From Nitrososphaerota archaeon (GTDB taxonomy: Archaea > Thermoproteota > Nitrososphaeria > Nitrososphaerales > Nitrosopumilaceae), in the NCBI GenBank assembly GCA_028867275.1, contig JAGWGU010000008.1, positions 1-44,876 on the forward strand: a DNA stretch of 44,876 bases. The letters run 5' to 3'. The notes under the pieces were generated by a model. That model saw nothing but the letters and a program-made list of their open reading frames with translations, was not told the origin of the DNA and did not search any database. Below are positions 1 to 44,876 of this stretch, piece after piece. Position numbers and translations under genes: made by a program. Position 1 is the stretch's first letter. Each line of letters begins with the position of its first letter.

Positions 1-219
1 GATGAATTTAAGATGCATTTGAAAGGAAACTGAATATGATTTCGTGTAGAAACCATCCGAAGTTAACCATTTTGTAGATCCAGTCATACAGTCAGATCTA
101 AAGCTTGTTTGATAGATAATCATCATTCAATGAAACGACGTACTAATTATTAGAAATACATTATAAAAAACATTTTGCTAAATTTAACAAACCTGTATAC
201 AAAATCTCATATGATGTGA

Positions 220-456
220 GCAAGGCACTGTTTGGAACTGGTTGGCCTTAAACATGACTTGAGAATTATGAACAAAAGTGATGGGAGAATTACATTTAAT
301 GGTATTATACCTAAATCTGCTCTAGAAAATGAATATGGTATTTCAACGATAGTATTTGAAATTGATAGGACAATATCACCCAGTTCACTTACTTCCCCTT
401 CTGATGACCAAAAGTTGGGATTGGCAATTGATAGGATAGAAATATTCAAAGAATGA
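220..456 (+). pseudogene. Remnant of a glycosyltransferase-like gene (C-terminal fragment)
   Basis: A short open frame that follows an in-frame stop at 217-219 and has no ATG start; the first usable start would be TTG at 232. The C-terminal part (SDDQKLGLAIDRIEIF) resembles the short tail found at the end of many surface-polysaccharide glycosyltransferases, where the pattern 'D-x-R/K-x-L-G-x-x-[IV]-x-x-I-x-[IVL]' is common; this comes from memory of the family and was not searched. The start carries the peptide GLKHDLRI, also present in the GT2 enzyme encoded on the opposite strand at 526-1551. No catalytic domain is present. A decayed or chimeric gene end is more likely than a functional 74-aa protein. 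Confidence 0.35.
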
Positions 457-525
457 AAAACTATGAAAAATACATTAACAAAATATTGTTCAGTTATTTT
501 TCTTTATTGTATAATACAAAAACTG

Positions 526-1551
526 TTAACTTCTAAGAATAAACCAAAGAAATTCCAAACCATATTTTATCGCCTTCAATTTTTTATCTGATTGAGTTTT
601 AGATATTCCTACTCTCTTTTTAAAAGTGATTGGTACCTCTACAATTCTCAAATCATGTTTGAGACCAGCCATGGTCATAAAGAGTGCGAACAAACCGCTA
701 CCTGGACTTATGATGACCTCTCCAGTATTGGAATCAGTAAAGTCTTGGATGATTTTTTCTAACGCATTTCGTCCTATGCATCTATATGAACAACCAACAT
801 CAGTCAGGTTTACAACCCCCATGTGAAGCAAACTAAAATATTTAATTTGAACAAGTTTTGCCAAGAAAAAATTTCCCCAAACATAAAACATCTTATTTTG
901 ATTTCCTTTCTCTGAAAGAACTTGAATTTGTCTTGTACCTATTGCCATGTCTGCATTATCTAAGTATGGGCTCATTTTTGCAATATCGTATCCACTAAAA
1001 GTTCCATCAGCTTCGGTTAGAACTATTATGTTGGCATCAGTCTTCAATGATTCTTTCAGTCCCATGACGCATGAGTGAGCATAGCCTTTGTTTGATTCCT
1101 TTCTGAAAACCTTTGCTCCACATCTTTCTGCAATATCTACAGTCTTGTCTGAACTATGATTGTCAATAACAAGAACATGTTTTACATTTCTCTGATTCTT
1201 GTAATCATTTACAACTTTCTCAATCACTGCTTCTTCATTATATGTTGGAATGATTACACAAATGATGGGGTTTTCAACCGGTTTGTATGTAAGATAGTGT
1301 AGGTCAGGATTAGTCTTGTAATGTTTTCTACTTGATGCATATGATAATGCGAATACAATCCATGATACATCCGCTAAAACGATCCATTTCAGATATGTAG
1401 AATAGTAGACTCTCTCAGCAAAATTCATTCCTTGTAATAATGATTGTAATCCATGAGTTGCCCAAAAATATAAATTAATTATGATAAAGCCTAAATTTAC
1501 TAAAAAAAGTATTGCAAAAGACAAAGCTATTGACACGTATAATTTTCCCAT
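526..1551 (-). CDS. GT2 family glycosyltransferase, membrane-anchored
   Basis: A 341-residue family 2 glycosyltransferase (GT-A fold), probably transferring a sugar from a nucleotide donor to a lipid carrier or glycan at the cytoplasmic face of the membrane. The N-terminus has two hydrophobic segments (about residues 5-30 and 50-72). The GT-A core begins near residue 95 with [10 protein letters not shown], followed by [10 protein letters not shown], the glycine-rich NKGYAHS, and LTEADGTF, where EADG takes the place of the usual DxD metal-binding motif. A further hydrophobic stretch lies at the C-terminus. It is divergent from rfbF across a 64-bp gap with an AT-rich element that could serve both genes. 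Donor and acceptor cannot be told from the sequence. Confidence 0.85.
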
Positions 1552-1574
1552 ACCGTCTCAAATCTCAAAGACAA

Positions 1575-1592
1575 TAAATCAATATAATAATG
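1575..1592. promoter_or_regulatory. Shared AT-rich promoter element between GT2 and rfbF
   Basis: The AATATAATAA stretch lies about 30 bases before the rfbF ATG at 1616 and about 30 bases before the GT2 ATG at 1551 on the other strand. It is the only TATA-like sequence in the 64-bp gap, so it may act for both divergent genes. This is inferred from spacing only. Confidence 0.4.
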
Positions 1593-1615
1593 GTATGGTA
1601 ACAATATCTGTTGCC

Positions 1616-2380
1616 ATGAAGGCTGTGATACTAGCGGGAGGCCAAGGGACTAGAATCAGTGAAGAAACACACCTGAGACCAAAACCTATGGTCGAGATTG
1701 GCGGAAAACCCATCATTTGGCACATCATGAAAATTTATTCAAAATTTGATATCAATGATTTCATTATATGTCTAGGGTACAAGGGATATATGATAAAAGA
1801 ATACTTTGCCAATTATTTCTTGCATACCTCTGATGTTACAATAGATATCAAAAACAATGATATTGAAATTCATCAAATTAATGCAGAGCCATGGAGAGTA
1901 ACTCTGGTAGATACTGGAGAAAATACAATGACTGGTGGCAGAGTAAAACGTATATCGAAATACATTAATGAAACTTTTTGTCTGACATATGGAGATGGTC
2001 TAAGTGATATTGATATACCTGATACAATAAATTTCCATAAAAAAAATAAATTTCTAGCTACATTGGCTGCTGTGCAGCCTCCGGGAAAATTTGGTGCTTT
2101 ATCTTTAGATAAAGATCGCGTAACATCTTTTCAAGAAAAACCCAAAGGTGATTCCGCATGGATAAATGGAGGATTTTTTGTCTTTGAGCCTAGTATTATG
2201 GATCACATTGGTGGAGATACAACGATACTTGAACGTGAACCCTTGGAAACACTTGCAAGAAATGGCCAATTAGGAGCTTTTAAGCATCCAGGTTTCTGGC
2301 AACCAATGGATACATTGCGTGATAAAAATTATCTGGAAGAATTATGGTTGTCTGGCAACGCTCCATGGAAAATCTGGTAA
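1616..2380 (+). CDS. rfbF: Glucose-1-phosphate cytidylyltransferase
   Basis: A 254-residue nucleotidyltransferase that makes CDP-glucose from CTP and glucose-1-phosphate, the entry step to CDP-6-deoxyhexoses. The start at 1616 gives [17 protein letters not shown], the expected N-terminus; the open frame extends to 1481 but that would add a 45-residue tail and overlap the divergent gene. Family-typical features are [13 protein letters not shown], the [13 protein letters not shown] helix region, CLGYKGY, the [11 protein letters not shown] block and [10 protein letters not shown]. Length matches RfbF (about 257 aa). It is the first gene of a tight operon (3-bp gap to rfbG). Confidence 0.95.
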
Positions 2381-2383
2381 AAG

Positions 2384-3481
2384 ATGAAACCACCGATTTT
2401 GTTGGATACTTTTTTTAAAGACAAGACTGTTTTTATCACTGGTCATACAGGCTTTATAGGATCATGGCTCTCCACATGGCTTTACATGTTAGGATCCAAA
2501 GTAGTTGGTTACGCACTAGATCCAAATACTTCTCCATCCATGTTCAAAACTTTGAATTTAGAGAAAAAAATTACCAGTATTGTAGGTGACATTAGGGACA
2601 GAGAACTATTAGGCTCATGTATTTCAGAAAGCAAACCTGACATTGTAATTCACTTGGCTGCTCAACCGTTGGTTTTATCATCCTATCAAAATCCTGTTTA
2701 TACCATTGAAACCAATGTGATGGGAACCGTAAATCTACTAGAATCAGTTAGAAAATTGTCAAGTGGAAAAGTGTGTATTAATTTTACTAGTGACAAATGT
2801 TATGATAATCGTGAGGTAGATTACTCTTACAAAGAAAATGACCCGTTGGGGGGACACGATCCATACAGTGCAAGTAAGGCTTCATCTGAGATTGTTACAT
2901 CTTCTTATCGCAAGTCCTTTTTTGACAATGATGGCGCAGTAAATCTTGCATCTGTTAGGGCTGGTAACGTAATAGGTGGAGGTGATTGGGCTGAAAATAG
3001 AATAGTTCCAGACGTTATAAGAGATCTTAGTACTAACAAAAGTGTCCAAATACGCAATCCTGATTCAGTTAGACCATGGCAGCATGTCTTGGAACCTATC
3101 TCTGGCCTTCTTTGGTTGTCTGTAAAAATGTGGAATGAACCAAATAAATTCAATGAAGCATGGAATTTTGGTCCAAATTCAACTATGACTGTAAAAGAAC
3201 TTGTCAATGAAATAATTCAATATTGGGGTAGAGGTGCATGGGTTAGTTCGCAGACTAATCTGAAACATGAGGCAAAATTGCTCAAACTTGATTGCTCAAA
3301 GGCAAAAAACTCTCTTGGATGGTCTCCTGTATATGATGTAAAAAAAACAATTGCTGAAACCGTTGCATGGTATAGAAATTACAAAGAGAATAATGTAGAT
3401 ATGTATGATTTTACTACACAACAGATTATTAATTACTGCAAAACCGCAAAATTAATTGGCCTTCCTTGGGCATCACAGTAG
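2384..3481 (+). CDS. rfbG: CDP-glucose 4,6-dehydratase
   Basis: A 365-residue short-chain dehydrogenase/reductase of the extended type that converts CDP-glucose to CDP-4-keto-6-deoxyglucose with bound NAD. The Rossmann motif is GHTGFIGSW near residue 20. The active-site region reads FTSDKCYDN (Thr, Asp, Lys of the dehydratase family), and the catalytic YxxxK is in DPYSASKAS. The C-terminus holds WNFGP and LGWSPVYD, typical of sugar-nucleotide dehydratases. It lies 3 bp after rfbF and 6 bp before the next SDR gene. No rfbH-type 3-dehydrase follows, so the product probably enters a different route from that of 3,6-dideoxyhexoses. Confidence 0.95.
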   Translation: MKPPILLDTFFKDKTVFITGHTGFIGSWLSTWLYMLGSKVVGYALDPNTSPSMFKTLNLEKKITSIVGDIRDRELLGSCISESKPDIVIHLAAQPLVLSSYQNPVYTIETNVMGTVNLLESVRKLSSGKVCINFTSDKCYDNREVDYSYKENDPLGGHDPYSASKASSEIVTSSYRKSFFDNDGAVNLASVRAGNVIGGGDWAENRIVPDVIRDLSTNKSVQIRNPDSVRPWQHVLEPISGLLWLSVKMWNEPNKFNEAWNFGPNSTMTVKELVNEIIQYWGRGAWVSSQTNLKHEAKLLKLDCSKAKNSLGWSPVYDVKKTIAETVAWYRNYKENNVDMYDFTTQQIINYCKTAKLIGLPWASQ

Positions 3482-3487
3482 GATGTT

Positions 3488-4438
3488 ATGAGTCGTATTC
3501 TAATTACAGGTGCCGGAGGATTTGTTGGTGCAAATCTAGTACGTGATCTTGTAAAATCAAAACATAATGTATCAATTGTTGTAAGAAGACAATCCAACTT
3601 GTGGAGATTAAAAGACGTACTATCTCATATTGGTGTAAACCATGTGGATATGACTGATATTGCAGAAATTAATAAAGTAATAAAAAAAACTCAGCCTGAC
3701 ATTGTGTATCACTTAGCTGCACATGGTGGTTATCCATTTCAGCAAGATCTTGATACCATAATTAAGACAAATTTAATCTCTAGCGTAAATCTGATGCATG
3801 CGTTAAGTAATCATTGTAATCAATGTAAATTTATCAATACAGGTAGTTCTTCAGAATATGGGCCAAAACAGAGAGCTATGAGAGAAAGCGATGTCACAGA
3901 TCCAATATCTGTATATGGAATAACAAAATTGTCTCAGACACTTTTTGCAAAATACTTTAATAAAAAATACAATATGCATACAGTTACACTTAGGTTATTT
4001 TCTGTCTATGGTCCATATGAAGAGCCTGGAAGATTAATTCATGATATAATGATGGCATTGGTAAACAAGAAAGAACTGAAATTATCTTCTCCTAAGCCTA
4101 GGAGAGATTTCATACATATGGACGATGTAATATCTGCCCTAAAAAAAGCAGCACTTGTCAAAGGCGCAAAAGGCAAAGTCTTCAATATTGGATCTGGAAG
4201 AGACTATTCTGTTAGAGATGCTTTGGATATTGCATGTAAAGTCACTGATACAAAACTCAAAGTAAAATGGGGCATAGAAGAAAAGAGTCGTTCATTTAAT
4301 TCAAACTCAAAATGGATTGCTGATATTACAAATGCAAATAAAATATTAAAATGGAAACCTGTTATACCATTTAGGGAAGGGTTGTTAAAGACTTATGAGT
4401 GGTATTATAACAATGTGAAAATCTATGCAAACAGATGA
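3488..4438 (+). CDS. NAD-dependent epimerase/reductase (extended SDR), CDP-sugar operon
   Basis: A 316-residue extended SDR. The nucleotide-binding motif is GAGGFVGANL, the Ser of the triad is in TGSSSEYG, and the YxxxK motif is YGITK. PRRDFIHMDD and FNIGSGRDYS are typical of the nucleotide-sugar epimerase and RfbJ/paratose-synthase-like groups. It probably acts on CDP-4-keto-6-deoxyglucose from RfbG or on a derivative made with the transketolase pair downstream, either reducing the 4-keto group or epimerising. The stop overlaps the next start by 14 bases, indicating tight co-translation. The exact reaction cannot be assigned. Confidence 0.85.
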   Translation: MSRILITGAGGFVGANLVRDLVKSKHNVSIVVRRQSNLWRLKDVLSHIGVNHVDMTDIAEINKVIKKTQPDIVYHLAAHGGYPFQQDLDTIIKTNLISSVNLMHALSNHCNQCKFINTGSSSEYGPKQRAMRESDVTDPISVYGITKLSQTLFAKYFNKKYNMHTVTLRLFSVYGPYEEPGRLIHDIMMALVNKKELKLSSPKPRRDFIHMDDVISALKKAALVKGAKGKVFNIGSGRDYSVRDALDIACKVTDTKLKVKWGIEEKSRSFNSNSKWIADITNANKILKWKPVIPFREGLLKTYEWYYNNVKIYANR

Positions 4439-5243
4439 AAATGAAAAACTAAAAGCTCTTGCAAATACAATAAGAAAACATGTATTGAATATGGTAATGC
4501 ATGCCCAAAGCTCTCATATTGGTGCAAGCTATTCTATAGTTGAAATTCTTGTTACACTCTATACAAATATTCTAAAAATCGATCCAAAAAATCCTACTGA
4601 TCCATATCGAGATAAATTTCTGCTAAGTAAAGCTCATGGTAGTACTGCGCTATATGCCATATTGGCAGAGGTTGGATTTTTTCCCTTGGAATACCTGAAC
4701 AGATACTATGTAGATGATAGTATACTGCCAGGTCATCTGGATAGGGAATCAGTGCCTGGAATAGAATTTTCTATGGGCTCATTGGGTCATGGGCTATCTG
4801 TTGGTGTCGGGATGGCAATTGCAAATAGACAAACCAAAAATCCTGGACGTATTTTTGTCCTTCTAAGTGATGGTGAATGTAATGAAGGAAGCGTATGGGA
4901 AGCAATAATGTTGGCATCTCATCTCAAGCTTGCAAATCTTACTGTGATTGTAGACTATAATAAAATTCAAAGTTTTGGTCGTACCAACGAAGTCATCAAT
5001 CAAGAACCTGTACTGGATAGATGGAGAGCATTTGGTTGGGATGTTTGGGAGGTTGACGGCCACAACTTTGATGGATTACTTGATGCCCTACGAGCACCAC
5101 ACACTGGGCCTAAGGTAATAATTGCACATACAGTAAAGGGAAAAGGAGTTTCGTTTATGGAAGATACACTAGACTGGCATTATAAATCACCAAATAAAGA
5201 GCAGTATGAGCAGGCCATGCATGAATTGGAGAATCTAGATTGA
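4425..5243 (+). CDS. Transketolase, N-terminal (TPP-binding) subunit
   Basis: A 272-residue N-terminal half of a two-subunit transketolase. It carries the thiamine-pyrophosphate motif GDGECNEGSVWEA followed about 25 residues later by VDYNKIQS, plus HLDRES and FSMGSLGHGLSVGVG, as in the archaeal split enzymes. The partner follows with a TTGA overlap. Location directly after rfbF, rfbG and an SDR suggests a role in sugar-nucleotide modification, for example ketol (C2) transfer to a 4-keto CDP-sugar, and not only central carbon metabolism. A general transketolase role remains possible, because this could be the cell's only copy. Confidence 0.9.
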   Translation: MQTDENEKLKALANTIRKHVLNMVMHAQSSHIGASYSIVEILVTLYTNILKIDPKNPTDPYRDKFLLSKAHGSTALYAILAEVGFFPLEYLNRYYVDDSILPGHLDRESVPGIEFSMGSLGHGLSVGVGMAIANRQTKNPGRIFVLLSDGECNEGSVWEAIMLASHLKLANLTVIVDYNKIQSFGRTNEVINQEPVLDRWRAFGWDVWEVDGHNFDGLLDALRAPHTGPKVIIAHTVKGKGVSFMEDTLDWHYKSPNKEQYEQAMHELENLD

Positions 5244-6145
5244 GAACCACATTCATTAACACTTTAAGGGATCTGGCAAGAAAAGATGAACGTGTATTTT
5301 TAATAACAATTGACATGGGTTATTCAGTTCTAGAACAATTCAGAGAAGAATTTCCAGACCGTTTTCTAAACACCGGTATTGCAGAACAAAACGCTATAGG
5401 AGTTGCTGCAGGACTAGCTCTCTCAGGTAAAATTGTATATGTTTACAGCATAATTCCATTTGTCACCATGCGTTGCTTTGAGCAAGTCCGACTAGATTTG
5501 GCATATAATAATGCTAATGTAAAATTAGTTGGGATTGGTGCTGGAATGACATATGGGCCTTTTGGTGCAAGTCATCATTCCATAGAAGACATTGCGATAA
5601 TGAGATCAATTCCAAATATGACTGTTCTATGTCCAGGAGACCCAATAGAAACAGAACAGCTAACTCGGCAGAGTTATGAGATTAAAAGTCCGGTGTATAT
5701 ACGACTAGGTAAGAATGGAGAGCCAAAAATACATTCAGAAGAAACCAAAATCAAATTAGGATATGCAACACAAGTAACAGAAGGAAATGATCTAATACTC
5801 ATTACAACTAGCAATATGCTAGAAAAAGGAAAAAAATGGGTAGATGAATGGAAAGAGGAGGGAATATCTGTCCGTCTCATAAGTATGCATACGATAAAGC
5901 CATTTGATGTACAGGCAGTCAAAGAATTAATTGATCACAACATACCAATTATCACATTAGAAGAACATAACATCATTGGAGGATTGGGTAGTGCAGTTGC
6001 AGAAGTTATCGCTGAAAGTGGCAAGGCTGTAAGTTTCAAACGAATTGGAGTTCCAGACAAATATTCTCACTATGTTGGTTCTCATGAATTTCAACGAGAG
6101 AAATTTGGTATAGCAAAAAAACCAGACATAAAATTTAGAAAATGA
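5240..6145 (+). CDS. Transketolase, C-terminal (pyrimidine-binding) subunit
   Basis: A 301-residue partner of the preceding gene, containing the Pyr domain and the C-terminal transketolase domain. TGIAEQNAIGVAAGLA holds the conserved Glu that activates the TPP aminopyrimidine. GPFGASHHSIEDIA and the VYIRLGK stretch are family-typical. Translation appears to start at a TTG that overlaps the stop of the N-terminal subunit gene (TTGA). ITLEEHNIIGGLGSAV marks the C-terminal domain. With the N-terminal subunit it should form an alpha2-beta2 type transketolase. It is the last gene of the rfbF operon, with a 103-bp gap after it. Confidence 0.9.
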   Translation: MRTTFINTLRDLARKDERVFLITIDMGYSVLEQFREEFPDRFLNTGIAEQNAIGVAAGLALSGKIVYVYSIIPFVTMRCFEQVRLDLAYNNANVKLVGIGAGMTYGPFGASHHSIEDIAIMRSIPNMTVLCPGDPIETEQLTRQSYEIKSPVYIRLGKNGEPKIHSEETKIKLGYATQVTEGNDLILITTSNMLEKGKKWVDEWKEEGISVRLISMHTIKPFDVQAVKELIDHNIPIITLEEHNIIGGLGSAVAEVIAESGKAVSFKRIGVPDKYSHYVGSHEFQREKFGIAKKPDIKFRK

Positions 6146-6210
6146 CTAATTAATTCAAATGTGATATCCTAGATATTTTGATTAAATCCAAATATGTTTC
6201 ATCAAGAATA

Positions 6211-6218
6211 TTTATACA
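6211..6218 (+). promoter_or_regulatory. TATA box of the flippase-like gene
   Basis: TTTATACA lies about 35 bases before the ATG at 6249, which implies a very short 5' leader. An ATG at 6238 is closer to leaderless spacing but opens only a four-codon frame. Confidence 0.5.
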
Positions 6219-6248
6219 TGTTAATTATCCCAGTTTCATGAAGCTAAA

Positions 6249-7208
6249 ATGAAACCTGTCTCCTTACGTAATAAATTAGTCATAACTATTATTTTATTTG
6301 TATTATTCTATGCATTGCTTGCAATATATTCTGATATTGACAAAATTAAGACAAATTATCAAAATATCAACTTATCATACGTTGGTCCTATGTTGGGAAT
6401 TCTGCTAGGTTCCATGTTTTTAAGAAGTTTGCTTCAACGTTTTCTCTTACACAATATTGGTATCAAAATTTCAAAAAAAGAAAGTTATCTATTGTTTTTG
6501 TCTGGACTTTCTATGCTAATTACCCCTGGGGGAGCTGGACAAGTGATAAAATCTCACTTTATACAAAAGAAATATGGATACTCTATTTCAAAATCTCTAC
6601 CGCTTGTCTTTGCTGAAAGATTTTATGATCTCGTGGCTATTGTAGTAGTTGTTTTGTTCACTCTTATTTTTTACCGTGTTCTCGAATCTGCAATAATTGT
6701 TTTCATATCCTGTATTCTATTAGTTGTCATATATCTGGTGATAAAAAATCTCAAATTCACAAAAACCTTTCAACCAGTTCTCAATAAGATACGTCTTCTT
6801 CGAAACTTGTCTGATACTGATTCAGAATTTAAATTTTCATTAGAAAAATTTTTCCAGACTAGAATTATCATCATATCTTCTTTTATTGCAATAGTGGCAT
6901 TTCTTCTGGAAGGAGTGACTATGTATCTTGGCTTTCTAACATTTGGAATCGATCTAGGATACATCAAAACATTTCAAGTTTATTATACGTCAGTCTTGTT
7001 TGGAACAATTTCATTTATTCCTGGTGGAGTAGGGGTATTGGAGGGAACATTTACAAAACTTATGCTAAAAGATGGTTTTGATATATCTCTTATCACGTCG
7101 TTGATTATATTCATACGAATTGTTACAATGTGGTTTGCTACAGCATTAGGTTTTGTTGCGACGTATTTTACCATGTCTGATAAAAAGAAATCCAATCAAC
7201 TGACGTAA
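6249..7208 (+). CDS. LPG synthase TM-domain/AglD-like flippase-fold membrane protein
   Basis: A 319-residue polytopic membrane protein of the lysylphosphatidylglycerol synthase transmembrane family (PF03706, UPF0104). About eight hydrophobic helices are visible, the first near residues 10-27. Diagnostic features are LRSLLQRFLL, the TPGGAGQVIKSHF loop and the late FIPGGVGVLEGTF motif. No catalytic aminoacyl-transfer domain follows, so the protein is the bare membrane domain, as in archaeal AglD-neighbour proteins thought to handle lipid-linked sugars. It probably works in transport or assembly of lipid-linked glycan; this is inference from context. It has its own TATA box and is convergent with the next gene. 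Confidence 0.85.
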   Translation: MKPVSLRNKLVITIILFVLFYALLAIYSDIDKIKTNYQNINLSYVGPMLGILLGSMFLRSLLQRFLLHNIGIKISKKESYLLFLSGLSMLITPGGAGQVIKSHFIQKKYGYSISKSLPLVFAERFYDLVAIVVVVLFTLIFYRVLESAIIVFISCILLVVIYLVIKNLKFTKTFQPVLNKIRLLRNLSDTDSEFKFSLEKFFQTRIIIISSFIAIVAFLLEGVTMYLGFLTFGIDLGYIKTFQVYYTSVLFGTISFIPGGVGVLEGTFTKLMLKDGFDISLITSLIIFIRIVTMWFATALGFVATYFTMSDKKKSNQLT

Positions 7209-7239
7209 TTTATCTGATGAAGTAAAATTACCAATGTTT

Positions 7240-8256
7240 CTAGGCTCTCTGGGCAATAATTCCTAGATTGCCAACATAAAGAGGCAAATTTACTGACTCT
7301 AAACCGGTTTTAGATATGATCTTTTCTAATACATCAAATGTTTTCTTTCCTGTTGGCAAGAGCTGAATTATGCGTCCTATGCTTATGGTATTTTTTACAG
7401 GAAAAACAGAATGTACCTTAAAATGATTCTTCTCAAATATGGTTCTCATAGTATTAAGGTCGTATAAATAAGCATGACCAATATCAAAAATGGGAGATCG
7501 TTCCCCTAAAATTTTTGCTGAAAGTGAATTTACATTATGATTTATTGCCAATATGAAACCATTCTGTTTGAGAGTTTTATGACAGTTTTCAAGAAATTTA
7601 TTGGGTTCTGTTACATGATCAAAAGTTTGGAAGAATGTTATGACATCAAATTGTTCTGGTTCAAACATGTTTTCATCAAACATGCCTTCCTTTATCTTTG
7701 ATTTTATGTTGATGCCAGCTCTTTCTATTGCATCGTGACTGGGTTCTACGCCAACAATATTTGTAAATCCAAATTCTTGTGCTTTTTCCAGCATAAAACC
7801 ATTAGCACAACCAATATCAAGATAAGAGTCCCTCTTTATTCCAAAATTTTTAATCAAATGTTCTAAATACTTACCATAGGTCCTCTTTAGAGGAGTATTC
7901 TCATTTACATCGGTGTAAGTGCATTTGCTGTCGTGATATAGTTTAGGTAAATCATTGTGACTAATAATTGGATCTGAACGTACTAGACCACATGTGTTAC
8001 ATTTGACCATTTTGTAATGATAATAATCACGCTTACGTCTTGGAGCATAGGGCTCTGAATCAATACCATCTGATGGCAATTTTTCTTTGTATACTAAACT
8101 TGCATTGTTAAGTGTATTGCATATTGCACAACGTGTTTGAATCAGCATAAACATCCTATTTTTATCGATAATAAAAACATGTTCTGCATTGATTGGGAAC
8201 ATCATGAGTTTCTTTCTTGAATTTCCTAAAGACAGTGAAATATCATTTTTTAACAT
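7240..8256 (-). CDS. Class I SAM-dependent methyltransferase with N-terminal zinc ribbon
   Basis: A 338-residue methyltransferase. The N-terminal part carries two CxxC pairs (residues 43/46 and 86/89, CAIC and CNTC), like the zinc-binding domain of sugar C-methyltransferases. SAM motif I is YLDIGCANGF near residue 145, followed by VGVEPS and FFQTFDHV. Sugar C-methyltransferases of the TylC3/CloU type are about 410 residues because of an extra C-terminal domain that seems absent here. It could methylate a deoxysugar or glycan. The true start may be 8148 (MLIQTRCAIC), because the first 36 residues are not family-like. Confidence 0.8.
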   Translation of the reverse strand: MLKNDISLSLGNSRKKLMMFPINAEHVFIIDKNRMFMLIQTRCAICNTLNNASLVYKEKLPSDGIDSEPYAPRRKRDYYHYKMVKCNTCGLVRSDPIISHNDLPKLYHDSKCTYTDVNENTPLKRTYGKYLEHLIKNFGIKRDSYLDIGCANGFMLEKAQEFGFTNIVGVEPSHDAIERAGINIKSKIKEGMFDENMFEPEQFDVITFFQTFDHVTEPNKFLENCHKTLKQNGFILAINHNVNSLSAKILGERSPIFDIGHAYLYDLNTMRTIFEKNHFKVHSVFPVKNTISIGRIIQLLPTGKKTFDVLEKIISKTGLESVNLPLYVGNLGIIAQRA

Positions 8257-8421
8257 GAGAAATTATGTACATCAAAATGTGTCATGGGAAAAATAATTGA
8301 GTGATATTCTGTTTTATATAAAATCAGTTATTAGAAAGTTAATCTCATCAAGGAAACATTTTCAAAGGTGTATATGTTATCTTTTTAATCTAATCCATAC
8401 ATTTTCAAGCATTTACAAATT

Positions 8422-11400
8422 TTATTTTAGCTTATTTTTCTTTATTGTATAATATACTAAAACTAATACCAATACACCCAAAGTTGCAAGAGAAATTTCC
8501 ATGCCTGTAACAAATGATTTGGGCATGTATGAGAATTCTACTGTATGAACACCAGAGGGGACAAATACGGCACGGACCAACCCATCTGCCTTGTATATGC
8601 CAGTCTCCTTGCCGTCAACCGATGCCTTCCACCCTGGATAATACGCATCAGTTAGTACCAATATGGAGCCACCTGAACTGTTTGTTGAAACCTTGACATT
8701 GTTTTCGTTATATGATGTAATTTCAGCTAAACCATTTGTCTTATCTTGCTGCAATTGATTTGAGACATCACTTGGGAGTTGCTCTTCTAGTATAACATCA
8801 TGTCTTAGGTCAAAGTCTGGATTTTGTTTTAAAAAGTCTTGGGCCTTGTCCTTTTGCACTATTTGGTATCTATCCACAAGATATGCCCTTGGGTATGCAT
8901 CCTTGTTTTCTACCACGTTAAAGTTGTTGTAGCTAAATACATGTGACGATTTGGAGTTTGTTATGATTAAAAATGCAAGTTCCTTGTCTGGTTCCTGGGA
9001 ACCATTTTGATAAAATGTTCCACCCAGAACATCCTTGACAAACCCATACCCATCATCAGTATTTTCAAAATAGTATATCTTGACAACATTGTTCTTGTTT
9101 GACTGTGGATACTGTACCTGGATATACAGGGTCTTGTTTTTTATGCCATCAAGTGCAGAAAACTCGAAAACATTAAAGTCAGAATTTCTAACACTTGTTA
9201 CATTCACATATGATTCCCGGTGGTACTTTGAATCATAGGGCACAGAATCTAGCACCAATCTAATCTTGCCTGTGCTGTCAAGTGTCTTTGCATAAAATGA
9301 TATCCCAATGCCTGAAATAGAATCACTTGGAGATACAAAGCTCTGCCCTGTACTATTTGAGATTGTAGATAGTGCAGTAGAATGGGTTGTGATTGTTTTG
9401 TTGGGCCCAATCATGGTAGTCCCAAGATCATAGTTTTGGGATACAAAATATTTTACCCCCATAAAGTCAAAGTATTTTTTTGCATCTACAATCTTTTCCT
9501 GTGCTAGTGCTGGCCCGTATGACCTTGTCCACGGTGGATATCCCATGGTTGTTTCCTGTGCATCAGAATCAATAAAATGATGGGTAAAAGAGTAAAATGA
9601 AGACAGATTAAATGCAGAGATCAATCCAAGGGTGGATATATCATATGCAGAAGGATAGTTTGGCCCCAAGGGAAAGTTGAGAGAGAAAATTCTCGAGTTG
9701 CCAATATTTTCTTTTATGTAGTCGGTGAGTTGGTTTGGCGCAAATACATCATGTCTTTGTACCATTACGTATGGACTTTTTGCCGACAAGAAAACCATCC
9801 CAGATGTTGTACCTATGACAAGTATGACAATTACTACAAATCTGATACTTTTGGTATTTACATTCCATGTTATTCTGTTTGGTCTTAGCATAAAAAATGA
9901 AATAAGTACCATTCCTCCAAGTATTACAACTGCCTTGTATGCCATCCATATTGGATCAAGTCCCATTGGAATATACAGCGAGAGCTCAAGCAAGACAAGC
10001 GGTACTAGGCCAATTATTGTTGATCTGTTCTTTGATACTGCAATTGATGCCACAAGGGCCAAAACTGCAAATAGTATTGCCTGTAGTATCTGGAATCCAA
10101 CATAGCCTATGACATTGCTCTCAGTTATCGTAGCCCTTTGATGTGAAAGATATGGAACCAGTGGAATTGCCAAGAGCAAAATTATAAAAACTGTTATTGC
10201 AAATACAGAACCAATCTTTTTTGCACTTGGAGACTGCAAAAGGCTTTCAATTCCAAATGCCCCTGCCACTGCAAAGCCAATTGGAATTATTGCGCCCAAG
10301 TATCTTGGAAATATGATATACTCTAGAATTGGAAGGTGGCCAATCCAATTTATTCCTGGAACGCCTACTGTCTTCATTATGAAAAATACTGATACTCCAA
10401 AAAAGAAGATTGGTGTGTACCTGTGCAAAGAATTTACATCTTTGTTTCTAATTGATGATAATACACCAAGTACGGAAAAAAAGAGAGCAAAGATTCCTAC
10501 ATATCCCCAAAGAACATTCCAGTTTCCTTGATTTCCCATCAAAGTGCTCCAGTAGGTCTGGACTGGACCCATAATGTATGGAACAAAATTCGTTATTGCA
10601 ACATAGGCTTGGGCATGAGCAATTCCAGCAGTTGCATCATGGCCAAGTGATCCATTTTTTAAAAATTCGTATACTGGCAGGATAAAAAATGAACTTAGAC
10701 CAAGACCGCCAAGATATGCAAGAAAGCCTGATGCTATTGTCCTCCTAGTACTTGGCCTCTGGGGCATGTCGTCTCGTGTGGAGTGAAAATGTTGCCTGAT
10801 TATCCTATATGTCATGTACAGTATGACAAGAGCACTCTGTAGAACAATGGTCTCTATGTGTGCCCCAAGAATGCCACAGGCTATGGCAACACTTGCCACC
10901 GGAATATGTCTAAATTTTTTTTCTTGAAGAATCTTTTCCATTGAATATAAAATCAGTGGAGTAAACAAAATTACTGGAATGCTTGTATGTGGCAGGTACC
11001 ACGTGAATGCACCAGACAACATGTAAAATACACTGCCAACAAGTGAGCTATGAAATCCAAGTCCTATATTTCTCAAGAATAAAAACATAAAGACACCTGC
11101 TCCCCACACTGCAACAAGTAGTCCTAGGTCCCATGTACTGGATGGTAGCAAAAATATTGCAAACAAAGGTGAAAAGATGTAATTGTCTGAATCAGCAGCT
11201 AGAGGTTGACCTCCTCCAATGTATGGATTCCATAGTGGAGCAATGCCGTGCAAGACTTCTTTTGCTGCAAGTGCATGCTCTGGCCATATTTGAGTAAAAT
11301 CCGCAGCTGGATCTAAAGTAGCTGGAAATGGTGCATATTTTTTGGTATGTAGTTCTGTTCCTGCAGGTACAGAAGAGTTGTATGTCTGATTCAAAAATAT

Positions 11401-11496
11401 GAGTGGTGCATAGGCAGTCAAAATTACCAATGCAAGAATTATTGCAGCCTTGGTAGTGGATCCATTTGGATTAAAAATGGTTTTTGTTATGCTCAA
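8422..11496 (-). CDS. YfhO-family large membrane protein (GT-C-like)
   Basis: A 1,024-residue membrane protein with one N-terminal helix, a large loop containing QIWPEHALAAKEVLHG, roughly a dozen further helices up to about residue 570, then a large extracytoplasmic domain and one last helix near residues 995-1015. The end has DAYYPGWKASVDGK and GVHTVEFSYMP, the hallmark of YfhO-type proteins, implicated in bacteria in glycosylating lipid-linked polymers. A role in glycan decoration here is inference. The start is a TTG at 11496; a TATA-like CATATATATC lies about 40 bases upstream. It is single-gene and divergent from hddC. Confidence 0.85.
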   Translation of the reverse strand: MSITKTIFNPNGSTTKAAIILALVILTAYAPLIFLNQTYNSSVPAGTELHTKKYAPFPATLDPAADFTQIWPEHALAAKEVLHGIAPLWNPYIGGGQPLAADSDNYIFSPLFAIFLLPSSTWDLGLLVAVWGAGVFMFLFLRNIGLGFHSSLVGSVFYMLSGAFTWYLPHTSIPVILFTPLILYSMEKILQEKKFRHIPVASVAIACGILGAHIETIVLQSALVILYMTYRIIRQHFHSTRDDMPQRPSTRRTIASGFLAYLGGLGLSSFFILPVYEFLKNGSLGHDATAGIAHAQAYVAITNFVPYIMGPVQTYWSTLMGNQGNWNVLWGYVGIFALFFSVLGVLSSIRNKDVNSLHRYTPIFFFGVSVFFIMKTVGVPGINWIGHLPILEYIIFPRYLGAIIPIGFAVAGAFGIESLLQSPSAKKIGSVFAITVFIILLLAIPLVPYLSHQRATITESNVIGYVGFQILQAILFAVLALVASIAVSKNRSTIIGLVPLVLLELSLYIPMGLDPIWMAYKAVVILGGMVLISFFMLRPNRITWNVNTKSIRFVVIVILVIGTTSGMVFLSAKSPYVMVQRHDVFAPNQLTDYIKENIGNSRIFSLNFPLGPNYPSAYDISTLGLISAFNLSSFYSFTHHFIDSDAQETTMGYPPWTRSYGPALAQEKIVDAKKYFDFMGVKYFVSQNYDLGTTMIGPNKTITTHSTALSTISNSTGQSFVSPSDSISGIGISFYAKTLDSTGKIRLVLDSVPYDSKYHRESYVNVTSVRNSDFNVFEFSALDGIKNKTLYIQVQYPQSNKNNVVKIYYFENTDDGYGFVKDVLGGTFYQNGSQEPDKELAFLIITNSKSSHVFSYNNFNVVENKDAYPRAYLVDRYQIVQKDKAQDFLKQNPDFDLRHDVILEEQLPSDVSNQLQQDKTNGLAEITSYNENNVKVSTNSSGGSILVLTDAYYPGWKASVDGKETGIYKADGLVRAVFVPSGVHTVEFSYMPKSFVTGMEISLATLGVLVLVLVYYTIKKNKLK

Positions 11497-11628
11497 ATGC
11501 TTGTTCAGCCTGTATCCTTGAAATTAAATCATGATATATATGCTATTTATGAAAACTAGACAAAATCAAACAACTGATTAAAAAGATTAATTGATCTTTG
11601 TTATCTAATCTACTCTGATTATTGTATC

Positions 11629-12324
11629 ATGACACAAATTGTAGTCTTGGCTGGCGGAAAAGCTACTAGATTGTATCCTGTAACCAAGGATATGCCAAAG
11701 AGTATGGTAAAGATCAACGGTACCCCATTCATAACTCATCAAATTAATCTTTTCAAGAGAAATGGCATCTCTGATATTGTTCTCTGTGTTGGCGTGTTTT
11801 CTGATCAAATAATTGACTATGTAGGTGATGGTTCAAAGCTTGGAGTATCAGTAAAATATTCTATTGAAAATGAGACAAATCTTCTTGGCACACTTGGAGC
11901 ACTGCTCAATGCACATGATCTTTTGTCAGACATATTTTTTGTAACATTTGGCGACTCTTACTTGGAAATTGACTATGGAAAAATCTATGAAAAATTCTTG
12001 CATTCTGACAAAATGGGATTGATGACTGTATACAAGAACAACAACAAGTACGTATCCAGTAATACTGCAATCAAGGACGGAATGGTAATACGATATGACA
12101 AATCAAATAGTGATATTTTTGAGTATGTTGATTACGGCCTTTCGATTTTCAGAAAAAAGGCACTAGATTTTTTCCCAAAAAACAAGAACCTAGATCTGAC
12201 CCAGCTAAACCAGAAGCTGATCTCTATGAATGAACTGGCTGCATACGAAGTACATCAAAAATTCTATGAGATAGGAACGTTTGAGGGGATTTCTGATCTA
12301 GAGCTGCATCTGAAAACTAGGTAG
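11629..12324 (+). CDS. hddC: Sugar-phosphate nucleotidyltransferase, HddC-like
   Basis: A 231-residue nucleotidyltransferase. The signature is LAGGKATRLYPVT with KSMVKINGTPFI; the change of the second Gly of GGxGTR to Ala is usual in the HddC-like group. TFGDSYLEID carries the metal-binding Asp. Length and position beside gmhA, gmhB and hddA point to D-glycero-alpha-D-manno-heptose-1-phosphate guanylyltransferase, which gives GDP-heptose. The nucleotide (GTP or another) is not proven by the sequence. It converges on the kinase-like gene with only two bases between the stop codons. Confidence 0.8.
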   Translation: MTQIVVLAGGKATRLYPVTKDMPKSMVKINGTPFITHQINLFKRNGISDIVLCVGVFSDQIIDYVGDGSKLGVSVKYSIENETNLLGTLGALLNAHDLLSDIFFVTFGDSYLEIDYGKIYEKFLHSDKMGLMTVYKNNNKYVSSNTAIKDGMVIRYDKSNSDIFEYVDYGLSIFRKKALDFFPKNKNLDLTQLNQKLISMNELAAYEVHQKFYEIGTFEGISDLELHLKTR

Positions 12325-12326
12325 AT

Positions 12327-13310
12327 CTATTTTTCTTCCAACCATCTGTCATACTCTAATTTTGCCTTTTTTATGTCGCTCAGGGATAGTGAATCTGCAC
12401 TGCTCTTGGATACTGCAATTCCTGCAGCAATGTTTCCTAGCTTGCACGAGTCATGAAAATTAACAGAGCCTGCAAGTGATATGCTTGTTACGGCAGTCAT
12501 GGCCTCACCAATGCCTTTTATGTCAATTTTTACATTTTCTGTGGCAGGCATTTCTGTTGTAGTATCTTCATCATAAATTGCAATACCTTCTCCCCCTCTT
12601 GTGAGAAGGATTCTATTTGATTGTAATACACTTGCTAGTCTGCTACAGATCAAATGCGATGGTACCTTGCTTATCTCTGGTTCTTTAATTAGTAAAGCGG
12701 CATTTTCCAAATTAATTTTAATTATGGTACTAGGATCTTTGTACATCAAATAGTTATAGCCTGCCGAAGTTATGAAGACATCGATTTTTCTTCGTTTTGA
12801 TTCTAAAATAAGATGTTCTGCAATTTTCTTGTTGAGGGTACCAAACCCATAATCTGCTATTATTACTAATTTTGTATTTCTTAGCTCATCTGTTATTATT
12901 TTGATTATCTTTTTTGTATTTATCTCATCTAGCTTTTCATCAAAAATTTCATCAAATCGTGCAGTCTGTATGTTGTTTACCATTATTCTAGATATCTGAG
13001 GCGTTTTTCTTCTTGTCTCTAAAATTCTAGAAGTGCGAATTTTCAGTTTTGTCAATTTTTTTCTAATCATTTTTCCTGGTATGTCGTCTCCGATTATTCC
13101 TATTGGAACTATGTTTTTAGCTCCCAGTCTTGATAATTTTTCTGCAATTATGCCAGCTGTACCCAAAAAAGATTCAGAATGTGTGACATCTACTATGGGT
13201 ACAGGCGCATCGCGCGCAATTCTGTTTATGGTACCGTGGTAAAATTGATTTATTGAAAAATCTCCAACAAGAATTATCTTCTTATCCGTACTTTTAGCCA
13301 CATCTTCCAA
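12327..13310 (-). CDS. PfkB/HldA-like sugar kinase homologue with altered catalytic motifs
   Basis: A 327-residue protein of the PfkB ribokinase superfamily, closest in pattern to the kinase half of HldE (NRIARDAPVPIVDV, LSRLGAK, TRGGEGIAIYD). Three normally conserved sites differ: GDxxxD near the N-terminus is GDFSIN (Asn21), the GGAxNVA motif is GTAGIIA, and the catalytic GAGD is GIGE with Glu269 for the base Asp. It may be inactive, regulatory or re-specialised, especially because HddA is present in the same operon. It starts at TTG 13310 with a TATA-like element at 13323-13337, so it may have its own promoter inside the heptose operon. Confidence 0.8.
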   Translation of the reverse strand: MEDVAKSTDKKIILVGDFSINQFYHGTINRIARDAPVPIVDVTHSESFLGTAGIIAEKLSRLGAKNIVPIGIIGDDIPGKMIRKKLTKLKIRTSRILETRRKTPQISRIMVNNIQTARFDEIFDEKLDEINTKKIIKIITDELRNTKLVIIADYGFGTLNKKIAEHLILESKRRKIDVFITSAGYNYLMYKDPSTIIKINLENAALLIKEPEISKVPSHLICSRLASVLQSNRILLTRGGEGIAIYDEDTTTEMPATENVKIDIKGIGEAMTAVTSISLAGSVNFHDSCKLGNIAAGIAVSKSSADSLSLSDIKKAKLEYDRWLEEK

Positions 13311-13322
13311 TTTACTATCTTG

Positions 13323-13337
13323 TATAATTATATTTAT
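13323..13337 (-). promoter_or_regulatory. TATA-like element before the PfkB-like gene
   Basis: Reads ATAAATATAATTATA on the minus strand, about 15-27 bases before the TTG start at 13310. Supports that start and a separate transcript for this gene. Confidence 0.4.
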
Positions 13338-13360
13338 GATGGAATAATCAAAATTTGGAT

Positions 13361-14020
13361 TTATTTATTCGTAAATTCTTTCCATGCCTTGTCAAACTCC
13401 TCGATGGTCTCTTGGGTTTTTTTGTGATATGGCATTTCTGAGATGATTTTGTACGGAATTGTGATTATGTGTGCCCCTGCTGCGGCAATCTGCTCGACGT
13501 CTTTTGGATGCCTGATGCTTCCAGCTATGAGTTTTGCTGAATATCGATTCTCCTTGACCCAGTCAGCGTATTCCCTTATGGTTTGTAGGGGATTTTCACC
13601 CGCATCCTTTGCTCTGTTGTAAAACAAGCTTACATAGGTAGCACCAGCCTTTGTTGCCAACATAAGCTGGTTTAGATTCATCATTACCGTCACATTGATC
13701 TTTATACCTTCTTTGGATAATATGTTGATGGCTTCTAGCCCCATCCCATCTGCAGTCATGGCAATTTTTGGTATCACATTTGGTGCTATGTTTACAAAGA
13801 ATCTTGCATCATTGAGTATCTCTTCTAATGTAGAGCCGTTTGACTCTACACTTACTGGCTTGTTTCCTAACATCTTACAAATTTCAAGCACTCTGTCTTG
13901 AAAGTCTACACCTTTTTCATTTAGAAAAATTTTTTGGTTTGTTGTTACGCCGTCAATAATTCCCCATCTTAAAATATGACTAATTTCAGTAACGCTTGCA
14001 GTATCAAGAAATATCTCCAT
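13361..14020 (-). CDS. Transaldolase / fructose-6-phosphate-aldolase-type, heptose operon
   Basis: A 219-residue TIM-barrel protein of the small transaldolase (TalC/MipB/FSA) type. It starts MEIFLDTASVTEI and has DGVTTNQ, the Schiff-base lysine in IPKIAMT (Lys85, the same number as in E. coli FSA), and KAGATYVSLFYNR. In the usual family VTTNPS follows the strand; here it is VTTNQK. Lying between gmhB and the PfkB-like gene, it could provide sedoheptulose-7-phosphate, the GmhA substrate, from fructose-6-P and erythrose-4-P. Transaldolase versus aldolase activity cannot be decided from sequence. Confidence 0.85.
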   Translation of the reverse strand: MEIFLDTASVTEISHILRWGIIDGVTTNQKIFLNEKGVDFQDRVLEICKMLGNKPVSVESNGSTLEEILNDARFFVNIAPNVIPKIAMTADGMGLEAINILSKEGIKINVTVMMNLNQLMLATKAGATYVSLFYNRAKDAGENPLQTIREYADWVKENRYSAKLIAGSIRHPKDVEQIAAAGAHIITIPYKIISEMPYHKKTQETIEEFDKAWKEFTNK

Positions 14021-14079
14021 GATTGCAAATCTTTACTAATTGTAATTAAGGGTTTCCTAACAAAATACACAAATCTAAT

Positions 14080-14694
14080 TCAAGATACACTTGTTGTCTT
14101 TTCTATTTTTTTTATATAGTTTGCAGCTTCAAGCAAATCATGTGCAACATAGAAAGGGTTGATCTTCTTTTCATGAAAAACTCTTGTTACTGTGGAATTG
14201 ATATTCCCAATGAAGATGGTTCTGCATTTTACTCTCTTTGCAAGCTGCATATCTGTAATTCCATCTCCTATTAGAAATGAATTTTTTGTATCTATGTTGT
14301 GCTCTTTTACTGCATCAAAGAAAAGTTTAGTTCCAGGTTTTCTGCATTGGCATTTTTTCTTGTATTTTGGTATTTTGGCATTGGGGTGATGTAAACAATA
14401 GTATTGTCCTGCAAGTGTAACATTGCTGTCATGTAATTGGCTTTCTAATTTTCTTTTTATCTTGAGAAATTCAGACATGTCGTATTGTCCTTTTGCTATT
14501 CCTGGCTGGTTTGATATTATGATCAACTTGTATCCAAGTTTGCTTAGGATCTTCATTGCCTTAATCGAACTTTTAATCACATTGAACTGTCCTGAAGAAT
14601 TTGGCGAATCTACAAGGCCCTCTTCTGAATTTATAACTAGGTCATTGACTACTCCGTCTCTGTCAAGTAAGATTGCTTTGCTCTTCTTATTCAT
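14080..14694 (-). CDS. gmhB: D-glycero-D-manno-heptose 1,7-bisphosphate phosphatase (HAD)
   Basis: A 204-residue HAD-family phosphatase with the nucleophile motif LLDRDGVVND (Asp11, acid/base Asp13), IISNQPGIAKG (motif II) and IGDGITDMQLA (motif IV). A GmhB-type zinc site is formed by Cys100, His102, Cys115 and Cys117 (CLHHP and CQCRKPG). It removes the 7-phosphate from heptose-1,7-bisphosphate, giving heptose-1-phosphate for HddC. It overlaps gmhA by eight bases, so the two are probably translated together. Confidence 0.92.
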   Translation of the reverse strand: MNKKSKAILLDRDGVVNDLVINSEEGLVDSPNSSGQFNVIKSSIKAMKILSKLGYKLIIISNQPGIAKGQYDMSEFLKIKRKLESQLHDSNVTLAGQYYCLHHPNAKIPKYKKKCQCRKPGTKLFFDAVKEHNIDTKNSFLIGDGITDMQLAKRVKCRTIFIGNINSTVTRVFHEKKINPFYVAHDLLEAANYIKKIEKTTSVS

Positions 14695-15289
14695 CTGCCG
14701 CTAGTTTTTCTCGTATGATTGAGCAAATCATGTGAGTAAGTATCAGATGAAATCCTTCAACATGTGGGGTTGAATTGATTGGCACTGTTATGCAGGCATC
14801 TGCCAAATTACGTAGTGCACCTCCATCAAACCCTACCAATCCTACCACCTTGCCTCCTCGTTGCTGCACGTATTTTGCAGCCCTTAGAAGATTTTGTGAC
14901 CACATGGCAGCATGATCCTTGCCACTGCCTCCATGAACACTTACTGCAATAAGATAGTCTCCGTCATCCATCAAATTTTCTAACTGATAATGGTAAACGC
15001 TATCCCATCCTTCATCATTAACAAGTGCTGTCAGCAATGGGACATTGTCCTCCAGAGAAATTACTCTAAATCTGGTTTTTTCTGGTACTGATGTGTATTT
15101 GTTTAAATCGCATGCAAAATGGGTGGCAGTTGAAGCAGAGCCGCCATTTCCAATTACAAATATTTTCTTGTTTTTTAACCTGGCCTCATTTAGGATCTCT
15201 ATTGCTTTATTGATGTCTTCCTTAGATATTGTGTCTGCGATTTTCTTTACGTCCTCTAGATACTGACTAATGGAATTAATGTTGTTCAT
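14687..15289 (-). CDS. gmhA: Phosphoheptose isomerase (SIS domain)
   Basis: A 200-residue SIS-domain isomerase that turns sedoheptulose-7-phosphate into D-glycero-D-manno-heptose-7-phosphate. It has GNGGSAST at residues 47-54, HFACDLNKYT, SVHGGSGKD and the C-terminal VEGFHLILTHMIC, where GmhA keeps its metal- and substrate-binding residues. Length is normal for the family (about 192). It overlaps hddA by four bases and gmhB by eight, forming the core of the heptose operon. Confidence 0.93.
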   Translation of the reverse strand: MNNINSISQYLEDVKKIADTISKEDINKAIEILNEARLKNKKIFVIGNGGSASTATHFACDLNKYTSVPEKTRFRVISLEDNVPLLTALVNDEGWDSVYHYQLENLMDDGDYLIAVSVHGGSGKDHAAMWSQNLLRAAKYVQQRGGKVVGLVGFDGGALRNLADACITVPINSTPHVEGFHLILTHMICSIIREKLAADE

Positions 15290-16287
15290 TGAAACTTGCT
15301 CGAAAGGTTGAATATTATTTTGCTTCCCTCGCTTTCAAAAGGCATTTTTACTTCTCTAAGTCCTGATGAAATAAATTCTTTTCTTAAACTATTCTTTGCC
15401 TCTCTGTCTTTTACATAAAACATGAGAAACCCTCCTCCACCTGCACCTATGATCTTTCCTCCCAGGGCACCGTTTTTCTTTGCTAGCTCATATTGTTTGT
15501 CAATTAGTGAGTTTGAAATCTTTGATGATGTTTTTTTCTTTTCGTTCCAGTGGTAATCCATCAATCTCCCAAACTCATCAACATCGTCATTTTCCAGACA
15601 TTTCTTGATGTCCAAACCTATTTCTTTAATCTTATTTAGATACTCCAAGCTCATTGGATTTTTATGGGAATTATTTTTCTGATCTTTTAATACTTCTGAG
15701 GCAGATCTTATTATCCCTGTATCAAAAAATACTAGATTATTTTCTAGTGTTTCTTTAGCATAATCTGAGATCTTTAATGGTTCCACATCCACATCTCCAT
15801 TTTTTTTAATTGTGAAACATGTGAGATTTCCAAAAGTTGCAATATACTGATCCTGTTTTCCAGAGGGCTCCTTTAAAAGATCCATCTCTACATTGCATGC
15901 CATCTCAGCTAAATCTTTTCTTATGATATCTTGTCTGTTGAATGTCAAAAGTGAGTGAAGCAATCCCACTGTAAAACTTCCAGATGATCCCAAACCTGAT
16001 TGTGCTGGCATGTCTGCATATGATATAATTTCAATATGTTCTGTCAAGTCTAACATTTTCAAACATTCTTTCACTATTGGATGTTGTATTTCTTCTACAG
16101 TATCACAAATCTCAGTCTGCGAATAGCTAACCCTGATATTTTTTTCATATCTATTTGAAACCAAAATGTAGACGTATCTTTGAATAGCTGCTGATAAAAA
16201 AAAACCTCCTTCCTTCTCATAATAAAAGGGAAGATCAGTTCCTCCGCCACCCAAACTTATCCTAAAGGGTGTCTTGGAAATTATCAT
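15286..16287 (-). CDS. hddA: D-glycero-D-manno-heptose 7-phosphate kinase (GHMP)
   Basis: A 333-residue GHMP kinase, first gene of the heptose operon. The N-terminus reads ISKTPFRISLGGGGTDLP, the ATP-binding motif PAQSGLGSSGSFTVG is at residues 94-108, and GGKIIGAGGGGFLMF forms motif 3. These are characteristic of HddA, which phosphorylates heptose-7-P at C1 to the alpha-bisphosphate of the GDP-heptose branch. Its presence indicates the GDP route more than the ADP route. It is divergent from the epimerase gene across a 97-bp gap. Confidence 0.92.
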   Translation of the reverse strand: MIISKTPFRISLGGGGTDLPFYYEKEGGFFLSAAIQRYVYILVSNRYEKNIRVSYSQTEICDTVEEIQHPIVKECLKMLDLTEHIEIISYADMPAQSGLGSSGSFTVGLLHSLLTFNRQDIIRKDLAEMACNVEMDLLKEPSGKQDQYIATFGNLTCFTIKKNGDVDVEPLKISDYAKETLENNLVFFDTGIIRSASEVLKDQKNNSHKNPMSLEYLNKIKEIGLDIKKCLENDDVDEFGRLMDYHWNEKKKTSSKISNSLIDKQYELAKKNGALGGKIIGAGGGGFLMFYVKDREAKNSLRKEFISSGLREVKMPFESEGSKIIFNLSSKFQ

Positions 16288-16353
16288 TATTTTAAGAATT
16301 GAACAGTCTGTTTTAATCCTTTATGGAATGATCAATTCTTGAATATCAGAAGA

Positions 16354-16362
16354 TTTTTTATG
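16354..16362 (+). promoter_or_regulatory. TATA box of the epimerase operon
   Basis: TTTTTTATG lies about 27 bases before the TTG codon at 16385, which supports TTG as the start of a leaderless message for the four-gene module. Confidence 0.45.
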
Positions 16363-16384
16363 TCCAAACCAAAATCTTGGTCTG

Positions 16385-17341
16385 TTGACTAAATTTATCG
16401 TAACTGGTGGTGCCGGATTCATTGGAAGTCACATGGTACACAGATTACTAAATAGTGGACATGAGGTTAGAGTTATTGATAAAATCTCACTTGATCAGGC
16501 AATTAGATTACAATCTGTTGCTAGTGACAAGAAATTCAGCTATTGCCAAAGAGACTTGTCTCAAGTCGAAACACTTGAACCAGATTTTAGAGGTTTTGAA
16601 GCGGTTGTACATTTTGCTGCAAGTGCAGACATTTCCTTGGGGCAAAAGAACACTGACTTGGACTTGAAACATGGAACTGTTGTGACTTTGAAAGTCCTTG
16701 AAGCAATGAGGCTGTGCAATATAAAAAAAATCATTTTTTCCTCAAGCTCTACAGTATATGGATTTCCAATCAAGGTGCCTACAACTGAAGATACTGGAAT
16801 GATGTTTCCAGCTTCTCTGTATGGTGCATCCAAGTTGGCCTCTGAAGCACTAATCAGCGCATTTTGTTATTTGTATGATATGAAATGTTGGATATTCCGA
16901 TTTGGAAACGTAATAGGAAATGATACCGCACGAGGAGTTATTTTTGACTTGGTTCATAAACTAAGGAAAAATCAGGATGAACTAGAAGTACTTGGAAATG
17001 GCGAACAAGTAAAAGATTATGTAAACATCGATGACTGCCTGGATGCAATTTTGCATTCGTTTTCCAAGGCTGATGAAAAGATAAACGTGTTCAATCTAAG
17101 TTCTGGGACAATACTTTCAGTAAAAGATCTAGTCAAAATAATTTTAGAAGAAATGAATCTCAAAAATACTAGAATCAGATACACCGGAGGGCCTCAAGGA
17201 TGGGGAGGTGGCGGATGGGCAGGTGATGTCAAAATCGTTCATTATGATATATCTAAATTAAAGAAACTTGGCTGGTCGCCAAAGTTTTCATCTGCAGAAG
17301 CGGTTAGATTGGCTGTAAAAGGAACCATAAAGAATAGTTAA
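16385..17341 (+). CDS. NAD-dependent nucleotide-sugar epimerase/dehydratase
   Basis: A 318-residue extended SDR, UDP-glucose-4-epimerase-like. It starts at TTG and opens with IVTGGAGFIGSHMV. Ser of the triad is in FSSSSTVYG and the YxxxK motif is LYGASKLAS. The C-terminus has YTGGPQGWGGGGWAGD, a glycine-rich stretch that I do not associate with GalE itself. It leads a four-gene operon with a dehydrogenase-like protein (5-bp gap), a Gfo/Idh/MocA oxidoreductase and another SDR. Substrate unknown; a UDP- or GDP-sugar is likely. Confidence 0.87.
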   Translation: MTKFIVTGGAGFIGSHMVHRLLNSGHEVRVIDKISLDQAIRLQSVASDKKFSYCQRDLSQVETLEPDFRGFEAVVHFAASADISLGQKNTDLDLKHGTVVTLKVLEAMRLCNIKKIIFSSSSTVYGFPIKVPTTEDTGMMFPASLYGASKLASEALISAFCYLYDMKCWIFRFGNVIGNDTARGVIFDLVHKLRKNQDELEVLGNGEQVKDYVNIDDCLDAILHSFSKADEKINVFNLSSGTILSVKDLVKIILEEMNLKNTRIRYTGGPQGWGGGGWAGDVKIVHYDISKLKKLGWSPKFSSAEAVRLAVKGTIKNS

Positions 17342-17346
17342 GATCC

Positions 17347-18651
17347 ATGGCAATAACCGAGAAGGTCTGCATTTTAGGACTATGGCACCTGGGTTCTGTA
17401 AATGCTGCCTGTCTTGCTGAGGCAGGCTACAAAGTCTCAGGATTTGACGAGGATCCAAAAGTTGTATCATCGTTAAAAAATGGCAAAGCCGTAATCTCAG
17501 AGCCTGGTCTTGATGACCTAATTGATAAAAACATGAAAAACAAAAGACTCGAGTTCTCCTCATCTATCAAAGATGCAGTAAAAGACTGTAAGGTTGCAAT
17601 TCTTACAATTGATACACCTCTTGACGACAGTGATAACGTTGATCTGTCCGGAGTCTTTAGAATTGCAGAAAATGTTTCCAAGTGTACATCCTCTGATTTG
17701 TTGCTCATAGTACAAAGCCAAGTTCCGGTAGGAACTTGTGAAAAAATCTTGGACCTTATGAAAAAAACCAACCCATCTGGCAAGTTTGAGATTGCTTACG
17801 TCCCAGAGAATCTCAGGCTTGGAAACGCAATTGAAATATTTACCAGGCCTGACCGAATCGTGATTGGATCTGATAACCCTGACACGCTGACAAAGGTTGA
17901 GAAATTTTACTCTGTTATAGGCGGACCAGTTCTAAAAATGGATCTAAAATCAGCTGAGATGTCAAAGCATGCAATCAATGCATTTTTAGCAAATTGCATA
18001 AGCTTCATCAACGAGATGGGAAATCTTTGCGAAGAGGTCGGAGCAGACGCTACAATGGTATCCAAATCACTTGCATCTGAATCTAGGATTGGAAATAAAC
18101 TACCATTAAAGGCGGGGTTGGGATTTGCAGGAGGTACATTGGCACGAGATCTCAAGATTCTAAAAAAACTACATGTTGAGCATAACATGCAACCAAGAAT
18201 GGTTGATGCCATTTTGCAAACAAATTATGAACAAAACATTATTGCATTAAAGAAACTACAAAAAACTTTTGGAAATCTATCTGGATTGCAGGTGGGTGTG
18301 TTGGGATTGACATACAAGCCTGGTACCGATACATTGAGACGCTCTTCTTCCATAGAAACAATTTCAAAACTTCTCGATAATGGAATTTCAGTCAAGGCGT
18401 TTGATCCGTCTATTCACAAACTAGACATGTTTGACGGGAAAAAATTCACGCTTGTCTCAAGTGAGTATGAGACTGCAGGTGGATCTGATGCAATATTGCT
18501 TTTAACTGAATGGCCGCAATTCAAGCAAACCGACTATGCCAAAATTCATAGTCTTATGAAAGGGCATATTTTTGTAGATGCAAAGAACCTATTGGATCCA
18601 GATTCCATGAGAAAGATAGGTTTTAACTATTTGAGTGTTGGTCGCAAGTGA
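17347..18651 (+). CDS. UDP-sugar dehydrogenase-like protein lacking the catalytic Cys
   Basis: A 434-residue protein with all three domains of the UDP-glucose/GDP-mannose dehydrogenase family: an N-terminal Rossmann fold (CILGLWHLGSVNAACLAEAG), the central helix with AEMSKHAINAFLAN, and a C-terminal domain with GLTYKPGTDTLRRSSS. YVPENLRLGNAI matches the substrate-binding loop. The catalytic motif, usually GFGGxCxxKD, reads GFAGGTLARD, so Thr264 stands where the nucleophilic Cys should be and Arg replaces the Lys. Two-step oxidation through a thioester is therefore unlikely; one-step oxidation, another redox reaction or a binding role is possible. Confidence 0.88.
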   Translation: MAITEKVCILGLWHLGSVNAACLAEAGYKVSGFDEDPKVVSSLKNGKAVISEPGLDDLIDKNMKNKRLEFSSSIKDAVKDCKVAILTIDTPLDDSDNVDLSGVFRIAENVSKCTSSDLLLIVQSQVPVGTCEKILDLMKKTNPSGKFEIAYVPENLRLGNAIEIFTRPDRIVIGSDNPDTLTKVEKFYSVIGGPVLKMDLKSAEMSKHAINAFLANCISFINEMGNLCEEVGADATMVSKSLASESRIGNKLPLKAGLGFAGGTLARDLKILKKLHVEHNMQPRMVDAILQTNYEQNIIALKKLQKTFGNLSGLQVGVLGLTYKPGTDTLRRSSSIETISKLLDNGISVKAFDPSIHKLDMFDGKKFTLVSSEYETAGGSDAILLLTEWPQFKQTDYAKIHSLMKGHIFVDAKNLLDPDSMRKIGFNYLSVGRK

Positions 18652-18661
18652 GGTCAAATAA

Positions 18662-19669
18662 ATGAAAATAGGAATTGTTGGGGCAGGACTTCAAGCCAAA
18701 AGAAGAGGACCTATTGTATTACAGTCAAAACATGAGATTGTTTCAATTACTGCAGAACATCTTGACTTGGCAAAACCGCTTGCAAAAGAATTAGGATGTA
18801 AACCAGTCTCAAATTGGATGGATGTAGTAAACTCTGGCATTGATGCATTGCTAGTATGCACTCCTCCGCATGTACATGCACAAATTAGCATTGAGGCAAT
18901 GAAAAAAGGTATTCATGTTCTCTGTGAAAAACCATTATGCACAACCATGTCTGATGCAGAACAAATGGTAAAAACTGCAAAAGAAAATAATGTCATACTC
19001 AAATGTGGATTCAACCACCGATATCATCCTGCCATAAGGCAAGTAAAAAAATGGGTCGATGAAGGGCAAATAGGAGAAATTACATTTATCCGAAGTATAT
19101 ACGGAATTGGGGCAAGACCAGATGTTCAAAAAGAGTGGCGAAGCAATCCAAAAATAGCTGCTGGCGGTCAGCTCATGGAACAAGGGATACACTGCATTGA
19201 CTTGATGCGCTGGTTTGTTGGCAATCCCAATGAGGTTGTATGTTTAACATCTACACCACATTCTTTGATTGAGCCGTTGGAGGACAATGCTTTTGTAACT
19301 TTCAAGACAGAAAAAAGTCAGCTAGTTAACATTCATTCTAGTATTTTGCAATGGAAAAATCATTTTTCATTTGAGGTTTTTGGTACTGGTGGATATGCCA
19401 TAATGGATGGTCTTGGAGGCAGTTATGGAGTGGAAAAGGCAATTCTTGGCAAAAGAGATCCATTTGGGCCATTTGCTGAGAATATTGTAGAGTTTAGGGG
19501 TGGCGATGTCTCATGGAAGCTAGAATGGGAAGAATTTGAAAACAGCATAAAAACAGGGAAAGAACCTGAAGGAAACGGAACAGATGGATATGAATCACTA
19601 AGAATGGTTTTTGCAGCTTACCAATCGCAAAGAGAAAAAAGAACAGTCAATCTAAATGAGGCCAAATGA
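18662..19669 (+). CDS. Gfo/Idh/MocA-family oxidoreductase
   Basis: A 335-residue NAD(P)-dependent oxidoreductase. The Rossmann motif is GIVGAGLQAK, the family signature HVLCEKPLCTT holds the catalytic Lys region, and GFNHRYHPA and GGQLMEQGIHCIDLMRW contain the conserved Asp/His of the active site. Members next to sugar-nucleotide genes typically oxidise or reduce the C3 hydroxyl of a nucleotide sugar. It lies 10 bp after the Cys-less dehydrogenase and 3 bp before an SDR, so all three probably work on one substrate. Confidence 0.9.
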   Translation: MKIGIVGAGLQAKRRGPIVLQSKHEIVSITAEHLDLAKPLAKELGCKPVSNWMDVVNSGIDALLVCTPPHVHAQISIEAMKKGIHVLCEKPLCTTMSDAEQMVKTAKENNVILKCGFNHRYHPAIRQVKKWVDEGQIGEITFIRSIYGIGARPDVQKEWRSNPKIAAGGQLMEQGIHCIDLMRWFVGNPNEVVCLTSTPHSLIEPLEDNAFVTFKTEKSQLVNIHSSILQWKNHFSFEVFGTGGYAIMDGLGGSYGVEKAILGKRDPFGPFAENIVEFRGGDVSWKLEWEEFENSIKTGKEPEGNGTDGYESLRMVFAAYQSQREKRTVNLNEAK

Positions 19670-19672
19670 TAA

Positions 19673-20605
19673 ATGAATATTGTTGTTACTGGGGCAACTG
19701 GCTTTATTGGTTCATACTTGGTAAATACTCTATCACAAAATAATGATTCTGTTTATTCAGTATCTCGTTCTGATAGTAAAAAGCTTAAAGATCTAAGAAT
19801 AAAATCCAAGTTTTTTGAATGTGATTTTGGAAATTCTGATTCTATAGAAAAGATGTTTTCCGAATTACAACCAGATGTTGTATATCACTTAGCTGCACAA
19901 AGTAATATTCCATTATCATGGAAAAGTCCTAGTACTACCTTTAATGTAAATATCAATGGTACAACTTCTCTTTTGGAAGCGGCAAGGAATTCAAAGATTG
20001 ATGCCAAAATTCACATAGTGTGTTCAAGCTCTGAATATGGTTCAGTTGATAAAAATGACATACCAATACATGAGGATGTTAAATTCAGACCGTCCAGCCC
20101 GTATGCTGTAAGTAAGGTAACTCAAGATATGCTGGGTTATTCATATTGGAAAAGCTATGGTATGAAAATAACACGTAGCAGACCCTTTGCAATTATAGGA
20201 CCTGGAAAAATTGGTGATGCACTGTCTGACTGGGCACAAAATATAGTCGAGATAGAATCAAACAAGAAAGAACATCTGATGACTGGGAATTTATCGTCTG
20301 TTCGTGATTTTCTTGATGTGCGTGACTGTACTTTCGCTTTAATTAAGATTGTAGAAGAAGGAAAAGCAGGTGAAGTCTATAATGTATGCTCTGGAATTGG
20401 AATACAACTAGACAAACTCATAGAAATTCTACAAAGATTTAGTAAAAAACCGTTTAGTCACATTCAAGATCCACAAAGACTCAGACCCTCAGATGATCCA
20501 GTATTAATTGGAAAAAACGAAAAACTAAAACAATTGGGATGGACACATAAAATTACAATTGAGAATACAATAAAAGATATTCTACAATTTCATAGACAGG
20601 TTTGA
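19673..20605 (+). CDS. SDR-family nucleotide-sugar dehydratase/reductase, GMD/RMD-like
   Basis: A 310-residue extended SDR opening with VTGATGFIGSYLV. The active site has CSSSEYGSV and SPYAVSKVTQD (YxxxK), and the strand RSRPFAIIGPGK plus SSVRDFLDVRD resembles GDP-mannose 4,6-dehydratases and GDP-4-keto-6-deoxymannose reductases. Because GDP-heptose is probably made nearby, a role in making a GDP-6-deoxyheptose is an attractive but unproven idea. Last gene of its operon; convergent with the following methyltransferase gene (7-bp gap). Confidence 0.85.
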   Translation: MNIVVTGATGFIGSYLVNTLSQNNDSVYSVSRSDSKKLKDLRIKSKFFECDFGNSDSIEKMFSELQPDVVYHLAAQSNIPLSWKSPSTTFNVNINGTTSLLEAARNSKIDAKIHIVCSSSEYGSVDKNDIPIHEDVKFRPSSPYAVSKVTQDMLGYSYWKSYGMKITRSRPFAIIGPGKIGDALSDWAQNIVEIESNKKEHLMTGNLSSVRDFLDVRDCTFALIKIVEEGKAGEVYNVCSGIGIQLDKLIEILQRFSKKPFSHIQDPQRLRPSDDPVLIGKNEKLKQLGWTHKITIENTIKDILQFHRQV

Positions 20606-20612
20606 AAACTGC

Positions 20613-21287
20613 TTATTCCCTTCTCTTACAAATTAGAATATTTGATGTCCCAACTATTGGTATTCTATACGGTAACTTCTTAATTAGTGGTAACATAAAT
20701 TGAGGCGTACTGCCTGCAAAAGTACATCCAACTGTCTCACATGCTAGGATGTCAAATTTTATGTTTTTGACTAATTGATACATCATTTTTTTATGAAACT
20801 TTAGTGTAGCTCTTTCATGATTTTTTAATACCCCATAAAGAAACATTGCTGGATTATTTCGATTGGGTTCTAATAGCACAAGGTAGTCACTTGCTACCCT
20901 ACTCATTTCTTCAACTGTTTTAAAAGGATCTGGTACATGATGAAGAAATTCCCACCCATACACCAACGAAAAACTTTTGTCTTCAAAAGGCATATCATCT
21001 GAATTACAAATGACTTGTTTTTGAACTGGATTGTGTCTAAGCTGATTAGGGGAAAAGTCTGTTACTGTCATGTTTATATTCTTGGGAAAGTGTGCAGCAC
21101 TCCAACCTAAACCCGATCCAACATCTAGCGCATTTTTGATTTTGTTTAACGGAATAAATGTTGATATGAAATCAATTCTCTGTTTTGCAAAGAAAGTAAC
21201 TACTGGATGATCATATTTTCTTTTATTGGTAAAATTTTCCCAATGATCATGCTGTTTTTCTATGGATGGTGAAACATCAATAACCAT
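20613..21287 (-). CDS. Class I SAM-dependent methyltransferase
   Basis: A 224-residue methyltransferase (Methyltransf_11-like). SAM motif I is ALDVGSGLGWSAAHF near residue 55, then MTVTDFSPNQL and the later FSLVYGWEFLHHVPDP. No membrane segments or extra domains. Position within the glycan locus suggests methylation of a sugar or lipid-linked glycan, but small-molecule substrates of other kinds are possible. A TATA-like TTTATAATATT (minus strand, about 21311-21321) is correctly spaced for leaderless transcription from the ATG at 21287. Confidence 0.82.
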   Translation of the reverse strand: MVIDVSPSIEKQHDHWENFTNKRKYDHPVVTFFAKQRIDFISTFIPLNKIKNALDVGSGLGWSAAHFPKNINMTVTDFSPNQLRHNPVQKQVICNSDDMPFEDKSFSLVYGWEFLHHVPDPFKTVEEMSRVASDYLVLLEPNRNNPAMFLYGVLKNHERATLKFHKKMMYQLVKNIKFDILACETVGCTFAGSTPQFMLPLIKKLPYRIPIVGTSNILICKRRE

Positions 21288-21352
21288 TTAATTCATGGAA
21301 CTGATCTAATATTATAAATTTGTACCTAGCTGCTGTTATTTTTGGTATTACT

Positions 21353-21360
21353 CTTTATAA
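21353..21360 (+). promoter_or_regulatory. TATA box of the gtrA-like gene
   Basis: CTTTATAA centred about 25 bases before the TTG at 21382. It supports the TTG start; an ATG at 21366 is in another frame and stops after nine codons. Confidence 0.5.
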
Positions 21361-21381
21361 CTCGCATGAAAAATAAGCAAA

Positions 21382-21822
21382 TTGTTGAATCTTAAAGGTC
21401 TATTTGATTTTGCCTTGAAATATCTGAAAGACCCTATTTTGTATCAGTTTGCAGTAGTAGGATTATTAGCTGCTGCGTTTACATTGGCATTTACAGGAAT
21501 ATTTACTACTTTCTTAGGAATTCAATCATACATCTCCGTTTTTCTTGCATGGGAGCTCACAGTTATTTGGTCATTTATAATATTTGAACACTGGACATTT
21601 TCAAAAATCAATAAAAAACATAGAAAAATGATCCGTTTCATGATTTTTCACCTTGTAACAGCTGGAGCGTTGTTAACCAATGAAACCGTATTGATTGTAT
21701 TGACAACTAAATTTCAAATGTATTATCTTGTAGCCGAATTTTTTGGTATTTTGGCTGGTTTTCTAGTAAATTATAATCTTAACAGAAAATTTTCATGGTC
21801 AATCAAATCTGCCTTTGGCTAA
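21382..21822 (+). CDS. GtrA-family membrane protein
   Basis: A 146-residue protein with four hydrophobic helices, typical of GtrA/DPMS (PF04138), a small family implicated in moving undecaprenyl- or dolichyl-phosphate-linked sugars across the membrane. It has QFAVVGLLAAAFTLA, a central WSFIIFEHWTF and the C-terminal GFLVNYNLNRKFSW pattern, which is strongly family-like. The start is TTG, supported by the TATA box. The convergent neighbour is a GT2 enzyme of the DPM1/GtrB type, a common pairing. Confidence 0.88.
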   Translation: MLNLKGLFDFALKYLKDPILYQFAVVGLLAAAFTLAFTGIFTTFLGIQSYISVFLAWELTVIWSFIIFEHWTFSKINKKHRKMIRFMIFHLVTAGALLTNETVLIVLTTKFQMYYLVAEFFGILAGFLVNYNLNRKFSWSIKSAFG

Positions 21823-21881
21823 TTATGACTGTCTTGCTTTTTAGAAATATATTGTCCAAATGCCTCTAGAATTTTAAAAAT

Positions 21882-22838
21882 TTACTTTTTATAATAATTG
21901 TGTGGTATGTGCATCCTCTTCTGTTGTCGCCTTTTTATCATATCTGCAACTAATCCTAGTGAAAATATTTGAACACCAGTTATGACAAGCATTGCTGATA
22001 ACACTGCTAGATTGGTTCTGTGCACAACACCCGTTTCGATATAATCAAAAACAACAAATGCTCCGGCAATTATGCCAATTAACATAATTATTACGCCGAC
22101 TATTCCTAACAACATTAGAGGCTCAGAATCTCTCATCATTCTGAGTATGATTGCTAAATTAATTGCCCCTGCGTGTAATGTATTTACCTTTGTTTCACCA
22201 ATTCGTGGATTGTAGTTAACCTCCACTTCACTAATGTTCATGCCTGATTCAACTGCTCTTGTAAGTAATTCTGTGTTTAGGGCCCATCCTGAAGTAGTAA
22301 AGAAATCTATATTCTCAATTAAATAAGATCTAAATGCAAAAAGACCACATTGTGTATCATTGATATCCACATGCAAAATGTTTCTTATCAAAAATGATAT
22401 TGCCTTGTTACCAAATCTATGACTTGTACTCATTGATTGACTAGTGACGAGTCTTTTTCCTACTACATAATCCGAATCTTCTGATAAAATCCTGTCAATC
22501 ATTTTTGGACAATCTTCTGCATTATAGGTATTGTCTGCATCAATAGTCAATAATATGTTGCAATCTAATTCTTCTGTACAATATAGGTATCCTCCAAAAA
22601 GAGCATTTCCATATCCTTTCTTTCTTTGTATTATTACTTGGGCATTGTGTTGTCTTGCAATCTCTACCGTATGATCATTAGATTTACCGTCTACTACGAC
22701 AATTTCAAAATCATAATCTTTCATTACAGTCCTTAATTTGTCTATGACCATTCCTATACTCTTTTCTTCATTCAAGGCGGGAATGACTATTCCAATCTTT
22801 GACTTGATACTGGGTATATTGTTATTTTCTTTATGCAT
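21882..22838 (-). CDS. GT2 glycosyltransferase, DPM1/GtrB-like with C-terminal TM pair
   Basis: A 318-residue enzyme: a GT-A domain (IGIVIPALNEEKSIG, IVVVDGKSND, then LTIDADNTYN, where DAD is the DxD motif) followed by two C-terminal helices (about residues 240-265 and 275-300). This is the architecture of polyprenyl-phosphate hexose synthases. It probably loads a sugar onto dolichyl phosphate at the cytoplasmic face, to be flipped by the nearby GtrA-like protein. A TATA-like element (TTAAATATTC on the minus strand) lies about 30 bases upstream of the start. Confidence 0.88.
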   Translation of the reverse strand: MHKENNNIPSIKSKIGIVIPALNEEKSIGMVIDKLRTVMKDYDFEIVVVDGKSNDHTVEIARQHNAQVIIQRKKGYGNALFGGYLYCTEELDCNILLTIDADNTYNAEDCPKMIDRILSEDSDYVVGKRLVTSQSMSTSHRFGNKAISFLIRNILHVDINDTQCGLFAFRSYLIENIDFFTTSGWALNTELLTRAVESGMNISEVEVNYNPRIGETKVNTLHAGAINLAIILRMMRDSEPLMLLGIVGVIIMLIGIIAGAFVVFDYIETGVVHRTNLAVLSAMLVITGVQIFSLGLVADMIKRRQQKRMHIPHNYYKK

Positions 22839-23237
22839 TCTTTGTTAATATTTGAAATTAATTTGAATATTTAACTTGTTACTTGAATGCAGATAAACTT
22901 AGTCCTGCTATTTTGAACAAACTAGCAATGTGATATTAACTCAATACATCGCTAATATGTAGAGCCGTCCAAATCTTAGTACCTCTGTAATTTCTATTCT
23001 TATCATTGTCATAGCTTATTCTCCTATTATGTTATCAAGTCAAAGTTATGATCTCTCCATCATCTATTCCGCCAGAATATGTTGAATCGTCTGTCAAATG
23101 TTCGTCTATCTAGAAGTGTATACAGATCCAACGGTCTCATTATTTTCCTGTTGTATTTCCTGGTGATTTTTCTAATTTCATTTAAAAATGCACATTATGA
23201 TCGAAATTTATTAGTATGCTGGGTTATACACCTCATC
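22839..23237. other. 399-bp gap with possible remnants of a membrane-protein gene
   Basis: No intact gene. The plus strand holds two hydrophobic open stretches in different frames: about 22962-23084 (SILIIVIAYSPIMLSS) and about 23079-23231 (IIFLLYFLVIFLISFK), the second running in frame into rmlC. The first is faintly like the N-terminus of the YfhO-type protein in this window. The right end holds the rmlC promoter. Decay of an earlier membrane-protein gene is one explanation; chance hydrophobicity in AT-rich DNA is the other. Confidence 0.3.
23205..23214 (+). promoter_or_regulatory. TATA box of rmlC
   Basis: AATTTATTAG about 28 bases before the ATG at 23238. It favours this start over the upstream ATG at 23079, which would add 53 unrelated hydrophobic residues. 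Confidence 0.45.
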
Positions 23238-23795
23238 ATGCCATTTCAATTCAAAAGACTAGAAATTCCAGAAATAATACTTGTAGATGCTCAAGCATTC
23301 TCAGATGAACGAGGTTTTTTTATGGAGAGCTTTAAAGAATCTGTTTTTAGCGCAAATGGCATCAATACAAAATTTGTTCAAGATAATTATTCTCATTCCA
23401 TCAAGGGAGTCTTGAGAGGACTGCATTACCAAAAAGATCCAAAAGCACAGGCAAAGCTAGTGATAGTAGCAAGAGGAGAAATATTTGATGTTGCAGTTGA
23501 CATACGAAAAAATTCTCCCACATATGGAAGATGGGTAGGCGAGATCCTCTCAGACAAGAACCATCAACTACTCTATATTCCAGAGGGCTTTGCGCATGGA
23601 TTCTGCGTGCTAAGCGACACAGCAGATGTGCTTTATAAAATCAATTCCGAGTATTCACCAGAGCATGAGAGGGGAATTTTATGGAATGACCAAGACATAT
23701 CCATCAAGTGGCCAACAGAAAAACCAGTCATGATAAAAAAAGATCTCGAACTGCCAACGCTAAAAAACGCAGACAATAATTTTGTATATCAATAA
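23238..23795 (+). CDS. rfbC: dTDP-4-dehydrorhamnose 3,5-epimerase
   Basis: A 185-residue cupin-fold epimerase when started at 23238 (MPFQFKRLEIPE), matching the usual 180-185 residues of RmlC. SDERGFFMESF, GVLRGLHYQ (catalytic His region), IFDVAVDIR, YIPEGFAHGFCVLSD and ILWNDQDISIKWP are all family signatures. It epimerises C3 and C5 of dTDP-4-keto-6-deoxyglucose in dTDP-L-rhamnose synthesis. It is followed by rmlB after a 42-bp gap with its own TATA-like box. Confidence 0.95.
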   Translation: MPFQFKRLEIPEIILVDAQAFSDERGFFMESFKESVFSANGINTKFVQDNYSHSIKGVLRGLHYQKDPKAQAKLVIVARGEIFDVAVDIRKNSPTYGRWVGEILSDKNHQLLYIPEGFAHGFCVLSDTADVLYKINSEYSPEHERGILWNDQDISIKWPTEKPVMIKKDLELPTLKNADNNFVYQ

Positions 23796-23807
23796 TTACT
23801 AGATGGG

Positions 23808-23818
23808 AATAAATAATA
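23808..23818 (+). promoter_or_regulatory. TATA box of rmlB
   Basis: AATAAATAATA lies about 25 bases before the rmlB ATG at 23838, suggesting a separate leaderless start for rmlB-rmlD-rmlA. Confidence 0.4.
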
Positions 23819-23837
23819 ACTTGGCTACTTTGAAATC

Positions 23838-24836
23838 ATGAATATTCTGGTCTGTGGAGGAGCTGGATTTATTGGAAGTGCCTTTATCCGAAATTACCTA
23901 AAAAATAATCCCGGAGACAAGTTGACAAATTTAGATAGCTTAACTATTGGCTCAAACATTGAAAATCTAAAAGATGTAGAAAAAAACCCAAAATATAATT
24001 TCATAAAAGATGATATCCGAAACTCTGAGACCATATCAAAGCTAGCACAAGAAAATGACATTCTAGTAAACTTTGCAGCAGAGACTCATGTTGACAGGAG
24101 CATATCAAACCCAAAACCGTTCATAGAGACAAATGTCCTGGGAACATATTCATTGCTTGAGGCTGCAAGAAAATCAGACAAGCTCTTCATACATGTATCA
24201 ACTGATGAAATTTACGGCGATGCAGAAAACCAAGACTCTTTTACAGAAGAGAACAACCTAAAACCAAGTAACCCATATTCTGCAACAAAGGCTTCGGCAG
24301 ATCTACTGGTAAATGCATATCACAGAACATATGGAATAAAGTGCATTACCACAAGATGCACAAATAATTTTGGCCCATATCAATTTCCAGAAAAACTGAT
24401 ACCAAAAACAATCATCCGGGCATCAAAGAACCTCAAGGTTCCTCTCTATGACGGAGGATATCAGATTCGAAGCTGGATATACGTACTAGACCATGTAGAG
24501 GCAATTGAATCGCTCATGAGAAAGGGCAAGTCAGGTGAAACATACAACATCACTGCATGGAACGAGATCACCAACAGATCCATGGTGGAAAAAGTACTCA
24601 AACTGATGAACAAGCCATTGGACCTGATTGAAAACGTTGGAGACAGGCCAGGCCATGACAAGCGATATTCCATTGATTCCTCCAAGATACAAAAGACAAC
24701 AGGCTGGAAGCCAAAGTATGAATTTGATCAAGCCTTACAAGAAACAGTCTCATGGTACCAAAGAAACCCAACCTGGTGGGAACCTCTTACAAATGAAAAG
24801 ACACTACATCCACAACCCTGGACTGTAAACTGGTAA
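23838..24836 (+). CDS. rfbB: dTDP-glucose 4,6-dehydratase
   Basis: A 332-residue extended SDR with VCGGAGFIGSAFIR at the N-terminus, NFAAETHVDRSI, the catalytic HVSTDEIYGD (Thr, Asp, Glu), and NPYSATKASAD (YxxxK). RSWIYVLDHVEAI and WKPKYEFDQAL complete the RmlB pattern. It makes dTDP-4-keto-6-deoxyglucose, the substrate of RmlC. It is followed by rmlD with a 4-bp gap. Confidence 0.95.
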   Translation: MNILVCGGAGFIGSAFIRNYLKNNPGDKLTNLDSLTIGSNIENLKDVEKNPKYNFIKDDIRNSETISKLAQENDILVNFAAETHVDRSISNPKPFIETNVLGTYSLLEAARKSDKLFIHVSTDEIYGDAENQDSFTEENNLKPSNPYSATKASADLLVNAYHRTYGIKCITTRCTNNFGPYQFPEKLIPKTIIRASKNLKVPLYDGGYQIRSWIYVLDHVEAIESLMRKGKSGETYNITAWNEITNRSMVEKVLKLMNKPLDLIENVGDRPGHDKRYSIDSSKIQKTTGWKPKYEFDQALQETVSWYQRNPTWWEPLTNEKTLHPQPWTVNW

Positions 24837-24840
24837 AAAA

Positions 24841-25728
24841 ATGAAATTTCTTGTAACTGGCTCTGCAGGATTGGTCGGAAGCCAGGTAGTAAAAGACCTT
24901 GTAAAATCACAAAATCAAGTCTATTCTTGTTATCATGATGCCAAACCCCTTGATGGTATTCCAGTAAAACTTGATCTTGTAAATAATGAAAGTATGACCA
25001 AAGTAGTTGAGGAGGTCAAGCCAGATGTAATGATACACCTTGCTGCCATGACAAATGTAGATCTCTGTGAAAAAGAAAAGGATTTGGCATTGCAGATAAA
25101 CGCAAAAGCAACCGAGGTCTTGTCAAAGCAAGCCGCAAAACACGGATCTTTCTTTTTGTATGTATCAACAGATTATGTATTTGATGGAGAAAAAGGAATG
25201 AAAATAGAGTCTGACACTCCAAACCCAGTTGATTACTATGGCTATTCCAAATACCAAGGCGAGCTTGCTGTGCAAGACATGGCATCAAACTGGTGCATAG
25301 CACGAACAAGCACACCATTTGGGATACATGGTACCAAGAAGAGTTTTCCGTCTTTTGTAATTGAGAATCTACAATCAAAAAAAGAGATTAGTGTTGTAAC
25401 TGATCAATTCACCTCCCCGACTTTTGTTCCAAACCTTAGTCAAATGCTAATTGAGATATCGACAAGACAAATACTGGGTACAATTCATCTTGCAGGTGCA
25501 ACAAGGATATCTCGATATGACATGGCAGTACTTGTGGCCAAAAAACTAGGACTTGACACGAGTCTGCTGAAACAATCAAGTATCAAAGATATGAACTGGG
25601 TTGCAAAAAGGCCAAGAGACTCGTCACTAGATGTGTCAAGGGCAACCCAACTTTTAAACGAAAAACCCATGCCAGTAGAACAAGGGCTGGACCGTTTTAT
25701 ACAAGAAATAAAGAACAAACCAAATTGA
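24841..25728 (+). CDS. rfbD: dTDP-4-dehydrorhamnose reductase
   Basis: A 295-residue reductase of the RmlD family that uses NAD(P)H for the final step to dTDP-L-rhamnose. It has VTGSAGLVGSQVV, PDVMIHLAAMTNVDLCE, YVSTDYVFDG and the active-site YYGYSKYQGE (YxxxK). DQFTSPTFVPNL and RPRDSSLDVSRA are typical of the C-terminal half. It lies between rmlB and rmlA within a tight operon. Confidence 0.94.
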   Translation: MKFLVTGSAGLVGSQVVKDLVKSQNQVYSCYHDAKPLDGIPVKLDLVNNESMTKVVEEVKPDVMIHLAAMTNVDLCEKEKDLALQINAKATEVLSKQAAKHGSFFLYVSTDYVFDGEKGMKIESDTPNPVDYYGYSKYQGELAVQDMASNWCIARTSTPFGIHGTKKSFPSFVIENLQSKKEISVVTDQFTSPTFVPNLSQMLIEISTRQILGTIHLAGATRISRYDMAVLVAKKLGLDTSLLKQSSIKDMNWVAKRPRDSSLDVSRATQLLNEKPMPVEQGLDRFIQEIKNKPN

Positions 25729-25758
25729 AATATACTCCGTATGATAACCCAGATCAAA

Positions 25759-26820
25759 ATGAAAGGAATACTACTTCACGGAGGACACGGGACAAGACTT
25801 AGGCCGCTTACCCATACAGGTCCAAAGCAACTCTTGCCAATTGCAAACAAGCCAATGTCGCAATATGCCCTTGAAGACTTTAGGGAGGCAGGAATCACCG
25901 ATATTGGAATTATAATTGGAGACGTTTATCCAGAAAAAGTCAAAGAGTTCTATGGAGACGGCTCTAAATTTGGTGTAAAAATTACCTATATCTATCAAGA
26001 CAAGCCAGCAGGAATATCTCATGCAATAAAACTCTGCAAAGATTTCATTGGAAATGACAGGTTTGTTGTGTATCTTGGTGATAACATACTGCGAAAAGGG
26101 CTGGTAGATTATACAAAAAAATTCCAATCATCTGCAGCAGACGCCATGATATTATTGTGTGAAGTAGACGATCCATCAAGGTTTGGCGTAGTAGAGCTTG
26201 ACGGAAAAAAAATAAAAAAAATAGTGGAAAAGCCAAAAATCCCTCCATCAAACTTGGCAGTAATTGGGGTATACTTTCTTACTCCAAAAATATTTGACAT
26301 CATTGATATCCTAAAACCATCCTGGAGGGGAGAATTGGAGATAACTGAAGCTTTACAACTTTTAATGGAAAAGGGAAATACAATTGAGTATGATGTTGTA
26401 ACGGGCTGGTGGAAGGATACAGGTACCCCCGAGGATATCTTGCATGCCAACCAGCTAGTCCTGGATACTATAGGAACACAAAACCAGTTCCGTATAGATG
26501 CCGATACCAAAATACAAGGAAATATTGCTATAGGAAAAAACACCAACGTATCTAGGGACTCGTTTATCACAGGTCCTGTAATAATAGGGGACAATTGTAT
26601 CATTGGTCCTGCAGCAAGAATTGGGCCAAATGTATCAATTGACAACAACTGTTCTATAAAACAATGTGATGTGGAAAATTCCATAATTATGGCAGACTGC
26701 AAGATAGATGCCAAGATTACCATATCAGACAGCATAGTTGCACATGGCTCTGAGATCACAAACCATCATCTAAAAAAACACCAGTTCCTCTTGGGTGAAA
26801 GGTCTCAAGTAAGACTATAA
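25759..26820 (+). CDS. rfbA: Glucose-1-phosphate thymidylyltransferase, long form
   Basis: A 353-residue nucleotidyltransferase that makes dTDP-glucose. The catalytic domain starts MKGILLHGGHGTRLRPLT, with GPKQLLPIANKPM, VYLGDNILRKG and VTGWWKDTGTPED. The C-terminal third has hexapeptide-like repeats (IQGNIAIGKN, ITGPVIIGDNCIIGPAARIG), as in the archaeal long form that resembles Sulfolobus ST0452-like enzymes. An ATG at 25741 would add six residues; I prefer 25759 because the core motif begins there. It ends the rml operon just before the APS kinase gene, with which it may be co-transcribed. Confidence 0.92.
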   Translation: MKGILLHGGHGTRLRPLTHTGPKQLLPIANKPMSQYALEDFREAGITDIGIIIGDVYPEKVKEFYGDGSKFGVKITYIYQDKPAGISHAIKLCKDFIGNDRFVVYLGDNILRKGLVDYTKKFQSSAADAMILLCEVDDPSRFGVVELDGKKIKKIVEKPKIPPSNLAVIGVYFLTPKIFDIIDILKPSWRGELEITEALQLLMEKGNTIEYDVVTGWWKDTGTPEDILHANQLVLDTIGTQNQFRIDADTKIQGNIAIGKNTNVSRDSFITGPVIIGDNCIIGPAARIGPNVSIDNNCSIKQCDVENSIIMADCKIDAKITISDSIVAHGSEITNHHLKKHQFLLGERSQVRL

Positions 26821-26830
26821 CTTGACAGGT

Positions 26831-27351
26831 ATGCAGGCAGTTGCAATCTGGTTAACAGGAATTCCAGGCTCTGGCAAGACTACACTGGCAAACCTGCTAA
26901 AAGAATATTTCCAGAAAAAAATGTTATCTGCCATCGTCTTGGATGGTGACGAGATGAGAAAGACAATATCAAAGGATCTGGGATTTTCACCAGAGGACAG
27001 AAAAGAACACAACAGACGGATAATCGAGGTAGTAAAGCTGATGGTAAAAAACAACATTACAGCTATTATCCCAATCATATCACCATATAGAGAGACAAGA
27101 GGTCTTGCAAGAAAAGAGATTCCAAATTTTGTAGAGGTCTATGTCAAGGCATCCTTGGATACGTGCATGAAAAGAGACCCAAAGGGATTGTACCAAAAGG
27201 CAAAGAATGGAGAGATTACAAACCTCACAGATTACAATCCCCATATGAAGAGCCTCAGAATCCTGAAGTGATCTTGGAGACCGAAAAATTTACGCCGCAA
27301 GAGTGTCTAGATATCTTAGTTTCAAAACTACAACTTGGATACTTGAAATAA
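26831..27351 (+). CDS. cysC: Adenylyl-sulfate (APS) kinase, frameshifted near the C-terminus
   Basis: APS kinase makes PAPS, the sulfate donor for sulfotransferases. The first frame has the P-loop GIPGSGKTT, VLDGDEMRKT, DLGFSPEDRKEHNRR and KRDPKGLYQKA. It then runs off frame at a CCCC tract (27239-27242) and stops at 27271. The -1 frame carries the expected end (PYEEPQNPEVILET, then LGYLK) up to 27351. One base is therefore missing relative to the intact family, by real mutation, sequencing error or, less likely, programmed slippage. The start may be ATG 26831 or TTG 26822. It lies 10 bases after rmlA. Confidence 0.85.
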
Positions 27352-27353
27352 AA

Positions 27354-28787
27354 CTACCAGTCAAACTGGTACGCATCATATGCATGCAGATTTGCTCTAG
27401 ACCATTTGACACTTGTCTTGTTTGCAGAATAACTCACAAGAGGTGGAGGAGTGGCATGTATCTTGTATCCTGTTTCAGTGTCGACCTTGAGAACACGTGT
27501 CTTTAGATCCATCTTCTTTGACATGATAAAATTGTACACAAATTTTTTACAGTCAGATGCAAACCTGTAGAAAAATGTGCGCTCAGGCTCCTCCCAGTCA
27601 TACTCTAATATCAAAATCTTTTTCTGCCTTGGCTTCAAGGGACGATTCAGTTTTACATTAAACTCCTTGTGGTATGGCTTGTTTACATTAAGACTCTGTA
27701 TCTCAAGCTTGTTTCCCCTCTCATCTTTTACAGTTACATTCATGTCTGCAAACTCCTTTGGCACGTCCCCATCCAGATAATAAAACACCTGCTCCTTTGG
27801 TTCCTTTGCTATGTTGATAACATTCCAAGTCCATGTGTGATGTGTAAGCATTGTCTTGGTATCAACTACTTCCAAGTCAATCTCAATTTTATTAAATACA
27901 AAGTTGTTTGTTGTTTTTATCTCTTTTTCCTGGTTGCTCTTTGGCACCTTTGACTTGCGCGGAGCAATCTTGTTTCCAAACCCATCTCCATAGATATTGT
28001 ACAGGTTTAGCTGCTCGCCATGCTTGATTGAATAATCCCCTATTGGGTGCATGATGAACTTGTACTCTGGTGACAGTCTGCGTATGTCGTCTGCAATTCT
28101 TGACGATGCCAAGATCTGCATGTCTCCTGCAAGGTCCATGACTCTCCTTGTCACTATGATTCCAGGACCCCAAACATTTGCGTGTCCTGTGATATCTTTA
28201 ATAAAATAAACCGGCCCCATGTCAATTCCTATTCGAATCAAAAGCTTCTCCTTTCCTCTTCTCTGTAAATTGTACTTGTTGAGTGCCTTGTGAACCTCGA
28301 TAGCTAACTTCAAGGGTTTTTCAGGGCTGTCAGAAAATCCAATTGCCATGCCGTCCCCTGTCGATAAAATTACAGTAGAATCCTTGTCTCTGTTCTTAAA
28401 CGTCTCAACCCTTGCAACAATCTCGTTTATTGCAACTACTTTTCTTACCTGGTCCTTTGTAGGAACGGTAGGATTGGAACCTGCCACAATGTCGCAAAAG
28501 AACCAGTGATAAGTCCTTGTGAGTGTCTTGACATCCCCAAAGTTCTCAAAGTCATCGCCTCTTAAGACCTGTAAAACATTAGACACAAAACCTGCAGGGC
28601 ATGACTTTAAAATCTGAAAGCTATTCATGGTATGCTTGAAAGGCGCCTTGACCCGTGATTTTTTTATCTGTTCCAGTATCCAGTCCTTTCCTCTGTGGGT
28701 CTCATCTAGCAGCCCCAAAATTTCAGCAATTTCTGAAATTTTTTCAGCCTCTGTATTCTTTCTGGCAACTTTTTGCAATGGAATCAT
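27354..28787 (-). CDS. Class III nucleotidyl cyclase-like protein with novel C-terminal domain
   Basis: A 477-residue cytoplasmic protein without signal or membrane segments. Residues about 90-265 form a cyclase homology domain: FFCDIVAGS (first metal Asp99), LSTGDGMAIGF (second metal Asp145), IRIGIDMGPV, and WGPGIIVTRRVMDLA, where the transition-state Arg (about 215) is kept but the usual Asn (VNxAAR) is Ile211. The C-terminal ~190 residues (DLEVVDTKT onward) look beta-rich with aromatic patches and match no family I recognise. It may make a cyclic nucleotide or only bind nucleotide. It is convergent with cysC and preceded by a promoter region that is duplicated at 29739-29782. Confidence 0.8.
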   Translation of the reverse strand: MIPLQKVARKNTEAEKISEIAEILGLLDETHRGKDWILEQIKKSRVKAPFKHTMNSFQILKSCPAGFVSNVLQVLRGDDFENFGDVKTLTRTYHWFFCDIVAGSNPTVPTKDQVRKVVAINEIVARVETFKNRDKDSTVILSTGDGMAIGFSDSPEKPLKLAIEVHKALNKYNLQRRGKEKLLIRIGIDMGPVYFIKDITGHANVWGPGIIVTRRVMDLAGDMQILASSRIADDIRRLSPEYKFIMHPIGDYSIKHGEQLNLYNIYGDGFGNKIAPRKSKVPKSNQEKEIKTTNNFVFNKIEIDLEVVDTKTMLTHHTWTWNVINIAKEPKEQVFYYLDGDVPKEFADMNVTVKDERGNKLEIQSLNVNKPYHKEFNVKLNRPLKPRQKKILILEYDWEEPERTFFYRFASDCKKFVYNFIMSKKMDLKTRVLKVDTETGYKIHATPPPLVSYSANKTSVKWSRANLHAYDAYQFDW

Positions 28788-28817
28788 TTACCAAAGACGT
28801 GTATTTTAACAAAAATA
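28774..28817. repeat. 44-bp direct repeat, copy 1 (cyclase start and promoter)
   Basis: Identical to 29739-29782. It spans the first codons of the cyclase-like gene, its ATG (28787) and about 30 upstream bases that include the TATA-like CTTTATTTTT region (minus strand). Beyond the repeat, similarity continues weakly to both sides. Confidence 0.9.
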
Positions 28818-28974
28818 AAGTTGTCAAGGCATGTGTCTTATCACTTGACTATCCATGATCGACATATTGCTGATTTCTGACTAGGTATCATTACTGTCCA
28901 AGCCTCAACTAAAAGAAAAATTGATCCACTAGGTAAGGAAATAGCGTAAAAAGTCTGAGACATCCTTTTTAATA

Positions 28975-29268
28975 TTAAACATATTCGTCATCATGGAAGA
29001 CCCTTTTCATTATGTCAATGAGTTCATCCTTTCGTGTGAATTCCAAGCTTACTTCCAGTCCATATTTTGTTTGCTTTGAATGCAACAAGCCAGTTTTGAT
29101 CATTTGCTCTCCTACTTTATCGACTCTTTTTAGACCCTTTTTACCAAGCTCTCTCTGATTGAAGCCCTTTTTGAGATTCTCAAATGAGGTGTGACTCTCT
29201 CCCCAATTTCCTCGCCTGTAGAGTTTATGTATGATGTGTGCCATAATTTCCTCGTCAGAGAAGTCCAT
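28975..29268 (-). CDS. Small winged-helix-like protein
   Basis: A 97-residue, highly charged cytoplasmic protein (MDFSDEEIMAHIIHKLYRRG; later KYGLEVSLEFTRKDE). Predicted as mostly helical with a short beta hairpin, as in winged-helix proteins; no catalytic motif. The ATG is preceded at -20 to -30 by a TATA-like element on the minus strand that coincides with that of the divergent gene at 29328. It probably belongs to a family of small DNA-binding or uncharacterised archaeal proteins; function is unknown. Confidence 0.6.
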   Translation of the reverse strand: MDFSDEEIMAHIIHKLYRRGNWGESHTSFENLKKGFNQRELGKKGLKRVDKVGEQMIKTGLLHSKQTKYGLEVSLEFTRKDELIDIMKRVFHDDEYV

Positions 29269-29287
29269 CTATAGTACCTTTGAACGG

Positions 29288-29299
29288 TATAGAATAAAT
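29288..29299. promoter_or_regulatory. Shared AT-rich TATA region of two divergent wHTH-like genes
   Basis: On the plus strand AGAATAAATAC lies about 30 bases before the ATG at 29328; on the minus strand TATTTATTCTATA lies about 25 bases before the ATG at 29268. The 59-bp gap holds no other TATA-like site. Confidence 0.5.
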
Positions 29300-29327
29300 A
29301 CTTTCAATGCTAATAAAAGGACATTAC

Positions 29328-29669
29328 ATGACAAACTCATTATTTATCCAGTATTTGGGAGATTCAGCACAACTTAGGATAATTGATTTTTTTCTAGATA
29401 ATGGAAGCGACTATTCAAAGAAAGAGATAATCGAAAATGTTGGAATTTCTAAAACTACATTCTATAAGGTTTGGCCAATGTTGGAAAAATTTGAAATATT
29501 TATTCCTACAAGAAAATTTGGGAACGTTCAACTCTATTCTTTGAACAAAAAAAGTATTATCGTTAAACAATTCTTGTCACTTGATTCTGCATTAAGTAAA
29601 CAAGTAATGTTAAAAATGGCAAGTTCTAAAGGCAAAAAAACAGAGCTTGAATTAGACAACCCACTGTGA
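29328..29669 (+). CDS. Winged helix-turn-helix transcription regulator
   Basis: A 113-residue protein when started at the ATG at 29328 (MTNSLFIQYLGDSAQL). An in-frame ATG at 29307 lies too close to the TATA-like box to be used. The helix-turn-helix part is SKKEIIENVGISKTTFYKVW, followed by a wing-like KFGNVQLYSL, a layout common in thaumarchaeal transcription factors. It is divergent from the small gene at 28975 and probably regulates it, itself or a neighbour. Confidence 0.75.
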   Translation: MTNSLFIQYLGDSAQLRIIDFFLDNGSDYSKKEIIENVGISKTTFYKVWPMLEKFEIFIPTRKFGNVQLYSLNKKSIIVKQFLSLDSALSKQVMLKMASSKGKKTELELDNPL

Positions 29670-29690
29670 GATCTAGTAGATTGGTAAATT

Positions 29691-29752
29691 CTAAAATTGA
29701 CAATCGCTGAAATTTTCCCAGTTTCATCTTTTCTAGAATGCAATGGAATCAT
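29691..29752 (-). pseudogene. Truncated 5' copy of the cyclase-like gene
   Basis: Reads MIPLHSRKDETGKISAIV, alignable with the cyclase N-terminus MIPLQKVARKNTEAEKISEI after a small gap, then loses similarity near the wHTH gene. The start codon and upstream 30 bases are identical to those of the intact gene. Nothing downstream encodes a cyclase domain, so this is the broken 5' end of a paralogue or a partial duplicate. Confidence 0.6.
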
Positions 29753-29782
29753 TTACCAAAGACGTGTATTTTAACAAAAATA
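29739..29782. repeat. 44-bp direct repeat, copy 2
   Basis: Same 44 bases and same orientation as 28774-28817. The two copies flank about 0.92 kb that holds the two divergent winged-helix-like genes. Confidence 0.9.
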
Positions 29783-30098
29783 TTGCCTTGCCAAAACATG
29801 TCCCCACCTAAACTTTACAGAAAACCGAATAGCCGGTTAAAGTTTCCTTACATCAAAATTATGTCAGACACAAACAGGCCAATTTTTTCCTATTTTTTCC
29901 TATTTTTCAGAAAAAGATCGACAATTCAAGACTTGTCTAAAAAATGATTTCCTAGAGAAAGATCATAGCATCTTATTGTGACTGGAAACCGTGATTTCCC
30001 ATGTATGACAAAAAATCATCAGGTACCCTTTTTTCATTTAAGCCTTGCGTGCAATTCCTTACTGAACCTTAATACCAAAACCTGCAAAAACACCTCAA
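29783..30098. other. Intergenic stretch without a supported gene
   Basis: Holds a weak 5-bp-stem hairpin (29822-29837, AACCG/CGGTT), a T-rich stretch with TTTTTTCC repeated (about 29881-29908) that could act as an archaeal terminator for leftward or rightward transcripts, and at the right end the TATA box of the secreted-repeat gene. Short open frames here look like chance. Confidence 0.4.
30067..30076 (+). promoter_or_regulatory. TATA-like box of the repeat-protein gene
   Basis: CCTTAATACC about 27 bases before the ATG at 30099, fitting leaderless transcription. Confidence 0.35.
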
Positions 30099-30992
30099 AT
30101 GCAAAAACTAGCGGCGATACTTCTAATTGTAGTACTTGCAGGCTCTGTCACAATTCCTAATGTGTTCTCAGACAATGAAAATGAACAAAATACCGAAAGT
30201 GATAACAATCAAAATGACAACCATGAAAACCAAAATGAGACCAAAGCCAATGACAATCATGATGACAAAGAAAATAAGATACACTTTGGATTCTCAAATG
30301 CAACAAGTGTAAACATCACGCTGCCAAACGGAACCACGATAACATTTGGTTTCTCAAATGGAACAAATCCAGGCCAGCAGATCTCCTCATTCATACACCA
30401 GATCCATGATGCATTCAAGCAACAAGAGACCCAGACAAAGCAACTAATCAAAGACTGCCGGGAAAAGGCAAAAGATGCAAGTCCTCAAGACAGGAAGAAC
30501 ATCATGAATGAATGCAAGGCACAGCTCAAACAAATCAACCAGCAATTCAGTTCAGAGCACAAACAGCTCCAGCTAGATTTCAAGCAGTTCAGAGAGATGA
30601 TAATTGGAAACAACCAAGAAAACCATGAAGATTCTCACGGGCAAAAAGGAAATACCATTATCCAAAATACCGCCCAGTTTGTACCAACACAACACGGACT
30701 GGGACAGATAAAGTCACATGATCAAAAAAATAACAACACGTTCCAAAATACCGCCCAGTTTGTACCAACACAACACGGACTGGGACAGATAAAGTCACAT
30801 GATCAAAAAAATAACAACACGTTCCAAAATACCGCCCAATTTGTACCAACACAACACGGACTGGGACAGATAAAGTCACATGATCAAAAAAATAACAACA
30901 CGTTCCAAAATACAGCCCAGTTTCCACCAAACCAACACGGCCAGGAACACGGAACACATAACGGAAAGCAAAAACACGGCAGAGAAGACTAG
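30099..30992 (+). CDS. Secreted low-complexity protein with 27-residue tandem repeats
   Basis: A 297-residue exported protein. The signal peptide is about residues 1-24 (LAAILLIVVLAGSVTIPNVF), followed by an Asn/Asp/Glu/His-rich region, a short beta-like part with FGFSNAT/FGFSNGT repeated, a charged helical segment (about 100-175) with KQLIKDCREKAKDASPQDRK that resembles a coiled coil with two cysteines, and four 27-residue repeats (NTAQFVPTQHGLGQI then KSHDQKNNNTFQ). No enzyme motif. Probably a cell-surface or extracellular protein; several N-x-S/T sequons are present. Function unknown. Confidence 0.8.
   Translation: MQKLAAILLIVVLAGSVTIPNVFSDNENEQNTESDNNQNDNHENQNETKANDNHDDKENKIHFGFSNATSVNITLPNGTTITFGFSNGTNPGQQISSFIHQIHDAFKQQETQTKQLIKDCREKAKDASPQDRKNIMNECKAQLKQINQQFSSEHKQLQLDFKQFREMIIGNNQENHEDSHGQKGNTIIQNTAQFVPTQHGLGQIKSHDQKNNNTFQNTAQFVPTQHGLGQIKSHDQKNNNTFQNTAQFVPTQHGLGQIKSHDQKNNNTFQNTAQFPPNQHGQEHGTHNGKQKHGRED
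30662..30985 (+). repeat. Four 81-bp tandem repeats inside the secreted-protein gene
   Basis: Unit starts at 30662, 30743, 30824 and 30905. The first three are almost identical at the DNA level (the third has one visible change, CCCAGTTT to CCCAATTT); the last diverges after about 20 bases. The period is 27 codons, so copy-number change keeps the frame. Confidence 0.95.
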
Positions 30993-31032
30993 ACACAACA
31001 CCTAATTTTGACAGGTATCTGACACAAAATAA

Positions 31033-32325
31033 TTGAAGTCAGATGTTACAATAATTGGAGGCGGAATACTTGGAACATCGCTTGCATATTTTCTGTCACA
31101 AATTACATCAAGCAAGGTACTCGTACTGGACCAATCTCCACAGGTAGGATTTCATACCAGTTCGCGAAACACAGGTAAGGTTCATGCACCGTTTCTTTAT
31201 GATCCTGAAAAAAAGAAATTATTTGCAAAGGCAGCAAAGGCAGGCTTTGAGATGTGGGAGACTTATTCTAAACAAAAAAATCTCCAATTCAAAAAGGACG
31301 GCGTACTCGAGGTTGCACTTGACGAGCCAGGAATCAAGAGGCTTGAAAAGTACATGTCATGGGGTGAGCAAAACGGCCTGCAAAAAGACGAGATTATTTT
31401 ACTTGATGGGACCGAAGTAAAAAAACAAGAGCCCGAAGTGGTTTGCCAAAAGGCAATCTATTGCAAAAAGGACGCGTCTGTGGATTATGGTGTGTTGACA
31501 AAATATATCATGGAAGATGCAAAACAAAATGGCGCAACGTTTCTGCTAGATACAAGAGCCGAGTCTATCCAGGACAGAAAAGATTTCCTTGAAATAAAAA
31601 CAAACAATGGTGTCATCCAAACTAGTTTTTTGATAAATGCTGCAGGCGGCATGTCAATTGATCTTGCACACCAGATGGGTGTAAGAACTGATCTTACAGA
31701 CATTCATTTTAGGGGAGAGTACTGGCAGGCAGAACCCGAATACCGACATCTTACCAAGACAAGCGTATATTCAGTACCCAAACATCCCGAGTACCCATTC
31801 TTGGATCCACACTGGATTGTACGCTCTGACGGAAGGTGTGAGGTGGGACCAAACGCAGTTCCAGTGTTTAGTCCTTATGGATATACCATATCAGAGAATG
31901 TGAGAAAAATGCCATCAAAGATACTGGAGATGCTCTCCTCAGGTGCAGCAAAAATGCTGTTTGACTCGCAGTTTCTCTCACTTGCCTCTGGCGAGATCTT
32001 GTCATCTTTATCCAAGACAGTAATGATAAACCGAGTAAGAGAATTTCTCCCAAAGGTAGACCCAAAAAAATTCAAGCACAGGGGAACTGCAGGAATCAGA
32101 TCTTCCATAATTGACAAGAGCGGCAAGTTTGTCACAGATGCAGTTGTAACATCAGGTGAAAGGTCATTTCACATATTAAATTACAACTCGCCTGGAGCAA
32201 CAGGGGCGTTGCCATTTGCAGTATACATCATATCTCAAATGAAAAACAAGGGACTGGTCAAGGTAGAAAAAGACCAGTGCGGGCCATGGAGTTTTGGAAA
32301 GATATCAGAGCTGTTGGTGTTGTAG
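31033..32325 (+). CDS. FAD-dependent oxidoreductase, L-2-hydroxyglutarate oxidase-like
   Basis: A 430-residue protein of the DAO/LhgO family. The N-terminal FAD motif is VTIIGGGILGTSLAYFLSQ, followed by SSRNTGKVHAPFLYDP, which matches LhgO-type enzymes (SxRNSGVxHxG-like region), and NAAGGMSIDLAHQMG. FRGEYWQAEPEY is also family-like, as is the C-terminal HRGTAGIRSS. It probably oxidises a 2-hydroxy acid such as L-2-hydroxyglutarate and passes electrons to the quinone pool. The start is TTG. It stands alone between unrelated genes. Substrate is uncertain, since related enzymes use other hydroxy acids. Confidence 0.82.
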   Translation: MKSDVTIIGGGILGTSLAYFLSQITSSKVLVLDQSPQVGFHTSSRNTGKVHAPFLYDPEKKKLFAKAAKAGFEMWETYSKQKNLQFKKDGVLEVALDEPGIKRLEKYMSWGEQNGLQKDEIILLDGTEVKKQEPEVVCQKAIYCKKDASVDYGVLTKYIMEDAKQNGATFLLDTRAESIQDRKDFLEIKTNNGVIQTSFLINAAGGMSIDLAHQMGVRTDLTDIHFRGEYWQAEPEYRHLTKTSVYSVPKHPEYPFLDPHWIVRSDGRCEVGPNAVPVFSPYGYTISENVRKMPSKILEMLSSGAAKMLFDSQFLSLASGEILSSLSKTVMINRVREFLPKVDPKKFKHRGTAGIRSSIIDKSGKFVTDAVVTSGERSFHILNYNSPGATGALPFAVYIISQMKNKGLVKVEKDQCGPWSFGKISELLVL

Positions 32326-32410
32326 ATATGGTCTCCAACAATTGGGTTGGAAAAATAACGCACCAGTTTTCTGTGTCCGTTTTTTGTTTAAATTCTGACT
32401 CATAATACTT

Positions 32411-32447
32411 TTTATATTATACCGTGGTATACCACATTATACCATGG
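32411..32447 (+). promoter_or_regulatory. TATA box and palindromic operator of the toxin-antitoxin operon
   Basis: TTTATATTA (32411-32419) is the probable TATA box. Overlapping and following it are three TATACC units at 32418, 32428 and 32438, with a perfect palindrome TATACC-GT-GGTATA at 32418-32431 and a half palindrome at 32438-32447 that includes the ATG (32444). This is where an autoregulating antitoxin would be expected to bind. Confidence 0.6.
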
Positions 32448-32677
32448 AACAAAGTACAATCAAGCTTTCTAAAAAGATCAAAAATGATCTCAAAAAGCAG
32501 ATGAACCACCCTGGAGAAACCTATGAATCAGTGATTGCCAGACTCTTAAAAATCGCCCAAGATGATGACGTATTAAGCAAGACAGTGATCAAGAATATTG
32601 AAGAAGGCGTTGCTGACATCAAAGCAGGACGTGTGTATACATCAGAACAAGTGAAAAAGAAACTAGGGCTAAAATAG
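32444..32677 (+). CDS. Antitoxin of a type II toxin-antitoxin system
   Basis: A 77-residue protein. The N-terminus (STIKLSKKIKNDLKKQMN) fits a ribbon-helix-helix/VapB-like DNA-binding arm, GETYESVIARLL is its second helix, and the charged C-terminus (VADIKAGRVYTSEQVKKKLG) would wrap the toxin. It directly precedes a RelE/ParE-like toxin with a 1-bp gap, and a palindromic operator overlaps its start. It probably neutralises the toxin and represses its own operon. Confidence 0.85.
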   Translation: MEQSTIKLSKKIKNDLKKQMNHPGETYESVIARLLKIAQDDDVLSKTVIKNIEEGVADIKAGRVYTSEQVKKKLGLK

Positions 32678-32678
32678 A

Positions 32679-32936
32679 ATGACATGGCAAGTCATTTGGT
32701 CTGAAAAGTCTGTAAAGCAATTGGAAAAAATTGATACAAAAAACGCACAAAAGATCTATGATTCAGTATTAAACTGCGTAGAAGATCCATTCAGAGTTGT
32801 GATAAGACTAACAAATTCACCATTTTATAGACTTAGAGTAGGCAATTACAGGATAATTTTAGATTTACAGCAAAGCAAAATGATAATCTTTGTAGTAGAA
32901 ACCGATCATAGAGGGAAAATTTATAAAAAATATTAA
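32679..32936 (+). CDS. RelE/ParE-family toxin
   Basis: An 85-residue protein with the compact RelE fold pattern: VIWSEKSVKQLEKID at the N-terminus (helix 1), DPFRVVIRLTNSPFYRLRVGNYRIILD in the middle (arginine-rich strands) and VVETDHRGKIYKKY at the end. The RVGNYRII strand and the final H-R-x-x-x-Y are typical of RelE toxins that cut mRNA in the ribosome. Co-transcribed with the antitoxin. Confidence 0.9.
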   Translation: MTWQVIWSEKSVKQLEKIDTKNAQKIYDSVLNCVEDPFRVVIRLTNSPFYRLRVGNYRIILDLQQSKMIIFVVETDHRGKIYKKY

Positions 32937-32983
32937 CTGAAAAATTGATTCTTCTTATAAATGAGAAAATTCTTACAAATATA

Positions 32984-33112
32984 ATGGCAATGCCTGAAGA
33001 AATAATATTCAAAACAGTAAAAGTTTCTGATAAGGAGCAGAGAGAACATAATGGAAAAAGTAACAAAAAAGAACTCTATGATATTTTTAAAGCCTATTTT
33101 TCAGTGCAATGA
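32984..33112 (+). CDS. Possible small protein (42 aa)
   Basis: Starts MAMPEEIIFKTVKVSDKEQR and ends KELYDIFKAYFSVQ. Amphipathic, charged and without a membrane segment. A TATA-like CTTCTTATAA lies about 30 bases before the start (32951-32960), which fits a leaderless transcript. It sits directly after the toxin gene in a 237-bp gap. No family is recognised; it could be real or chance. Confidence 0.35.
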   Translation: MAMPEEIIFKTVKVSDKEQREHNGKSNKKELYDIFKAYFSVQ

Positions 33113-33141
33113 CAAGAAATGCGTATCCGAGATACTTGAAT

Positions 33142-33150
33142 CATAAATAC
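33142..33150 (+). promoter_or_regulatory. TATA box of the secreted-protein gene
   Basis: CATAAATAC about 28 bases before the ATG at 33174; leaderless spacing. Confidence 0.5.
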
Positions 33151-33173
33151 TCCTAAAAATCAAGTCTAATCAC

Positions 33174-34001
33174 ATGAGAACAACTTCAATACTTCTTGTA
33201 ATTATTCTGGTAACGACACCTGGAATAGCACTTGCTCAGAGTGCTACACCAATCACGTTACTGACAGACAAGCAGTCCTATGTTGCAGGAGACACCATAA
33301 CCATATCAGGAACAATATCGTCCCTTGGTACCTCAAACAGCGCAGTCCTGCAAGTTTTCAACCCGTTTAATGTGCTGGTGCAAATTGGAACGATCAATCT
33401 TGCACCAGATGGAACATTTTCCAAGACAATAAAAGCAGAAGGTCAGTCCTGGGAAAATGATGGCTCGTACCAAGTCAAAGTAATCTACGTATCAACACCA
33501 GTACTTGCATCGGGTACTGTAAATATTAATTTCAAAGCAACCTCTGTCCAGTCCACACCCTCTTCCTCTCCAACTGTACAACCACCTTCAACACAGCCTT
33601 CCTCACAAACACCGCCTACAACACAGGCTGGTACACAAAACACCACACATGCTACAGATGATTCCATTGATGAACAAATCAAGCAACGAATCGCACTTGC
33701 AAACAAGCTAAAGCAGCAACTTGAACAAAGTGCCACAACACAGATTCCATTCTGGGTAAAAGACAATGCAAGAAAGTGGCATGATGGGGCAATAGACAAT
33801 GCAGAATTTAGTAAAGACATACAATATTTCATCTCAAGTGGCCTGATCAAGACAGATAGTCAAGTGACACCTACCACTACCTTTGAGCACATCCCATCAT
33901 GGCAAAAAGACGTAGCACAGTGGTGGTCGCAAGGGGTTGTATCAGACTATGACTATGTAAATTCAATCCAATACCTACTTGACAAAAAAATAATCAAATG
34001 A
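33174..34001 (+). CDS. Secreted protein with Ig-like domain and two W-rich helical repeats
   Basis: A 275-residue exported protein. The signal peptide is about residues 1-21 (TPGIALAQ at its end). Residues about 25-125 form an Ig-like/bacterial-surface-like beta domain (LTDKQSYVAGDTITISG, typical of thaumarchaeal surface proteins), followed by a Pro/Thr/Gln/Ser-rich linker (about 128-160). The C-terminus has two copies of a helical repeat, FWVKDNARKWHDGAI and SWQKDVAQWWSQGVV, each ending IQYFISSGLIK or IQYLLDKKIIK. This repeat recurs in thaumarchaeal secreted proteins; its partner is unknown. Confidence 0.8.
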   Translation: MRTTSILLVIILVTTPGIALAQSATPITLLTDKQSYVAGDTITISGTISSLGTSNSAVLQVFNPFNVLVQIGTINLAPDGTFSKTIKAEGQSWENDGSYQVKVIYVSTPVLASGTVNINFKATSVQSTPSSSPTVQPPSTQPSSQTPPTTQAGTQNTTHATDDSIDEQIKQRIALANKLKQQLEQSATTQIPFWVKDNARKWHDGAIDNAEFSKDIQYFISSGLIKTDSQVTPTTTFEHIPSWQKDVAQWWSQGVVSDYDYVNSIQYLLDKKIIK

Positions 34002-34067
34002 TTTTTTTAGAAAATAATTTCAAAACAAAATTCAAACTGTAAGTTGATGGCAAAAAACAAAGCCAAG

Positions 34068-34075
34068 TTTATTTA
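34068..34075 (+). promoter_or_regulatory. TATA box of the small secreted gene
   Basis: TTTATTTA about 27 bases before the GTG at 34099; supports GTG as the start. Confidence 0.45.
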
Positions 34076-34098
34076 GGCTTGCATGGATTTTTAGTCTA

Positions 34099-34533
34099 GT
34101 GAAATCACTACTTGCTCTTGCCTTTGCATTTGTTTTGATGGTATCATTTGCAAACTCGTATGCACAAAGCCCACAGAATAACATGGCAATCCATGTTCAG
34201 GTAAAAGTACAAAACTCTGATGGAGCCCTTGTTGCGTATCTTGAGACAGACAAGGTGATAATAACTGATTATGCAAGTTTAAACGCCCTTCTTGATGGCA
34301 ATTCTCCTCTCTTACATAAAAAAATCATATCAATAGGAGATCAAAAGTATGAGCTTATCAAGGCAACTGATGTTCTAATACACCCGTCTTCTACAATTGT
34401 ATCTGAGAATCTAATTTCTGCACAGAGTGGTAACTCAAATGAACTCTTGGCATTTGCAGATCATGATGGTTATCCAGTAGTAAAAGGAGACAAGGTAACT
34501 ACCTACTGGACTATACTTCGACCTGTTTCCTAG
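34099..34533 (+). CDS. Small secreted protein of unknown function
   Basis: A 144-residue protein starting at GTG. The signal peptide is about residues 1-22 (FVLMVSFANSYAQ). The mature part (NMAIHVQVKVQNSDGALVAYLETDK..., ending VTTYWTILRPVS) appears as a compact beta-rich domain without cysteines or known motifs. The last 23 bases overlap the convergent membrane-protein gene. I do not recognise the family. Confidence 0.65.
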   Translation: MKSLLALAFAFVLMVSFANSYAQSPQNNMAIHVQVKVQNSDGALVAYLETDKVIITDYASLNALLDGNSPLLHKKIISIGDQKYELIKATDVLIHPSSTIVSENLISAQSGNSNELLAFADHDGYPVVKGDKVTTYWTILRPVS

Positions 34534-35782
34534 TTCTATTTGATAACAAAACCCCCACTCCGACTGCAAAGAACACAGCAAGTGAGACAAATCGGTATGG
34601 CTGGTTTGTCTGGTTTGTTATGGCCACCAAAAATGGAGATGTTAACAACATTCCAAGTATCATTATCATGATGGAATCTGCATGTAGTACTCCTCTACGT
34701 GAGGCAAAAAACAACATTACAGTTAGCGGAAGCAAAAAGATCAAGATTACATAATCAAATCTCATCTGCATTGCCATTGCAGAAAATCCTTGCCAAAATT
34801 CTACATCATTAAATCCAGTATCTCCACCAGGCAAAATTTTCTTGAAGATGACAAATGAAGATGCAAGTATTATTACAATGATTCCATAGGAGGCAAGTGA
34901 GTAAACCTTTGATCTTCTTGAAAGACTTGATCTTGCTATAAAGTACAAACTCATGGGAAGAAATGCAACGGTTAGTGCCTTTGAAAATATGGAAATAAAA
35001 TATGGTACAGGAGATGATTGCCAGAATCTTTGGATCATGTATAGTGAGAAAAGATACAAGGCTATCCACGAGTTGTCATAGCTTGCAGTGGTGCTGTATG
35101 AAACAAATATGTCGCTTTGGAGCAACACTGCCATCGATATGATTCCTGCAAACTTTTTTTGTGTGATGTTTGCAGTGAAAAAATAGACAAGCAAAAGCAA
35201 TGCAATGCTTGTGATAAACGGAATTGCCCTGATGTTTCCAAAGATGTGTAATGATCCCGAAAGAAGCAGGTATTTTACATGCGGTTCAAAGCTATGTGTA
35301 AAGTCAGAAATGGTCCATGACTGTAATCTTTCTTTTACTCTCTTGTAGTCTTCCCATGTCTCCTCTTTTGCAAGTGTTCCTGCAGTTATGGCACAAAAAA
35401 TTGCAAGTATTATGATTATTCCAATAGCAGCTTGTTTTTTTGAAACTTCAAAACTTGAAATTTTTTTCAAGATATTGTTAACCTTAATTCCCTTGTAGTA
35501 TGCAACTCCAATTCCTAAAACCAGGACATTTGTAATGATTAACGGAACTGCAAGAAATCCTGGTGTAAAGGGATCAATTACTTCTGTTTCTAAAATGTCT
35601 GAATGAAAAGGACTTGTTGTACGTATTACAAGGGCAGGAAAAATTACTGAAATTATGCTTATCAATACAATAACCAGTGTAGGGATAAAGACTGCCCAAG
35701 GGAGAATCTTGTTTGAAACTTGGTTGACTTTTGGCATTTTTACATCCCCCGAACCTGTTTTCGAGTTTGCCATATTTTGCAT
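34511..35782 (-). CDS. Polytopic membrane protein, possibly GT-C-like
   Basis: A 423-residue protein with a short charged N-terminus and about ten hydrophobic helices. Between helices 1 and 2 is a polar loop (RTTSPFHSDILETEVIDPF), and after the third is TLAKEETWEDYKRVKE. This layout, with a first extracellular loop holding acidic residues, is like GT-C glycosyltransferases, but no clear catalytic motif is visible. A glycosyltransferase or transporter role is inference from shape and from the neighbouring GT2 gene. Confidence 0.65.
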   Translation of the reverse strand: MQNMANSKTGSGDVKMPKVNQVSNKILPWAVFIPTLVIVLISIISVIFPALVIRTTSPFHSDILETEVIDPFTPGFLAVPLIITNVLVLGIGVAYYKGIKVNNILKKISSFEVSKKQAAIGIIIILAIFCAITAGTLAKEETWEDYKRVKERLQSWTISDFTHSFEPHVKYLLLSGSLHIFGNIRAIPFITSIALLLLVYFFTANITQKKFAGIISMAVLLQSDIFVSYSTTASYDNSWIALYLFSLYMIQRFWQSSPVPYFISIFSKALTVAFLPMSLYFIARSSLSRRSKVYSLASYGIIVIILASSFVIFKKILPGGDTGFNDVEFWQGFSAMAMQMRFDYVILIFLLPLTVMLFFASRRGVLHADSIMIMILGMLLTSPFLVAITNQTNQPYRFVSLAVFFAVGVGVLLSNRTRKQVEV

Positions 35783-35887
35783 AAAATCAAGTGCCTTAAA
35801 ACTTGAACGGAATTTTACTTTACCAAAATACTATTTGGGCCTGTAACCGCAAACTAAATTAGAAGACAGATAGAGTCTGTACTAATA

Positions 35888-36763
35888 ATGAAACTTGTAG
35901 GCATTCCCGCATATAATGAAGAAAAATCAATAGGTGATATGGTCAAAAAATCCCTACAATATTCTGATAAAGTCATAGTTGTAGATGATGGCTCTACTGA
36001 TGATACCGCACAAATTGCAAAACAAAATGGAGCTACAGTAATCTCACACAAAAAAAATGAAGGTTATGGAGCCTCTGTTATCACATTGTTTGACAGGGCA
36101 AGACAGGAAAATACAGATATTCTAGTTCTAATGGATGGTGATGGACAGCACAACCCTGAACAAATTCCACTTTTGATAAATACATTGCAAGAAAATAATG
36201 TTGATGTAGTAATAGGTTCAAGATTTTTAGATACGGCATCCAAAACACCAGGGTATAGAAAAAGAGGAATCAAGATAATAACATCGGCTGCAAATTTTGG
36301 AACCGACTTTAAGGTGACCGATGCCCAGTCTGGTTTTAGAGCATATTCAAAAAGGGCAATAGAATCAATTCATCCCACTGAAACCGGCATGGCAATATCA
36401 ACAGAAATATTGCTTAAAATCTCAAACAAGGGACTCTCTGTTGCCGAGGTCCCAATCACTGTATCTTATGATGATGACTCTTCCACAGAACATCCGGTTC
36501 CACATGGCATTGCAGTACTGATGAACACTTTGAAATTTGTTTCAGTCAAACATCCGATTCCATTTTATGGATTTCCCGGTGTGGCACTTGTAATAATTGG
36601 CTCTGTACTTGGATACCAGTTCCTTGATGCATATCTAAACAAGCAGACTATATTTTTGGGCTCGTTGATGGCTTCGATCATACTATTCTTGGTAGGCACA
36701 ATTCTCTGTGTTACTTCGGTCATACTGTTTTCAATGGCTACACTAATTCGAGAAAAAAACTGA
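35888..36763 (+). CDS. GT2 glycosyltransferase, polyprenyl-phosphate sugar synthase type
   Basis: A 291-residue enzyme: GT-A domain (LVGIPAYNEEKSIGDMV, VIVVDDGSTDDT, LVLMDGDGQHNPEQI with DGD as DxD, VIGSRFLD) and two C-terminal helices (about residues 218-240 and 245-280). This is the architecture of dolichyl-phosphate glucose/mannose synthases, such as the AglJ group in archaea. Next to the S-layer gene, it may load dolichyl phosphate for S-layer N-glycosylation; this is inference. Sugar specificity is not visible. Confidence 0.88.
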   Translation: MKLVGIPAYNEEKSIGDMVKKSLQYSDKVIVVDDGSTDDTAQIAKQNGATVISHKKNEGYGASVITLFDRARQENTDILVLMDGDGQHNPEQIPLLINTLQENNVDVVIGSRFLDTASKTPGYRKRGIKIITSAANFGTDFKVTDAQSGFRAYSKRAIESIHPTETGMAISTEILLKISNKGLSVAEVPITVSYDDDSSTEHPVPHGIAVLMNTLKFVSVKHPIPFYGFPGVALVIIGSVLGYQFLDAYLNKQTIFLGSLMASIILFLVGTILCVTSVILFSMATLIREKN

Positions 36764-36900
36764 AAGATCTGGTGGGATCACCAAAAAAAGGCCGAATTTG
36801 TAAGTTCTTTATGGTGCTATAACACATTTTTCATAAATTTGTCTCATGATGTGCAAATTACCTAAATCTACACAAAGAAATGAACAATTCGTCCATTATG

Positions 36901-36910
36901 CTTATATATC
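36901..36910 (+). promoter_or_regulatory. Strong TATA box of the S-layer gene
   Basis: CTTATATATC centred about 33 bases before the ATG at 36938. It is one of the clearest TATA boxes in the window, fitting a gene expressed at very high level. Confidence 0.6.
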
Positions 36911-36937
36911 AATTTCCGGTCAAAAATTACAATAACT

Positions 36938-39900
36938 ATGTACAACGAAACAATACGAAAAATAACTAGTCTAACACTATTAACAATACTTGTTGCTAGC
37001 AGTGTAGCTATTGCATTGCCAACCGCAATGCCAGCAGCACATGCAGCAACAAACGCCAACTTGTTCGTCTCTGCTGAGAACTCTCAATTCAACAACTACT
37101 TTGCCGGTCCTCAAGTAATCCAAGTAGTCGTGGCTGATCCTGATATAAACAGATTAGACCAGGCTTATGGTGAACCTGTCGTAACCGTCAACGGTAAGAG
37201 ATTGAGAATGGCTCAGGGCACAGACGGAAACTGGTATGCGTACTTTGCAGATAGAAATCAAGCAATTGCAGCAGGTAACACTGCAGCAGTTAGTGGTAAA
37301 GGCCTCAACTTTGGTGGCTTTTGTAGATCAGATTCAACCCTAGGTAAAAACCTCGGTGGATTGAACTTTGCAGATACAAAGGGTTTCACCATTGCAAGAG
37401 GTGCATTTGTTTCTACGAATCACACTGCAGGCAACCCAATTAGCACAAATACATTTGGTGCCTGTACTGATACACGAGGATCAGGTCTAACCATAAGTCA
37501 AATGGAACATGTTGTAAGACAAAACAAGACTCTTAACATCAATACATCTGGCTTTGGCTCTGGCAAAAACATGACCGAATATGGTCAAATTTGGCCAGTA
37601 ATCCAGCTCTATGACTTCTCTGCAATTCCAAGCGCAGTAACAGTGGACTATCAAAAGAACGGTGGCGACCAAATCGTCAACTTGACCTTTGATAGAATTC
37701 CACAGAACCTGATCACAGTTACAACAGATAGGTCAACCTATCCAGAAAACTCTCAAGTATTCTTGACAATGAACGACCCACAACTTAACATTGACCCAAC
37801 AGAGGACGACTCTTGGACATGGGGTGCAAATGCCAACAATAATACATTGTATTATGAGGCATTCACCAGAAACGGTGCAGTTGATGCTGACGGTGGAGCA
37901 GGAATGCAAAACCTAGTCGGCAACTTGACCACCTTCATGTTCAACCATAACGGTAAATTGACAATCAACGCAGCGGCATCAAACCCGTCTGTTAGAGTTG
38001 TCAACTTTGCCGCAAACGGTAAACAGCAACTCAACGGTTCAACAACAATTGTAGGCAACCCAGCATCACTAAAAACATCCAGCATCTCCTTAGGCTCTGA
38101 ACCAATTACGTTCATCGAGCAGGGCGGTGTAAACACTGGTGTATTTGGAAACTGGGACGGAGCAAAACACTCTACCATTGTCACAGTAAATGATCCAAGC
38201 ATAAGAGGCCAGTCTGCTACCTTCAGATACAACGATATCGGAGGATCAATAGTAGGTGGATTCGCATTTGGTACAATTACTGAGGGTTCAACCAACAATA
38301 CTTGGGCATCAGGCCAGAGACTCACAGTTACATTGACTGACAATGATCAAAACAGGAACGCAAAGATTACTGAACATTTGAACGATTATGATGGCTCAGT
38401 TGACAGAATCACTACAATGAAGATTGGTACTCCATTCTCATTGACAAGTGGTCAACCATCCCTCAATACCTTAGCTCTTGACCCAAGTGTCATGCACGGT
38501 AAACAGGGAACCATCACAAAATTCTCAAACGGTACCATGAAAATTAATTTCGGTGGTATAAGTAACTCTACCGATCCTGACATTGCTCAAGACGAATCAT
38601 TTAGCAACCGTGCAGTTCCTACATTTGTAAACAATACTGGCACTAACCCACAGGTTAAGCTAATTAACGGTGGACATGTCATCATAGACACAACAGCAAC
38701 CATGCAGACATTGTTGAAAACAATCAATGATCCACGTGGCTCTACTGCAGGAACCAGATTCCATGGATTCAACTTTTTGAACTATGATTTGAGAGGATAC
38801 TCAAGTCTTAACGGTGCAAACGGTACTGATCCATCCGGAGTCCAGGTATTCTTGGTGTATTCTACAAATGTGACCTCGCAGGTAACTGGTGCAGGAACGA
38901 CTGTAAAGTCCTTCATCAATGCTACAAGTGGTCAGGTCAATAACAATGTACACTACATCTCTATTGCAAACTCTACAAGTCTAATTGATTTCATAAACCT
39001 CAACGGTACCCAGAAACTATCTGGTGATAACCACGGTAGCTTCTTTACTCCAGGTGTAGACAACAACCATCAAAAGGTTGCTAACGGTACACTTGTGATG
39101 TCAAGAATCTTTGGTGTCAACGGAGTGGGTGGAATTCCAACCAACGCAAACGTTGGTTTGATGTTCCAGTTCAACACTACCAGTACCGGTATATCCTTGC
39201 CACTTGCAACATCGACCTCAACAAAGGCGGTGACCAAGGGCATTCCAACAGTAGCAGACTTCTTCTCTGTTGGTTACAAGGGTGATGGTCTAACAAACGA
39301 CCAGAGAGTAAACAACGGCATCTACAGATTCGAGCTTGAAGAAACCGGTGACAACACTGGTGTATTCACAGGCACTGACCAATATGTCATGCTCAACCAG
39401 CTCAACATCCTAGACCCGAACACCTACTCTACATTGAGGACAATCAACCACGACGTAAAGTTTGTAGCTATTCAAGACATGCTCCAGGCTGAAGCACGTG
39501 CACCACAGGCAACATTCCTTGACCTCGGTCAAGATGGTGTCAATACGCAGGTATCTGCGCAAGTGGATGTACCAACTCACACTGGTGTCATTTCATTTGA
39601 TTCAAAGACATACAAGATAGGCGATACTGTGACAATCACATTAAACGACGCAGACCTCAACGTTGACAATGACTTAGTTGACATTTACACCGCAGTCGCA
39701 CCAACTAATACCAACCTAAGCGGTTCAATCATACAAAGTGGACAAGATGTTGCTACCGATACAATCGGTAAAGCAGGTCTTGGCTCACTGTCTGATGGTA
39801 GAGCATTTGGTAGACTCGTAGATGTACAATTTGGCCAAGCCAACATTAGATGGTCCAACTCTCCAATATCCAGTCCAACCACAAATGACAACACTGGCTC

Positions 39901-42469
39901 TTGCTTTACAAACAGCACTAATGCCTTTGTTGACTCTAACGGTGGAACCGCTGCAGGATTTGCCACAAGCTTATCCGCAACTGGCTTCTCACTAGTAGAG
40001 ACTGGTCCTTCAACAGGTATCTTCACAGGTAACTTTGAAATTCCAGACCAATTGTGCCAAGATGGCAGCATAGTCTCAGCAGTAGGTCAGAACATCAAGG
40101 TCAACTATGTTGACTTTAGAGATAGCTCTGGCAAACTGGTAGAGATATCTGACAACGCAGGCATTCGAGGTAATACTGGTTCAGTTAAGCTCGACAAGGC
40201 TGTGTACCCAGTACCATTTGGTACAATCGGTGCAACAACAGGTTCTTCCGACTTTAACCAACCAGCATCTACCAAGACAACAAGTCTTGCAGGTGTCTTC
40301 CCATTGCACAGAGATATCATAGGCTCTAGTAAAATCGGTGGACTAAAGACTGCAAACGTGTTGGCAAGTGGCGATGTTCTAGTCCACATCAGAGTAAATG
40401 ATCAAGACTATAACACATCACCAACTGGTACTGATCATATTGCAGTTGATGTGAACGGTGATAAACACGGTCCTGTAGCAGTCCAAATTACCAGACAAGG
40501 CCAATCAATGCTTTTGGCAACAGCTGGTGGTCCAGCAATCAAGGGTGGTAAGATCGTTAACCTTGGCAGTGCAGCATTACCTGTAGCAGGCGATGTAGCA
40601 TACTCTCAAGTTAGAGATCTAGGTCCAATGACCGAAATCGCTCCAGATGCAGGAATCTTCCAAGCAGACTTGCCAATCAAGCTCACTGATGGTCCAGCTG
40701 GTACTGACTGTCCAAAAGTCAATAACTGGGATGGCTCCATAAACGGAACATCTGGTTATACAACTAAACAGGATAGCAGATTTGGTACTCCAACAGGTAT
40801 CAGTACCGCTAGCAATAACGGTAATGCAACATCTGGTAGCAACTATTGTGTAAGACAAGGTGATGTTCTCACTGTAACTTACACTGATACCAATGATGCA
40901 TCAGGTCACACACAAACAGTCACAGACTCTTCCACATTTGACTTAAGAAACGGTGTACTACAATCAGACAAATCTGTTTACATCATAGGTTCAGACATGA
41001 TTCTCACACTCGTGGAACCAGACTTTAACCTAGATTCACAGACTGCTGATACTGTTCCATTAGACTTGATTGAATGGGATTCCCACGCATTCAAGAATAC
41101 AATGGGACAGCTTGGTGGACAGGCTTCCGCATTTGATGCAAAGCCATCTACCTTTGTAGAGACAGGTAAAGACACAGGTATCTTCCAATCTGTAATCAAG
41201 ATTCCAAAGACACTCAATGGAAACTTGTTAGAGAGAGGAGAACAGATCCACTTAGAATACACTGACTGGGGTCCAGCAGGTTCCAAGATAGTAGGTGCAA
41301 ACAACCAAGATATACAGTTGACCATCTACACATCAAACTTTGGAGCAACAGTTGAACTCGATCAGAAAGTATACACCTGGACTGACCGTGTCTACATTAC
41401 CGTAGTCGCACCAGACCACAACTTTGATCCAAACCTTATCGACACCATTGGAGACAATGATGAAAACAAGGTTACCGTATCAACTAGAGGCAACAATCTC
41501 AGCCCATACAAATTGGTTGAGACTGGAGTCGACACAGGTATCTTCACTGGATATGTCATCCTACAAGGTGACAAGAACATTGTAAGTACTGGTGGAGTTG
41601 ACGGTTCTGGATTACTCCCAACAGGAGTACAAGGTGTAGTCTCTGGTAGCGGTCCAACAGATGGATTCCTACCAGCAACCGAACAAGATGGTGTATCAGT
41701 ATCATTTGAATTCACAAGAGATCAAACTGTTACTGGCTCTGCACTCATCCGCTGGAACATCGGTGAGATCAAGTGGTTAGAGGCAAGCTACCCAGCCAAC
41801 GGCCAGGGAGTATTGCAAATAGTTGACCCAGACATGAACCTTAATCCAAAGGCAGTTGACAAGTTCGACACCAACGTATGGTCTGACTCTGACTCAGGTG
41901 GCATCAAGCTCACCATGACAGAGACTGGCGAAGCAACAGGTATCTTCCAAGGTACAGTGTACTTTACCACAAACTTCCAGTCATCTGGAAACAGATTGCA
42001 CGTTGCTGAAGGTGACACCGTAACAGGTGAATACCGAGACAGAACATTGCCACCGCCATACACACCATCTGATCAATTGAGATTGACTTCGACAACATTC
42101 ATTGGAACAATAGTGCCACCACTCGAAAGAGCACCGGCATCTAACCCAAGAATCGTTGACTCGTTTGGCAATGCAATTACTGGTGCAGTAAAATCAGGAC
42201 AGCAGATACAAATTACTGCTGACTTGACAAACGGCCAGGACAGAGATCAACCATTTGCATACTTGGTACAAATACAAGATGCTAACGGGGTGACTGTGTC
42301 ATTATCTTGGATCACAGGTACATTGACTGCAGGTCAATCGCTCAATCCGGCACAATCTTGGACTCCTCAATCCTCTGGAACATACACTGCTCAAATCTTT
42401 GTATGGCAGAGCATTGACAATCCAAACGCATTGTCGCCGCCTTTGACAACTACAATAAACGTAGCATAG
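36938..42469 (+). CDS. S-layer protein
   Basis: A 1,843-residue exported protein, similar in size and layout to the Nitrosopumilus maritimus S-layer protein (Nmar_1547, about 1.7 kDa x10^2 residues). The signal peptide is about residues 1-36 (ending AMPAAHAATN). The body is a chain of Ig-like domains marked by two recurrent motifs: an acidic D-x-D-x-N element (DPDINR, NDADLNVD, PDFNLD, PDHNFD, PDMNLN) and ETG-x-x-TGIFTG-type strands (about residues 398, 800, 1020, 1237, 1406, 1527, 1661). The last 110 residues form a separate domain. Many N-x-S/T sequons occur. It has a strong TATA box and a T-rich tract after the stop. Confidence 0.93.
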   Translation: MYNETIRKITSLTLLTILVASSVAIALPTAMPAAHAATNANLFVSAENSQFNNYFAGPQVIQVVVADPDINRLDQAYGEPVVTVNGKRLRMAQGTDGNWYAYFADRNQAIAAGNTAAVSGKGLNFGGFCRSDSTLGKNLGGLNFADTKGFTIARGAFVSTNHTAGNPISTNTFGACTDTRGSGLTISQMEHVVRQNKTLNINTSGFGSGKNMTEYGQIWPVIQLYDFSAIPSAVTVDYQKNGGDQIVNLTFDRIPQNLITVTTDRSTYPENSQVFLTMNDPQLNIDPTEDDSWTWGANANNNTLYYEAFTRNGAVDADGGAGMQNLVGNLTTFMFNHNGKLTINAAASNPSVRVVNFAANGKQQLNGSTTIVGNPASLKTSSISLGSEPITFIEQGGVNTGVFGNWDGAKHSTIVTVNDPSIRGQSATFRYNDIGGSIVGGFAFGTITEGSTNNTWASGQRLTVTLTDNDQNRNAKITEHLNDYDGSVDRITTMKIGTPFSLTSGQPSLNTLALDPSVMHGKQGTITKFSNGTMKINFGGISNSTDPDIAQDESFSNRAVPTFVNNTGTNPQVKLINGGHVIIDTTATMQTLLKTINDPRGSTAGTRFHGFNFLNYDLRGYSSLNGANGTDPSGVQVFLVYSTNVTSQVTGAGTTVKSFINATSGQVNNNVHYISIANSTSLIDFINLNGTQKLSGDNHGSFFTPGVDNNHQKVANGTLVMSRIFGVNGVGGIPTNANVGLMFQFNTTSTGISLPLATSTSTKAVTKGIPTVADFFSVGYKGDGLTNDQRVNNGIYRFELEETGDNTGVFTGTDQYVMLNQLNILDPNTYSTLRTINHDVKFVAIQDMLQAEARAPQATFLDLGQDGVNTQVSAQVDVPTHTGVISFDSKTYKIGDTVTITLNDADLNVDNDLVDIYTAVAPTNTNLSGSIIQSGQDVATDTIGKAGLGSLSDGRAFGRLVDVQFGQANIRWSNSPISSPTTNDNTGSCFTNSTNAFVDSNGGTAAGFATSLSATGFSLVETGPSTGIFTGNFEIPDQLCQDGSIVSAVGQNIKVNYVDFRDSSGKLVEISDNAGIRGNTGSVKLDKAVYPVPFGTIGATTGSSDFNQPASTKTTSLAGVFPLHRDIIGSSKIGGLKTANVLASGDVLVHIRVNDQDYNTSPTGTDHIAVDVNGDKHGPVAVQITRQGQSMLLATAGGPAIKGGKIVNLGSAALPVAGDVAYSQVRDLGPMTEIAPDAGIFQADLPIKLTDGPAGTDCPKVNNWDGSINGTSGYTTKQDSRFGTPTGISTASNNGNATSGSNYCVRQGDVLTVTYTDTNDASGHTQTVTDSSTFDLRNGVLQSDKSVYIIGSDMILTLVEPDFNLDSQTADTVPLDLIEWDSHAFKNTMGQLGGQASAFDAKPSTFVETGKDTGIFQSVIKIPKTLNGNLLERGEQIHLEYTDWGPAGSKIVGANNQDIQLTIYTSNFGATVELDQKVYTWTDRVYITVVAPDHNFDPNLIDTIGDNDENKVTVSTRGNNLSPYKLVETGVDTGIFTGYVILQGDKNIVSTGGVDGSGLLPTGVQGVVSGSGPTDGFLPATEQDGVSVSFEFTRDQTVTGSALIRWNIGEIKWLEASYPANGQGVLQIVDPDMNLNPKAVDKFDTNVWSDSDSGGIKLTMTETGEATGIFQGTVYFTTNFQSSGNRLHVAEGDTVTGEYRDRTLPPPYTPSDQLRLTSTTFIGTIVPPLERAPASNPRIVDSFGNAITGAVKSGQQIQITADLTNGQDRDQPFAYLVQIQDANGVTVSLSWITGTLTAGQSLNPAQSWTPQSSGTYTAQIFVWQSIDNPNALSPPLTTTINVA

Positions 42470-42490
42470 ACTAGTCGAAACCAAAACTAA

Positions 42491-42515
42491 CTTTCCCTCT
42501 TTTTCCTTTTTATCT
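42491..42515 (+). terminator. T-rich terminator after the S-layer gene
   Basis: A pyrimidine-rich tract with TTTTT runs (CTCTTTTTCCTTTTTATCTT) starting about 20 bases after the stop codon, as in archaeal intrinsic termination. No hairpin is needed or visible. Confidence 0.5.
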
Positions 42516-42599
42516 TAAAATGACTCCTAACGTAAGTTCTAAATTTTAATTTCCAAAATCTAAATAGTCAAATTTCAAAAGCTGTGCTTTACATTTACC

Positions 42600-43754
42600 A
42601 TGTTGTATAAGCACAAATACTTGATACAAATTCAAGTTTGTGGGAATTGTGTCCGGTTGTATAGTTTGAAACTTGCCATTTTTTGTGTGGTATGTCTATG
42701 CATTACAAGCCTATCTCTTTGTTATGCTGCATATGGACAATCAAATGCTATTTCTTCATATGACATTCCAAACAATCCTGGAGATTATCTTACTGTTGTA
42801 TCCAACACCGAAGGAAACGAGCAGATCTTACACTTGCCTCTAAAAGAACTTCTCTTCAATGTTACTCCCCATAATGACGCAAGTGGGAACTTGATATCAC
42901 TTTCTTTAGAATTGAAGCCTGAATTGAATAATTTGTACAAAGATATTGGATTGTTTGATAAACCACGTGATACCGTATTCATCTATCCAAGTTTTACACA
43001 GGCAGCATATGGCAAGAATGGATTTTACGATTTCTATAATAACAAATGTGATACAAAATGTCTGACAGTCCATATCCCTACAGGCATACATGGAATCCAA
43101 GCGTCAAGCATTGCTGGGGCATGGGCCTTGAAGTTGCTAAATTATCCATATCTTAAAGATGAAGATATAGACAAAAATCCAGATATTTTAAAACAGTACA
43201 AGCGAGTTATAGTGTTACATAACGAGTATGTGACAAAGAAAGAATTTGACGCGATTACTAGCCATCCAGATGTGGTGTTTTTGTATCCAAATGCCCTTTA
43301 TGCCGAGGTCAAGACAAATTATGATGATAATGCCATAACTCTGGTCCAAGGCCATGGATACCCAAATCTGAGCATGAAAAATGGATTTGGCTGGAAGTAT
43401 GATAACTCAAAATATGAATATCGTGTAGACTGCAATAATTGGAATTTTTACAGTAGAGAAAACTATACCCTGTTGAACTGTTATCCCGAGTACAAGATTC
43501 TTTATTCTGACCAGTTGCTACGTTCCTTGCAAAGTAGTTCGCCTGCAGATCTGCTAGATGACATTAATACCTGGTTGAGGTATCCAAATGATCAGTCATC
43601 TATCTCTAGGCTGTTAAATGATTATGATGCTAATGGGATGCACGTTCCACATTGGGTCAAAAATTCTGCAATTGCTGTGATTGGTGGTGCCATAAGTAAG
43701 ACCGAATTTGCCCATCTGATAAAATATCTATCTGACAAAAACATGTTAAATTAA
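42600..43754 (+). CDS. Secreted protein with C-terminal thaumarchaeal helical repeat
   Basis: A 384-residue exported protein. A hydrophobic segment at about residues 24-44 (LAIFCVVCLCITSLSLCYAA) is the signal peptide; the N-terminal 20 residues before it are unusually long, so the real start may be a TTG near 42657. The mature protein contains VFIYPSFTQAAYGKNGFYDFY, several cysteines (CDTKC, DCNNW, LLNCYPEY) that could form disulfides, and ends with one copy of the helical repeat (VPHWVKNSAIAVIGGAIS to YLSDKNMLN). No enzyme is recognised. Confidence 0.7.
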   Translation: MLYKHKYLIQIQVCGNCVRLYSLKLAIFCVVCLCITSLSLCYAAYGQSNAISSYDIPNNPGDYLTVVSNTEGNEQILHLPLKELLFNVTPHNDASGNLISLSLELKPELNNLYKDIGLFDKPRDTVFIYPSFTQAAYGKNGFYDFYNNKCDTKCLTVHIPTGIHGIQASSIAGAWALKLLNYPYLKDEDIDKNPDILKQYKRVIVLHNEYVTKKEFDAITSHPDVVFLYPNALYAEVKTNYDDNAITLVQGHGYPNLSMKNGFGWKYDNSKYEYRVDCNNWNFYSRENYTLLNCYPEYKILYSDQLLRSLQSSSPADLLDDINTWLRYPNDQSSISRLLNDYDANGMHVPHWVKNSAIAVIGGAISKTEFAHLIKYLSDKNMLN

Positions 43755-43841
43755 TTTGTGTGAATGATGAAAAAGGCGATCTTACAAACGCTCTATATTG
43801 CAAATAGAAAAGCAAACTCGATCGCTGGCAATCTACAAAAC

Positions 43842-43851
43842 GCTTAAATAG
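43842..43851 (+). promoter_or_regulatory. TATA box of the terminal-oxidase operon
   Basis: GCTTAAATAG about 30-37 bases before the ATG at 43879. It lies in the only sizeable gap before the oxidase genes. Confidence 0.45.
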
Positions 43852-43878
43852 AAAATTAAATCCACGTCAAATCAGCAA

Positions 43879-44178
43879 ATGAAAAGAATCATTGCTGTTT
43901 CAATTATTGCATTAATCGCACTAGCGCTTGTTCCTCAGGTACACTTTGCACACGCCCAAGAAAAGTCTGCAAAACAATACATCAACCTGAGGGCAGAAGT
44001 CTGGAACGAGTTCTTTAGAATGACTACTGCCGCCTTTACTGTAGGTGCAGTTGTATCAGGTACCATGATCTGGCTTGTTTGGAGATTTAGAGAGTCCCAT
44101 CCAAAAAACAAGGCTCCTACCAAATGGGAAAAATTGGACGATCCGACCACTGGAACCTATGAAAAGGAGGGCCATTAG
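43879..44178 (+). CDS. Heme-copper oxidase subunit II, N-terminal membrane part (separate gene)
   Basis: A 99-residue protein: a hydrophobic leader (about residues 3-25, ending HFAHAQ), a short outside stretch (SAKQYINLRAEVWNEFFRM), one transmembrane helix (about 50-70, FTVGAVVSGTMIWLVWRFRE) and a polar tail. It lies 2 bp before the CuA-domain gene and looks like the first helix of subunit II on its own polypeptide. No copper ligands are present. Assignment rests on topology and position. Confidence 0.7.
   Translation: MKRIIAVSIIALIALALVPQVHFAHAQEKSAKQYINLRAEVWNEFFRMTTAAFTVGAVVSGTMIWLVWRFRESHPKNKAPTKWEKLDDPTTGTYEKEGH
44164..44170 (+). promoter_or_regulatory. Shine-Dalgarno site before the CuA subunit gene
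   Basis: AAGGAGG, ten bases before the ATG at 44181, inside the end of the preceding coding sequence. Most genes in this window have no such site; it is expected for an operon-internal gene. Confidence 0.6.
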
Positions 44179-44180
44179 AG

Positions 44181-44603
44181 ATGGGTCATGATACTGCAGA
44201 ATGGGTATTTGTTGGTATAGTTATTGCAATTCTAGTTTACGTTGGTGTTGATTCATGGGTTGTCCAAAAGGAAGTAGAAGAGATCCCAGCAGATGCTGAA
44301 GTCATCAAAGTTACAGGCCAGCAATGGTTCTGGAGCTTTGAGCATGCTGACGGAACCAAGGAAATAAGCACACTTCACTTGAAGAAAGGGCACGCGTATA
44401 ATTTTGAGATCTATTCAAAAGATGTAATGCACTCTTTTAACATTCCAGACTGGGTAGTCTTTGAAGATGCAGTACCTGGTCATGTAAACCACGCATGGTT
44501 TGCTCCTGATCAAACAGGAGAGTTCCCAATCCAGTGCAGAGAATATTGTGGCTTGTTGCATTACAACATGAGAGGCTCACTAGTAGTGGAGGACACACCT
44601 TGA
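44181..44603 (+). CDS. coxB: Heme-copper oxidase subunit II, CuA domain
   Basis: A 140-residue protein with one N-terminal helix (about residues 8-28) and a cupredoxin domain. CuA ligands are visible: His84 (VMHSFNIPDW), Cys119, Glu121, Cys123, His127 and Met130 (CREYCGLLHYNM). GQQWFWSFEHADG is the aromatic electron-entry patch of subunit II. It takes electrons from a small donor, probably a plastocyanin-like protein in these archaea, and passes them to subunit I. It is co-transcribed with the small membrane gene before it and with coxA after it. Confidence 0.93.
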   Translation: MGHDTAEWVFVGIVIAILVYVGVDSWVVQKEVEEIPADAEVIKVTGQQWFWSFEHADGTKEISTLHLKKGHAYNFEIYSKDVMHSFNIPDWVVFEDAVPGHVNHAWFAPDQTGEFPIQCREYCGLLHYNMRGSLVVEDTP

Positions 44604-44658
44604 CAATCATCAAAAACGTTTTATTTGCACCGATATCAAATGAAATAGAGGGAGTCAC

Positions 44659-44876
44659 ATGGTACTAGAACTAAAGAAGCCTCGTCCAGTTTGGCAGATA
44701 ATGTTTTCCACACATCACACTGATGTGGGTTTGTTGTATACCATTACAGGTCTTGCATTCTTGTTCATGGCAGGAGTCTTGGCAATGATGATAAGAACAC
44801 ACTTGTTCTTCCCAGGTCAGAACTTTCTAATCTCTGATTCTGTAACCTTTAACAGAATATTCACAGTTCACGGTCT
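44659..44876 (+). CDS. coxA: Heme-copper oxidase subunit I, N-terminal part (cut by window end)
   Basis: 72 codons of a longer gene, starting MVLELKKPRPVWQIMFSTHH. The motif STHHTDVGLLYTITGLAFLF matches the first helix of subunit I, and FNRIFTVHG is the conserved start of helix II (the heme-ligand His follows beyond the edge in most members). It is preceded by GAGGGAG at about 44648-44654, a possible Shine-Dalgarno site. The gene is partial only because of the window boundary. Confidence 0.9.
   Translation, partial: MVLELKKPRPVWQIMFSTHHTDVGLLYTITGLAFLFMAGVLAMMIRTHLFFPGQNFLISDSVTFNRIFTVHG

Follow-up and report, generated by a model that had tools for sequence, protein, structure and literature searches.

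A threonine-for-cysteine relative of the UDP-sugar dehydrogenases, encoded among heptose/octose-type sugar genes in an archaeon

A gene of a marine, ammonia-oxidizing archaeon of the Nitrosopumilaceae encodes a protein, called here L, that has the fold of the UDP-sugar dehydrogenases and a threonine in place of their catalytic cysteine. Judging from the sequences compared, L probably belongs to a distinct, functional subfamily lacking that cysteine. Genes resembling those that supply activated heptoses and octoses surround it. We think it likely, on balance, that L is a two-electron or redox-neutral enzyme that produces a ketone at the secondary C6 hydroxyl of an NDP-heptose or NDP-octose, a reaction for which no cysteine is needed.

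The protein and its replaced residues

The window (the whole stretch of DNA analyzed, 44,876 nucleotides) contains the gene at the following position:

17347 to 18651, + strand: L (LmbL-like), a UDP-sugar-dehydrogenase-fold protein with Thr264 at the position of the catalytic Cys

The open reading frame begins with ATG at 17347 and ends with a stop codon at 18651, giving a protein of 434 amino acids. L has the three-domain architecture of NDP-sugar 6-dehydrogenases (Pfam PF03721, 141 bits; PF00984, 83 bits; PF03720, 99 bits) and matches the model of nucleotide sugar dehydrogenases, TIGR03026, with 346 bits, above the cut-off of 189.8. Its closest solved structures, at about 33% identity, are the UDP-glucose 6-dehydrogenases BceC (2y0e), UgdG (4a7p), and that of P. 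gingivalis (3gg2). An AlphaFold2 model of L (pLDDT 86, pTM 0.80), least confident at residues 256-263 in the catalytic loop, has BceC as its top Foldseek match (TM 0.83). L shares with these enzymes the fold, the Lys-Asn-Asp active site, and the cross-subunit Arg, but it differs from them in lacking the catalytic Cys, Tyr10, and Thr118, in its changed GxGxxG block and sugar loop, in a one-residue insertion, and in its gene neighbors. No second PF00984 protein was found in the window's own genome.

The sequence-only reading of this gene had pointed to the motif GFAGGTLARD, with Thr for Cys and Arg for Lys, and it was exact in coordinates, frame, and residues: the motif spans residues 259-268, in which Thr264 stands where the family has Cys and Arg267 where it has Lys. 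That reading also took all other family blocks to be intact, which does not hold. The GxGxxG block reads GLWHLG, the region of Thr118 reads SQVPVGT, and Tyr10, Phe142, Glu145, and Gly257 are changed as well (family positions, here and below, follow S. pyogenes numbering).

Eighteen residues are invariant across 229 NDP-sugar dehydrogenases (PMC4794789). Four of them have been lost throughout the subfamily of L: Gly9 (now Trp13), Thr118 (Gln125), Gly257 (Ala261, or Ser in one member), and Cys260 (Thr264). Tyr10, conserved at 98% and reported to catalyze thioester hydrolysis (PMC4794789), is His14 subfamily-wide. Further changes of the same extent are Phe142 to Asn155, Glu145 to Leu158, Asp/Asn325 to Thr329, and the insertion, at 253. 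Because one sequence lacks the part before residue 133, the N-terminal changes are seen in 6/6 proteins and Thr264 in 7/7. Most of the replaced residues have to do with the sugar loop, the nicotinamide site, or the thioester half-reaction. L has kept Asp34, Thr90, Ser124, Pro153, Glu154, Glu204, Lys207, Asn211, Arg247, Asp268, Asn293, Lys324, and Arg331; among these are the counterparts of the residues to which the first oxidation is attributed (Lys204, Asn208, and Asp264 in family numbering, here Lys207, Asn211, and Asp268; PMC4794789, PMC3184952), present in all seven members. With about ten changes fixed in the subfamily, the idea of an ordinary UGD with one odd residue can be set aside.

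The subfamily lacking the cysteine

A search for homologues and their gene neighbors, which the sequence-only reading had recommended, found six relatives that share the Thr, with genes of a sugar-supply cassette around the Thr loci. Together with L they make up seven proteins bearing the same changes, the relatives at 47-55% identity, from Thermoproteota, Chloroflexota, and Elusimicrobiota. One comes from a Nitrosopumilaceae archaeon congeneric with the window genome (locus L005, genome G018), one from a second family of Thermoproteota (L025, G379), three from Chloroflexota (L004, L007, and L026), and one from an Elusimicrobium (L006), which has two ordinary Cys paralogues besides. The subfamily is rare, occurring in 3/398 Thermoproteota, 3/400 Chloroflexota, and 1/248 Elusimicrobiota, counts that are a lower bound, coming from sampled genomes. 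No relative of L was found in viral contigs. Matches to L were found in 253 plasmid records, all below 60% identity (the best among those listed 36.9%), and the three examined all carry Cys.

In an unrooted tree, in which 10 of 20 inner branches are open, a branch with 100/100 support separates the seven Thr proteins from 16 proteins bearing Cys. The Thr is encoded by ACA, ACG, or ACC, and dN/dS is about 0.09 (0.087/1.00) in the single pair close enough to measure. Since Thr is invariant in 7/7 members with three different codons, and dN/dS is low in that pair, the substitution is due neither to chance nor to decay, the latter in agreement with what had been claimed from the gene alone. An assembly error is likewise ruled out, since the substitution recurs in seven sequences and its codon varies among them.

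Literature searches brought up nothing specific on a heptose-acting UGD that lacks the Cys, nor on an octose pathway of wider occurrence.

The surrounding sugar genes

L comes second in what appears to be an operon, M-L-Z-SDR2, that extends from 16385 to 20605 with gaps of 5, 10, and 3 bases; the sequence-only reading, too, had placed it in an operon. A divergent block of genes (GHMP kinase, GmhA-like, GmhB-like, and TAL/FSA transaldolase) begins 97 bases upstream. The genes flanking L in the cassette are:

11629 to 12324, + strand: O, sugar-1-phosphate nucleotidyltransferase, convergent with the PfkB gene; family scores do not settle the nucleotide
12327 to 13310, - strand: PfkB kinase, resembling the heptose-7-phosphate kinase domain of HldE/RfaE (TIGR02198, 187 bits, cut-off 345); a homologue is in the G018 cassette
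13361 to 14020, - strand: R (LmbR-like), TAL/FSA-family transaldolase
14080 to 14694, - strand: K, HAD phosphatase, GmhB-like (NF006506, 140 bits, cut-off 178)
14687 to 15289, - strand: N, SIS-domain isomerase, GmhA-like (TIGR00441, 92 bits, cut-off 209)
15286 to 16287, - strand: P, GHMP sugar kinase, HddA-like (NF049969, 183 bits, cut-off 600; heptose kinase 3k85, E 4e-46)
16385 to 17341, + strand: M (LmbM-like), epimerase-type extended SDR with SSSSTVYG and YGASK motifs, 5 bases upstream of L
18662 to 19669, + strand: Z (LmbZ-like), Gfo/Idh/MocA oxidoreductase, 10 bases downstream of L
19673 to 20605, + strand: SDR2, extended SDR whose closest solved relative is GDP-6-deoxy-D-lyxo-4-hexulose reductase (2pk3, E 6e-71)

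The families of GDP-heptose supply are matched below their curated cut-offs (HddA 183/600, GmhB 140/178, GmhA 92/209, HddC 77/300), and no family model reaches its cut-off for the kinase, the phosphatase, or the nucleotidyltransferase. Because of these scores, neither the choice between heptose and octose nor the nucleotide is proven. SDR2, by its sequence, is a candidate GDP-ketosugar reductase, plausible as a reductase of ketones and perhaps a hint of a GDP carrier. The cassette has two heptose-kinase-like genes of different folds, one PfkB/HldE-like (12327-13310, -) and one GHMP/HddA-like (15286-16287, -), and both are found also in the cassette of G018.

Linkage of the cassette to the Thr protein extends to other genomes. 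The same enzyme set surrounds the protein in G018, G445, G446 (where the GmhA-like gene lies farther along the same contig), and G379, and the short contigs of G658 and L007 carry part of it. Wherever the contig is long enough, genes for M, Z, transaldolase, kinase, and phosphatase are near. The same kind of search around 12 Cys-bearing family members found no sugar-supply genes; these control loci were the ones returned by the searches and not a random sample.

Two other archaeal cassettes, one in G242 and one in G020, a genome of the window's genus, contain R, N, P, K, M, Z, and a classical SDR. L was reported in neither by the genome searches, nor was it found by direct tblastn of both loci. 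Since these cassettes keep the other genes without it, L is a separable, optional step. In both (L039 in G020, L050 in G242), the genes for M, Z, and the classical SDR are adjacent, with no dehydrogenase, and in G242 a DegT-type aminotransferase follows downstream. Each of the nine loci read has L, a classical SDR, or both, a pattern noticed afterwards in few loci and offered only as a lead. Beside several cassettes lies a gene for a conserved protein of about 300 amino acids with GDNPFxGVxHLSQ near its N-terminus (L004:5079-5978, +; L025:6375-7310, -; L029:1253-2206, -; L039:3-917, -); Pfam scans of two members gave no match.

The same enzyme classes are known from the lincosamide octose genes LmbR, N, P, K, O, M, L, and Z (PMC12945683 Tables 1 and 2; PMC4351081 Table 2), and the window encodes R, N, P, K, O, M, and Z along with L. 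In the lincosamide pathway, GDP-octose is converted to GDP-lincosamide by LmbM, LmbL, CcbZ, and CcbS (reviewed in PMC12945683). LmbL/CcbL, the "C8 dehydrogenase" of the lincomycin and celesticetin pathways, acts on GDP-octose derivatives together with LmbM and CcbZ (PMC12945683, PMC4351081). The hosts of LmbL/CcbL are Streptomyces, whereas L and its relatives are from archaea and uncultured bacteria, and the likeness considered here is one of gene set and description; orthology is not claimed. No LmbS-like aminotransferase, a part of the lincosamide cluster, is among the window genes from 11629 to 20605. A described GDP-heptose system (PMC10680097) has isomerase, kinase, and phosphatase of types homologous to those of the window cassette. 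The modification enzymes listed for it comprise a C4-dehydrogenase, a 4,6-dehydratase, C3/C5-epimerases, a C3-dehydratase, and C4-reductases; the list has neither a C6 enzyme of the UDP-sugar-dehydrogenase fold nor a cassette transaldolase.

A proposed reaction at C6 and its alternatives

The C6 position of a heptose or octose carries a secondary alcohol, and its oxidation ends at a ketone. Since a ketone cannot be oxidized again, Cys260, Tyr10, and in part Thr118 (now Thr264, His14, and Gln125) would become dispensable. A secondary alcohol at C6 would thus explain at once why Cys260 and Tyr10 are gone, why Lys, Asn, and Asp remain, and why L is linked to genes for long sugars. The neighboring genes would supply an NDP-activated C7 or C8 sugar by the successive action of transaldolase, isomerase, kinase, phosphatase, and nucleotidyltransferase, and L would then oxidize the secondary C6 hydroxyl to the C6 ketone using NAD+, Asp268-water, Lys207, and Asn211. 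We infer the substrate, its carbon number, the GDP carrier, and the product; the fold, the substitutions, monophyly, selection in one pair, and cassette linkage were computed.

What might follow is suggested by LmbL, which is UDP-glucose-dehydrogenase-like. Wang et al. (2020) reportedly describe the lincosamide steps as 6-epimerization, 6,8-dehydration, 4-epimerization, and 6-transamination. If L acts as is reportedly the case for LmbL, the hydride would be kept, the C8 hydroxyl eliminated, and the hydride returned, a redox-neutral 6,8-dehydration that would require an octose. Or perhaps NADH leaves, and the free ketone is passed to the epimerase M, to the Gfo/Idh/MocA enzyme Z, or to the Rmd-like reductase (19673-20605). 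With a heptose as substrate, elimination of a C8 hydroxyl would be unavailable and the free 6-ketone would be handed on. Several points count against this reading of L: the operon has no LmbS-like aminotransferase, the supply enzymes score below their family cut-offs, the pathway can run without L, as the cassettes lacking it indicate, and the Trp that replaces the second glycine of GxGxxG could impair the binding of NAD.

If L does form the ketone, then a single fold switches by defined substitutions from four-electron chemistry on a primary alcohol to two-electron or redox-neutral chemistry on a secondary one, and gene neighbors predict the substrate of a fold variant. Long-chain (C7/C8) activated sugars would be present in marine archaea, a wider origin would be suggested for the sugar half of lincomycin, and the routine annotation of Cys-less genes as UDP-glucose 6-dehydrogenase would be corrected. 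More tentatively, ammonia-oxidizing archaea, Chloroflexota, and Elusimicrobiota may share a lincosamide-type octose/heptose nucleotide pathway, with the Cys-less enzyme as a C6 ketone-forming enzyme or 6,8-dehydratase in which Thr264 and His14 take acid-base roles. In that case, a broader surface-sugar pathway would include the octose pathway of the antibiotics as one of its branches.

The sequence-only reading had suggested that L may stop at an aldehyde or a ketone or carry out a different redox reaction. The nucleophile is indeed gone, and of the products considered a ketone gives the most coherent picture, but a hexose aldehyde is less likely than a C7/C8 ketone because L travels with heptose/octose-supply genes. 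In that alternative, the primary C6 hydroxyl of an ordinary NDP-hexose would be oxidized, the reaction would halt at the aldehyde, and neighboring enzymes would reduce, aminate, or epimerize it. Genes for CDP- and dTDP-hexoses are present in the same window, as it would have them; however, what the other Thr cassettes share is supply genes of the heptose/octose type and not hexose genes, and a free UDP-glucose aldehyde intermediate was not detected in UGDH (PMC3184952). We judge the hexose aldehyde improbable.

To the same degree, we doubt that L is still a four-electron dehydrogenase, with Thr264 or water forming a hemiacetal or hydrate that is then oxidized to a uronic acid. The active-site Lys, Asn, and Asp needed for it are retained, but Tyr10 (the reported catalyst of thioester hydrolysis) and Thr118 are replaced, and in a heptose or octose the alcohol at C6 is secondary. 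Mutants of human UGDH bear on both sides: a covalent adduct accumulates in C276S, and C276A can oxidize added aldehyde, yet C276A fails to complete the reaction from UDP-glucose (PMC3184952). The earlier argument, that without a thiohemiacetal there is no second oxidation, was right about the missing nucleophile but too strong, as loss of the Cys does not by itself forbid a second oxidation or make L a two-electron enzyme.

Slightly less probable still, L might work on the same heptose or octose as an NAD-dependent C6 epimerase or reductase, making the ketone and re-reducing it in place, or only reducing. The position of Thr118 has been tied to NAD exchange (PMC3184952), and redox-neutral chemistry would suit its change to Gln125, as might the pairing of M, L, and Z. 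M, however, is already an epimerase-type SDR, and nothing speaks specifically for epimerization over oxidation or dehydration. A catalytically dead scaffold or regulatory paralogue would account for the loss of four universally conserved residues, one of them a glycine of the NAD motif, but it is very unlikely in view of the retained Lys207, Asn211, Asp268, Arg247, Lys324, Asp34, and Thr90, the purifying selection in the one measurable pair, and a genome with no active paralogue to regulate.

Other genes in the window

Apart from the cassette, the window encodes enzymes for other nucleotide sugars. A block at 1481-6145 (+) has genes for glucose-1-phosphate cytidylyltransferase (TIGR02623, 458 bits) and CDP-glucose 4,6-dehydratase (TIGR02622, 476 bits), followed by an SDR, and includes a transketolase split over two genes (4425-5243 and 5240-6145); the product is possibly a branched-chain CDP-sugar made via ketol transfer. 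Genes of the dTDP-rhamnose type (RmlC-, RmlB-, RmlD-, and RmlA-like), then an APS-kinase-like gene, occupy 23079-27271 (+). A protein of 477 amino acids (27354-28787, -) weakly matches the catalytic domain of adenylate/guanylate cyclases (E 2e-5, 24.5 bits against a cut-off of 21.9), and an open reading frame of 1843 amino acids (36938-42469, +) has no Pfam match at E 1e-4.
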